Shown here: positions 1 through 64,000 of the stretch, one piece after another
Layout of the letters: the number at the start of each line of letters is the position of its first letter
How positions within the stretch are numbered: position 1 is the stretch's first letter
The notes under the pieces: model-generated
Seen by the model: the letters and a program-made list of their open reading frames with translations, nothing else
Databases searched by the model: none
Told to the model about the DNA's origin: nothing
Assembly (NCBI GenBank): GCA_963971535.1
Contig: OZ020594.1
Location: 116,719,127-116,783,126 of the forward strand
From: Notolepis coatsorum
Taxonomy: Eukaryota > Chordata > Actinopteri > Aulopiformes > Paralepididae
Direction of reading: 5' to 3'
DNA: 64,000 nt
Made by a program: the position numbers and the translations under genes

Positions 1-861
<861 letters not shown>

Positions 862-1782
862 TAGTGCTGTCAGGTGATTAAAAAAAGGTATCTAATTAAT
901 TACAGGATTTGTAATTAATTAATCTAATTAATCACATTTTAATCGCATAACCATTTTATGCCTGATATTCTATAATCATATTTCAAATTGCATGTGTCCG
1001 GATGGCAGAATTCAGTACTGTATCTACAAAACCTTCTGTTTAATCATCTTCCATTTATTCATTTGCTTAGATTTTTCAGGTCTGGTCAATTCTAGCATGG
1101 CGTTATTCAGTCAAAGAAAAAAAATGTATTGATATTCTCTCATTTGGTTCATTACAATTTACTCAAGCCTAGTAACACAGACACAGTATTTCTGACACTG
1201 GGAATACATTCCATGAGATCCATAGATGTCCCTAGAATCAGATAGTGTGGGGGAAAATTATTTATCTATGATATTACATTTATCATGTATTTCATTTCAG
1301 AGCAGAAACTCCCTGTGTCTATACCAAAACAAGTACAAAGGTTTGCTTATGAAAACAGTAGAACCATATGAAATCCGTTTTATTATTTTCCAAATTCCAT
1401 AAAATCTTTTCCCAAATTCCGTTTTTTCCGTTTTAATATTTCAGAATTCTGTATTTTGCTTTTTATGCTCATTTTACCATCAGAAATAGTGTCTAATAAG
1501 TGGGAATGAATAAATGTCCACAATTGAATAAGATATAACAGTCCATTTAATGTTTTTAAGTGCTGCAAATACAGTTACATTTTACACTATTTTTCAAATA
1601 ATATTGTGACAAAATAAAACTACACATTTCAAGTGTAAACAATAGATACAGCTAGCTACTACTGACATTATCACAATGACAATGTCAGTAGCCTAGCTAT
1701 ATATATTATATTGTGATGAAATATAGTAATGCATAATTTAGGCACCTTTAGTTTAGTTTATTTCGTTTATAAAGGACAGTGT

Positions 1783-2275
1783 ATAATGACAATCGTTTGC
1801 ATAAAACAAATGGATGGGTGCACTAGATTTAGCTAGAAGCTATCATTTCCATCTATAGTCCTATGTACTGTAACGTTACATAGCTATTTAAGTTTATTTA
1901 GATTATAAAGGGCAGTGTATAATGACAATCGTTTGCATAAAACAAATGGATGGGTGCACTAGATTTAGCTAGAAGCTATCATTTCCATCTATAGTCCTAT
2001 GTACTGTAACGTTACATAGCTATTTAAGTTTATTTAGATTATAAAGGGCAGTGTATAATGACAATCGTTTGCATTAAACAAATGGATGGGTGCACTAGAT
2101 TTAGCTAGAAGCTATCATTTCCATCTATAGTCCTATGTACTGTAACGTTACATAGCTATTTAAGTTTATTTAGATTATAAAGGGCAGTGTATAATGACAA
2201 TCGTTTGCATTAAACAAATGGATGGGTGCACTAGATTTAGCTAGAAGCTATCATGTCCTAACGTTACATAGCCAT
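1783..2275 (+). repeat. Tandem array, 136-bp unit, about 3.7 copies
   Basis: The phrase acaatcgtttgcat recurs every 136 bp (1790, 1926, 2062, 2198). Units differ by only a few bases. Each contains the palindromic core TAACGTTA near its end. The last unit has an internal deletion. It lies inside the hAT at 862-3333. Confidence 0.95.
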
Positions 2276-2673
2276 TTAATCACAATAGTGTCGCAAGTGT
2301 TTTTGCGTGTCCAGTCCACGGAACGTTGACAGAATTAGCAAAACACCTTATCGCCGGAGGCATAAAAGTCATTAGGATACTGCTCTGCTCTGAATTTAGG
2401 GCTTATTGCGGAATTTCTTAGCTTCTTGACGACGTTAAGACTGAAGCAGCAAGACGCTTGAGCACTGCTGTGTTGTGTGTAACCCGCTCTAGCGTCCCCG
2501 CCTCCCCGGTCGCGTGTGCACCAAACGTTCCACCCAAAAACGGAATTTCAGTCCAGATTAGGCGAAATTCTGCAATATTCCACGTTTTGCAGTTGATTCC
2601 ATTTTTATTGGTTAATTCCGCAATTCCGTCCGATTCCGTGAACGCGGATTTCATATGGCTCTAGCAAACAGCC

Positions 2674-3107
2674 ACTGTTTGCACTAGCTGACTGGCCCCC
2701 GTTCCTGTACACTTCTGTACCCCCCCCCCCTACCCCTCCCCAATATCACACAACTATTACTTATTACTTGTACCCCCCCTGTATCCCCCCTTGTGTAAAC
2801 ATCACCCCACTGCTTTTCCAGAATAGAACTCCCTTAACGTGCATGTATCGGATTGGATGATAACACGATCATGAATCTTATTGGATAAATACACTGTCAT
2901 GTCATCCGTGCCCCTTTTCCTCCTATATAAGCTGCATTAAAATGTATTGTAATTGTCCAACTCCGGACAGAGCATTTTGCGTGCTCTGCCTCGTGACTTG
3001 TCACCTTGTATTCTGCAGAATATAATAATAAATAACTTTTTGACTGTGAAGACTCTGTATCCTGATGCCATATTATTTCGTTTGAGACGAATTTCAATTG
3101 CCATTAC
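2674..3107 (+). mobile_element. LTR-like block (possible solo LTR)
   Basis: Runs from TGTTTGCACT to ...CCATTACA, with a TATA-like CTATATAAG near 2924 and a poly(A) signal region AATAATAAATAA near 3022, spaced as in a retroviral-type LTR. Pyrimidine-rich tract at 2715-2800. No convincing TSD and no partner LTR in the window, so the boundaries are tentative. Confidence 0.4.
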
Positions 3108-3399
3108 AATACCAAGAACATGCAAATGGTCCATATTAAAAACAAAAATTCTGTAAATGTGTATTCTACATTCTTATGGAGTGAATGAGATTAAAAAAAT
3201 ATATAGAAAAAAAGAAAAAAACTATTGAATTTTTTTTTTTTTATAAATGTTGAGTTAATTTTCATAACGCGATAATTTGCTGAATTGCTGAGTAATTAAT
3301 TAATGTAATTAACGGGATAAACTGACAGCCATACTTTTTAATAATCCTAAATTAATAATAATAAAAAGAGTTTAAATCAAGCATTTTTAAGGGCTTTAG

Positions 3400-3483
3400 A
3401 GGCAATGTCAAAATATCGTGATGTACATCGTGTATCGTGACAAAATATCGTGATATCATTTAGAGGCCATATCGCCCAGCCCT
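3400..3483. mobile_element. hAT terminus (gcccagccct type), partner end unclear
   Basis: The sequence ends in atatcgcccagccct, the reverse complement of the common fish hAT end (a)gggctgggcgatat, after several copies of 'atatcgtgat'. Related sequence at 740-810 suggests the older hAT into which the 862-3333 element inserted, but no left TSD was found. Confidence 0.55.
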
Positions 3484-3845
3484 AGTTTCAACTCACCACC
3501 CCCGCATCATATTGTAGTCTAGTCTGTCTTCAAACTTCCACTCCTCTCAAAACTTTCTTTTTCATCTGAGAAAGGCGCGGTGGGTTTTCTTTTTAGCGGC
3601 AGGCTTACTCCTTCCATATGGTTCCACTTCCACATATTTGTAATTGTAACCCATTTAATAATAATAATATTTACATTTATTTGTATTTAATTTTATTATT
3701 TTTTAAACAAACACATAAACAAACATGACAACATAAAATTAGATATACAAGCATTAATTAACAGTGCACATCCAATGAAATCACCATTTAGATAAATGTC
3801 TTATACAAGATATACACCTAATACCTGCTATCTAATACCCTACAC
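3484..3845. other. Unassigned AT-rich sequence
   Basis: I see no gene, no terminal repeats and no tandem structure here apart from short (AAT)n at ~3658. Confidence 0.5.
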
Positions 3846-4174
3846 CAGTGGTGCCCAACCAGTCGATCGCGATCGACAGGTAGATCGCGGGCTGATTTCA
3901 AGTAGATATTGATTAATAAAATGTGATTATAAAAAAAAAAAAAAAAAAAAAAAAATTGCTAAATCAACTCTTCCTCTCCTTGTTAACTACAACAAGCAAT
4001 GCTGTTTGTTATTTAAGATGAGGTCGGACTCGACACTGACAGATTTGTGTTCATTATGCTGCTTTTATAAAGCCTCAAATGACGGCTTACAATATACAAT
4101 TTTGGCTGGTAGCTCTCGGGCTAGGTGGTAAATAAAAAAGTAGATCTTGGTTCAAAAAAGGTTGGCCACCCCTG
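3846..4174. mobile_element. hAT MITE (Buster-like ends), TSD CCCTACAC
   Basis: Starts CAGTGGTGCCCAACC and ends GGTTGGCCACCCCTG, an inverted repeat, with CCCTACAC duplicated at 3838-3845 and 4175-4182. It is 329 bp with an internal poly(A) run. Its centre (caatgctgtttgttatttaaga..ggtcggactcg) is shared with the 3' non-coding part of the hAT at 38879-42176 (near 41370-41870). Confidence 0.92.
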
Positions 4175-4270
4175 CCCTACACACATATGCTCTCGCTCGC
4201 TCGCTCCCCCCCCCGGACCCCCCATTGGATAATCCATCCATTATCATTCGCTCCTAACCAGGCTCTACCA

Positions 4271-5098
4271 TTATATGCTAGCTTTTATTCTCTCCACGAC
4301 CACCACTTCTAACCACATTGTCATTTTGGATTCATTGAGACCCAAAATTCTTGCTGTAGATATTTCTAGATAAATCACCTCGAGATATGTAAAAATCCAG
4401 ACCTTCCGGCACATTTTTTCCGGTTGAAACCATTGTGATGCTATCAGCTTTTTAGCCGCTGTGATACCAGATAAAACCAATCTCTTTAGCTGTATAGGTA
4501 CTGCACACTCAAAAACATCATTCAGCAGTAATACAGAGGGGTGTACAGGTATATTCAGAGTTAAGAGATTTGATAATTGCTGGGTCACTTCTTTCCAGAA
4601 CATCTTAACTGGTGGGCAGTCCCAGTACATGTGCATAAATGTCCCCTCGTCCCCATTTGTACATAAGGAGCATTTGGAGTCTTGTTTAAGACCCATTCTG
4701 TTCAGTCTTATAGGAGTCAAGTATGTCCTATGAATATAGTTAAGATTGATTTGTTGATGGTCCGGGTTCCTTGATGCAAGTCGAACATTTGCCCAGGCTT
4801 CTTGCCAATCAAAATCTATTTCCAGGTCTGGTATATCCCTCCTCCAGACTGAGTCTAGGTGGAGGATTTCATACGAGGACGTTAGTAATTGATGATAAAA
4901 ATCTGATACAAAACCTCTCGATGTCTCTCTATCATAGAAGAATTTGTGGTATCTGTGGTGTACAATTGGTATCCTTAATGGAACACCGTGAGCCTTCAAA
5001 CATAACAATAACTGCGTAAAAATAATATGTGGAACTGGTGAGATTAAATTTTTTGTGTATTTCCTCATAACTACAAAAACCCTGTTTGTTGAAAACAT
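4271..5098 (-). pseudogene. L1 ORF2 C-terminal region
   Basis: A 275-codon open stretch carrying the region downstream of RT in L1 proteins, with the cysteine-rich CSLCTNGDEGTFMHMYWDC motif that is characteristic of the ORF2 C-terminus. It is open but disconnected from RT by frameshifts, so it is a relic. Confidence 0.75.
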
Positions 5099-5738
5099 CT
5101 CCTAATGTGTGTATGCCCTGCTTTTCCCATCTAGGGAATCTTATAGGTCGTTTTACAATCAGGAGTGCATTGTTATTGAATAAGGGAGTATGATTATGCC
5201 ATTTATGTGGGTTAGAATATCCGGATCGCATGAGTAATAATGGGGCCAAATTTCAGTTCGCATTGCTTAATTGATCATTTGGTGTATACTACTGTATGTC
5301 CTGCAGTCTATGTGGTGCTACTATATTTACTTCTAAATTTCTCCAGGATACTGATGCTTGGGGATCAAACCAGGTTGTCAGTGGTCTTAAAGTGTACGCC
5401 TTAAAATAGTGGAAAAAATCTGGAAATGCCATACCTCCGTCGGCTTTGTTTCTCTGTGCGGTGGATCTTTTTATACGTGGTGGTTTGTTATTCCAAATAA
5501 ATTTGTATGCGGAAGAGTGTAATTTTTTCCAGTAACCATCTGGAGGGGGTAACGGTAGCATTGAGCTGATGAAGTTGATTCTAGGTAAGACATCCATCTT
5601 AACTATTGAAACCCGTGCCTGTACTGAGTTTTTAAGATTTGACCACCTGTCAAAGTCGTATTTTATTTTATTTTGGATTTCTATGTAATTGTGCTTCACC
5701 GTTTGGCTTATGGTAGGGAATACTTCAACTCCCAAACA

Positions 5739-6161
5739 TCAAAAGTGTTTAACCATTGGTATTTCTTCTGGAAGGCGTATATTTTTTGCAGGGGCGTTAA
5801 GTGGAAGGAAAGCCGACTTTGGCCAATTTATCTTAAATCCCGATAGGTCGCCAAAGTCATCAATCAACTTGAGAAGATGAGGCATTGCGGTGTTAGGGTT
5901 TTGCATGAACAGTATTACGTCGTCCGCATATAAACTAATTTTGTTTTGTGTGCCCTTGATTACGATTGGTTCTATGAATTGGGATTGTCTTATATATTGT
6001 GCTAAAGGTTCTAATGATAAATCGAATAGTCCGGGACTAAGAGGGCAACCCTGTCTAGAAGAGCATGATACTGGAAAGATTTCGGAGGTGATTATACCTG
6101 TTGTAATCATGGCCGATGGGTCTTTGTATAATACTTTAATCATATCAATGAATCCTACAAC
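5739..6161 (-). pseudogene. L1 reverse transcriptase core (YADD)
   Basis: Encodes the RT palm: RQGCPLSPGLFDLSLEPLA then SLYADDVILF, the catalytic YADD box. The apparent N-terminal codons upstream of 6161 are antisense sequence from the inserted LINE and are not L1. Retroelement function: copying L1 RNA at the target nick. Inactive here because the frame is broken on both sides. Confidence 0.85.
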
Positions 6162-6807
6162 AAGCGGTGCAGGGGTAAGGCTAAGAGAATCATCAAGGAC
6201 TCCAGCCACCCGAACAACTGCCTCTTTGAACTGCTGCGGTCAGGCAAGCGATACCGGAGTCTTAAGGCGAGCACAGAAAGACTCAGAAGAAGCTTCTATC
6301 CCCAGGCCATCAGGCTGCTCAACGAACAATAAACACTATGCAACAACCATCAAATGCACACACACCCACACGCACACACTCACTTAAACAAACAACACAC
6401 TGCAGCACCCACTCTCCACACTTTAGATCACCTAAACACACTTTACACTTTACATTTATTGGTAAAGGATTTGCACTACAACTCGTACACCTTACTGTAA
6501 ATTGTACCTAAATTGTACCTCATCCCATTTCTGCTCTGCACTATATAGTATTGTATATTAGTACATTGCATAGAATATTGTATATTGTATGGTAACTCAG
6601 TTACTTCTATTCTGCATCGAACATTGTACATATGTCTATACTGAACACTGACCTTTTTTTTTTTTACTTCTATTTTACATGCTATACTATTTTATTTCAT
6701 ACTATCTTGTCTAGCACAGTCTCTGGAGCGTAACAGTAAGAAGCATTTTCTATAAAAGTATTCTGTACTTCTGTATGACAACTATTAAAGAAACTTGAGA
6801 AACTTGA
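6162..6807 (+). mobile_element. Rex1/CR1-group LINE 3' end, inserted in L1
   Basis: Encodes only a LINE C-terminus (..LLRSGKRYRSLRAS..SFYPQAIRLLNEQ) and a 3' UTR that ends in repeats of gaaacttga. A near-identical fragment sits at 22700-23343. Its 5' end begins at caacaagcggtgcagg in both. It is truncated by incomplete reverse transcription, as usual for LINEs. Clade assignment is by the C-terminal motif only. Confidence 0.7.
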
Positions 6808-7245
6808 ACTTTTCCTAACCCCATCCTTTCTAATACTGCCCATAGATACGACCATTCCAACCTATCAAAAGCTTTCATTGCATCCAGGGACAGCATCGCC
6901 TTAGGTGTGGTGTCTTCCTTGCTGGCATCTAGTGCGTGTAGTAATCGTCTTATGTTATCAGTGATCAAGCGGTTTCTTATGAAGCCAGTTTGATCCGGAT
7001 GAACTAAAGACGTCATATGCTTTTGAAGTCTGATGGCTAATACCTTAGAGTACAGTTTGATATCGGTTCCGAGGAGGCTTAAGAGTCTATAACTACCGCA
7101 CTCAGTGGGGTCTTTGTCTTTTTTAAGGAGGACTGTTATGAGTGCAATATTGTCGTTCTTATGGAAGTTCCCCTCCTTGACTGAGTATAAAATCATATTA
7201 AGTAATAGGGGTCCAATTATGTCCCAACATGATGTATAGATTACA

Positions 7246-7918
7246 TTTATATATTTAATTACCGCATATATTTATAGGGCAACCAACCTTTTTATATTTG
7301 AATATCAACATTATCTGTCCATCCTCAGTAATCCTCAGTTTACTATAATATACTCCTGACTTCATCGTCTTTCCAAACGCGCACACACACAGAGAAAGGG
7401 AGAGTGCCCCCCCCCCCCATTTCCCTTTCCTCAGTCCCCACTTTCTGCTGTTCTCTATGGCGTATCGATATGAACCGAACGTTGCTAGCTGCCCGAACCA
7501 TAGATATTATAGCTGGAGCTGTGCTTGGGGCGGAAATGAGACCCGCCACAGGATTTTCAAAATAAGAGTATCGATATGAACTATTGTTACACGCCAGGTG
7601 GCGGGCAGACCTCTCATTGTTACTCGCCAAACCTTAAATCTGCCCGCCATTGGCGCTTGGCGGGTACTTATTTTGTTCCCTGGGTATCGGTATCGGCCGA
7701 TAAGTGCCTTGTTGACTGCCGCCTATCGGCCGATAAGCTAAAATTTGCCGATGGCAGTGGCAATCCGTCAATTTGTGTTGCGTCAATCTGGTCCACACTG
7801 GTCCACAAATGAAAACAACACTAAAACCCTGCCTACGTTCTGCAAACTGTCGCAAGCATTCTGGCACTAGCTGAATCTGAATTAGATTATTCGTTCTACT
7901 CACATCATACATGTAACA
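7246..7918. other. Unassigned sequence with short palindromes
   Basis: No gene recognised. Contains a short CA run and poly-C at ~7380-7420, and the palindrome TATCGGCCGATA twice (near 7690 and 7728), a feature of some hAT subterminal regions, but no complete ends or TSD were found. Confidence 0.4.
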
Positions 7919-8264
7919 TAGGGCTGGGCGATTAATCGATATTATCGATTAATTCGAATGAATGATTTAGGACGATTTTGAAAAATTTAAATCGATGTTC
8001 AACAAAAAAAGAAAAAAAGATTTAAATTTAAATTTTATTTGTCACCTTTTATTTTACAAAAAGTGATGTTTGGTGAAAGTTAGATTTGCACTTTATTAAT
8101 CCCAATAGGGAAATTCATTCTTGTTTGATGATCAAGAGGCACCTTTTATTTGTTTTAAGTGAAGTTTGGTGAAAAAGCTAATTATTGCACTACAGTATTA
8201 ATCCCAATAGGGACATTCATCTTTGTTTGATAATTTTTTTGTGTCAAATAAAAACAAAGGTTAT

Positions 8265-9897
8265 TGTTGAAAGCTACAGGTCGCCTCTATACATCTCAAT
8301 CACCTACTCGAGATATAAACCTGCGGCCGCTCGATATCCCCCGGCGAGGTGCTAAACTCACCAAGTTCTCGAGTCAATTTACTATTTCTGTCTAGATTAC
8401 TTCAAGTCACTGGTCTTGTGATATCCAGTTGATATGAAATGTAATCATGAAGAGTTGTTAATCTCTTCTTGTTTGAAATAAACCGAATATTTTGTTTAGG
8501 AGAACTATTATATCATGTAATAAAAATAATATTATTATTATCATTATCATCATTTTACGAAAGGGCTTGTAATACTGCTCATTTGAAAGCTTGGTTGTAT
8601 TACTACTTTTTTAATAAGTATTACCACTGTACTAACACGTAATCATTGTTTGCACTCCCCGGCCTTCTTTGTCCTCCTCCTCCTCCTTCAACGGAACCGA
8701 CCGTCTGACCCTGCAGTGATTCAGACGGTCGAGGTCCCACACAAGACAGAGTCAGTCTGGACACAGAGACACCGGAACCCGCAAACAACACTCATCTACA
8801 TGCTTAGTATTTCTTATCAGTACATAGCATATACATATATAAATATATATATTTTAGCTGAAAAGCATTAACCAGTCAATTGATTCAATCTGTATTTCAT
8901 TACATAGTCACCTCAGAGGAAATCAAGGCGCGGCTGGTATTTGCTGGCAGGGATCAGTCCAAGAACTCAATGGATTATAAAAAGTCATCTTTATTTCAAT
9001 GAAGTTACAGAAAAAGACTAAATAAAAAATATCCATTACAGTTTTAAAAGATTATATAAAAACAAAACATGTCATCTGCATCTTGGTCTTCCAAGTCACA
9101 CACTGGTAAAAACTTCAAAATCTCTCAAAGAAGTCTGTAGGCACCATTCTTCTTCTCTCTCCTTCTCCGTGTAAAAATCCCCCTGTGCTCTCGCCAGTTG
9201 GCCCTTTTTATAAGGTCCGTCACGTCACGCCATCATCAGTACATAGCTCCAATCACTGTACAGTACGTGTCATATCCCTCCTTCAGTTATTTGTTACTTT
9301 GCAGTTACATATCAAATCAAGTAATTCATAAGAATACAATGCCCCTCTGACTAGAGCTCCCTCTTCTTGGCCTTGCATTCCAGCCGGTCACTTCCCTACT
9401 GCCTGGGGCCTCTTTCGTTCTGAGACGAGGACGAGGCAGACTGCCGTAATATATCTTACATAGCCCACCACATACATATACAGATATATACAGGTACAAT
9501 AGGTTACAGGTACAATACAGTACTCGGTGTACTATATTACATTAGTTTACATTACATTATAGTCATTATAGTCTGCTCTCCTCTCCTTCCTCTTCTGATT
9601 CAAGACTTCAACCAGCAACCCTTCCCGTCTGAAGGGGTTAACATTACACAGCTCTTTCTCCTCTGTCTCTGTCTCTCTCCTCTCCAGAGGCCCACATTCC
9701 GCTGGTTCACTCCCTTTTCACAGCTTTTCACAGACATTTTCTATGGAGACATTTAAAGGCTCAGTTCCATTTTTTTATAAGTAGAGCCATCATAGAGCTG
9801 TCTTTCCAGAGTTCAGTTTAAAGATTTATAATGGTCATATAGGAACGACCCAGGATGTCATTGTCAAAAAGTGTCACTTGTTCTGTGGCACTTCTCA
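8265..9897 (-). repeat. 3' LTR of the gag-only element
   Basis: Same length as 16590-18222 and no mismatch noticed by eye. In element orientation: U3 with TATA (TATAAAAAGG, ~9204-9213) preceded by a CRE-like TGACGTGACG, then a poly(A) signal AATAAA at 8990-8995, then a ~700-bp U5. A purine-rich PPT candidate (agagtggg) adjoins it at 9898-9905. Confidence 0.95.
8990..8995 (-). terminator. Poly(A) signal AATAAA in 3' LTR
   Basis: Minus-strand AATAAA about 210 bp downstream of the LTR TATA box, the expected U3-R-U5 arrangement. Confidence 0.6.
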
Positions 9898-10080
9898 CCC
9901 ACTCTGTCATTCTGGGCGGTCATTGTCCATCATCAACTGAATAATGAAGCATATAATTACATGTGAAAAATAGGTATATACGGCTATATTGGAACGACTC
10001 AGGATGTCATTGTCAAAAAGTGTCACTTGTTCTGTGGCACTTCTCACCCACTCTGTCATTCTGGGCGGTCATTTTCCATT
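9846..10080 (-). repeat. Duplicated U3 edge plus PPT region
   Basis: About 85 bp spanning the LTR edge (gatgtcattgtcaaaaagtg ... ctctgtcattctgggcgg) occurs at 9846-9926 and again at 9990-10072. The second copy lies inside the internal region, so the element carries a spare LTR-edge/PPT sequence. Confidence 0.85.
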
Positions 10081-10299
10081 GTCTTAATAGCGTCTGTACT
10101 GGGGGACGAGATGGCGATTGTGGGGTCACGTGGCTGTGACTCTCCACACCCCCTCTGCCATCTCGGTACCTTGTTACCCTGGTAGCCGGCGGGAAGACTT
10201 GCATCTGTTGTTCCCTGGCTGGACGGCTCGACAGGATAGGGGTCACGTTGTTGCTTGGTATCCGGCGGGAAGACTTGCATCTGTTGTTCCCGGCCGATG

Positions 10300-11050
10300 C
10301 ACCCAGGCTGTTGTCGTCTCGGTCATCTTGGTCATCTTGGTCATCTTGGTCATCTTGGTCGTCTTGGGGTCGCCCCCTCTGACCTCTTGGATCTCTCCCA
10401 TAGTTTGAGGTAGGTTGATTTGTCACTTCTCGGGCGACCCCCACGGGTCCCCGAGAATTGTAGCAGCAGTCCTCTATTGAAGTGTGGTTGCCCTGGTCGT
10501 GTGACCCTGTCCGTAGGCCTCGCAGGACATCACAGATACAGTCCACAGAGGACTCATTCCTTTTCTCTCTTTCAGGTCCATTCAGGGCTCTCGTCGCCCT
10601 GTAACCTGGGTCCAGGCCGATGTCTCTCTGTCCGGTCTGGGAGGTCTAGGAGGTCTGGGAGGTCTGGGAGGTCTAGATGAGGACCTTGAGGATGCTCTGG
10701 AGCTTGACCTATCGTGTGACCCTGTCCGTAGGCCTCGCAGGACATCACACATACAGTCCACAGAGGACTCATTTCTTTTCTCTCTTTCAGGTCCATTCAG
10801 GGCTCTCGTCGCCCTGTAACCTGGGTCCAGGCCGAGGTCTCTCTGTCCGGTCTGGGAGGTCTAGGAGGTCTGGGAGGTCTGGGAGGTCTAGGAGGTCTAG
10901 ATGAGGACCCTGAGGATGCTCTGGAGCTTGACCTATCCCGGTCTTCCTCCATTTCCGATTTCTGACCTGAGTCAGTATATTCCTTTTTGCCATTCGCTGC
11001 GTCGTCCGCTGACTCCGGGGGACCCCCCCCCCCCCTGTCCAAGAATGCGG
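10300..11050 (-). repeat. Diverged duplications of the Gag RS-rich segment
   Basis: Two ~180-bp copies (10500-10680 and 10725-10910) of the same sequence, the second preceded on the minus strand by codons for EYTDSGQKSEMEEDRDRSSS RASS, which parallels EYTDLNQDSGMEGDRDRSSS RASS of the main ORF (13290-13420). Short units (ggtctggga and tcatcttgg) have expanded in both. This is copied gag sequence in the 3' non-coding part, not an independent gene. Confidence 0.75.
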
Positions 11051-11261
11051 CACTGGTTCAGGTTTTGTCCCTTTACCAGCGCACCTTTACCAGCGCACAT
11101 TGTTCACAGGCCTTTCGGACTGTTATCGCTCTTTGTTTGGCTTTATGTATGAGAATGTTGTTAGTTCTCAGGTATACCAACATCCTCCTGCTTCCGGCAT
11201 GTCCAAGGTTATCATATACCTGTCCGATCATGTGAGTAGCCTCGTCCTGTTAGCAATGGCT

Positions 11262-11467
11262 AGTTAGCCTGCTATTCGCTCCTATTCGCAATGGCTATTT
11301 CAGCCTGCTCGCAATGGCTATTCAGCCTGCTATTCGCAATGGCTATTTCAGCCTGCTATTCGCAATGGCTATTTCAGCCTGCTATTCGCAATGGCTATTT
11401 CAGCCTGCTATTCGCAATGGCTATTTCAGCCTGCTATTCGCAATGGCTATTTCAGCCTGCTATTCAC
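11262..11467 (-). repeat. Tandem array, 26-bp unit, ~8 copies
   Basis: Unit tattcgcaatggctatttca plus gcctgc repeated with few changes, inside the 3' non-coding region of the LTR element. Open frames through it are repeat artefacts. Confidence 0.95.
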
Positions 11468-12198
11468 AAAGTAGAGTTTTTTTCTACTTAAGTTCTGACT
11501 TTAAGTAAGCATTTAGTTACTTCAAGTTCAAGTGACTTTAGGGCTCCCTAGCCCTATTAGTCGCGAGTAAACGCCACTTCAAGTGGTTTCTTATGAACCC
11601 TCTCTTGTTCCTGATAGATTTTTTACCTCTTAGGCTGTCTGCTGCGCTTTGCAGACCTCTACGTCACTCATTGTTCCAGATCTCGAGCACTTAGGAGGAG
11701 TCTTGGTTGGAGAGGATTGCTTGCTGATAAGATCACACTTGAGTAAGGTTTTAACTCAAATCTGTAATAAATTTTACTCCAGAGGCCCCTGACCGCAGTT
11801 ATTTCAGTTCATATTCTTTCGGCTTTTGATACCTATTCAATTAGCATAAAGCCCAACTCACGAATGTTCTAAGCCCCAGAACCTCCAATCCGTTTTGACA
11901 GACCTATAAACCAGTGACTCGGCCGCCCAAGCATCACAGCGTCCTGTATGCTGAAGCTTCCGAGTCCCCACAAATCTGATAGGCCCGTCGGATATAGAGA
12001 CCCTGATGCTCGCTCTGTCCCCCCGCGTCAAGGTGCTAAGCTTGATGAGAGTTTGCAGAGTCTCAATTTTTATCCATAGGCGCTGGTGAGTGTACATCTC
12101 ACGCAGCTGATATGGTTGGTACAGGTGCTAACCTACCAGATGGTAGCTGTCAGGAAATCCCCTTTGCATGAAATAGATTACAAATTCTTTCGTCCTCT
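11468..12198 (-). other. Non-coding 3' internal region of the LTR element
   Basis: No reverse transcriptase, integrase or envelope motif seen in any frame. Contains no recognisable RNA gene. It lies immediately after the Gag-like stop codon. Confidence 0.6.
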
Positions 12199-14634
12199 CT
12201 ACTCTGGTTTAGAGAAAAGACGGACATCTTTACAGTATTTGTGTTGAGAAAGCATTTTGACTTGGTCATAGAGCATGCATTCCGTCCGTAACTGGTCTCG
12301 GGACCATGCTGCGCATTTGGCTGCCAGACGGTTACCACCTGGTACACCGATGAATAGCTTTTCAAGCAGTAAGCCTGATCTTTGCCTAGGCGTTCCACGT
12401 ATGACTGATTCTGCTGCAACAGTGAGAGACAAGCTCCCGTCTCGCACCTGTGGGATTAGTTTCTCCACCATATTTTCCCCTGGATCTTGACCGGGGATTC
12501 TTACTTCCATTTCCATCATTTGGGCCATTGAAGCCCCTTCGGGGACCTCCAGTCCTTTGAGGTGTCTCAAAATGCGAGCGGCCTCCGGGTCATCATAGAG
12601 AGGTGACCCATGGAAAATCTGAGCACACTTATGGATATAAGCAGCCTGGGTCTCCCCTCGAAGCATTTCTGGGGCCAGTTTTTTGAGCACTTGGGTTTTG
12701 CTTAACAATTCTTGTGCTTTGTTGCTTTCTCCATATTGGGTGCTGTCACGCAGACTCCTGCCTGTATGTGAACTCTTTCCTCTCGGTCGGTAAATGTCTC
12801 CGGGAGATTGGGCTAGTATGGAGTGAGGGCTCACTTCCGGTCGGTGTTCCTCTGTGCTGTGTCTCAGGGCTCGGATTGGGCTTATGGACGGGGCCTCGTT
12901 CAACCAGTTTCTTTCTCTCTTGGCTATTTCAGCCATGGCCCTGTCTAGCTTGTACACCTGTTCACGTAGTATGTCATAGCCTGCATGTAAGTGTGCATGC
13001 TTGTATGGTTCTGTTACCCCAGGGTGAGACAACACTTTTTCTGCCACGGGTGACCGGGCTAAGGCCTGAGCCGTTCCCCATCTCACGGGATATGCTGGCA
13101 TAATATCCCCTGTTTTCTTTCCTTCCAAGTCTCCTTCACTCTCTTCGGAGACGTCCTCCAATCCTGAGCTCCAGGTCAAGCCCGAGGGTGACTGAAAGGT
13201 GGTGCCTTTCAGAGTAGGCCCCTTGCCTATAGGTCTCAGTTTGACCGGTTTCGCTCTCTTGTTTCGAGGTCTAGGAGGTTCGCCCCTCGGGTACCGAACT
13301 CTCTCCCTAGATCTTGATCGAGATGAAGACTTGGAGGATGCTCTGGAGCTTGACCTATCCCGGTCTCCCTCCATTCCTGAGTCCTGATTTAGGTCAGTAT
13401 ACTCCTGTTCGCTACTTGCTGGGTCGTCCCCTGAGTCCGGGGGACGGCCTAGAAGTCTATGGATACTCCTGGCCTGAGATCGCGCAGGTTCCGCCTTTTC
13501 AGGTTCGAACGGTACTGTCGGTCTCCTGGGTGTGGATGATCTCCCTCTCTCCGCTGCTCGGGAGGAGTTCTGGGAGTTGGACCTTTCTTTCCTGGGTACG
13601 GGTCCCGATCCCTTAGGGTTCGGAGGGGGAGTGAGAGGTACCAATGCAGGCTCATCGTCCTCGTCTTCCTCACCCTCCCCGGCTCTATCCACGGCCAGGG
13701 TTATTGACTCATGGTCCCTAGGTTCCATCATGAGACGGATCTCCGTGTGCCCTGCACTCCTTAGGCTTGAGATCGCGCTGATTACAGCTTTCCCCAACCA
13801 TATGCCTCTTTGGCCATATCCTCGAGACCTGCCCCACATCAGGTTTATGGCTAGTCGGTAGGGCATGTCCTTAGTACCGTGGCCAGCATAGATTTCCCTT
13901 TTCTGCAGTAGTTCCTTTATACGGGACACCAGTCTGTCCCAGTTTATGTGTGAGGACTCTATCTCCTTGTATTGGTCTTGACTTAGTGTCACATGGACAA
14001 TTTTCTCCGCGTGAAACACCTCATAATCACACTCTGTGATTACTGCCTTGCCTGGTTTCAGGGGCTTTTTGGTCCTTTTTTCCATTACCTGTTTCCTCAG
14101 GTTTCGGTAGTAAGAGCCTCCTGCCGTTACCATGCTTGTTTCCCATCTACCATAGTTCGTCAATGACGGTCCAGTGAAGGTGAGGATTGACCATGGTGTA
14201 TCAGAGTTATCGGTCCAGACTGAGTGGTTAGTGACTGTTATGTTTGGTGATTGTCTGTGAGACCTTGTAGATGTCACTCTCACCCCTGAGTGTTCACCAC
14301 GGGGAGATATATAGGTTGCTCTCGCTTGCCTCACTTCCTCATGACCACGTGGTCCTGGGCTTATGCACTGCAGGGAGTGATCTCGCTCCTGCAGCTCCTT
14401 CAGCTCCTCCTCAAACTCCTCCTTCTCCAGACGAGACTGCAGCAGCTCCTGTTTGGTGCTTCGCAGTTCGTCTCTGGTGGTGTGGAACTGCTCCATCCAG
14501 TGGGCACTCTCGTCCCTGCAGTCCTCTAGCTGCTGCTGCAGGGAGCGCACCGAGGTGTTCACACGCTGCCGCTCTGCCTCGATACCTGCCAGAGACTGGG
14601 ACACCTGCTCCATGCTGCTCCTCAGCCTCTCCAT
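12199..14634 (-). CDS. Gag-like protein with cingulin-derived coiled-coil N-terminus (811 aa)
   Basis: Intact ORF, the only coding region of the LTR element. Residues 1-89 are a coiled coil that matches the rod of vertebrate cingulin (e.g. ..[21 protein letters not shown]..). Residues ~90-320 contain a compact, tryptophan- and arginine-rich region ([29 protein letters not shown]) that may be matrix-like. An acidic stretch ([10 protein letters not shown]) follows, then a long Pro/Arg/Ser-rich region with [19 protein letters not shown]. The last ~120 residues are helix-rich and capsid-like ([19 protein letters not shown]). There is no zinc knuckle. The Gag call is inferred from position after the primer site and overall make-up; I do not recognise a named family. 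The first Met may not be the natural start because cingulin-like codons continue upstream in another frame. Confidence 0.8.
   Translation of the reverse strand: [811 protein letters not shown]
13280..13450 (-). other. RS-rich segment of the Gag-like ORF
   Basis: Encodes [20 protein letters not shown] followed by alternating Ser/Arg ([20 protein letters not shown]). RS-rich stretches often bind RNA, so it may replace the missing zinc knuckle in packaging; this is inference. It is the source of the copies at 10300-11050. Confidence 0.6.
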
Positions 14635-14770
14635 GTCGGTGCTGTACTGCTCCCTGAGGGTCTCGGATCTCCCGGTCGTGCGTGGCCACCTCGTCCTTCA
14701 GCGCCCCCTTCAGGGCCGTGAGCTCCCGCTCCCGCTGCCTCAGCGTCTCCTGGAGCTGGAGGTTGTCATC
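14368..14770 (-). pseudogene. Captured cingulin (CGN) rod fragment
   Basis: On the minus strand 14770-14640 encodes [20 protein letters not shown] and ALKDEVATHDREIRD, then a one-base shift, then from about 14655 [18 protein letters not shown] and onward to [15 protein letters not shown] (14368). The order and spacing correspond to one continuous stretch of the cingulin coiled-coil rod as I remember it ([36 protein letters not shown]). Cingulin is a cytoplasmic tight-junction protein. No intron interrupts the ~400 bp, which suggests capture from spliced RNA, though a single-exon origin is not excluded. The last two thirds are in frame with the Gag-like ORF. Paracingulin is the alternative source. 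Confidence 0.82.
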
Positions 14771-14799
14771 CAGTTAGCATTCAGTTCACTCCTGGCTTG

Positions 14800-15190
14800 T
14801 TGGCGGATGGCGAGCTAGTTAGCTTCCGTCTGGCTAAAGCCAGCTCATGGGTGTTAGCACTGGCTTGTTAGCCGATGTAGTGCTAGTTAGCTTCCGTCTG
14901 GCCAGCTCATGGGTCTTCCGTCTGGCTAGGGCCAGCTCATGGGTGTTAGCACTGGCTTGTTAGCCGATGTAGTGCTAGTTAGCTTCCGTCTGGCCAGCTC
15001 ATGGGTCTTCCGTCTGGCTAGGGCCAGCTCATGGGTGTTAGCACTGGCTTGTTAGCCGATGTAGTGCTAGTTAGCTTCCGTCTGGCTACGGCCAGCTCCT
15101 GGGTCTTCCGTCTAGCCAGCTCATGGGTCGCACCGTCTGGCTAGCTCATGGGTCTTAGCACTGGCTTGTTAGCCGATGTAGTGCTAGTTA
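14800..15190 (-). repeat. Tandem array, 92-bp unit, ~4 copies
   Basis: The phrase gtgttagcactggcttgtta starts at 14851, 14943 and 15035, and a variant copy at 15152. Units share tccgtctgg(c)cagctcatggg. It lies in the leader of the LTR element between the 81/82-bp array and the cingulin segment. Confidence 0.9.
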
Positions 15191-15204
15191 GCTTGCAGTT
15201 CTGT

Positions 15205-16315
15205 GAATTCGTTTTGGCTCGCTTCACATCCACACTCCGCTCCTTACAGGGTGTCTCTGGGCTAGGGAGCCCTCGCCTTTCTGTGTACGGCCGTTTTGGC
15301 TCGCTTCACATCCACACTCCGCTCCTTACAGGGTGTCTCTGGGCTAGGGAGCCCTCGCCTTTCTGTGAACGGCCGTTTTGGCTCGCTTCACATCCACACT
15401 CCGCTCCTTACAGGGTGTCTCTGGGCTAGGGAGCCCTCGCCTTTCTGTGAACGGCCGTTTTGGCTCGCTTCACATCCACACTCCGCTCCTTACAGGGTGT
15501 CTCTGGGCTAGGGAGCCCTCGCCTTTCTGTGAACGGCCGTTTTGGCTCGCTTCACATCCACACTCCGCTCCTTACAGGGTGTCTCTGGGCTAGGGAGCCC
15601 TCGCCTTTCTGTGAACGGCCGTTTTGGCTCGCTTCACATCCACACTCCGCTCATACAAAGTGTCTCTGGGCTAGGGAGCCCTCGCCTTTCTGTGAACGGC
15701 CGTTTTGGCTCGCTTCACATCCACACTCCGCTCATACAAAGTGTCTCTGGGCTAGGGAGCCCTCGCCTTTCTGTGAACGGCCGTTTTGGCTCGCTTCACA
15801 TCCACACTCCGCTCATACAAAGTGTCTCTGGGCTAGGGAGCCCTCGCCTTTCTGTGAACGGCCGTTTTGGCTCGCTTCACATCCACACTCCGCTCATACA
15901 AAGTGTCTCTGGGCTAGGGAGCCCTCGCCTTTCTGTGAACGGCCGTTTTGGCTCGCTTCACATCCACACTCCGCTCATACAAAGTGTCTCTGGGCTAGGG
16001 AGCCCTCGCCTTTCTGTGAACGGCCGTTTTGGCTCGCTTCACATCCACACTCCGCTCATACAAAGTGTCTCTGGGCTAGGGAGCCCTCGCCTTTCTGTGA
16101 ACGGCCGTTTTGGCTCGCTTCACATCCACACTCCGCTCATACAAAGTGTCTCTGGGCTAGGGAGCCCTCGCCTTTCTGTGAACGGCCGTTTTGGCTCGCT
16201 TCACATCCACACTCCGCTCATACAAAGTGTCTCTGGGCTAGGGAGCCCTCGCCTTTCTGTGAACGGCCGTTTTGGCTCGCTTCACATCCACACTCCGCTC
16301 ATACAAAGTGTCTCT
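15205..16315 (-). repeat. Tandem array, 82/81-bp unit, 14 copies, two subtypes
   Basis: The marker gttttggctcgcttcacatc occurs at 15211, 15293, 15375, 15457, 15539, 15621 (82-bp spacing) and then 15702 to 16269 at 81-bp spacing. The left units read ctccttacagggtgtctctg, the right units ctcatacaaagtgtctctg. Because 82 is not a multiple of 3, frames drift and the open frames through it are artefacts. In element orientation it is in the 5' leader, after the primer site. Confidence 0.97.
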
Positions 16316-16571
16316 CTAAACTGCCAGACATTTTAGAGAGAGGGTTTTCTTTACCCCTTTTTTTTTTTTTTTTTAATCCAATTTTGCGGGCTCAACCGCT
16401 CCACCAGCAATGCCCCCACTATGCAGATGCCTTTAATTTGCCACTGCTCTCCATCGAGGGCCCTACAGATCAATATCCTTTGACTGGTGTATTCTAAAAC
16501 TCGGTTCTCCGTTTTTTTTTTTTCAATATTTCTAGTTTATTTTATTTTGGCTGTTATCTTACCGATCTCAG

Positions 16572-16589
16572 CCCTAACCAGGGACGCCA
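16572..16589 (-). promoter_or_regulatory. Primer-binding site, tRNA-Asn type
   Basis: Directly next to the LTR edge (U5 ends ...TTCAACA) the minus strand reads TGGCGTCCCTGGTTAGGG. The first 12 bases are the complement of the tRNA-Asn 3' end (CCAGGGACG plus CCA). It fixes element polarity and the LTR boundary. Confidence 0.8.
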
Positions 16590-18222
16590 TGTTGAAAGCT
16601 ACAGGTCGCCTCTATACATCTCAATCACCTACTCGAGATATAAACCTGCGGCCGCTCGATATCCCCCGGCGAGGTGCTAAACTCACCAAGTTCTCGAGTC
16701 AATTTACTATTTCTGTCTAGATTACTTCAAGTCACTGGTCTTGTGATATCCAGTTGATATGAAATGTAATCATGAAGAGTTGTTAATCTCTTCTTGTTTG
16801 AAATAAACCGAATATTTTGTTTAGGAGAACTATTATATCATGTAATAAAAATAATATTATTATTATCATTATCATCATTTTACGAAAGGGCTTGTAATAC
16901 TGCTCATTTGAAAGCTTGGTTGTATTACTACTTTTTTAATAAGTATTACCACTGTACTAACACGTAATCATTGTTTGCACTCCCCGGCCTTCTTTGTCCT
17001 CCTCCTCCTCCTTCAACGGAACCGACCGTCTGACCCTGCAGTGATTCAGACGGTCGAGGTCCCACACAAGACAGAGTCAGTCTGGACACAGAGACACCGG
17101 AACCCGCAAACAACACTCATCTACATGCTTAGTATTTCTTATCAGTACATAGCATATACATATATAAATATATATATTTTAGCTGAAAAGCATTAACCAG
17201 TCAATTGATTCAATCTGTATTTCATTACATAGTCACCTCAGAGGAAATCAAGGCGCGGCTGGTATTTGCTGGCAGGGATCAGTCCAAGAACTCAATGGAT
17301 TATAAAAAGTCATCTTTATTTCAATGAAGTTACAGAAAAAGACTAAATAAAAAATATCCATTACAGTTTTAAAAGATTATATAAAAACAAAACATGTCAT
17401 CTGCATCTTGGTCTTCCAAGTCACACACTGGTAAAAACTTCAAAATCTCTCAAAGAAGTCTGTAGGCACCATTCTTCTTCTCTCTCCTTCTCCGTGTAAA
17501 AATCCCCCTGTGCTCTCGCCAGTTGGCCCTTTTTATAAGGTCCGTCACGTCACGCCATCATCAGTACATAGCTCCAATCACTGTACAGTACGTGTCATAT
17601 CCCTCCTTCAGTTATTTGTTACTTTGCAGTTACATATCAAATCAAGTAATTCATAAGAATACAATGCCCCTCTGACTAGAGCTCCCTCTTCTTGGCCTTG
17701 CATTCCAGCCGGTCACTTCCCTACTGCCTGGGGCCTCTTTCGTTCTGAGACGAGGACGAGGCAGACTGCCGTAATATATCTTACATAGCCCACCACATAC
17801 ATATACAGATATATACAGGTACAATAGGTTACAGGTACAATACAGTACTCGGTGTACTATATTACATTAGTTTACATTACATTATAGTCATTATAGTCTG
17901 CTCTCCTCTCCTTCCTCTTCTGATTCAAGACTTCAACCAGCAACCCTTCCCGTCTGAAGGGGTTAACATTACACAGCTCTTTCTCCTCTGTCTCTGTCTC
18001 TCTCCTCTCCAGAGGCCCACATTCCGCTGGTTCACTCCCTTTTCACAGCTTTTCACAGACATTTTCTATGGAGACATTTAAAGGCTCAGTTCCATTTTTT
18101 TATAAGTAGAGCCATCATAGAGCTGTCTTTCCAGAGTTCAGTTTAAAGATTTATAATGGTCATATAGGAACGACCCAGGATGTCATTGTCAAAAAGTGTC
18201 ACTTGTTCTGTGGCACTTCTCA
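16590..18222 (-). repeat. 5' LTR of the gag-only element
   Basis: Offset by exactly 8,325 bp from the left LTR over its entire 1,633-bp length with no indel. It supplies the promoter for leftward transcription. Confidence 0.95.
17529..17538 (-). promoter_or_regulatory. LTR TATA box with upstream CRE-like site
   Basis: Minus-strand TATAAAAAGG, preceded ~10 bp upstream by TGACGTGACG (17545-17554 region). A strong pol II core promoter by appearance; activity not shown. Confidence 0.6.
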
Positions 18223-18342
18223 GTTATTTGAATGATTTCCTTGGCGTTTCTAGTTTTCAAGAAAAAGAAATCGATTAAAATCGTAAATCGGATTAAAAAA
18301 AAAATCTGGGATTTTATTTTTAGGCCATATCGCCCAGCCCTA

Positions 18343-18950
18343 ATGTAACGTTAAGCTAACATGTTGTCCAGTCCACATGTTCAAACCATGGGGTTTCAGT
18401 CAAGCGAACTGCAGTGCACAACCCCCCCCCACACACACGCTACTGCTTCAATGTTACTTATGATCAACAAAGGCATTCGTTTTGTCGCATTAACCTTATA
18501 TAGTTACTCGTTCAATAACATCAGCATATTTACACGACCATAGCATTAGCAAGCATTGTTGGTCATTCATATCTCTCAGTTCCTTCCTTTGCTCAGAGAG
18601 CCCGTACTGAAGTACCCATTCTGCAATCTGTTAACGTTTTCAATCAGACAAATGTATAAAAAAGCTTTTATTATAACATTCATTGCAATAAAATCATTAT
18701 GCCTCGTTTGGTCCTCCTGTTATTAGCTCCGGTAAATTTGTGTTTGGTTCTCTCGTGTAACTTAGATCAATGGCGGACTTGCCGGAAGTAAAAAAAAAAA
18801 TTAATAAGCGCTTGCCGATTGGTGGTAAGAAAGCAGAGGTGGGTGCAAGCGGTGTGACGTAATTGGCAGAATCGACTGTCAATCAAAATTGTTCTGTTGT
18901 ACCTGGAGAACATGGGGCTTTGTTTGAGAGATGTGAGTGCTGTCCTGGAG
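18343..18950. other. Intergenic sequence with a short L2-like LINE end
   Basis: 18616-18652 (acccattctgcaatctgtta..gttttcaatca) matches the L2 3' end at 26189-26222, a short relic. No other gene or element recognised. The poly(A)-like run at ~18789 has no clear element attached. Confidence 0.45.
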
Positions 18951-19200
18951 TGTTGACCGGAGTGTTGGACGTCCCGTGATGAAGGCCGGGAGATTGTGAC
19001 CCCCTCTGCGTGCCCCCCTGTCTCCGGAGGTCTCGTAGTGGTGACCGGAGTGCCGGATGTCCCGCGATGATGTCGGGGAGTTCGCAACCCTCTCTGCGCC
19101 ACCCCCTATCTCCCTGTCTCCGGCTGTCCCTGAGCAACGACCGGAGTGTTGAATGTCCCGTGACTAAGACGGGGAGGACGTGACCCTCTTTGCGCTGCCC
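18940..19200 (+). repeat. Degenerate tandem repeat, ~90-100-bp unit, 3 copies
   Basis: Each unit carries 'gaccggagtgttg(g)a..gtcccgtgatga..gggga/cg..tgaccc' (starts near 18955, 19044 and 19139). Unrelated to neighbours as far as I can see. Confidence 0.7.
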
Positions 19201-19350
19201 CTGTGCCTCAAATAGATCCGCTATCAACTCTATCTTTAATCTTTCAAAATGTTCAGTTGCTATTGCTATTAGCTCTATCTTTAATCTTTCAAAATGTACA
19301 GTTGCTATTGCATGCACTCATCTGTGTTTCACCACACACATGAGTGCATG

Positions 19351-20326
19351 TAGGCCTGCCACGATAACACATTTTGCTGGGCGATTAATTGCCCCCGAAA
19401 ATATCGCGATAAGCGATATTATTGCGACCGGTTAGAGAATTTTTTTTTTGAAATTTATTTCCCCAAACTTTTATTTTGAAGCCCACCGCTCCGTCTTTTC
19501 CGGTGTTTAGACTTTTATTTTGAAGCCCACCGACCGGACCGGAAGTATTGTTGTGATTATCCTAAGCAGAAACTATGAGCCGACAACGTGGGCTAATGAT
19601 ATGATGTTTTTGAGCTAAGTTAATGATAAAACAAATTGTTGGTGAACAACTAACTTTAGGTTAGTTTTAACGTTAGCTACTAACGTTAGATGCAGCTACT
19701 ACAGGCAATCAACGATGAGGAGGAAGCGTCAAAGCAGTATATAATATAATAGCTGTGGTGCGTAAGCACTGCAGCACGACTCGAAACTACCGGAGTGTTA
19801 TAATAAATTAATTCATGTTTAACTTGTCCCCGTGTCCAGTCCTTTGACTAGCCCCACCCGTTAATTGTAAACAATGATGCATGTAATTGTATTAACGTTA
19901 TTCTGTGTTGTACTTGTAGCTATGCTATACGTTGTATTTCGTTTGTAGCTAATGTTGTTAGCATTGAATGAGCATCAACGAACGCTAGATCTTTAATCTT
20001 TATTTAGCAGTCCAGTTTCTCCGGGCAGTAGCGAGTAACTACTTGGGTCTAAAAATAGCTAACGTTACACTACAAATAATGCTACTTGGTTAAAAGGAGC
20101 AACACTATTGAGAAATGTCTATGTGGCGTTGCCCCACGGAGCTCCCGTGCTGTACTCTAGTAACGTCAGTGGCCCGCCTCCCAACACGGACAGTGACTGA
20201 GGGGCACTGGTTCCGCCTCATTAAAACAAACGCGCAAATAGCAATTAATCGCGCCCGTCAAAATCATTGCATTCATTTTAATTATCGCAGCAATTAATCG
20301 ATTTATTGCTTATCGCGGCAGGCCTA
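19351..20326. mobile_element. hAT element, non-autonomous, TSD AGTGCATG
   Basis: Ends TAGGCCTGCCACGATAAC and CTTATCGCGGCAGGCCTA are inverted repeats; AGTGCATG is duplicated at 19343-19350 and 20327-20334. Subterminal 'atcgcgataagcgatatt' motifs at both ends. No transposase ORF. Confidence 0.93.
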
Positions 20327-20384
20327 AGTGCATGCTTACCAACTGTCCGTCTGCAACACTACTATCACCAACATCTAAGAAGGG

Positions 20385-20690
20385 AGATCCCCCCTTGAAT
20401 GGCCCTTCTAAGGTTTCTCTCCTCCACACTGCCTGTGGAGCTTTTTTCCCTATTGTTAGGTTTTAGTGAGTTTTTCCTTACCTTCGCGTGGGGTATGTCT
20501 GGGAGTGCTTGCATTCTTTCATTTATTTGCATTCATCTAAAAATGTTTGGACCTTATGGTGTTCTTGTTCTGTTCTTGACTTATTGTTATGTTTTCTTCT
20601 TGACTTGTTTAAAGAAGACCTGTACGGCCCATGGGGACATTAACGTGTGTTGTCGGGCCCTATAAATAAATTTGATTTGATTTGATTTGT
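20385..20690 (+). mobile_element. LINE 3' end with (TTTGA)n tail
   Basis: Ends ...gggccctataaataaatttg followed by atttgatttgatttg, a short-unit tail typical of L2/CR1-group LINEs in fish. Preceding 'gagtttttccttacctt' resembles L2-family 3' UTRs. No coding portion. Confidence 0.55.
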
Positions 20691-20811
20691 TGCCATGCCT
20701 AAAATAATAGTCAAGCATAGGGCTAAAACGTTTTCTTAAAAACAATATATATTTGTGTTATATGAAAGAATGTTATAAAAGCTTTTCTATACATTTGATT
20801 GATTAAAAACT

Positions 20812-20965
20812 TTATTAACATATTGCAGAATGGGTACAATACAGTACAGCTCAATACAACAACTGCTAAGACTGGAGGATGAAGACCAGAAAAATACGTT
20901 CAGCTTGTTTACATAAGGGTCCTCCATTTTCAATTAATCAAAACATTTAGAGCCATACAAATATA
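20812..20965 (-). mobile_element. L2 LINE 3'-UTR fragment
   Basis: Matches 43610-43760 (cagaatgggtacaatacagt, ggtcctccattttcaatt), the 3' UTR of the L2 copy at 43537-48075, in the same orientation. Severely 5'-truncated. Confidence 0.8.
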
Positions 20966-21073
20966 CAGTAATATCATAAAAAAAAGATAAAAAAAAAAAA
21001 AAAGTACAATTTTTTTTTTATGATACAAATATCGGTATCGGCCGATTGTGTTAGTTGAACTATCGGTATCGGC

Positions 21074-21296
21074 CGCACATCGGGCGCCCCAACCGAACTG
21101 TAGGAGTCGCTGTTAACAACGACCCGGACCCACCCCACCAGCTTCTCCCACCCTCTAATACTGCCAATTGTATTAGTGTGAACGGCCAGCCAAGCTGGTG
21201 ACAACCCCGGAGCTGTGAGCTGGATTAGAACAGGCGAATCCTAGCGTCTCCGGGGTTGGTGACGAACGCAATCTCCGCTACGCCACCTGACCGCCG
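21074..21296 (-). mobile_element. tRNA-derived SINE, truncated
   Basis: Reading leftward, a tRNA-like head (ggcggtcaggtggcgtagcgg, B-box-like gttctaatcc) is followed by the body found at 26696-26910 (ggccgttcacactaatacaa, ggtgggtccgggtcgttg). The 3' half is missing. Confidence 0.85.
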
Positions 21297-21402
21297 CATG
21301 ATACAATCATTCTAAGGATTACGTGTGTAATACATTCGTTTTGTACACTAATTACAAGTTACCCAAAGGCATTTTTGAATACAGAAGAGGTATTATTTAG
21401 AA

Positions 21403-22045
21403 CAGACCTGGGCATTGTACGGCCCGCGTGAACAGACATTCTCAGTCATGACGTTTACCAAGTCCAGGTACAGATCCTCTCTCACTGATGAACATCTGGC
21501 AGCTGTGCTTCGCATCTCCACCTCAGACATGCAACCTGACTTTGATGGACTTGTTAAAGCTCAACAGAGACTGGATTTGTGAAATGTGACACTTGATATT
21601 TTTTTTTCTTTTTTTTGCACAGTTCTGAAAACATTAAATGTTTAATATAGGCATGTAAAGTAAAAAAGGCTACAAAACTGGGACACTTTTCTTTACACAG
21701 TTCAGTGACATGTCTTGTTTATTTTTGCTATAAGATGATGTGATGTCTTTAGAAAGCTAAGAAAATCCTTGTTTCAATAGTATATGAAACTCAAAATGCC
21801 CTTTGTTATTAATGTTTCACATTTTGTTTATTGAATAAATGATATTTTTGAAAGCTAACCTCACTTTTTAATTGCCAAATAATAACATACACTCTTACCA
21901 GGGGTCAAAACAATGCCATTTACTGCTTTTTATATAGAAATAAAATGTATATTATGCATAATTGAGTTTGGAATTTTGGCCCGGCCCCCCAACATATTTT
22001 CAGTTGCTCATTCGGCCCCCCGGGAAAAATAATTGCCCACCCCTG
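21403..22045 (+). mobile_element. hAT (Buster-like ends) with transposase C-terminus, TSD ATTTAGAA
   Basis: Bounded by CAGACCTGGGCATTG and CAATTGCCCACCCCTG-type ends (read AATTGCCCACCCCTG) with ATTTAGAA at 21395-21402 and 22046-22053. The plus strand at 21435-21582 encodes EQTFSVMTFTKSRYRSSLTD and DEHLAAVLRISTSDMQPDFD..LVKAQQRLDL, the dimerisation end of a hAT transposase of the GTF2IRD2/ZBED-like group. The rest of the gene is deleted. Confidence 0.9.
21430..21582 (+). pseudogene. hAT transposase C-terminal fragment
   Basis: About 50 codons ending in a natural stop (QQRLDL*). The motif 'EQTFSVMTFTKSRYRSSLTD' is the conserved hAT C-terminal segment. Catalytic residues are absent. Confidence 0.8.
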
Positions 22046-22053
22046 ATTTAGAA

Positions 22054-22339
22054 CATGAATTCATATTTAGTAAGGCTTGAAAAGAGTTGAAAAGATTATT
22101 TCGTTATAGGTTGATTTTTAAGTTATTTTCTTGAGATTTGTCAGATGACTAGGCATAATAAAGCATGTTGAGTAACTTTGGTTATAGATATTATTTTGTT
22201 ATATAAATAATAATTTAAATATACTTAAATTACTAGGCATACTTTAAATATATTAAAATTATAAGGCATCTTTGAGTCAACTTTAAGTATCTTGAGGCTG
22301 TGGGCAGTGTCCTCTTTTTTGGAAATCACAATATGGTCA
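22054..22339. other. AT-rich spacer ending in a possible older hAT terminus
   Basis: No gene. Its last ~30 bp (ggaaatcacaatatggtcac cct) look like a transposon end but no partner was found. Confidence 0.35.
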
Positions 22340-22548
22340 CCCTAGAACAGGGAGGGGCAACTGGCGGCCCGCGGGCCGCATGTGGCCCTCACCAACGCTC
22401 CATGCGGCCCCAGGCCAATATAAAAAAAATTTTATTAAAAAAATTTAAAACAAATTTTTTTCTTTTTTTTTTACTAAGAGGTTGGCAGTCGACTATGGCT
22501 CCTTTCGATCGATTAGTCGACTATTCGACTAATAGGGGTCAGCCCTGG

Positions 22549-22690
22549 TGTGGACATATTCAACGCTGTTGAAAGTGCCGTGCAGCAATATGGGGGGTTT
22601 GATAAACTGTCCGCTGTTGTTACTGATGGAGGACCCGCAATGAAAGGAAAACACACAGGATTCGCCGGGCTTCTAAGGCAGAGTGGCTTC
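22549..22690 (+). pseudogene. hAT transposase catalytic-core fragment
   Basis: About 47 codons including VTDGGPAMKGKHTGFAGLLR, the segment around the second catalytic Asp of GTF2IRD2/ZBED-like hAT transposases. Truncated on both sides. Confidence 0.8.
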
Positions 22691-22699
22691 CCACCCTCC

Positions 22700-23343
22700 A
22701 GAACATTTACAACAAGCGGTGCAGGGGGAAGGCTAAGAGAATTATTAAGGACTCGAGCCACCCGAACAACTGCCTCTTTGAACTGCTGCGGTCAGGCAAG
22801 CGATACCGGAGTCTTAAGGCGAGCACAGAAAGACTCAGAAGAAGCTTCTATCCCCAGGCCATCAGGCTGCTAAACGAACAATAAACACTATGCAACAACC
22901 ATCAAATGCACACAGCACACACACCCACACGCACACACTCACTTAAACAAACAACACACTGCAGCACCCACTCTCCACACTTTAGATCACACAAACACAC
23001 TTTATATTTATTGATAAAGGATTTGCACTACAACTCGTACACCTACTGTAAATTGTACCTAAATTGCACCTCATCCCATTTCTGCCTTGCACTATATAGT
23101 ATTGTATATTAGTACACTGCATAGTATTGTATATTATATGGTAACTCAGTTACGTCTATTCTGCATCGAACATTGTATATGTCTATACTAAACACTGTGA
23201 CCTCGTTTTTGTACTTCTAATTTACATACTATACTATGTTATTTTATTTCATACTTATCTCTGGAGCGTAACAGTAAGAAGCATTTTGTATAAAGGTATT
23301 CTGTACTTCTGTATGACAACTATTAAAGAAACTTGAAACTTGT
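22700..23343 (+). mobile_element. Rex1/CR1-group LINE 3' end, second copy
   Basis: Same coding tail (LLRSGKRYRSLRASTERLRR; FYPQAIRLLNEQ) and 3' UTR as 6162-6807, ending gaaacttgaaacttg. Differences are scattered substitutions and short indels, so the two are separate insertions. Confidence 0.75.
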
Positions 23344-23794
23344 TGAGCAGTGGGCTTTAAGTTCATACATTTATTTTAATAGAAGCCTTAATTATAATTA
23401 GTCATTTTTGTATATATTTGGGTTACACAGCAATACTTTCAAATTCAGCTGTATTTATAAATTCATAAAGTTGAAATTAAGCATTTGAAATGGAATAAAA
23501 ACAAAGTTACAACAAATTATAATAGTTTATATGCCTTATTTATCACATCTATTATGGGCTATTTGAGTGATGGGGTACTACTGGTGGGACTGCCGATAAA
23601 CAATGCGGCCCCCCAGATTGAGTGTGGACATTTAGTGGCTCACCATATACAAAGTTGCCCACCCCTGCCCTAGAATATACAGTCCTTTTTAGTCCAGAGG
23701 TACTATTAAAGGAGCTCCCGTCTATACGGAACTACTGAGCAGTTTGATCCCGTAGATGGACTGGCTGATGCGCCGTTGTACTTGTCTGGTCTGA

Positions 23795-26237
23795 TACGAC
23801 GAAGAAACGACGTAAACTCCATGATCAAAAGTGCAAAAAAGAATTTCATCAATGACAAAACTGAGGAAAACAAAAACAAACCACGTGAACTTTGGAAATT
23901 ACTCAATAATCAACTAGGATGCAGTAAAAAACTTAAAACCAGATTCTCAAACATAAACGTAACATAAAAACGGACAACACGCTCATCACAGAGCTGGATG
24001 TAGCCAATTACTTAAACATTTTCTTCACAAACATAGCCACAACACTGGTAAACAAACTACCCTCCCACTCAGGGCTTTATGGGGTAGAACACATAGTAGC
24101 TTACTACAAAAACCTAGGGGTCAGCAAGGACGACTTCAAGCTGGAAATGGTAACAACAGATGAGGTACTCAATAAACTGAGCGCCCTCCAACCTAACAAG
24201 GCCACTGGCCATGACAACATCCCCTCCAAATTCCTCAGAGACTCAGCAGCCGCCATCACCCCAGTCATCACACACATAATAAACCTCTCCATAAAACAGG
24301 GACACGTCCCCAAGGACTTCAAAATTGCGAGGGTGACCCCTCTGCACAAAAAGGGCAGCAAATTAGACCCAGGCAACTACCGCCCTGTTTCTATTCTCAC
24401 CTCCATCTCGAAAGTCATGGAAAAAATAGTCTACGAACAGGTCGAAAAGTACCTAGCGGAAATAAATCTAATCTACGAATTCCAATCTGGCTTCAGAACA
24501 TCCCACTCCACTGACACATGCCTTCTCTATTTGAATGACCACATCAAACAAGAGGTGGACGCAGGCAAATACTGCGGCATGGTCATGCTGGACCTACAAA
24601 AGGCCTTCGACACTGTCAATCACTCCATTCTGATTGACAAGCTAAAAGCAATTGGTTTTGATAGTCTATCAGTGAGCTGGATGCAATCCTACCTTGAGGG
24701 GAGGGAACAGATGGTGGAGGTAAACGGTACCCTACCCCCCCCCCCCCCTCACAGTGAGCTGTGGTGTTCCACAAGGAAGCATAATAGGACCGCTACTGTT
24801 CCTAATTTATGCAAATGACATGTCGTCAGCTTGTGACTGCAACTTGTTCCTGTTTGCGGACGACTCAGCCCTGCTGGTCTCTGACAAGAACAAGTTACAG
24901 GTTGAAAAAACCCTCAGCTCGGAACTAGGCAAAATCTGCATATGGCTCGCGGATAACAAACTATCATTACACATGGGCAAAACAGAGTCCATTCTCTTCG
25001 GTTCAAATAACAAACTCAGCAAGACCGACGACTTCTCAGTTACAGTGGGTGACAATATTGTCACAAGGAAAGATGAAATTACCTACCTGGGTTCCATCCT
25101 AGAGGCTAATCTCTCCTGTGACAAAATGGCATCCAGTGTAATAAAAAAAGTCAACCAACAAACTCGATTCTTGTACCGGATCTCCTCTCTGGTAAACAAG
25201 AATACCCTGAAGACTCTGGCAGGAGCACTCATTCAAGGGTACTACGACTATGCTTGCACCTCATGGTACCAAAGCACCTCAAAGGCGCTAAAAACAAAAT
25301 TACAAACATCTCAAAACAAACTGGTCAGACTACTGCTTGACCTTACTCCTAGAACCCACCTCACCCCTGCCCACTTTGACAACCTAGGATGGCTTAGAGT
25401 AGACGACAGAGTACAGCAACTTGCAATGGGCCTGGTCTACAAGATACACTACACGACCAAGGTACCCATGTACATGTCAAAATACTTCCCAAAGGTCAGT
25501 GAATACCACGATCACAACACCAGAGGGAGCGCCACAAATCATGTTAAACCCAGATTCGGCTCAAATAAGGGACTAAACACGGTTCGCAATTATGCCACAT
25601 CAATGTGGAACGCCCTACCCAAAGCTGTAAAGGAATGTGGATCACTACCCACTTTCAAAACCACTCTCAAGGGACACCTACGGGAGACTGCAATTCAAAA
25701 CTGGCCCCTGTAAATGTCCTAACCCAACCCCCTCCAATGTACAGTCATTTACCTAGTATGGTTGTCAATAGTCCAATGTACAATTTTGCTTGTTTGTACA
25801 GTGTCTCCCCCCCCCCCCCTCAATGTACAGTTTTGCTTGTTTATACAGTGTTTTCCCCCCCCCCCCCCCTAATGTAAATTACCCAGTATGGTTGACAATA
25901 TCCCAATGTACCCAACCCCCCCCCATACAACCTCCTCCAATGTACAGTTTCTACGTCAAATGTATATACTCCCTTTTCTTGACTCCTTCTGTATCACAAA
26001 CAGTACTGTATTTGCAAATCTGGTATGTCATAAATGTATAGATGTAGCAGTACTGAATATCTGTATGTCATGTATGTCATATATGTCCTGATGAATTGAA
26101 AATGGGGGACCCTGATGTAAACAAGACGAAAGTCTTTCTCTGGTCTGCATCCACTTAACAATTGTGTGTATTGAGCTGTACTGTATTGTACCCATTCTGC
26201 AATCTGTTAATAAAGTTTTCAATCAATCAATCAATCA
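23795..26237 (+). mobile_element. L2-type LINE, 5'-truncated, with (CAAT)n tail
   Basis: Begins inside the region before RT (RRNDVNSMIKSAKKNFIND), continues through RT, and ends in a caatcaatcaatcaat tail at 26217-26235. The 3' UTR (25714-26216) is full of C-runs with imperfect ~60-bp repeats (aatgtacagttttgcttgtt). A fuller copy of the same family is 43537-48075. Confidence 0.92.
24147..25713 (+). pseudogene. L2 reverse transcriptase (frameshifted)
   Basis: Two overlapping open pieces (24147-24818 and 24754-25713) join at a run of 14 C's at 24737, where the frame slips. Motifs in order: NKATGHDNIPSKFLRD, HKKGSKLDPGNYRPVSIL, LDLQKAFDTVNHSIL, SCGVPQGSIIGPLLFLIY, and the catalytic LFADDSALLVSD near 24855, then the C-terminal domain ending RNYATSMWNALPKAVKE. 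An earlier frameshift separates 23776-23967. Target-primed reverse transcription in life; dead here. Confidence 0.92.
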
Positions 26238-26239
26238 AC

Positions 26240-26539
26240 CAAACAGTCCTTTGTCCCAATGATACATGCAGGCCGCTTTACTTGGAAAATGGAAAAATTT
26301 ATTTTCCCTCACCGTGCCAACAGAATGTCTTCTTAAACTGATTAAATAATAATGAATACAATAACTAATTACATACAAACATTTCGACCTGTGACCTGCG
26401 TCGTGCGTGCGGTCAAAAACCATTGCCCTTTCCGGGTCAAAACTCCTCCTCATACAGGTGTACCTGACGCTTAAATAAAAGAAGCGCCACCCCCTGGTCA
26501 CATAAATCCACTGCACATTAAATCCATTTTGGCCGTTAC
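26240..26539 (-). repeat. BEL/Pao 3' LTR
   Basis: On the minus strand starts TGTAACGGCCAAAATGG right after a purine-rich tract (aggggccggag, 26540-26551). It lies downstream of the integrase ORF in element order. Its left limit merges with the L2 tail at 26237. A TATA-like and poly(A) signal (aataaa region near 26475) are present. The partner LTR is not in the window. Confidence 0.6.
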
Positions 26540-27043
26540 ACTCCGGCCCCTAATTGTTAAGGCAGGCAGACATAACAATTCAAAAATAAATAAACAAAAC
26601 AAATAAGAGCCAAAACATGTTATGGATTAAGTGCATCTACATTCTATGAACCAAACACAGTTTTGTCACCGGCCTTACAATGGTGCTACTTTTAGGGGCG
26701 GTCAGGTGGTGTAACGGAGATTGCGTTCATCACCAACCCCGGAGACGCTGGATTTGCCTGTTCGAATCCAGCTCACAGCTCCGGGGTTGTCACCAGCTTG
26801 GCTGGCCGTTCACACTAATACAATTGGCAGTATTAGAGGGTGGGAGAAGCTGGCGGGGTGGGTCCGGGTCGTTGTAAACAGTGACTCCTACAGTTTAATC
26901 GGGGCGCCTGCTAAGCGCAGATAGGATCTAAGTGGGATAGTGTGATCCTTCCACGCGCTACGCCCTCTCAGTGAGAATCCGCGCTGCCAGGTGAAAAGAA
27001 GCGGTTGATTGGCTGGACGTGTGTCGGAGGAAGCACGTGGTAG

Positions 27044-27415
27044 TAGGGCGGGCCATACTTTTTTTTTTTTGGAAAATCAATCGAGTGGGGTGTCTAAAAT
27101 ACGTGTTTTCTTGTGGGGAATTCAAATATGGGATTATTTTTCTAATCGGATAACTCCTACCTACATTGTTTTGGATTTCAAAATGGCCGATTTGACCATT
27201 TTTCACCCCATGGCCATACATGGATGCCAACATGAATCTGAAGGAAATCATAACATGCAAGGTGTCTAAATGATGTGTTTCTTAATGGGGAATTCAAATA
27301 TGAGTTCATTTTTGGGATAGAATAACTCTAACCTACATAATTTTGGATTTCAAAATGGCCGATTTTACCATTTTTCACCCCTTGGCCATACATGGATGCC
27401 AACATGAATCTGAAC
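27044..27415 (+). repeat. Left TIR arm, two sub-blocks
   Basis: Block 1 is 27044-27260, block 2 is 27261-27415. Both contain tttggatttcaaaatggccg and ttttcaccccntggccatac. Block 2 is cut by the start of the coding region. Confidence 0.9.
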
Positions 27416-29215
27416 ATTAACTGTTGCTGCAGCAAAGACAAAAAGATTCCTGTGAAAGATATTGCCTACATCAAGGGACAGAGGGAAAAGGTTGGAAGTA
27501 AAGGACCACACCAAATGGCTGGAGCTGATCTGCCTGAGCACAAGAGACAGGTGAAAACATTGGAAAGGCAGGGGATGGAAAAGAAGGCAGAGAAAAGGAG
27601 AAGGGGCAAAGAAGAAAGCTTTGCAGCAGCAGACAAGGTTGCCAGGAAGGATTTTGAGAGCTTCCTTACAGTCCCTGAAGTTGAGCTCATTCCTGAAACT
27701 GACCCTGCAGCTTCAGCAAAGCTACGGAAAAATTATGATGAGATTCCAAACATCGCCCTTGCTAGTGTAAGGTATGGCATAGGTCTAAGGCCAACTGCAG
27801 CTATAGCAACTGCAGCTCTGATTGATGCAGGACTCATCTTAGAAGATGACACAAGTAAAGTGATTGATAAGAACAAGGTTAAGAGAGCACAAGAAAAGTT
27901 GATGCAAGAGCTGGGGGAAGAGTTTGAGGAGAAGTGCAGGGAGGAGGGGGGGATCTCCTGTATCCTCTTTGATGGGCGGATTGACATGACCAATGTGATG
28001 ATGGAAGCTGAGGGCAGTGACCAATCTTTTCCTGCAAAGATCAAGGAAGAACACTATAGTGTTGCTAGTGAGCCTGGCAGCAACTATCTGTTCCACTTTA
28101 CACCAGAGAAAGCAACTAAAGAGGAGTCCCATGCAGAGAAGATTGCTAAGGTCCTGTTTGCCTGGCTGAAAGAGAGAGGTTCTGATAAGACCTTGTGGGC
28201 CATTGGAGGAGACTCGACCAATGTCAACACTGGAGTGAAGGCAGGTGTAATGCGGAAGCTGGAGCTGCACCTGGGGAGAAAGCTGGTCTGGTTGGTGTGC
28301 AACCTGCACACTGGTGAACTTCCACTGCGCCGTCTCATTGTTGAAGTTGATGGGGCTACTCTGTCAGACAACAAATTGTCTGGGCCAATAGGACAGCTCC
28401 TTGATTCTGTTACAGACTTGGAGATCAATCCTAACTTCACCAGGATCTTTCTTGGCCCTCCGCTGATCAAGCTGCCTGAGAAGATCATTCAAGATCTCTC
28501 AACTGATCAACACTATGGCTATAAGCTGGTCTGTGCAATCAGGGATGTGCTTTCTGCAAGGCTGGCTCTGCTGGAGATTGGACCGGTAAACCACAGCCGC
28601 TGGCTCACCACAGCAAACAGACTCCTCAGGCTCTGGGTGTCAAAGCATCAACTTAAAAGAAAGAACCTGAATAATCTACAATGCATTGTGGAATTCATCA
28701 TTGGAGTGTATTATCCATGTTGGTTCAACATGAAGGTCAAACACTCCTGGATCGAAGGGCCTAGGCACATCCTGTTTCAGCTGGACTGCCTCAAGTCTCA
28801 GAGGAAGGAGGTGCTGGATGTTGTGATGCCAACTGTGAGAAGATCTGCTTGGTATGCCCACAGTGAAGCCATCCTCCAAACACTGCTGTGCTCTGAGGAT
28901 CAAAAAGAGAGAATTGAGGGGGTGGAGAGAATCCTGGCCATCAGGGGAGAGGGGGATCCAGACACTCAGCTGGGAGACTCCTGTGTCAGGATCAGAAGAA
29001 CACCTCACATCAATAGTGACGCTTCCAGCATTGGTGGCTTAATCAGCTGGTCAGAAGATGTGTCAGAGCCACCTCTCACCTGCTCCCTAAGCACCTCCGA
29101 GGTGAAGAACTTCATCAACACCCCCATGGAGGTTCTCGACTGGCCTTGCCACACACAAAGCATCGAGAGGGTTGTTAAAATGGTGACTGAGGCCTCTGCT
29201 AAGTACTTTTCATAA
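27392..29215 (+). CDS. Transposase-like protein of the long-TIR element, RNase-H fold (607 aa)
   Basis: N-terminal ~90 residues are basic and charged (KKAEKRRRGKEE at 64-75). The likely DDE/RNase-H core runs from a first Asp in CILFDGRIDMT (D194), to IGGDSTNVNTG (D274), to a CxxH motif in VCNLHTGELPLR (C303, H306), to a terminal CHTQSIERVVKMVTEAS (E592). HSRWLTTANRLLRLW (401-415) lies in the inserted helical region. A CxxH after the second Asp is known from hAT and Mutator-like transposases, but I cannot assign it to either. Similar uncharacterised proteins occur in invertebrate and fish genomes as I recall. The ATG lies inside the left TIR, so the true start may differ (an acceptor-like ttgctgcag is at 27424-27432). 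The TAA at 29213 looks premature. Confidence 0.75.
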   Translation: MDANMNLNINCCCSKDKKIPVKDIAYIKGQREKVGSKGPHQMAGADLPEHKRQVKTLERQGMEKKAEKRRRGKEESFAAADKVARKDFESFLTVPEVELIPETDPAASAKLRKNYDEIPNIALASVRYGIGLRPTAAIATAALIDAGLILEDDTSKVIDKNKVKRAQEKLMQELGEEFEEKCREEGGISCILFDGRIDMTNVMMEAEGSDQSFPAKIKEEHYSVASEPGSNYLFHFTPEKATKEESHAEKIAKVLFAWLKERGSDKTLWAIGGDSTNVNTGVKAGVMRKLELHLGRKLVWLVCNLHTGELPLRRLIVEVDGATLSDNKLSGPIGQLLDSVTDLEINPNFTRIFLGPPLIKLPEKIIQDLSTDQHYGYKLVCAIRDVLSARLALLEIGPVNHSRWLTTANRLLRLWVSKHQLKRKNLNNLQCIVEFIIGVYYPCWFNMKVKHSWIEGPRHILFQLDCLKSQRKEVLDVVMPTVRRSAWYAHSEAILQTLLCSEDQKERIEGVERILAIRGEGDPDTQLGDSCVRIRRTPHINSDASSIGGLISWSEDVSEPPLTCSLSTSEVKNFINTPMEVLDWPCHTQSIERVVKMVTEASAKYFS

Positions 29216-29330
29216 GAAAAAAGGGATGGAGGGATCAGGGCTCAGGAGACCAGCAGGAGGCTGATGTCCAAGAATGAATCCAAGCAGGACTTGTGCAACC
29301 TGATCAAATTTAAGAAGATAGATGATTGAT
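29216..29330 (+). pseudogene. In-frame C-terminal continuation after the TAA
   Basis: Reading on in the same frame gives EKRDGGIRAQETSRRLMSKN..LIKFKKIDD* with a stop at 29328-29330. The extension reads like the end of the same protein family, so the TAA at 29213 probably truncates ~37 residues. Confidence 0.6.
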
Positions 29331-29354
29331 GGAGCCCCATGGATTTTCTCAATA

Positions 29355-29570
29355 GGCTACATTGAGACGTTTGTTAAAATGGTTACAGAGGTTTCTGCTG
29401 AGTAGTTCTGGAAAGAGCTCACCTATTTATGGCTGACGTTGACTTTAAGTTTGTGTTTGTAGGTTGGTGGCTAAAGCAGTACAGTAGGAGATCTTGCCAT
29501 CCAAGAATGAGTCCAATCAAGATATTGGAACCTGGCAAAGTTCAAGAAGTCAGGAAATCGAGATTTAGCA
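29355..29570 (+). repeat. Diverged duplicate of the transposase 3' coding segment
   Basis: acattgagacgtttgttaaa atggttacagaggtttctgc parallels catcgagagggttgttaaaatggtgactgaggcctctgc at 29160; ccaagaatgagtccaa parallels 29268-29284 (ccaagaatgaatccaa). It contains stops and is a relic. Confidence 0.7.
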
Positions 29571-29744
29571 CTTAGGTGTTTGTGTGCATTACAAATACAA
29601 TTTATTATTGTTAGTATTATTATTATTGATCTTTGGAGTTGTATCCAGTTATATACAGTTCACTTGTTAATAAATTTGATGGCTTTGTCATTATAAATGA
29701 TTTCCCATATATTTTTTATCTTTGCAATTTTGTAATACAATACC

Positions 29745-30255
29745 AATGGGTTCAAATGGTAAAATCAGCCATTTTGAAATCCAAGATTATGCAGGTTATA
29801 TTTATCCTATCCCAAAAATGACCTCATATTTGAATTCCCCATTAAGAAACACATCATTTAGACATATTGCATGTTAGGAATTCCTTCAGATTCATGTTAT
29901 CATCCATGTATGGCCAAGGGGTGAAAAATGGTAAAATCGGCCATTTTGAAATCCAAAATGATGTAGGTTAGAGTTATCCTATCCCAAAAATGAACTCATA
30001 TTTGAATTCCCCATTAAGAAACACATCATTTAGACACCTTGCATGTTAGGATTTCCTTAAGATTCATGTTGGCATCCATGTATGGCCAAGGGGTGAAAAA
30101 TGGTCAAATCGGCCATTTTGAAATCCAAAACAATGTAGGTAGGAGTTATCCGATTGTAAAAATAATCCCATATTTGAATTCCCCACAAAAAAACACGTAT
30201 TTTAGACACCCCACTCGATTGATTTTCCAAAAAAAATAAAGTATGGCCCGCCCTA
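29745..30255 (-). repeat. Right TIR arm, three sub-blocks
   Basis: Reading inward: block 1 30039-30255, block 2 ~29867-30038, block 3 ~29745-29866. Block spacing is ~172 bp (cacatcatttagaca at 29850 and 30022). Block 3 has no counterpart at the left end. Confidence 0.88.
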
Positions 30256-30435
30256 ACGTGGTAGCCTCCACTCTCCCAGACCGACTGTGGGGGGTAAGTG
30301 CGCAGCGACCAGGAAGGGGATTGGGAATTGGCATAACGACTAACATTGGGATGGGAGAAAATTGGAGGAAAAAGGAGGGGGGAAAAGATAAAAAAAAAAA
30401 AAAAGAAACAATGGTGCTACTTTTAGTCTGCAATT

Positions 30436-31316
30436 TCACAGAACGCACCAGACCTTGTTTGTCTGGAAAGACCTCCAGAACCCTGCCAAGTGGCCAGGGC
30501 CCACAAGGAGCTGAAGAGTCCATGATGACCACAATATCACCAGCTGCCAAACTCCTTTTCCTCCGGTTCCACTTTTGCCTCTCTTGAAGCAAGGGCAAGT
30601 ACTCACGTACCCATCTTTTCCAAAAAAAGATCTGAAAGATACTGGACTTGCCACCATCGTCTTCTTACATACTGGTCATGTGGATCGAACACTCCAGGTG
30701 GCAAAGCTGGTTTACCCTTCAAGAAAAAAAGATGGTTCGGTGTAAGTGGCTCCAGGTCGTTGGGATCATCCGAGAGTTTGGTTATTGGACGGTCATTCAA
30801 AATGGCCTCCACTTCACAGAACACTGTATGATGTCCATCATCATCCAACCTCTGCTGACGTAGGACAGAACTGAGAACCCTTCTCACCAGGCGGATCATC
30901 CATTCCCAGACGCCACCGTGATGTGAACCTGCTGGTGGATTAAAGCTCCAACGGATTCCAACTTGTGCCAGAACTCCATGAATCTTGTCTTGATTCAAAA
31001 CGGCCAGAGCCTCCTTCAGTTTTCGTTCTGACCCAATGAAATTGGTACCATTATCGGACCGTAAGTGCGCCACTTGTCCTCTCCTGCTGATAAAACGCCT
31101 CAGAGCATTGATGCATGCGTCTGTGTCCAATGACACCGCTACCTCCAGATGGATGGCCCTGCTTGCCATACAGGTAAATATGACTCCGTACCTCTTACAG
31201 GTTGATCTTCCTTTCTTCACTTCGACTGGTCCAAAGTAATCTACCCCTGTGTTGGTAAAAGGTGGTAGGTCAGGAAGGATTCTGTCTGCTGGAAGATCTG
31301 CCATCTTTTGCTCCAC
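30436..31316 (-). pseudogene. BEL/Pao integrase
   Basis: Starts in the linker EQKMADLPADRILPDLPPFT, then the DDE core: VDYFGPVEVK, LRSDNGTNF (second Asp), and the region up to the catalytic Glu in NPPAGSHHGGVWEWMIRLVR. It ends with EVEAILNDRPITKLSDDP and WQVQYLSDLFLEK. A frameshift near 30610 moves the C-terminus (LAAGDIVVIMDSSAPCGPWP; PLGRVLEVFPDKQGLVRSV) into another frame. The zinc-binding HHCC domain upstream is lost. Confidence 0.9.
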
Positions 31317-32007
31317 TGCTCTGCCATTGTAGCGTTTGCAAAAGCTGTACGTTGGACAAATATGGCCATTCCGACAGTTCTTCAGGTGTCACCATGTTCT
31401 CAGCCGTGACTGGCATTTTCTTCTGTGTGAGAACTTCCGGAAGAACATAAAAGTCATCGCTGTCCAAATCAGCTATCTCCAACCCAGTCAAGGAGTAAGC
31501 TGGAACAACTGTCTCTTGCCCCATGGTGCTCAACAGGAAGTTGGTTCTTCTGCCTGTGATATTCAGCCTCTGCATTAGGTGTTCGGAGCAGAATGTGGCT
31601 GAGCTACCAGGGTCTAAGAAGGCGTAGGTTTGTATGATGGTATTTCCTTTTGCTGCTTTCACACATACAGGGAGAATGGATAACACACACCGGTCCTTAC
31701 CGGCCCCTGTATGTCCACATGTTTGCAGTGAAGTTGGTTGCTTATTGGATGGTTCCTTTAACTGTTCTGGAGAAGATGGTTGCCTTTTGATGTGAAGCAG
31801 GGTGGGGTGAGTTTGACCACAGACTTTACATATCAAGCGCCTTTCGCAATCTCTGCTCATGTGACCAACGCATAAGCATGCAAAGCAAACTCCCTTTTCC
31901 CTCAGAAAGTGTATTTTCTCCTTGTGCCTCTTTTCCTGAAGTTTTTTGCACTCCTCCAATGAGTGACTGCGAGCACAGAAAAGGCATCCAGCTCTCCTAG
32001 CATTCAT
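31270..32007 (-). pseudogene. BEL/Pao gag C-terminus and aspartic protease
   Basis: Cys/His-rich knuckles (CLFCARSHSLEECKKL, CFACLCVGHMSRDCERR, CKVCGQTHPTLLH) precede an aspartic protease whose active site is here FLDPGSSATFCSEHL. The frame then runs at ~31330 into integrase sequence in another frame, which marks the deletion joint. Confidence 0.9.
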
Positions 32008-32010
32008 TGT

Positions 32011-32480
32011 ACCTGATGTTGGTGATGTCAGCTCCTTGGCTCATTTTACTCTGTTGGGTGGATATGATTTAAACCTGGTGAGAGATTTTGTGCCAACCAC
32101 ACCAGAATTTGGATCCTGTATGTCGCCAAACAGCCATAATTCTAAACGTGAGTGATCTATGGGCTTGATCTCACATGCCAACACAAAGATAAGCACTTTG
32201 GACAAGCATACGTAAAATAAATAACCCATGTTGATCATAAGACTTGATGAATGTTGAAGATTGTGAATACAGAAGTTTTCCTTGTTATTTTGGTTGAGTT
32301 TAACGAGGTGGAAGACAACAGTGATTTGTCGTGTAAGAGTGAGAAGCCATTGGTAACGGAAGACGACAGTGGTTTATCGTGTAAGAGTAAGAGGACGAGT
32401 AAGAGTAATAGTAATAGTAAGAGTACGAGTATGAGTAAGGAGTAAGAGTGTAAGAATTAATAGGTCATTGGCAACCGAGG
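32011..32480. other. Unassigned sequence with (AGT)-rich microsatellite
   Basis: No gene recognised. 32385-32450 is an imperfect agtaagagt/aagagtaatagt run. May include the Pao 5' internal region at its left, but no LTR was seen. Confidence 0.4.
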
Positions 32481-32487
32481 CAATCAA

Positions 32488-33124
32488 CGAAAAAATTACA
32501 GGGAACCTTGTCTTTAGGGGCAAGGTTACTCTGAGTTAGGACAGGTAAAGGGGTTGAGAAAAGGAGGGGGAGGGGGAGAGTGATTAGTGCAGGTAGTGTA
32601 AAAAGTTATTTTTTTCAATTAAATTCAATAAAAAATTTAAAGATATGAACCTTGGCGAAGCTGAAGCTATGAGGTGATGTGATGACAATCAGCAAATGAT
32701 GGAAGGTCTCTAAGAGAGACGGGGGGGGTACAGAGCGGGGACCTCCGCTGAGTCCAGTCCGCGTACAGTCTGCTCGACTATGGGAGGATGATGTCATTCT
32801 TTTGTTTTGTTGTCATTCTTTTGCCTATCAATTGTTTTTAAGCTCAATAAACTCTGACCGGAATTTCTCTCATTTGACCGGTAGATTGAAATCTACCGGA
32901 CACTGAGGCCGGCAACAATTTTTTCTAACGGAAACCCTGGTGCGTGTGTGTGTGTATGTATGTGTGTGTGTATGTATGTGTGTGTGCTTGTCTGTGTGTG
33001 TGTGTGTCAGAAGAAGGGAGTCTCCCCTGGCCGAGCAACAACCCCAACAAATCAAGAGGGATGCAGCAACGGGGTCATCAGGTCACTCAAGCCAGATGTA
33101 GGGAGAGAGACACGAGACGCCAGG
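32488..33124 (+). repeat. Repeat blocks A1 and B1
   Basis: Block A (32488-32740; caacgaaaaaattacagggaac start) recurs at 35140-35394. Block B (a TG run followed by 33009-33124, gaagaagggagtctcccctg to cgagacgccaggc) recurs at ~36018-36141. Order is the same but the A-B spacing differs. They flank the gag remnant but do not form ordinary LTRs. Confidence 0.8.
32941..33008 (+). repeat. (TG)n microsatellite
   Basis: Dinucleotide run interrupted by ta and cttgtc. Confidence 0.9.
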
Positions 33125-34960
33125 CTACCTCGCCATATTGACGAGGTCTCGCGTCTCGAGTTGGAGCGTCTGTTGAAATCCAAGCAGCAGAGGGTTCGCG
33201 CATTGGATGACATCAGGCAAAAGCAGGCCGTAAATCTGTTGAGATTACAGAAGGAGATTGGGAGACAGGGCCTAACAAAATTAATAGTTGGTTTCCGGTT
33301 GCCGACCGACCCTGCCGATTTAGGTGCGACCCAATATATTTTATGAGTTTTTTTAAAAAAAATTATAAAAAAAAAAAATTTAAGAATAAAGTTTCATAGA
33401 AATCTTAGTCAAACATTTAGTATTATGGATATTAAACATGCTGGCAGAGTACATGCATCCATGTTGTTGTGAACATTTTAATTAAATAAAGAAATTCCCT
33501 ATCCATAGTCGCCGTGGGAAAGAATAAAATAAAAAAATAAAATAAAATAAATTCCCTACCTACCCATGGCCAAACTGACAACCAACAGGAAACCAACAAT
33601 ATATTTTACTTTGCCCAGGCGGAAACAATTTGTCACTACAATAGTGGGGCTGGGAGGACAGGCGTTCCTCCACAGACAGCAGAGCCGGGTGGAAGAGGGG
33701 CAAGGGGTGGATCTCTGGCCCCCTCCAGTGGTGGAGGCGAAATGGTGCAGGGGGCTGATGGGAGTCAGGGGAGAGATCTGGCTCCCTCTGGGGGCATGGA
33801 AGGGGATCAAAAGGGAGCAGGGGACTCTAATTCTCTCCAAGCCCTCAATCTGAATATCTTTGAGGCTACTAGTGATGAATCAGAGGAAGAACAGGGACCT
33901 TCCTCTTCACGACCCAAAGGTTTGCGGCCATTGAAGACACATCGGCCCAAGATGGTAGAGGGAGAACGAGTGGTGCTTACCTCTTATGTCCCGGCTAAAC
34001 CAGAATATATTGAGCGGTGGTGTGAAAAGGTGTGTCATCCCCGTACCGCTGGCTTGGGGACATGGGATGAATTGAATAAATTAAAAGGGATTTACTCCCT
34101 TCACCCATGGGATGCCCATTCTTAGTCATCGTCTCTCCACGAGAGAGAGAGAAGATCTGACCAAGGTTATCACCGCTGCAGTGGGATCGGATAGGCAGGA
34201 ACTCTACGCAGGTTGGGATGCAGTCAGGGAGTGGATAGCCAAACTCTCCCGGGTCAATGCGGACTGGGCTCAGATCTTGGCCTGTCGGCAAGAGCCGCAG
34301 GAGTCTCTCATTGAATTCGAAGACAGATTCAGGGTTGCTTTTGTCAGGTTTAGTGGCCTAGATGATATTACAGAAGCTAATATTGGGGGGAAAAAGGTGC
34401 CCAGTGTTGACTCAAATGTTTGTGGTAGCAGTGGTACTTCAGCTGCAAAACGGTTTAATCATGTCAACTCCCACCTGGGGGCAGGCAGGCTATGGAACCA
34501 TAGTGGATGCACTGGCTAGGTTAGACAGAGATCTGCAAATCATGAAGGATAACGCAGAGCCCAAAGTTCGAGTGTTGACAGGAAGGCCGGACGCCGCCAC
34601 CTATCCTGATGATCGGGCAGGGCCACGGGCCCAGAGGGGCCCCGCTGGGAGAGGGGTCCTGTTGATCGGGCGGGGCGATGGAGGGCGAGCCCAGAGGGGT
34701 CGCGCTGGGAGTGGGGGCCGTGCTACAACTGTGGGAAGATGGGTCATATAGCACAAGAGTGCAACAAAGGCGGCCGTCGCCCCCAGACCACAGGCACACC
34801 CGGCAGCGGCCACGGGGGGCACGCCCTCCACTCTGGGAACCGGGCTGACCCTCCGGGACTTACAGGATTTTCAGAGGTTGATGTTCCTCTCCCTGGCGGA
34901 CCAAGACGTGTTGCTAGGGGCATCAGCGCTAGTTGACACACCAACCATCGAGATGTAGCT
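33125..34960 (+). pseudogene. Endogenous-retrovirus-like gag remnant
   Basis: Three broken frames. First a coiled coil (VSRLELERLLKSKQQRVRAL, 33150-33230), then a Pro/Ser/acidic linker (EATSDESEEEQGPSSSRPKG, ~33860-33920), then a capsid-like part (EDLTKVITAAVGSDRQELYA; SLIEFEDRFRVAFVRFSGL, ~34130-34370), an Arg/Gly-rich stretch, and one zinc knuckle CYNCGKMGHIAQECNKG (34727-34777, CxxCxxxxHxxxxC). Several frameshifts and a poly-A tract at 33355-33378 break it. No pol follows. Old retroviral copy, non-functional. Confidence 0.75.
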
Positions 34961-35139
34961 TCAAGATATGGGAGGGGCGGAGCCAGGGGGGTTTTGTCCC
35001 CCCCCTTTTCTCAACACCTCAAAATATAGGGCTTGGTTAGGGAAGACACGGTCACCAGAAAGAACTGGCGCAAGCCGGGGGTTAACCATGGGACGAAGAT
35101 AGAGTTGCGCGGAGTGGGTATCGGAGGCTGCAGCGTGTC

Positions 35140-35394
35140 ACAACGAAAAAATTACAGGGAACCTTGTCTTTAGGGGCAAGGTTACTCTGAGTTAGGACAG
35201 GTAAAGGGGTTGAGAAAAGGAGGGGGAGGGGGAGAGTGATTAGTGCAGGTAGTGTAAAAAAAGTTTTCAATTAAATTCAATAAAAAATTTAAAGATATGA
35301 ACCTTAGCGAAGCTGAAGCTATGAGGTGATGTGATGACAATCAGCAAATGATGGAAGGTCTCTAAGAGAGACGGGGGGGGGTACAGAGCGGGGA
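35140..35394 (+). repeat. Repeat block A2
   Basis: Second copy of 32488-32740 with few differences (e.g. aaaaaaagttttcaatt for aaaaagttatttttttcaat). Confidence 0.85.
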
Positions 35395-35674
35395 CTCCCT
35401 GTTTTTTCATAGAAAGGAGACTCCCTGTTTTTCCATTTTGTGTCTTCACAGAACCATTGGAGAAGACGAGTCCAGGCAGACCTACGGAACGTGGACGTGC
35501 TGGGCCAAGTGACAACGGAGAAGTGCTGCTCGGAAGGACAGCAGCAAACGTGGTGCATAAGAGTGCACAATCCAGAGACCATCCAGAGACAATTAAGAGA
35601 GATCAGTTGGAAAAGATAACTGGAGTTGACGACCATATGTAATGTCTTGTGTGTTGATTGCAAAACTCAAGAGT
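35395..35674. other. Unassigned sequence
   Basis: No gene or repeat end recognised; short repeat gactccctgtttttccat twice at 35393-35440. Confidence 0.4.
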
Positions 35675-36258
35675 ATGTTACAGTAAATTCCTTAGTGACA
35701 ATCAAAGTTCATACAGTGTCACTAATCAATTAACACGTTAATCACAGAGGTGGTGAGCTAACATGAAGATTTTCCTTGGGAGTTGAAGGGAATTCCTCCA
35801 CCCAAGTCCTTTAATTGATATTAGTATGAACCAGCTGACCAGATATTCAAGCGACAAAAGTTGTATCAGATGGTGTCTTTATTGTTGAACACAAGAACAC
35901 AGAGAAGAGAACTCCTGCAGCCCACAGGCTCAGCCTCTCACAGAATGATGACACAGGGATGACATTTATACCCCTCATGGACAAAGAGAAAAGAAGGAAG
36001 GGGTGCGTGTATGTGTGTGTGTGTCAGAAGAAGGGAGTCTCCCCTGGCCGAGCAACAACCCCAACAAATCAAGAGGGATGCAGCAACGGGGTCATCAGGT
36101 CACTCAAGCCAGATGTAGGGAGAGAGACACGAGACGCCAGGCCCCCCCTACAAGGTGCAGCCTGCACGAACACAGATTAAGATATCACCAGACATTAATG
36201 AACTGAGGAACCTATCAACTTAAGATATTCACCATCAATGAACCGAAAAACCTATCAA
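35675..36258 (-). mobile_element. Retrovirus-like LTR, minus orientation
   Basis: Minus strand runs TGAATTGATAGG ... TTTACTGTAACA. TATA (TATAAATGTCATCCC, 35957-35972) and poly(A) signal AATAAAG (35876-35882) are ~85 bp apart. A PPT (gtcaaaggg) abuts at 36259-36267. Block B2 lies in its U3. The inner element is not visible to the right. Confidence 0.6.
36018..36141 (+). repeat. Repeat block B2
   Basis: Copy of 33000-33124, here inside an LTR-like U3. Confidence 0.85.
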
Positions 36259-36540
36259 TTCACCCTTTGACATATGAAACACATATGTCACAATAGTTCA
36301 TTGATGGATCTGTACCCGTCGATTGTCATCCATTACACGCATCACACCTAAACCAGGAGGGATAAACAACGGTCAGAGAGGAGAGAGAGAGAGAGAAAGA
36401 GGGAGGGGGGGAGCGGGAGAGAGAGAGAGAAGGAGAGACACAGATTTGCAACTTTTCAGAAGAATGCAGCTACCCCCGAACCCCCCTTACTCAGGTACAC
36501 CTAACCCATAGCCAGCCATGAAGCCCATTCATTTTTATTT
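36259..36540. other. LTR-element internal edge and (GA)n microsatellite
   Basis: 36259-36292 holds a PPT and a short hairpin (tgacatatg..catatgtca). 36378-36440 is (GA)n/(GGGA)n. No gene seen. Confidence 0.55.
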
Positions 36541-37866
36541 TGAGCGAAAGAGAGACGAGGAGAAAGAGGAATCCGGCAAGGCAGCTAATGTTACTGAGGC
36601 GGATAACGCTAGCGAAGTTAGCACACGCACACTGTGGGCCAGCCAGTGACTTTGGTGGTGTGTGCTATTGCACAGATGTGTGTCCCGTTCCCGTTTGCAC
36701 ACGCAAATATGCACATACACACACGCACACAGTAAGCCATCACTGGGAACGCATAGTGAGGGAAGGGGGGGGCTGAGAAAATCTGTCTTATCTGTGTGTG
36801 TGTGTGTGTCTCGCTCTCTCTCCCTCTCTACATCTCTCTCCTGAACCTATTTCATTCAAAAGGAAGATATTGATGCACAGTAGCTATACTATAAATTATA
36901 GCTCAGTAGCTGTAACAGAATAATTGCATTAACTATTAATTAATGAACTATTATTCAATAGCATTTCAATTATAATGAATTAAATAATTGTATAAAGAAT
37001 TGTCCATGTTCCGCCATCTAATAATACATTCCATTACCTTTCCTATCTGTATCAAAGTAAAAATGTTGGTATTGTGACAACACTACAACATACAAAAGCA
37101 GTTTGACAACCGATATCCTTTGCGTCTAGTAGGCATGGGCCAATGTGTGATTTTGGTAGTATGTGCTATTTGCACAGATGTTTGGCCCTTAGTATGCACA
37201 CACACAGTATAATATGCATGTAATAAATTGTTTGTTAATAAACTGTGTTACTTGAACAATTTTCACTGTGCTCCTAAATTTCTTTGTGTGCTCCTACATT
37301 TTTATTTATTTTTTCTACTTTTTCTCCCATTTTCTATTTTTCTCCCATCCCAATTTCGTATTGTCCAATTCTACCCTCCCCTGTCTCGAACGCTGTTAGG
37401 CCATGCCTCCCACTGGCCGGCTGCAATGTGGACGAAACCTTGCATCACGTGTCCCTTCCGGTACACGAGGAGGCAGCCGTCGCATCTTTTCACCTGCACA
37501 GCGCGATCTCTCAGCGTCGGGGGTCTGCGTTTGGAGGGCACGCCGCCCCCGTTGCTTCCTGATTCTGCTGCGCAGGTGCACCAACCGACCTGTAGGAGTC
37601 GCTGTCCACAACGTCCGATCCCTACCCACCAGCTTCCCACCCACCAGCTTCCCACCCCTAACACTGCCAGTTGTGTTAGTATGAACGACCAGCCAAGCTG
37701 GTAGCAATGCCGAGAGCTGGGCTCGAACCCAGCATCTCCTGCACTAGTGGCGAGCGCCTTGCCCACTGCGCCACTTAGCCGCCCACTCCTACATTTTATT
37801 AAGATTTTATTTATTTCAATTTTATTTAGGAGCACATGTGCTCCTTGGGAAAAAGGTTAGCGTAGA
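36541..37866. mobile_element. Probable hAT relic with internal repeats, hosts a SINE
   Basis: Right end ...aaaaaggttagcgtagagccct resembles a fish hAT terminus; left end not located. Related segments at 36637-36730 and 37134-37205 (ttggtggtgtgtgctat / ttggtagtatgtgctat) repeat. A (TG)n/(TC)n tract is at 36790-36840. Confidence 0.4.
37307..37785 (-). mobile_element. tRNA-derived SINE, near full length
   Basis: TSD ctcctacattttatt-like at 37291-37306 and 37786-37800. Reading leftward: GGGCGGCTAAGTGGCGCAGT (A box TGGCGCAGTGGG), B box GGTTCGAGCCC (37719-37730), body shared with the other SINEs (cagcttggctggtcgttcat), and a 3' A/T-rich end at 37307-37380. Confidence 0.9.
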
Positions 37867-38463
37867 GCCCTATATATGGAGACAATAACATTACGTTATC
37901 AAACATAGGGACCAAGACAGCCGCAGCCACAAAATGGCATTATGGTACGTGTCGACAATGTTTTATAATTTTTTATGTTAATTTATCATAAAAATGATGT
38001 GCCCCCGAAATACAAAAAAGCCCAGAAAATCAATTAAGGGGGGCAAAAAAAGCCCTGACAAAAAAATTATTCGGACAGATATTGCGATTGCGATAAAATG
38101 TGCGATTATAATAAAAAAAAATTTAAGCAGCCCCACAGAGGTTTATTGTCAAATGCGGCTTGCATCTGGCCTACGCGGTGGGTCTTTTCGGGACACCGAG
38201 CCTGAAAATGTTTCTTTTTACCTGGGAATCGATACCGGTACCCAACGGTACCTTTTTTTCTGTACTTTACTCTCCCTCTCTGAAGTCTAAACTTCACAAC
38301 ACACAATCTAAAACCCCTTACCTCCCTCTCCCAAACCGATCTTGTATCAATGGGACTTCCTGGTTAAAAAAGAAAAAAAAGTTTTAAAGAGTTTTTGCGA
38401 TTTGATAATTGCATCATTCCAAATCGCGATTTCGATTTAAAATCGATTAATCGTGCAGCCCTA
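37867..38463. mobile_element. hAT relic ending cgtgcagccct
   Basis: Right end ttaaaatcgattaatcgtgc agccct is a hAT-type terminus abutting Gypsy sequence. Internal poly(A) and 'gcgattgcgataaaatgtgc gatt' runs. Left end and TSD not found. No coding sequence. Confidence 0.45.
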
Positions 38464-38870
38464 CAGCCCACATCAACTTGCAAACAGACAGAAGCAAATA
38501 CAGTGGATGATATCCTCACTGAGTACGATGGTCTATTCCATGGAATGGGCAAGTTGAATGGGGTCCAAGTCAAGTTGCACATAAAGAAAGATGTTTCTAC
38601 TGTCACACAACCCCATAGAAGAGTGCCGTTTCATGTGAGGAAGCGAATTGAAGCTGAACTACAACGCCTGGAGGATCTCGATGTAGTTGAAAAGGTTGAT
38701 GGCCCCACTCCATGGGTTTCTCCGATAGTTGTTGTTCCAAAGCCAAAAGACGCGGAAGCTGTGGGTATATGTGTGGACATGAGGGTACCAAATCGTGCCA
38801 TCGAAAGAGAAAGACATCTCACACCCACAGTAGATGATGTGATACAGGCACTACAGGATTTAAACAGTGG
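38464..38870 (+). pseudogene. Gypsy reverse transcriptase, first part
   Basis: Encodes VDDILTEYDGLFHGMGKLNG, HVRKRIEAELQRLEDLDVVE, WVSPIVVVPKPKDAEAVGIC and VDMRVPNRAIERERHLTPTV: the classical Ty3/Gypsy RT N-terminus. The frame is open up to the hAT insertion at SGYH. Confidence 0.9.
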
Positions 38871-39120
38871 ATATCATCTAGGGCTGTCTTAAATGCTTCG
38901 AAGCTTTGAACGTTCGATTCGATGGCACAAGCTTCGAACATTTTAAAAAGAAATCGAAGTTCTAAAAAAGAAAAGAAAATAATAATAATTTTTTTCCAAA
39001 ACCTTCCGCCTCCATTTCATAAAACGAAAGTAAGCGGTGCCTTCCCGCCTCCATTCCATGAAACGAAAGTAAGCGGCGCCTCGACTCCACCTCTCTAGAA
39101 CAAGCACGTGGAGATTATCT

Positions 39121-41094
39121 GTGTTGAAAACAACAAGTACATGTGCGGCAGACATGTCGACGAAGAAGTCATCAGACGTGTGGTTACACTTTCAAATATG
39201 CAAAGACAATGCCCAAAAAGCCGAGTGCCAGATATGCCAGAAGAAATTGGCATATCACAACTCTACAACAGCTTTGTCAAATCACCTAAAAAACATAATA
39301 TGCTTGTTAATTAATTAATAAGGCTATGCCTATGCTGCTATGACTAATGTTGGCTAATTTAATTGTAATAAATATAATCTGCTTTTGTAGGTGCATTCTC
39401 TGAAAAAAACTGATGCTTCGACGTCACGCTCAGCCGACACCTCACGACAAACAACAATTGGTGATCATATGCTGATTAAGAAGCTTACGGAAAGCAGAAA
39501 GCAAGCCATAAGCAATGCTTTAGTTTCGTTTATTGCAGAAGACATGAGACCTATAAATATCGTGGCAGGGAAAGGGTTTAAACGCCTAATCAAAACACTG
39601 GAGCCAGCATATACTTTGCCGACATGAGAGGCTATCTCCTATGCGCTTACAGACCAGCACAGATGCATACGGGATGCAGTGCGCAGCGACATGGAGAAGT
39701 GCTCTGCCATTAGTTTCACCACAGATATATGGACCAGTCTACAGATGGAAGCGTACATGACGGTGACGGCTCATATGATCAACAATGACTGGGGAATGCG
39801 GAGCTGCGTGTTAGAGACCAAGTCAATGGAGGAGAGTCACACAGCTCGAAATATTGCACAGAGACTGGGAGAGGCGGTCGATGCATATGCTTGCTATACC
39901 TGCAGAGAAAAGAGTTGCGGTTGTGCACGACAATGCCGCTAATATGATTCTGTGCACTGATATGCTGGAGGAGGATGAGGCGTGGGGGGCTGTCAGGGGA
40001 GTGTGCTGTGCTGGACACACAATTCAGCTTTGCATTAATGCAGCGCTAAAACACGACCCAGTACACCGTGCCGTGGCTGCTGGAAGGCGACTTGTGGGGC
40101 ACAAGAAAAGTGCGAAAGCAACTGCAGCATTAAAAAAAAACAGAACATACAACAAGTCCCAGGCCACAAACTCATTCAAGACGTCGCAAAACGCTGGAAC
40201 TCGACGTGTTTTATGCTGGAGCGTCTACTTGAACAACGGTGGCCCATTTCAGCTGTCCTGTCTGACCCAATCGTCACCAAAAGAGCTGACCGAACACTGG
40301 ACCTGACAACAGCCCAGTGGGTCATCGCAGAGGAAACTGTTGCCATGCTTAAGCCCTTCATCACTCTGACTGAACTCTTGTCAAAAGAAGAAAATGTGTC
40401 CTTGTCTGCAGTAGCGCCAATGCTGTCAAATCTGAAAAGAAGACACCTGCAAGATGACGACAATGACAGTCCCACCACAAAAGCTCTGAAAGGCAGTCTG
40501 GTGTACGAAATTGATAGGAGGTGGAAACTTTCAGCCGCGACTGAAGCTACTGTCCTCAGCGCAGTCACTGACCCCCGCTTCAAGCAACTAAGCTGGCTAT
40601 CCGACGAGGAAAAAGAACATGTGTACGCGGAGGTGATTACGTTGGCTGAGCGCCTGGCACCGCCACCACCACCACCAACTGACGATGACGGGGATGAAGG
40701 AGGCAGTGAGTCGGCTCCAGCGGAAAAGAGGCGTAGAACGGACAGAGAGAGAGAATGCGACCTCCTTCTGTCTATGGATGAAGATGCAGCACCCCGTGGA
40801 GAAGTGATCATCACTGCAAAGAGTGAACTGGATGACTTTTTAAAAGACAGAACCAAAACGGATAAAGGTGGACCGCTGGGCTGGTGGAGAATAAATGCGC
40901 ACCGTTATCCTAAACTGGCAACTGTAGCCAAGCGTCTTCTTTCCATCCCTGCCACTTCAACCCCTTCAGAGCGCATCTTTTCGAAAGCTGGATTTATTGT
41001 AAATAAATCAAGAAGTTCTATGTTGCCAAAGAATGTGGACACATTGGTCTTTTTGGCACACAACCTAAACTTTCAGGTTGAGGATAAACCGTGA
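39121..41094 (+). pseudogene. hAT (ZBED-like) transposase, four lesions at most
   Basis: 39121-39318: BED zinc finger (SDVWLHFQICKDNAQKAECQ ICQKKL...). A probable intron follows (to an acceptor ttttgtag at ~39390). 39391-39627 (DHMLIKKLTESRKQAISNAL) stops at a TGA, and continues in frame EAISYALTDQHRC into 39679-39942 (CSAISFTTDIWTSLQMEAYM, first Asp). A frameshift near 39890 leads to VVHDNAANMILCTDML and CCAGHTIQLCINAAL (second Asp, CxxH); another near 40200 leads to 40213-41094, which includes SLVYEIDRRWKLSAATEATV and the C-terminal dimerisation block (PATSTPSERIFSKAGFIVNK). Otherwise full length. Confidence 0.88.
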
Positions 41095-41259
41095 GTAGCA
41101 GCACTATCCTTTATAGGCCAATCAAAGCTCAGGTATTGTAGGCTTCAATTCATTGTTTCTTTTTGTTAAACCTCAAATGACGGCTTAGAATTTATTTTTG
41201 TTCAATTTAACTAAGTTGCCGTTCGTTTAAGATATTTTCATATTCGTCTACACTGACAG

Positions 41260-41870
41260 ATTGTGTGTAGTAGCCTAATTGTGTGTGTAATAATTTTTAT
41301 TAGGCCTCAAATGAAGGCATAGGCCTACAATTTAATTTATTTTAAGGAAAGCGAAGCAATGCCATTTGTTTAAAACGAGGTCGGACTCGGCCGTGTAGTA
41401 GGCGTAGCCTATACTTTGTTTTTATTAAGCCTCAAATAATAATTATAATAATAATAATAACTTCGTTTTATATTTGTTTATGCCATTTGTTTAAGGCGAG
41501 GTCGGACTCGGCCGTGTAGTAGCCTAATTGTGTGTGTAATACTTTTTATTAAGCCTCAAATGAAGGCATAGGCCTACAATTTAAGTTATTTTATTTGTTT
41601 ATGCCATTTGTTTAAGACGTTTAGTAGCCTAATTGTGTGTAATACTTTTTTATTACGCCTCAAATGAAGGCATAGGCCTACAATTTAATTTATTTTATTT
41701 GTTTATGCCATTTGTTTAAGACGAGGTCGGACTCGGCCGTGTAGTAGCCTAATTGTGTGTGTAATACTTTTTATTAAGCCTCAAATGCAGGCATAGGCCT
41801 ACAATTTAATTTATTTTATTTGTTTATGTTAATGAAAGCGAAGCAATGCTGTTTGTTATTTAAGACTATG
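41260..41870 (+). repeat. Imperfect ~105-125-bp tandem repeats in the hAT 3' region
   Basis: gtagtagcctaattgtgtgt and tcaaatgaaggcataggcct acaattta recur four times (near 41268, 41516, 41621, 41741). Part is shared with the MITE at 3846-4174. Confidence 0.85.
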
Positions 41871-42045
41871 TCGGACAGATGTGTGTTCATTGTGCTTTTA
41901 AAGTGTCCCGACCCATATAAAAAGATGTCTTAATAAAACATGCTTAATTAAGTCGAATTCTGCCTTTGTCTCTATCAACTACATATAAATATTTATATAA
42001 TTGTTTGCTTGATATACGAAGGTTGCAACATAATTATGTTTATAT

Positions 42046-42077
<32 letters not shown>

Positions 42078-42184
42078 TATTATTATTATTATTTTTTTTT
42101 CTCGAAGCTTCGAATTAAAATCGAAGCTCGGCCCCGAAGCTTCGATTACCAAAAAAAGCTTCGAAGGTCAGCCCTAATATCATC

Positions 42185-42537
42185 AGCTAGAACTGGATCC
42201 ATCCTCACGATACATCACAACATTCTCCACTCATGTAGGGCTACGACGTTACAAGAGACTGAGCTGTGGGGTCTCGTCGGCTGCAGAGGTGTTCCAAAAT
42301 GCCATTCAACAGGCCCTGGATGGCATTCCAGGAGGCATCAACCTCAGTGATGACATTCTGGTGTTTGGTGAAACCAGGGCTGCCCATGATCAAGCTCTCA
42401 GGGCAACCTTTCAGCGACTGAGAGAAAAAAACCTGACTCTCAACAAGGCCAAGTGCTCATACGCACAGACCACTGTTGACTTCTTCGGATATACATTCTC
42501 AGATGGGGGTTTCTCTCCAGATCCTAAGAATATATAG
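42185..42537 (+). pseudogene. Gypsy reverse transcriptase, second part
   Basis: LELDPSSRYITTFSTHVGLR, SSAAEVFQNAIQQALDGIPG and the catalytic box LSDDILVFG, then NLTLNKAKCSYAQTTVDFFG. Joins directly to 38870 when the hAT and its TSD are removed. Confidence 0.9.
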
Positions 42538-42579
42538 TATAGTTATTGTTAAAGAAAAGAAATGTAAGGAAAGGAGGGT

Positions 42580-42843
42580 TGTAATGTCCATGGTTCACAG
42601 AGTCGACATTATGTTCATAATGTTCAATGAGTTAGTAATGTTTAGTTCTGACCTACAGAGGGCGCTCTATGTTTTACTCCTCAAGAGCAAGACACTGGTT
42701 ATCTTGTTATGTGATACAGAGAAGCAGCGGGAGAATTCGTGTTGTGCTAGTTCTAGCCATAACAGCAGGAATGTGTCTGTAAACGTTCAGTAAAGAGTCA
42801 AATTGGAATCAATGTGTTGGATCCTTCATTCCAAAACATTACA
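42580..42843 (+). repeat. Gypsy 3' LTR
   Basis: TGTAATGT ... ACATTACA perfect 8-bp terminal inverted repeats, purine-rich tract immediately upstream, 264 bp. Confidence 0.8.
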
Positions 42844-43276
42844 GTACCAAACCCGGTACTTTTAAGGGCACAGACCGAATTACGTCGGTACTACCGAGTA
42901 CCGATTCACGTTAGATCAATCGTGACCATTTAGAAAATAATCTGAATTCCAATTATGCACAATTGTCGTTTCATAATAGACACAGACCAGCGCGGACCTT
43001 CAATAACTCACAATCGTTATTTCATAATAGTCACAGACCAGCACGGAACATCAATAACTCGCAATTGTCATCTCATAATAGACACAGACCAACGCAGACC
43101 TTCGACGACGCTCAATTGTCATTTCATAATACAGACACAGACCACCGCAAGCAACGGGTCCAATGTGTCTAACAAAAATATAAATATAAAAACTAACTGG
43201 ATAGTTGATGATAAACATTTCATTTCATTAGCTGAAATATTCTAAAATCTTTAAGTCTGCTATAAGCCATTCTCCC

Positions 43277-43319
<43 letters not shown>

Positions 43320-43352
43320 TGTGTGGTGTGTGTGTGTGTGTGTGTGTGTGTG
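43277..43352 (+). repeat. (TG)n microsatellite
   Basis: Dinucleotide run with two tgg interruptions. Confidence 0.98.
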
Positions 43353-44009
43353 TCACTTCCGCGTCGGCAGCACAGAGGTGCCGCTGGCTGAACGCCAATG
43401 TTGTTTTTGTGAAAAACTTAAACAACCGCACCCGTCGTAACTGCTGTCGTTAATGTAGTAATGTGCAAGATGATTTTGTGGAGAACAGTCTGGACAATGT
43501 GCCTGATTTCAGCAATCAAAGTTGCTCCCATGATACTGAATGAATGAATGAATGAATGAATGAATGAATGAATGAATGAATGAATGAATGAATGAATGAA
43601 TGAATGAAAACTTTATTTAACAGATTGCAGAATGAGTACAATACAGTACGGCTCAATACATACAATTGTTAAGGGGATGCAGACCTGAGAAAGACGTTTG
43701 TCTTGTTTCCATCAGGGTCCCCCATTTTCAATTCATATAGACATTTATGACATACACAACATACATGACATTTATGGCATAGGGACATATAGGTATTTAG
43801 TACTGATACATTTGTGACATAAGCGGTATTCAAATATACAGTACTGTTACCCCTAGATCCTGACAGAGTATATACATATGATGGGGAGGGGACTGTACAT
43901 TAGGAGGGGGTGGGTGGGTGGGAGGGAAATATACATACGGCGGGGAGGGAATATATACATGCGGTGGGGAGGAGACTGTCTATTAGGAGGTGGTGGGGGT
44001 TTTGGGCAT

Positions 44010-45302
44010 TTACGGTGGCCAGTTTCGAATTGCAGCCTCCCGTAGGTGCTCTTTAAGAGCGGTTTTGAATGTGGGCAGGGATTCACATTCCTTTACAGCT
44101 TTGGGTAGGGCGTTCCACATTGTTGTGGCATAATTGCGAAACGTGTTTAGTCCCTTGTTTGAGCCGAATCTGGGTTTAACATGATTTGTTGAGCTTCCTC
44201 TGGTGTAGTGGTTGTGGTATTCACTGACCTTTGGGAAGTATTTTGACATGTACATGGGCACCCCGGTCGTATAGTGTATCTTGTAGACCAGGCCCATTGC
44301 AAGTTGCTGTACTCTGTCGTCTACTCTAAGCCATCCTAGGTTGTCAAAGTGGGCAGGGGTGAGGTGGGTTCTGGGGTTCAGGTCAAGTAGTAGTCTGACC
44401 AGTTTGTTTTGTGATGTTTGTAATTTTGTTTTAAGTGCCTTTGAGGTGCTTTGGTACCATGAGGTGCACGCATAGTCATAGTACCCTTGAATGAGTGCTC
44501 CTGCCAGAGTCTTCAGGGTATTCTTGTTTACCAGAGAGGAGATCCGGTACAAGAATCTAGTTCGTTGGTTGACTTTTTTTATTACATTGGATGCCATTTT
44601 GTCACAGGAAAGATTTGCCTCTAGGATGGAACCCAGGTAGGTAATTTCGTTTTTCCTTGTGACAATATTGTCACCCACTGTGACTGAGAAGCCGTCGGTC
44701 TTGCTGAGTTTGTTATTTGAACCGAAGAGAATGGACTCTGTTTTGCCCATGTGTAATGATAGTTTGTTATCAGCGAGCCATATGCAGATTTTGCCTAGTT
44801 CCGTGCTGATGGTTTTTTCAACCTGCAACTTGTTCTTGTCAGAGACCAGCAGGGCTGAGTCGTCCGCAAACAGGAACAAGTTGCAGTCACAGGCTGACGA
44901 CATGTCATTCGCATAAATTAGGAAGAGTAGCGGTCCTAGTATGCTTCCTTGTGGAACACCACAGCTCACTGTGAGGGGGGGGGATAGAGTACCGTTTACC
45001 TCTACCATCTGTTCTCTCCCCTCCAGGTAGGATTGCATCCAGCTCACTGATAAGATATCAAAACCAATTGCTTTTAGCTTGTCCATTAGAATGGAGTGAT
45101 TGACAGTGTCGAAGGCCTTTTGTAGGTCCAGCATGACCATGCCGCAGTATTTGCCCGCGTCCACCTCTTGTTTGATGTGGTCGTTCAAATAGAGGAGGCA
45201 TGTGTCAGTGGAGTGGGACGTTCTGAAGCCAGATTGGAATTCGTAGATTAGATTTTTTTCCGCCAGGTACTTTTCGACCTGTTCGTAGACTATTTTCTCC
45301 AT
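44010..45302 (-). pseudogene. L2 reverse transcriptase domain
   Basis: 430 open codons: EKIVYEQVEKYLAEKNLIYE, LDLQKAFDTVNHSILMDKLK, SCGVPQGSILGPLLFLIYAN, catalytic LFLFADDSALLVSDKNK (~44870), and the C-terminal end RNYATTMWNALPKAVKECES. It overlaps the upstream piece at 45205-45302, where a frameshift near 45315 separates them. Confidence 0.92.
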
Positions 45303-46854
45303 GACTTTCGAGATGGAGGTAAGAAACAGGGCGGTAGTTGCCTGGGTCTAATTTGCTGCCCTTTTTGTGCAGAGGGGTCACTCTCGCAATTTTGAAGTCC
45401 TTGGGGACGTGCCCCTGTTTTATAGAGAGGTTTATTATGTGTGTGATGACTGGGGTGATGGCGGCTGCTGCGTCTCTGAGGAATTTGGAGGGGATGTTGT
45501 CATGGCCAGTGGCCTTGTTAGGTTGGAGGGCGCTAAATTTTTTTAGTACCTCATCGGTTGTTACCATTTCAAGTTTGAAGTCGTCTTTGTGGACCCCTAG
45601 GTTTTTGTAGTATGCTACTATGTGTTCTACCCCATAATGCCCTGAGTGGGAGGGTAGTTTGTTTACCAGTGTTGTGGCTATGTTTGTGAAAAAGATGTTT
45701 AAGTAATTGGCTACATCCAGCTTGTCTGTGATGAGCGTGTTGTCCGTCTTTATGTTTATGTTTGAGAATCTGGTTTTAAGTTTTTTACTGCAGCCTAGTT
45801 GATTATTGAGTAATTTCCAAAGTTCGCAGGGTTTGTTTTTGTTTTCCTCAGTTTTGTCGTTGATGAAATTTCTTTTTGCGGTTCTGATCATGGTGTTTAC
45901 GTCATTTCTTAGTCTGTTTCTTTGAATTTTTTGTTCAACCACGTAGGCTTGGAGTTCACTGTTTGAGCTTTTGGAAAGCTTTGTCTGACTTTTATGAAGT
46001 TCAGAGCATTTTTTGTCTCTGGTTTTCATAGCGGCCAGTATTTCAGTGTGCATCCATGCCTCAGCGTGATTTTTAACCCTGGTGGTTCTTATGGGTGCCA
46101 TGTTGTTGAGTATTTCTGTGAATTTGGTTTTGAATCCAAGCCATGTTTCTTCAACCTGTGTACCACTGAGTTCATCTGACCAGTCCAAGCTCCCCAGTTC
46201 TAGGTTAAAGGCCTCTCTAGAGTAAGTTTTGAGGTCTCTAGATGTGACTGTTTTGTGACAGCCGGCCTTCTGTTTTAGCTTTTTGCGGGTACAGAAAATC
46301 ATATAATGATCACTTAACCCGCATGCTATCACCCCTTTATTGGAGATCATTGACTTGTCAGAGGTCAAAATGAGGTCAATGGTGGTTTGTGTCGAATCGC
46401 ATACCCTTGTGGGTTGGGTGATTAGCTGGCTGAAACCGTGCAGATCAGAAAATCTACTGAAGGCCTTGAAGACGGGTGCTGCTTTACGCAGCATATCCGT
46501 GTTCCAGTCCCCAATAAGAATTTTTTCTACCCCCTCCACCCCAGCTAAACACCCATCAAGTGTGTCATAAAAGCCACTCTGTTCTGGTGGTCTATAGATT
46601 GTGCCTAGTAGTACTGGTTTCGCCCTGTCTAATAAGATTTCAATCCAAACAGTTTCAATTTCATCATGGTTAAGGTCAGTACGGTTGATGTATTTGGTAT
46701 CCTTGTGTATATACACACAGACACCACCTCCATACTGGTTCCTATCCCTCCTGACTATTGAGTAGTTTTCAATTTCAATCTCTGGATCCTGTACAGATGA
46801 GTCTAATTTTGTTTCGGTGAAACACAATATGTTAGCCTTACCGTTTAAAAACAA
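45205..46854 (-). pseudogene. L2 endonuclease and RT N-terminus
   Basis: AP-type endonuclease: FLNGKANILCFTETKLD, YSIVRRDRNQYGGGVCVYIH, LGTIYRPPEQSGF, ILIGDWNTDML, CGLSDHYMIF; then linker and first RT motifs NKATGHDNIPSKFLRDAAAA. The frame continues upstream past the ATG (GLHIFHLNTKSLRPKLAEIK) to an in-frame stop at 46933-46935, so this ATG is not the natural start. Confidence 0.9.
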
Positions 46855-46932
46855 CTGTTTGATTTCAGCCAGTTTAGGTCTCAGGCTTTTTGTATTAAGA
46901 TGAAATATGTGTAGTCCATCAGATTGATGTCG

Positions 46933-48019
46933 TCACATTTGAGGTAACTCTGTTCGTTTGTGTCCTGTCCTGTGGTGGGGGGAGGGGGGGCGTTGTTGCT
47001 GTTTGTGCCGTGAGTGGGAGGGGGGGAGGGGGTGATTCTTTGTCCTTTGCTGGAGTCTGTATTCCTCTGTGTGAAAGCCCGCGATGTGGGGGGGGGGGGG
47101 CTGGTTGTTTACAGATGTGTCTGTTCGTACTCCATTGTGGGGGAGGGGGGGTGCCTTTTGTCCTGGCCCCGGCCCGGGTAGACTAGCTGGCATGGCGGGG
47201 CCAGCCAAGCTAACCGTCAGGTCCTTGGTGGTCTCGATGTCCCGCGCCGCTCTCTCTCTAGCCTCTCGCCAAGTCTGCTGGGGCTTCGGTGAGGGTGTGT
47301 CGCCGCTTGCTGGTCAGCTGGTGCAGCTGCTGGCTGAAGCGTCAGTTGCGGCCGGTGCCGGTGTGAGGAGCGATGCCTCACTGTTTTGTCCCCGCCTCGG
47401 TTGTGAACCCCGGTTCCTTCCCTCTCGCTGTGGCCTCTCGTGGGTTCTTTTGCAGAGGCGGTAGATGAGGAATGTTGCCGTTGATCATGTCGTTAGCCGC
47501 TGTCTGTGTGGGTAGCAGTTGATCTGTTGTGCTGGCGAAGCTGGCTGCTGCTTCTTGGGTCAGCAGATCTAACTGTAGTCTCTGGTTCCGTGTCATTACG
47601 GGACCAGGGTTCTGATGTATGTCACCCGACATGAGCAGATATAATAAAAACATTGATCTCTTATTACACTTGCCTGTCGGGGGTAATTTCTTTCGTTCCG
47701 GATTTGCAGTAAGTACTGTGTGGATGGTCGTGGCTCCGAAGGCTGGATGTTTCCTCTCCATGCCCGTTAATAAGTAGAAGTCGCAATGGGACTGCTGATT
47801 TGCGTTTTCGCTACCCTCCACTTCTGTCTGGATTTGCTGCTTGAGTTGTGAATTCAGGTTCAAATCCATAATCCACAGGAGGGAAAGTATAAAATGCGCA
47901 AAATACTTTTTTGTTGTTGATCTGTTGCGTTGGTTACGGGAGCTGCGTAAAATGCGACCGTCCATGTTGAAGCCGGAAGTGGAGCCGTCCATGCACCTTG
48001 TACCTGGCTGTTCTTTCAT
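46933..48019 (-). pseudogene. L2 N-terminal region with 2A-like motif
   Basis: 47378-48019 encodes a 213-residue open stretch with LLYLLMSGDIHQNPGPV; 46933-47208 continues in another frame as a Pro/His-rich linker. The frame change falls in the G/C-run region 47084-47200. When whole, this region would have led directly into the endonuclease. Confidence 0.65.
47600..47626 (-). other. 2A-like peptide motif GDIHQNPGP
   Basis: Fits the 2A pattern D-x-x-x-NPGP but has His where the strong consensus DxExNPGP has Glu. Known from several LINE families and some viruses, where it can cause ribosome skipping; activity of the His form is uncertain. Confidence 0.65.
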
Positions 48020-48237
48020 AATTTGTCCTTTGTATGAGGCCTCCTTGTACTTCTGTTCATGTGGACATAAATAAACATTTCAAATGTGTGTGTGTGTGTG
48101 CGTGATAACAATGTTGAAATTGAGAAGTTTAGACTTTAGTTAGTTATACAACAGAAATAACATTTTGTTACGATGAAAATACCTAAAAAAGGTACCGTCT
48201 GGTACCGGTATCGATTCAACGGTACCCAACCCTAATT

Positions 48238-48710
48238 CCTACTGTACATGAGTAGGGTGAGTAACCTACATGCCATTACTGCTATTTATCTATTGACTCA
48301 TTATAGCTACTTTATTATTCTGAAATAATATAACAACCGCCTGTTACTATGACATTATTTATCATTACATACATACTGTAGCTAAATGCTGTTTTTCATT
48401 CAAGCAACAAAATTTACTTTTTAGCTTTAGATAAAAAAATTATCAGCCAGAGATATTATTACCAGCCAAAAATTATAAATAGCTTTAGTATATATCACCA
48501 TGAGTTATTATATGTATTGTGTGTATCACTCCACGCTATGGTAGTGCTTGTGCCAGCACAGGTGATACGGTACATTTCTTTTTATATATATATATATAGG
48601 CTATAAACATATTTAAATCAATCAAATCTTCCTTTTGAATAAAATAAGCTCAGGAATCAGGATTGTTAAAGCTAATTAGCCTAATCCATGTCAAAAAGAG
48701 TAGCCTATAG
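48238..48710 (+). repeat. Inverted-repeat arm 1
   Basis: Reverse complement of 54070-54172 (catgagtagggtgagtaacc), 52720-52800 (gtagctaaatgctgttttt) and 51496-51725 (ggtagtgcttgtgccagcac), in correct order once the nested elements there are removed. Confidence 0.9.
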
Positions 48711-48718
48711 TACATGAA

Positions 48719-48953
48719 CTCTTGGTTCCTTCCCAGGCCTGACAAGACAGCTATCTGGAGGGAGATAGTGATGGAGAAGAGTGTCGGAGGAAGGAGAGAA
48801 AGATAATTGGTGATTTTAAGAGGGTTACAGATTTAACTATGGTATTATAATAAAGGAGATTCTGGTCTTTCAAATGATGCTTTACTTGACCCTATAAAGC
48901 CAATTATAGGCCTGGCATTTTATATTCTACATTCATATTGCATGTGTCCGGAT
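48719..48953. other. Zinc-finger intron copy B, left part
   Basis: cttggttccttcccaggcct..gatagtgatggagaagagtgt matches 371-460, including the acceptor; only ~20 bp of exon is kept. Continues at 50135-50346 and 56347-56448. Confidence 0.8.
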
Positions 48954-50134
48954 TAGGGATGCCCCCCGGACCCCGGTTTTAAACAGGAACCGGTACTATA
49001 TTAGAAAATACCGGAGTATTTATAAGCTCCGACGTCCTCGGTACTGCTATCGATACTCTAGAGAAATTATTATTATTATTATTGTTTAAAAGTTGCGAAC
49101 GATCTCTCCTCTCTCTGTCTCTGCACGAGAAGCGAGCCGCAGCGAGTCATTATTACACACACTCCTCGCGAGTCGCGCTACACATACGGGTACTTAGTTC
49201 TTATACATACGGGTACTCCTTAATGAAAGCGCTGTCTCCGTGCTGAAGCGCGCTGCACACAGACAGCTCTGCCTCTGCATGCGTTGAGTCGTGATGGCGG
49301 ATAGAGCGAAGCGTTCTAAAGTATGGATATACTTTACAAGGGTCAATGCCGATAACGCACGTTGCCACAAGTGCAACAAAACATTTGCCAGTAAGGGTGG
49401 CAATACGAGCAATCTATCAAAACATTTGTTGGCAAAACACGATATTAGTGTGCAGAAATGCGCCGTATTCGACTGCCTTGCGCGCAGTGTTCCATCTGCA
49501 TCCACGTCCACTGCAGCCGGTAAGCCAAGATAGTTGCCTAGGCTAATAACGATTATTACAAATAGGCTAATAAACAAAATAATTGTTTAGGTACAAATAC
49601 TACAATCTAAAAACGTTTTATAGTTCGTCAAGCTGAGGCGTCAGCCACCATGTCCCAGCCCAGTGAGCCCAGGCCACCACACATCCTCCCTCTACCTCCA
49701 CCACCCAAAGTCCTTTCTCCCTAGCAGCTAGAGGAAGGATGACAGAGGATAGGGTGAACGAGTCACAGGGCTGTGACAAAGTTTGTTGTCAAAGGCCTGC
49801 ACCCGTTCTCTACAGTGGAGTCCAAGGACTTTAGGTAACAATTAATCATTCAGTGTATTGTTTTTTTTTGTATACATAGTTGTCTAACTTGTCTGTTGTT
49901 GTTATAAGTTATTATTGAAGCAGCTATTTCCACCACTCCACACATTTACAATAATTCAATCATTTCTAATCTTTACTGTAGGGAGACAGATGACCAATGC
50001 TCTCAACTGCAAATATAAAAATCATTAAAAAATAATCAAAAAGAACCGATAAGAGTATCGATAAAGTACCGAACCGTTAAGCAGTATCGATAAGAGTAGT
50101 AGTATCGATAAAATCCTAACGATACCCATCCCTA
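48954..50134 (+). mobile_element. hAT with BED-finger exon, TSD GTCCGGAT
   Basis: TAGGGATGCCCCCCGG and CGATACCCATCCCTA ends; GTCCGGAT at 48946-48953 and 50135-50142. Internally deleted after the BED exon. Subterminal repeated gtatcgataa at the right. Confidence 0.93.
49291..49533 (+). CDS. BED-type zinc finger exon of a hAT transposase (80 aa)
   Basis: ADRAKRSKVWIYFTRVNADN, CHKCNKTFASKGGNTSNLSK and HLLAKHDI form one complete BED finger (CxxC..H..H), the DNA-binding N-terminus of ZBED/hAT transposases. The frame is intact and an apparent splice donor (CCG/GTAAGC) sits at 49520-49525 before the stop. Later exons are lost. It could still make a lone BED domain if transcribed. Confidence 0.75.
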   Translation: MMADRAKRSKVWIYFTRVNADNARCHKCNKTFASKGGNTSNLSKHLLAKHDISVQKCAVFDCLARSVPSASTSTAAGKPR

Positions 50135-50989
50135 GTCCGGATGGAACAATTCAGTACTGCATCTACAGAAGCCTGTGTAAATGATCTGCCCATTGTTCAT
50201 TTGTTTGGATACTGACTAGACTTGATCTTAAGAAGTAGCTGAATGAGCTCAGTGGCATCTTTTAGCTTTTATTCACGGTTATTCACTGTCAAAGATTAAA
50301 AAATAAACTAATAATTTATATTCTCCTTTGGTTCATTACAATTTACTAGGGCTGTCATGATTCGTCGACCATGAAATTTCATCGTTTTGCATATTCATGA
50401 TCGACGCATCGTATTGTTGTTACTTTTATGTCTTTTGCAGTGGAAATGGCAGACGTTCAAAGTCATAACATTCGCAATGTGTAATCTAACTAGTGCGCAA
50501 TGAATCACGTTCGAAATATAAATAACCTCTCTTAAACCACTATTCGTGATTCTGCCTACTCGACAGTGCGTGTTCGCTCGCATTTGATGTTTCACGTCAA
50601 CTCCAGCTGGAAGGGAGGGGCTGAGCCCGATACCCCCCACCTTCAATTTTAAAAGCTACGACAGCCTGTGACAACTCATCTTGCGAATCGCACTTTTTTT
50701 TGTATGTAAACTCTGCGAGCAACGGGTCTAATAAATGCGTCTAACATGCTTTACATCCTCGCCATTCCATTCCTGTATGCCCACGTCGCGGTAAAAACCT
50801 TAACTAATGTTAGCTGCTAACTAAGCTAAATAGCTCACAGACACAGGAGAAATTAGTTTCGTGGAGTTCCAATAGTGAGGAATGGGGGGGGCTGAGCTTG
50901 TCTCTCTCTCTCGTTCTCTCTGTATGTTCAATGAAGTAGCCAAACGTTACACTATAAAAACGAACTGGATAGTTAAATTATATAATAAA

Positions 50990-51275
50990 TAGGGATGTCC
51001 GATATTATCGGCCTACCGATATTATCTGCCGATATTGGCATACAAATTTGATATCGGAAAATATCGGTATCGGTTTTCAAAAAATATATATATATATATA
51101 TTTTAAATTTTTTACATTTATTTAACCTTTATTTACGCAGGCAAGCAAGTAAGAACAAATTATTATTTAATTTATTGTCAAAGTATGCATAATGTTGTGT
51201 TAATTAATTACATGACAAGAGATATGTAATGTTAAGCGCTTTGAGATTCCTAATGTAAGGCGCTATATAAAATTA

Positions 51276-51312
<37 letters not shown>

Positions 51313-51442
51313 TACCTGAATTATTCAGTTTTTTAGGGGGGGGAAACCCTGCATATCTCGGTATCGGTTGATATCGGTATCGGAAATTAAGAGTTGGACA
51401 ATATCGGTATATCGGTAAAAAAGCCAATATCGAGCATCCCTA
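50990..51442. mobile_element. hAT MITE, TSD ATAATAAA
   Basis: TAGGGATGTCCGATATTATC ... GATATTGGCTTTTTT reversed at the right (ending GAGCATCCCTA); ATAATAAA at 50982-50989 and 51443-51450. The centre has 'taagcgctttgagattcc' followed by an (ATT)n run. Confidence 0.93.
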
Positions 51443-51733
51443 ATAATAAATAATAAATATTGTAAAATTATTAAGTCTGCTATAAGCTATTCTCCCTCTC
51501 TCGTGTGTGTGTGTGTGCGCGTGTATACATTTACTATAGGCTACTCTTTTTTACATGGATTAGGCCAATTCGCCTGATTCCTGAGCCTATTTTATTTTTT
51601 ATTTTTTTTAAGGGTATTGATTTTAAATAGCCTATATATCAAAAAGAAAAAATACATTTGAATCGTATCTCCTGTGCTGGCACAAGCACTACCATAGAGT
51701 GGAGTGGAGAGATAACACACAATACATATAATA

Positions 51734-52711
51734 TAGGGGTGTAACGGTACATGTATTCGTCCCATGAATTTACGGTACGTGGCTCACGGTGCGGTACGTG
51801 CAGCCATATGAAGAATACGTCATACATGATACCACTAGGTGAAACTATGGTTGCACATTTTACAAATGTATGTTCAATATCTTTACTTTACACTGGCTTA
51901 CTAACAGTCTTAACACAGAAGGTCATTTATTATAATGTTGCATATCAAGCTTGGATTGCCACATTTAGATGACAAGCCGACAGAACAAATGAACACGCAC
52001 TCTGCACTCGGCTGTTTCTCCCTTCCTCTCCTCCCCTTACCTACAGGTGTCACTGAAACTAAACCAACCATGAATGATACAGTATGTTTGTAACACAGCA
52101 TATACAATAGGCTAAAAATGTTCATCGTTTTCTTGTTCGCCTAATAATGTTAACCAATGGAAAGACACGCACATGCACACGCACACACACCAACTTTCTT
52201 CCGCGCTACTTTCCAGCTGATCCGAGAAAAAAAAGGAAAAGAAAACACGCAAACATACTTTTGCTGATCTGGACTGGTCCTTTGAGCTCCTCTCCAGTCG
52301 AGCTGCTACAGTGTTTAAATCCAAAATTGATAAATCCTCTCATTGTTGTGTAACATGGCATATCTTCTCTAGTCTTTCTCTGCGTCACATGAAGTAAAAT
52401 CTACTCTAGAAGTGAAAGTGAAACTATACAACGGTGGGGGGAGGGGGCAGTAGGTAATTAATTTACTCAAGTGGATTCCTGAACACAGAATGACACCGTT
52501 ATCACTGACTGACTACCGCAGCAAGCCTAGGTGGAACTAAGTATAACTTAATACAAAATTATTATATATAATAATAATAATTATAATTATTATTATAAAT
52601 ATATAATAATCATAAATATTGTTTTCCTGTGTACCGAAATCGTACCGAACCGTGACGCAAAAAACCGAGGTACGTACCGAACCGTGGCTTCCGTGTACCG
52701 TTACACCCCAA
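51734..52711. mobile_element. hAT element, TSD ATATAATA
   Basis: TAGGGGTGTAACGGTAC and GTACCGTTACACCCCAA are inverted repeats; ATATAATA at 51726-51733 and 52712-52719. No transposase; AT-rich run at 52560-52620. Confidence 0.93.
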
Positions 52712-52801
52712 ATATAATATCCCTGTTTTTCAGCATTTAGCTACAGGCATGGATACATTGTATCATCATGTAATGATAAATAATGGCATAGTAACGGGCA
52801 G

Positions 52802-54066
52802 GTGATATAAGATAAGAATAAACGTTATTGTCCCTGAGGGGAAAATGTACTGGGAACATCAGTGATGCATCATTCTGCGATAACAGTGTAAACAAAGAAG
52901 AAAAAAAAATATTCACATTCATTCATTCAGTTAGTAAAAAGGACTTCAGACAAATATGACAATACATAGAGACGTACAACCATAATACATAAGTAGGTAA
53001 ACTCATTTCAAAAAGCTTCATATTGCAACCTGCCCTAATTCAATTACAACAGATTAAGACCTGGACAAGAAAGAAAGAGGTGACAGCCGACTGTTAGGTG
53101 GCACCTCAAAGAAATCAACCTCTAGTATTATTTAGGAGAGCGATGGATGTAGGAAGGAAGGAGAGCTTGTAGCGGTTGCTCTTATATCTACTTGCTCTGA
53201 ACCGTCTCCCCGAGGGAAGAACTTCATATTCGGGATAAAGATTATGAGAAGGGTCCTGTAAGATTCTCTGTGCCTGGCTGACCACTACTTTCTCCAAGAT
53301 AGATTGGAGTGACGGATACTTGGTGTTTCCGGTCACCTTCATCGCTGCTTTCACTAGCCTTTCAAGCTTCGACTTACACTGTACTGCGAGTGTACCAAAC
53401 CACGCTGCCATCCCATATCTCATCAGGCTTTCTAGGACAGCTTTATAAAATGATCGCTGTGCTCACACCAAACTGTCTGAGACTACGGAGGAAGTGCAGT
53501 CGTTGTAGTAGTTTGGAACACAGAACATCAACATGTACATCCCATTTCAGTCGATTATCCATGTGGATTCCTAGGTATTTATATGATGCAACCTGCTCTA
53601 TATCACAGTCACCAATTACCACAGGGTCATGTACTCTCACTTATCTGGGGTCATAGATCATCTCTTTGGTTTTGGTGGTATTGAGATGAGATGATGTCTC
53701 CCACACCAGACCTGAAAGGAGTCGATCTCTTTAAAGTAAGTAGAGGGGCAGTCGCCAGCCTTCAATAGGCTTAGAATAAGTGTGTCGTCTAAAAATGTCA
53801 GGACATGATTGTTAGGCCAACTGCTGCTACACTCATTGGTGTCCAGTGTAAATAGAAGAGGGGAGCTCACCGCACCTTGAGGCACCCCGGTGCTGCAGAA
53901 TTTGACCTCAGAGAGTGTGTCATTCACCTTGACTTGTTGTGTCCTGTTGGTAAGAAGAGAATAGAACCATTTGATTATTGAGGGGTTTATCCCCATACTC
54001 ATAAGCTTCTGGACAAGCAGGTGAGGGCGAACAGTATCAAACAGAGCTAAAATCTGCAAATAGCAC
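52802..54066 (-). mobile_element. Rex1-type LINE fragment
   Basis: Three minus-strand pieces in order 53658-54059, 53443-53640 and 53115-53423. RT motifs: LALFDTVRPHLLVQKLMSMG, STGVPQGAVSSPLLF and a catalytic-box variant FLDDTLILSLL (usually FADD). C-terminus LPSGRRFRASRYKSNRYKLS. 3' UTR ends in ttattcttatctta. Inserted in inverted-repeat arm 2. Confidence 0.85.
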
Positions 54067-54316
54067 CCGTTCGCCGTTATATTATTTCAAGATAATAAAG
54101 TAGCTATAATGAGTCAATAGATAAAAAGAAGTAATGGCGTGTAGGTTACTCACCCTACTCATGTACAGTAGGCATCCACACTACACAGCATTTATACACA
54201 TAAATAAACTTCATGGCTCATCTCCTATTCTGGGTATTCAGTAGGTGGTGTCAAAGAGGCAACTACCCATGTGACCTGAGGATACTAGTAAACATTTTGA
54301 AATATTCAATTGCAAA

Positions 54317-56233
54317 TAGGGCTGCACGAAAAAATGGCGATCTCATTTCTAAATGACGACGATTCTGATGTATTTGCGTCTAAATGGAGATCAGTTGCAT
54401 TAAAACACTCGCTCCTATTCCCCTATGCATTCACGTTACGCTGCATTCATATGTTGACTTATTTGCTACGGAACAATCCCAGTTGCGATATCAATCACAC
54501 TTACTCGATGTAAAGCAAAACACGCTATTAATTCAACATTCACGTTTCTTACGTTGCCATCATTGCGTCTAATTACCAATATATATACCAAAATATTCTA
54601 TGTGGGCCGGTGCCATATTCAATCAGTTTCAGCAACTACAGTATATAACCAGACCTGGTGCCATATTCAATCAGTTCCAGTAACTACAGTATATAACCAG
54701 ACCTGGTGCCATATTCACTCAGACAGTTCCAGTAACTACAGTATATATAACCAGACCTGGTGCCATATTCACTCAGTTTCAGTAACTACAGTATATAACC
54801 AGACCTGGTGCCATATTCAATCAGTTCCAGTAACTACAGTATATAACCAGACCTGGTGCCATATTCACTCAGTTTCAGTAACTACAGTATATAACCAGAC
54901 CTGGTGCCATATTCACTCAGTTTCAGTAACTACAGTATATATAACCAGACCTGGTGCCATATTCAATCAGTAACTAACCAGACCTGGTGCCACATTCAAT
55001 CAGTAACTACAGTATATATAACCAGACCTGGTGCCATATTCACTCAGTTACAGTACAGTAAAGTTAACCAGACCTGCAAACTGATAAGAGGTGGAAAAGA
55101 TGACATGTTTGTAAACCCCATTCCACCAGAAGAAAATCCTTGTGATTTTAACATGTAAACGAAGCACTCAAGAGAAGAAAATAAAGGGGAAAGACCACCT
55201 TTATCTGGGTCTGACAGCACTACAGTTACATTTTCATATCATAATTAATATCATAACGCAGAGGCTGAGACTCACTTTGTTTTGCTGCCGGTAGAACATT
55301 GCCTAACCCTTCGAGAAGCGTTGTGGTCTGGGCGTGAACTTTCCATAAATGTGTCTATAAATCCATTTAGTTAGATCCAGCACTGAATGTATCTGGTGAT
55401 TGTTATCAATTTACGACGACGACAGGTCAACAACTATTAGCGTTAGTTATTTCCTGGTTGGCGTGATGACGTAGGACGTGATGTCAACGCGCTCAGCCTA
55501 GTATGACATACGTTACGTGATGACGAAAAAACGTATGGGCTTGCACTAAAACAACCCATAGAAATGCATTGGAGGTTGTGGTGTTATTATTATATTGATC
55601 ATACGTCATTTAATTACTGTGGCAGGGAGGGCGACGCACAAATCGCCATAATCAGTCAGCCTGCTGGTGACGTTACTTCCACACTTACCCCGCCCCCACA
55701 GAAAGCTGCTGGGAGAGTGATGCATGACATTGAAAAAGCAAAGTCATTTATTACGCCCTCTGCTGTTCAAACAATATACAAATACAAAAAGAAAATGTAA
55801 TACAAATTTAGAAAGGAGAGCTCAATAAGATTACATTATTTCAAATACATTTAAATAATAACAAATAATCACGTTACATTACGATTACTCATGTCATTCA
55901 TTACTGCTGAAGCAATCACACCAAAGTTTATTCATAAACTTTACATTCTATTTTTTTTATGTTCAGCAGCATTTCAAAGTGAATCACTTTGATTAAGTGT
56001 CTAAAATAAGAGGAAAATAGACTTGCGTTATTTTGTATGTTACAAGAGACGTTTAAGTCAAGCACTTTCATATACGTTATGTTTAAGTCAAGCACTTTCA
56101 TGTACAAAAGAAAGTGCAATAAATGTTTTTAAACTTTTTATTGAAAAAATAATAATCGTGCGAGAGAATTGTGATCTCAATTCTTAGGGAGAAAAATTGT
56201 GATTCACATTTTTGCAAGAATAGTGCAGCCCTA
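54317..56233. mobile_element. hAT element, non-autonomous, TSD ATTGC(A/C)AA
   Basis: TAGGGCTGCACGAAAAAATG and TTGCAAGAATAGTGCAGCCCTA-type right end; ATTGCAAA at 54309-54316, ATTGCCAA at 56234-56241 (one change). Contains the 48-bp minisatellite. No transposase. Confidence 0.88.
54600..55075 (+). repeat. Minisatellite, 48-bp unit, ~10 copies
   Basis: ccagacctggtgccatattc followed by (a/c)tcagtttcagtaactacagt atataa, repeated with small length changes; last copies shortened. Confidence 0.95.
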
Positions 56234-56346
56234 ATTGCCAATAGAATAAATAGTTTTTTCTGGTAAATTAATAGTTTAATTAACCGACTAATCAATCAAA
56301 TCAACAGATTAAATCATAAAGCCATTGAAATAATGGAAAAGCCCTA

Positions 56347-56448
56347 CAATTTACTCACGCATAGTAACAGACACAATACTTCTGACACTGGGAATACATT
56401 CCCTGAGGTCCATACATGTCTCTAGATACCAAGAACATGCAAATGGAC
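56347..56448. other. Zinc-finger intron copy B, right part
   Basis: tctgacactgggaatacatt cc matches 1192-1213, and accaagaacatgcaaatgg at 56430-56448 matches 3111-3129. Confidence 0.8.
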
Positions 56449-56576
56449 CTCTTTTTGGCATGTGGAATTCAAAACTAAGTTCACCCCCCTTCCCAAAATA
56501 TAACTTGCTCAAACTAAGGGTTGGATGTTGTTCTTTCAGCCCACGCACACCACAGACAGAGAGATTACCTGTAATG

Positions 56577-56680
56577 GACCTATCTCAAACCCTGCCCTCT
56601 TTTCTTGATCCTCCAATCACAACTGTCGCTTACCTCGGACAAACTTTATCAAGAAAAGAGGGCAGGGTTTGAGATAGGTC
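56577..56680. repeat. Perfect 33-bp hairpin, 38-nt loop
   Basis: 56577-56609 (gacctatctcaaaccctgcc ...) is the exact reverse complement of 56648-56680. No mismatch in 33 pairs. Confidence 0.97.
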
Positions 56681-56743
56681 TATTTAGCATAGCCTCATAG
56701 TAAACTACGGATGAGTCAGTAGCGGTCAACCAGCACCTGCTAA

Positions 56744-57180
56744 CGGGTCTTTTGCTCAACTGGTTAGTGCGGCTGCCTATGGATCCTATGGTCACGGGTT
56801 CAAATACCCAATACACAGACTTGGCTGACAGAAGGAGCGCGTTCAGTGCTAGACTAAGACTCCCTAAATGTAGCACTGAACGGCACAGGAAGTCCTTCAT
56901 TCCGAAAGCCATCAGACTTTCTAATGCATCACTGTGCCTCACTGCATCACTGAGCACAGGGTGACAGTACTATCTTCCTGGACTTTTAAACCAACATAGT
57001 ACAATTTTACACTTACTGTTTATTTTATATTAGAATGTAACATAGGAAATGTATATCCCGGACCATATTTTATTCTTAGGCTTATTTTTATTTGTGACTT
57101 GTTTTTGTTTACCTAAATGTTTACTGTGAGCGATTTGTAGTGCCAAATTTAGGAATAAAAGTATTTCTATTCTAAATATC
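56744..57180 (+). mobile_element. tRNA-like head followed by a LINE 3' end
   Basis: 56744-56806 has A-box-like tgctcaactggttagtgc and B-box gggttcaaatacc. From 56810 the sequence encodes DRRSAFSARLRLPKCSTERH and RKSFIPKAIRLSNAS, a Rex1/CR1-type LINE C-terminus, then a 3' UTR ending ttctattctaaat. Either a SINE sharing its LINE tail, or two adjacent insertions. Confidence 0.5.
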
Positions 57181-57445
57181 TCGGTTACAGTATGGTTAAC
57201 GCAAACGACACCTTAGAAGACCTACCAGAGGAAGACAGCCGGGGGCAGTTTCTTTTCACAATCTAATATAAATTTTCACAATTTTCACTATTGCTGCTAT
57301 TTTTTACATAAATGCTATACCAACGCTGCTCAACTGCTGCTTTAATGTTCTTTAAAGTTTAAGACTCGCTATGGTAGATTATAGTTCCCAGACACTTCTC
57401 TGGAACTTAACTCACTAGCTTAGCCGCCTAGCCCCATAAGTGGAC
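57181..57445. other. Unassigned sequence
   Basis: No gene, TIR or tandem structure recognised. Confidence 0.4.
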
Positions 57446-58113
57446 ATCACCCCGCGGATATGTCCCCCTGTAAAGACTGCTGTGGACATCTACAGACGAC
57501 ATGTCCCCCTGTAAAGACTGCTGTGGACATCTACAGACCATATGTCCCCCTGTAAAGACTGCTGTGGACATCTACAGACGATATGTCCCCCTGTAAAGAC
57601 TGCTGTGGACATCTACAGACGATATGTCCCCCTGTAAAGACTGCTGTGGACATCTACAGACGATATGTCCCCCTGTAAAGACTGCTGTGGACATCTACAT
57701 ACGATATGTCCCCCTGTAAAGACTGCTGTGGACATCTACAGACGATATGTCCCCCTGTAAAGACTGCTGTGGACATCTACAGACGACATGTCCCCCTGTA
57801 AAGACTGCTGTGGACATCTACAGACCATATGTCCCCCTGTAAAGACTGCTGTGGACATCTACAGACCATATGTCCCCCTGTAAAGACTGCTGTGGACATC
57901 TACAGACGATATGTCCCCCTGTAAAGACTACTGTGGACATCTACAGACGATATGTCCCCCTGTAAAGACTGCTGTGGACATCTACAGATGACATGTCCCC
58001 CTGTAAAGACTGCTGTGGACATCTACAGATGATATGTCCCCCTGTAAAGACTGCTGTGGACATCTACAGTCCATGTGGACATCTACAGTCCATATGTCCC
58101 CCTGTAAAGACTG
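57446..58113 (+). repeat. Minisatellite, 41-bp unit, ~16 copies
   Basis: tgtggacatctacagacgat atgtccccctgtaaagactg c repeated at exact 41-bp steps from 57481; variation is concentrated at the cga/cca/tga position before atgtcc. Each unit contains ggacat and atgtcc as a short inverted pair. Confidence 0.98.
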
Positions 58114-58430
58114 CTACCTCTTTGTTCTACCGTCAATGCTCGTGCATGATTATCCATATATGGTAATGAAACACCCCCCATGGGATGTAAAATAATGGAC
58201 AGACCCGAGCGAACTATGAGAAACTCCACGAGCGAGATTGTTCACGGACGCGCTGTCAACCAAGAAGACACAACCCGTGTTATGGGATAAATAAAAGGCT
58301 GGCAGACTTGTACACGGTGATGTCAGATATCAACGACTCCCTATAAGACCATTGCTGCAATTCTGCCTGGACAGCTCAAAATACTAATAAAGACCGTTCG
58401 TTAACCACTGTTTGGCATTGGTGTGTCATT
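58114..58430 (+). promoter_or_regulatory. LTR-like promoter/poly(A) block
   Basis: ggataaataaaaggctgg (TATA-like, ~58281) and taataaagacc (poly(A), ~58384) are ~100 bp apart, as in an LTR; the end ggtgtgtca near 58427 may be a U5 end. The start was not found; the adjoining minisatellite may belong to the U3. Confidence 0.35.
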
Positions 58431-58570
58431 ATAACCATGCTGGAATATGAATTAGTTCGATTGGCTACCGGGTATAATATGATTTGTAGAGGCATATGAT
58501 ACAATCTATTTTGTTGTCGGTATTAGGTAGCCTATATGAATTACATATAATAGCAGCCAGCCCATAGCCT

Positions 58571-58741
58571 ACATTATGTAAGGGATAATGTATAGTTACG
58601 AGGTCATTGTCGCAAAATAATTGACCGACACGGAGTTTAAAATACCGAGCCGCCTCGGCGAGGTGTTTTAAACCTCAGTGAAGGTCAATTATTTTGCGAT
58701 GATGACCGAGTATAGCTATACATTATCCCGCTTATTACATG
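58571..58741. repeat. Long imperfect palindrome (foldback MITE)
   Basis: gggataatgtatag..ggtcattgtcgcaaaataattg acc on the left pairs with ggtcaattattttgcgatga ..ctatacattatccc on the right; the stem continues inward through gtttaaaa / ttttaaac to a ccgcctcggcgagg turn. Confidence 0.9.
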
Positions 58742-59304
58742 GTTAACTTACTAACAATATACCTAATTCATTTGACAAATCGCAGTTGTTCTGTGGCTCT
58801 GTCAGCCCAAATAAAGTGATTATTATTATCGCGGGCAGCCCGGCAGGTGTGTCTGATTGGCTGCACTGAAACAGTGTGAGTCAGTGGGGCTTGATTACTC
58901 CAGCTGCAAAAAACAATAATCACCGGTGGTTATCGAAAAATAATTCACCGCTGTCGGGGGCTATTGACCAATCACAAGCAAGCATTTCGGCGAATGTGAA
59001 AACGCCATGTAATAAGCAACAGTAACTTGCGCATATATAATAGCACATGGCACAGCCCTGCGAACCCTGCACAATAAACTAACTTGATCATTAATCTAGC
59101 TGTTGTATCTTTACGCTTATGAAAACATTAAATAATATGTATAGACTATAGGTTGTCGCTTTGCATTAATAGCCTATATTCTCAAATGGCATTTAATGGC
59201 TATCCGACTCCTCGCTATCCTCGCGGACGGACCAGTATACCTTATATCATATCATATTCATATTCATATCATAGTTTACTCTATCAGCCTACCCAGCATG
59301 TAAT
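58742..59304. other. Unassigned sequence flanking the palindrome
   Basis: acatggttaac at 58738 and gccatgtaataagc at 59004 suggest the palindrome is one end of a ~430-bp element. No gene seen. Confidence 0.4.
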
Positions 59305-59318
59305 ACGTTCTTTGTTAG

Positions 59319-59584
59319 AACTCAACTCGTTATTATTTTGCGCATAGATTGCAGAAATACAGGAACGTTTTGATTTATATTTAAAAGGCTTTGACATTGT
59401 AAAACTAAATAAGTGAAATTCTGTAAGCAGAATACAAGTCATATCACCCACACGATATATGCTCTGTATCCAGAGCATGTATGCTTTTCATTCATTTAAA
59501 ACACAATGGCAAAGCCTTTTAAATATAATCAAAACGTTCCCGTGTTTCTGTGGACTGTGCGCAAAATAATAACGAGTTGAGTTA
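59319..59584. repeat. Foldback element, ~80-bp arms
   Basis: Left arm actcaactcgttattatttt gcgca ... tttaaaaggctttgacattg (59319-59398); right arm is its reverse complement (59503-59584) with a few mismatches. Confidence 0.9.
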
Positions 59585-60145
59585 AGCGGAGCGCAGTCAG
59601 TACACCCCGTATATTGCGATAACGCTATATATAAACCATGCTGCATTCAGAAAGACCTATTATTCCAAATGCTATTTATAGGGTTTTGACCATAATTACA
59701 CTACTGTTGCTATTTTACAATGAACTATAATGAATTACAGGCCATACAGAACACGCCTGTGTTGAAACTAATGCACGGAAGCTTATTTCCGCGTAGTAAT
59801 ATTCATATTCTACCACCGGGCGCCAGGTACGCATGCTCCGAGCTGTGCGTAGATACAGTATACGCACAAAGTCAAGCACAAGTTCAAAAGTCCCACACTT
59901 TGCTTAGAAATTATCTGTGCGCACGCAATGTTGATAGGCCCAGGTGGGCAGCACGTGACTCTCAGGTAAAACACAAACCTGTCAACAGAATGGAAACCTC
60001 TTCATGATGTCATAAAGCATCAAGACCAACACACAGGATTACATTTATTTAGTAATTATTCTGAATAGATATCAGAAGCATTAACGAATTATTAATTTAT
60101 TAATGTATTTTCTTTCATGTATTTGTTGCCTATACTGAAATAAAC
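59585..60145. other. Unassigned sequence
   Basis: An open frame at 59720-60007 has no recognisable motif; I see no repeat ends. Confidence 0.4.
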
Positions 60146-60807
60146 CAGTGGCGTCGTTTCAGTAAAAGCCAAGGTATGGCAATTAGGGAGGGTGGAGGGG
60201 TGAAGGGGGTGTTTCCCCCCCTTGGTGTTATTTCTTTGTCAAATCAGTTGCGCAATAGTCACTTTTGGTGAGTTGTTTCTATACAATTCACTTATATGAC
60301 ATTTAGGTATGACACAGGACTACACAGGCATTTTTAGTATAGAAATGTGTCAACAGACTAAAGCAGGGAAACACAATATTTTGCATACAAATTATGCAGG
60401 ATGTAATATCATAACTGTCTATAATTTTTCTTGCAATTGAGCCAATTTTCCTCAGGTACGGTTTTGAGGTGTGTGTTCAACAGAGTGTAACTATCAAAAA
60501 CATGTTCAAAAAAAGTATGGGTTACTGAATGCTGAACTGCACTGTTATAATCACTAAGCCATTGTAAGACCACCTGTGTCCCTGTATCACTTGTCTCTGC
60601 TGCCCTTTGATAAAAAAAACTTCTGTATGTCCATTTTCCTTTTTTTGGTGGCATATTTGAGTTAGTCACCTATAGTAAAACTCACCTAGTAAAATTGAGA
60701 TAATTGACAATATCAAAACATGCTAGCGCTGTACCGAATAGTTCGAAGCTTTGTTCATAATGTTGACATTCGAATTCTAAATCAACATAAAAAAAATGTT
60801 AATTATA

Positions 60808-60849
<42 letters not shown>

Positions 60850-60899
60850 GCCAAGGTATGGCGAGTGCCATACCTTGCCATACCAGAACGACGCCCCTG
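60146..60899. mobile_element. hAT element (Buster-like ends), TSD AAATAAAC
   Basis: CAGTGGCGTCGTTTCAG / CAGAACGACGCCCCTG ends; AAATAAAC at 60138-60145 and 60900-60907. ccaaggtatggc occurs near both ends. Contains a (TA)n run at ~60818. No transposase. Confidence 0.93.
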
Positions 60900-60907
60900 A
60901 AATAAAC

Positions 60908-61340
60908 ACGAGCACAGCATAATAAATGTTTCCGTTTTTCTTTTCTTTATGTAATGTTTCACGTTTTATGTGTTGAAGATTTCGGTTTAATTTATTTGTG
61001 CAATTGACAAAAGACTAAAACAAATATACAATAAGAATGTAAAAAGCACAGGTTGCGTAAAAAAACGAAATAATAATAATAATTGCACTCAGTATAACTT
61101 TCTCTATTAAAAGTGTGTAATATTCAGAGATGGCCTGATTCTCAGGGTCGCGTTCTCGTCAAACAGTGAAGCCTGAAGGCCTAAAGCTGCCGACCAGAGG
61201 AGGGTTTTAATCCCGTTTAAATTGTCTACCAGGTTTCTTCAGGGAAATTGGAAATTGTATGAAATTCTCCTTCCAGGTGATGTATACAAATCAGCTGTCA
61301 CTTTGTAAACAACAATTATGGAATGACCAATTTGAGGGTG
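60908..61340. other. Unassigned sequence
   Basis: No gene, repeat end or RNA recognised. Confidence 0.4.
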
Positions 61341-62526
61341 TAGTAAATTCCCACAGACTTTCTACAATAATTTGAGGTTATTGTAGCACAATACAATGAG
61401 ATTGATTATCTGGAAGGAGGAGGAAAGATTCATACTTGATAGAATTGTTGGTCTCCTCATTCTGACTTAGCAGATGAGGAATAAAACGTTTACGCCAGAC
61501 AAACCAGAATTGTATTTCAACTCAGCTGATTTATTTGATTCAGGGCCAAGGGTGAATAAAAGGTTGACTTCTACATACAAAAGATGATCAGAGAATATTA
61601 ACAGCTGTCTGTTGTACAGAAATATCACAATCAGGTTTGCATCTCAAACCTAAATACTGCACATCAAACAGTCACTTGGTTAACATAATTTGAACATACA
61701 TTGACTATGCTGTACACATTTATACATGAGTAAATCTGGTTTCAGATATTAAGGATTTACACTAAACTTTAAACAACAAATGGTGTTTTCCCATGATTTT
61801 ACTCACATAAAATGCATCAGCTCACAGTAGTCTCTGGGTGGACGAAGCGGTGGTGGAGCCGCAGACCTGGGTTGGTGGTCTGGGCTCCAGAATAACACTT
61901 TGTCGGCCCTTATATCCTATAATTTCTAGCCAATAATAGCACATGGTTGGTCCAATCCAGCGTCTTCTTGTGGGGGGTTGGGTCTTGTCTCCAGGTGGGG
62001 TCGTGTGAATAGCCCCCTCCTTTGGGCTATGGCTTCTCATGTTTGGACAGAGAGGGGGGCCTGCCTATGGCCCCCGTCGTTGTCGTCCTCCAGTGAACAG
62101 AAGGGGGGTCTTGGTGGCCCCCGTCGATGTGGTGGATCTTGACTTCAGTGAACAGAGGGGCCTATTACCATACAGTACTACAGTCTCGTGTGGGGGTGGA
62201 GAATGGCTCTCTGTCACCCCTGTATCCATCCATATTTAGCACTGAAAACCCACTCTGCTTGTTGCCAGAGTAGCTGTGATGACTTATATTTAGAGTGAGT
62301 CACCATTTCGTCTGTGGGGTGCAACTTATTTACATAGTCTTTGTTGTCCCCTGATTACATTAGCTTGAGGGGCTTTTTATGACCGCAACTGTTCTCCTAC
62401 ATACCATTTGGGTAAGCAGTCTTCTTATGAGAGGGGGTTGGTGTGGAATGTCTGTCTCTCCTACATTATGACTCTCTAATTATTCACACCTATTATTTAT
62501 GAAATTCAACGTCAATATTTACCACA
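61341..62526 (-). mobile_element. Retrovirus-like 3' LTR, minus orientation
   Basis: Minus strand begins TGTGGTAAATATTGACG directly after a PPT (aaagtggggaaa). TATA-like GGATATAAGGG (~61910) and poly(A) signal AATAAA (~61486) follow. The end ...GGGAATTTACTACA (61341) is similar to the LTR end at 35675. Left boundary tentative; no TSD found. Confidence 0.55.
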
Positions 62527-64000
62527 TTTCCCCACTTTGACAATTCTCATTGTCACATACGGTATATTGACTTGATTTTCTATACATACTAACCATACAA
62601 TTTAATAATAAAAATCATTTTTTTCAAAATAACAATAATTTCTTCAAATTTCTCAATTTTTCCTTTTTTCTCACATTTCTTTTTCCATTATTCTTTGGTA
62701 CATATCATCAATTTGCTTTTTCCTTCTTGAGGCTCATTAGCCAAAGGCCCACCTTTTAAACAACAACTTTTGGGTTTGTTGAAAACAATAAAACAATTTA
62801 ATCTAATCATTATACATTTAAAGTAAAACACAATTTTTTAAAATTATGGTATCCGTTTACATGATCTGTGGAGACACAGAGATTATTCTTCATTCTTTCA
62901 TACATTTTGCTTCTCCTCTCCTGTTAATTCCTTTTCCAAGTCAGCCCAATCACATTTTGCATAATCAACTCAGTTGGTCTTCTCACCTCTCCCCCCTTTT
63001 ATGAACATCCCTATGGACATAAACCTTACCACCTCTGCGCACAGACGGACAGGGAGGGCGGAGCAGCACCCAAGGGAAAAAAAAATGTTCACCAGAAATT
63101 ACCGGCCATAACCTACACCTAATCTCCTACCTATGTGTATGCGCTTAGTTCAGTACTCTCGCGTTGTGTCATAATCTATATCAGTCGTTACCGTTCAGTC
63201 ACTTCCCGTCCAACATACCAACCAATCACACAGAGGCCCTTGTTCAACGCTTTGGTTGCACAGTCTCCGACCGTTTTCACCCCCCCCCCTCCACCCCATG
63301 TCGGCCAGCCTCAGCTGAAGCCAACGTTTGTAGGCCTGGACCTTGTCATATTCTGTCCCATGACTGTATTTCCATGGATCTACAGACGAACGACTCCGTC
63401 AGTCTGGAGGTATGTCTCAACCTCCGGCCTTTGTATTCGGGGCTATATTGAAGGAGGGGCCGCGTCTACAAGTGACCTCTTTCCACAGTCCAACAACCTC
63501 CCACAGGAACTGACCGAACGGGTTCACACCCTCGTGTCATAATCTAATGAAATGTATTCCTACACATTTTCCCCATGATCCCTCCACTTGTGATGGTCCA
63601 TCCTCCCTCTCCGACTGAACTGCAAGGGAACAAGAACACAAAACAAATTTTCTTTACACAATATGTCAAATATTCCTCAAGAGAAGCCAAATGTTTAAAC
63701 CATTATGCAAACGTAATAGGACCACTTAACTGCCATTGATCTGTCCCAATGCATCCTCACGCTTCAACCGTCCCCTCACCAGATCATAGAGAAACAACAA
63801 ACAAAAGGCAAATAATAAAAAAAAAAAAAAAAAAACATTCCAACAGATGTGAAAGCAAATGAAATTAACCAGCTCCAACCGCAGACCACCTCAATGGTTA
63901 TTCAGAAAGAAAAGAAAAGAAATCAAAACTCTACATCTAAACCTTTCATAACCAAAACAGTAAATCAACACATCTCATCACGCAACCGTACCATTCACAC
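62527..64000 (-). mobile_element. 3' internal region of a retrovirus-like element (continues beyond the window)
   Basis: Begins with the PPT and a short hairpin (tgacaatgagaattgtca). Pyrimidine-rich on the plus strand to ~62750. No envelope or pol motif seen in this part; 63135-63542 (plus) is open but featureless. Confidence 0.4.

Follow-up and report, generated by a model that had tools for sequence, protein, structure and literature searches.

A recent LTR element of Notolepis coatsorum, taken as non-autonomous and gag-only, very probably took a coding stretch of the host cingulin gene into its 5' leader by way of RNA. The window, the 64,000-nucleotide stretch of DNA analysed here, encodes on its minus strand, at 14773-14383, 130 residues of the fish cingulin rod. 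These residues lie between the 5' LTR and a Gag-like open reading frame (ORF), and part of the cingulin reading runs without a stop into Gag.

The complete LTR element occupies 8265-18222 on the minus strand and holds the cingulin stretch. Its direct LTRs with TG...CA ends and its 5-bp target-site duplication are hallmarks of LTR retrotransposons and endogenous retroviruses. Outside the cingulin and Gag-like region, its parts are, from the 5' end of the element:

18223..18227, no strand assigned: target-site duplication GTTAT, right copy, in the flank sequence
16590..18222, minus strand: 5' LTR with TG...CA ends, 1633 of 1633 bases the same as in the other LTR
16572..16589, minus strand: putative primer-binding site, TGGCGTCCCTGG..., directly after the 5' LTR, read from the sequence
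15210..16315, minus strand: 81-82 bp tandem repeat array in the leader, 13.6 copies, 99% matches
14823..15128, minus strand: 92-bp tandem repeats in the leader, found by repeat detection
10896..11023, minus strand: second copy of part of the SR-rich segment of Gag, 82% identical to 13318-13445
9986..10079, minus strand: duplicate of the first 61 bp of the 3' LTR together with the 33 bp that precede them, 97% identical to 9837-9930
8265..9897, minus strand: 3' LTR, 1,633 bp, identical to the 5' LTR
8260..8264, no strand assigned: target-site duplication GTTAT, left copy, in the flank sequence

Because the two LTRs are 100% identical and GTTAT stands at both ends, the insertion is recent; the intact LTRs and target-site duplication implied in the first-pass annotation are borne out. 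From the 5' LTR onwards, the order is primer-binding site, 81-82 bp array, 92-bp repeats, cingulin and Gag-like ORF. The putative primer-binding site, TGGCGTCCCTGG, may resemble the 3' end of tRNA-Asn. The 81-82 bp array consists of two unit variants and contains 23 ATGs in the orientation of the element. Beyond the end of the Gag-like ORF at 12199, 2.3 kb of sequence holds repeats, the second LTR-start copy and the second gag segment. The duplicated LTR start (9986-10079 versus 9837-9930) is likely a scar of reverse transcription. The Gag-segment copy at 10896-11023 lies 3' of gag, as though from a diverged relative of the element, and a 215-bp tandem duplication at 10497-10937 adjoins it.

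All ten listed minus-strand ORFs of at least 80 codons inside the element were compared with Pfam, and no pol family (reverse transcriptase, RNase H, integrase or protease) was found in them. The element is taken as non-autonomous because these ORFs lack such a family, which agrees with its earlier description as gag-only.

The cingulin stretch and the reading that follows it are laid out below; P0002 is the cingulin of Centroberyx, and P0121 is a protein related to the Gag-like ORF.

14747..14773, minus strand: cingulin piece 1a, LDDNLQLQE, equivalent to residues 412-420 of P0002
14666..14746, minus strand: cingulin piece 1b, TLRQRERE...ATHDREI, outside the Gag frame
14665, minus strand: single base between two reading frames (frame shift); the tblastn pieces end at 14666 and 14664
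14383..14664, minus strand: cingulin piece 2, ETLREQ...KELQER (94 residues), read in the same frame as the Gag-like ORF
14086..14382, minus strand: open linker of 99 codons from cingulin to the conserved Gag start, with no relative found and unlike P0121
12199..14085, minus strand: uninterrupted Gag-like protein starting at Met205, with conservation in P0121

When five full-length cingulins are aligned to the window, their matches fall in two frames, at 14758-14666 (with LDDN up to 14773) and at 14664-14383. Over 14752-14666, 28 of 29 residues are identical to the Arapaima cingulin P0117, while LDDNLQLQE is identical to P0002 at eight of nine positions and to P0083 at all nine. The only good match of these five proteins to the window is 14773-14383; outside it they find weak coiled-coil repeats only, so that a complete cingulin gene with head, rod and tail is absent, as is any second copy of the stretch within the 64,000 nucleotides. 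The upstream border lies near 14773, and the bases just before it, by eye, clearly resemble neither side. At the other end, similarity stops at KELQER, and from DHSLQ (14382 downwards) the reading departs from cingulin.

Between LDDNLQLQE and TLRQRERE, 73 cingulin codons are missing (P0002 residues 421-493), a call that depends on the nine-residue match LDDNLQLQE. The gap is in frame relative to cingulin, and the spacing of P0002, with its 73 further residues, is common to most other cingulins listed. Piece 2 corresponds to ORF residues 12-105 and has its first Met at 14634. It accounts for the 94 of 130 codons that share the Gag-like frame, the other 36 being split off by the shift at 14665.

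These borders refine the first-pass annotation, which had placed a cingulin fragment of about 130 codons at 14368-14770, fused in frame to the Gag-like ORF. Its three cingulin motifs are all present on the minus strand in the order it gave, and the 130 rod residues are real. The single open frame is not: cingulin reads up to ...ATHDREI, then falls out of frame and meets a stop, so the fragment is split at 14665 and also has the 73-codon gap relative to cingulin. The in-frame fusion accordingly holds for 94 codons and fails for 36.

The identity of the stretch comes from a search with ORF residues 8-112 (105 residues) against 5.77 billion proteins, which scored 758 candidates and gave 254 matches at E<=0.001, the best at E 9.2e-42. 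The best 120 of these 254 range from E 9.2e-42 to 5.4e-37, with 81-91% identity and 68-94% query coverage; 109 carry cingulin as their name, the remaining 11 being hypothetical, unnamed or domain-only, and among these 120 no name, as printed in cut form, is that of another gene. Where organisms are shown among the matches listed, they are ray-finned fishes. Coiled-coil families in Pfam reach E 1.2e-4 at best (the best 25 of 33 all fall under the cut-offs) and the best PDB chain reaches E 0.0073, values that come from much smaller libraries than that of the protein search. On this comparison of sequences the match is specific to cingulin, and chance is excluded because the best E-value was obtained in so large a database. 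The proposed cingulin origin is therefore upheld, and the generic coiled coil that would have spoken against it does not appear as best match. The heptad pattern of ORF residues 8-112 exceeds that of 2000 of 2000 shuffles, and that of the linker does not exceed all 2000.

Piece 2 was compared with 119 of the 120 cingulins, P0092 being dropped as the motif was not found in it. Identities range from 78 to 87 of 94 residues, the best match being Centroberyx P0002 (87/94), and the closest cingulins by identity are those of Centroberyx, Lampris and Myripristis; a tree of the cingulins leaves the source of piece 2 without resolution. Mean identity to piece 2 is 0.860, versus 0.876 among the 119 cingulins themselves. 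All 27 columns that are invariant across the 119 are kept, a result that has a probability of 0.085 if the seven differences from P0002 are random and is not significant alone. Eleven residues differ from the commonest one, and two of these (L and A) are absent from all 119 cingulins. This level of similarity fits either a capture that came late relative to the diversification of these fishes or constraint on the sequence after it was captured.

The Gag-like ORF has 832 codons (12199-14697, minus strand) and is open from piece 2 to 12199. Its fold match to Gag is weak. The sole Gag relative found is P0121 (767 residues, ENA, no name), in a search that scored only the 8000 candidates sharing most words and so may have missed relatives with the extension. 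P0121 matches ORF residues 469-816 at 48% identity. Its first 150 residues score 200 against ORF residues 190-345, compared with a maximum of 56 in 1000 shuffles; the alignment starts at P0121 residue 3 and ORF residue 209, placing the first Met of P0121 at most two residues from Met205. The same 150 residues match neither ORF residues 1-112 (452 of 1000 shuffles are as good) nor ORF residues 113-205 (925 of 1000). P0121 also has a long basic C-terminal tail, whereas the Gag-like protein here does not. A protein search with ORF residues 113-335 returned zero matches and missed P0121 too, so relatives sharing the linker could escape it.

Judged from this alignment, the native Gag start is most likely Met205 (14085). 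The cingulin coil is probably an added N-terminal extension of the Gag-like protein, because P0121 starts near Met205 and lacks the cingulin part. The coil could instead have proved an ordinary part of Gag shared by relatives, and in P0121, the one relative found, it is not present.

Whether the extension is made is a separate matter. The same capture may be inert, the cingulin being leader sequence only and Gag being made from Met205, as in P0121; we lean slightly towards this reading, a leaning that concerns function, not origin, and is not additive with our confidence in the capture itself. P0121 begins within two residues of Met205 and has no extension, Met205 is flanked by G at both -3 and +4, and the frame shift and 73-codon gap look unselected. 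Between the LTR and 14635 the leader also carries 34 ATGs, of which the 81-82 bp array supplies 23. Such upstream ATGs would hinder scanning to either start unless the leader is spliced or bypassed. On the other side, the frame is open through cingulin and linker: when the linker and Met205 codon (300 bases, the last 100 codons) are base-shuffled 20,000 times, 0.7% of the shuffles are free of stops, although the ORF tested had drawn attention by its openness in the first place. The other two frames of the linker stretch have 9 and 6 stops. This open frame speaks for translation of the linker. ATGs preceded by a purine at -3 and followed by G at +4 occur at 14634, 14613, 14133 and 14085, and Met22 (14634) has the same G at -3 and G at +4 as Met205. 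With good starts at both, either the extended or the Met205-started form may be made.

Translation from Met22 would add 84 cingulin residues and the 99-residue linker. For this form AlphaFold, run on the single sequence, predicts a continuous helix over residues 2-87 counted from Met22, with block means of 82-97 over the first 80 residues and little confidence past the helix. A tolerated passenger is the more likely role for the extension, and we hold it to be reasonably probable. A selected oligomerisation module is doubtful. Somewhat more doubtful still is the specific proposal that a Met22-started Gag with its 84-residue cingulin helix would gain self-association or junction-protein binding and be kept by selection.

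For the capture itself, we infer a route through an RNA intermediate. Cingulin mRNA would have been packaged with, or joined to, the RNA of the element, and reverse transcriptase would have copied it through template switching in an order that is likewise reconstructed. Switches at both ends would bring in an internal stretch of cingulin, and an internal jump during copying would drop 73 codons in frame. The Gag-like ORF would thereby have gained an N-terminal extension that is optional: one long cingulin helix from 14634, beside the probable native start at 14085. The LTR-start copy and the 82% gag segment are possibly other scars of template switching.

Copying through RNA is favoured because the stretch is internal, carries an in-frame gap and crosses the junction of TKQ and ELLQ. 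Two of the 121 proteins scanned, the predicted gene builds P0119 and P0120, miss a single E in each of the motifs TKQ(E)LLQ and TQS(E)LTQ, as can happen where exons meet; this hint, from two predicted gene models among 121 proteins, is an indirect sign that the captured stretch may lack introns. The captured stretch itself reads across TKQELLQ without a break. For human cingulin, a gene of 28 exons and a 5142-nt mRNA are reported (PMC2636810).

An insertion at the DNA level, in which an older element received either genomic cingulin DNA or a retrocopy of cingulin made by a LINE, is improbable. ORFs for a LINE-type endonuclease and reverse transcriptase do lie in the same window, and such machinery has therefore been active at some time in this genome. 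A LINE-made retrocopy, however, is at odds with the absence of the cingulin 3' end and of poly(A): similarity stops at 14383, still within the rod, and from there the frame runs on into Gag. A piece of genomic DNA is at odds with a stretch that runs through the likely exon border between TKQ and ELLQ. An assembly chimera joining cingulin sequence to the LTR element is far less probable again; the neighbouring 81-bp repeat array is the kind of site where assemblies err, but an in-frame loss of 73 codons together with an in-frame run into Gag would be rare for a chance join. Coiled coils of many families weakly resemble the piece, but a chance or convergent coil without a tie to cingulin has a negligible probability and is refuted by the best E-value of 9.2e-42 and 87 of 94 cingulin identities, compared with E 1.2e-4 at best for another family.

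The remainder of the window contains other mobile-element genes, at 23937-25713 (plus strand), 30603-31388 (minus), 40039-41094 (plus) and 44010-46932 (minus). They comprise fragments of reverse transcriptase, an integrase core that narrowly misses its cut-off and a hAT dimerisation domain, and also include the LINE-type endonuclease and reverse transcriptase. A 624-codon frame at 27341-29215 (plus strand) has no Pfam match, and 172-bp tandem repeats lie near both its ends (27089-27414 and 29754-30210); by eye, their consensus units look like mutual reverse complements. At 57457-58069, a 41-bp unit is repeated in 15 copies with 97% matches.

Capture of a host coding stretch through RNA would place this element among known systems, since host-gene capture by LTR elements is an established process. 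Maize Bs1 is likewise an LTR element carrying host gene segments, none full-length, and differs in being from a plant and in holding segments of three host enzyme genes (PMC13317346). The element here is from a fish and carries part of a single coiled-coil gene, which lies 5' of the Gag-like ORF and continues into it in frame. In zebrafish, according to a survey, stretches within LTR ends have been wholly replaced by cellular genes (PMC8672886). Crocodilian endogenous retroviruses are vertebrate LTR elements with captured host mRNAs (KIT-ligand, nectin3); their nectin3 protein spans the length of the gene, was taken up at the expense of env, and is present in several copies with signs of purifying selection (PMC4299795). 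The Notolepis element instead has an internal fragment joined to Gag, and one copy is seen.

Acutely transforming retroviruses make Gag-onc fusions, in which Gag and host cDNA form one reading frame. In those fusions the host sequence usually comes after Gag and derives from a signalling gene, whereas the cingulin stretch stands before Gag and encodes a structural coil. Compared with fish cingulin (CGN) itself, the rod segment is 81-91% identical and lacks 73 codons inside the part kept. As in transduced host genes of the Bs1 and CrocERV type, host coding sequence lies inside intact LTRs. A limited literature search found no report of cingulin in an LTR element. What sets this case apart within a known process is that its LTRs are identical and its captured frame stays open into Gag.

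The element offers a young and concrete case of such capture, with LTRs that do not differ at a single position, a target-site duplication and a captured frame that runs into Gag. Two questions can be put to it: with what frequency captured coils are translated together with Gag, and by what steps template switching builds new gene fusions in fish genomes. Should further copies prove to carry the segment, the element would also test whether a retroelement can gain an assembly module from its host.
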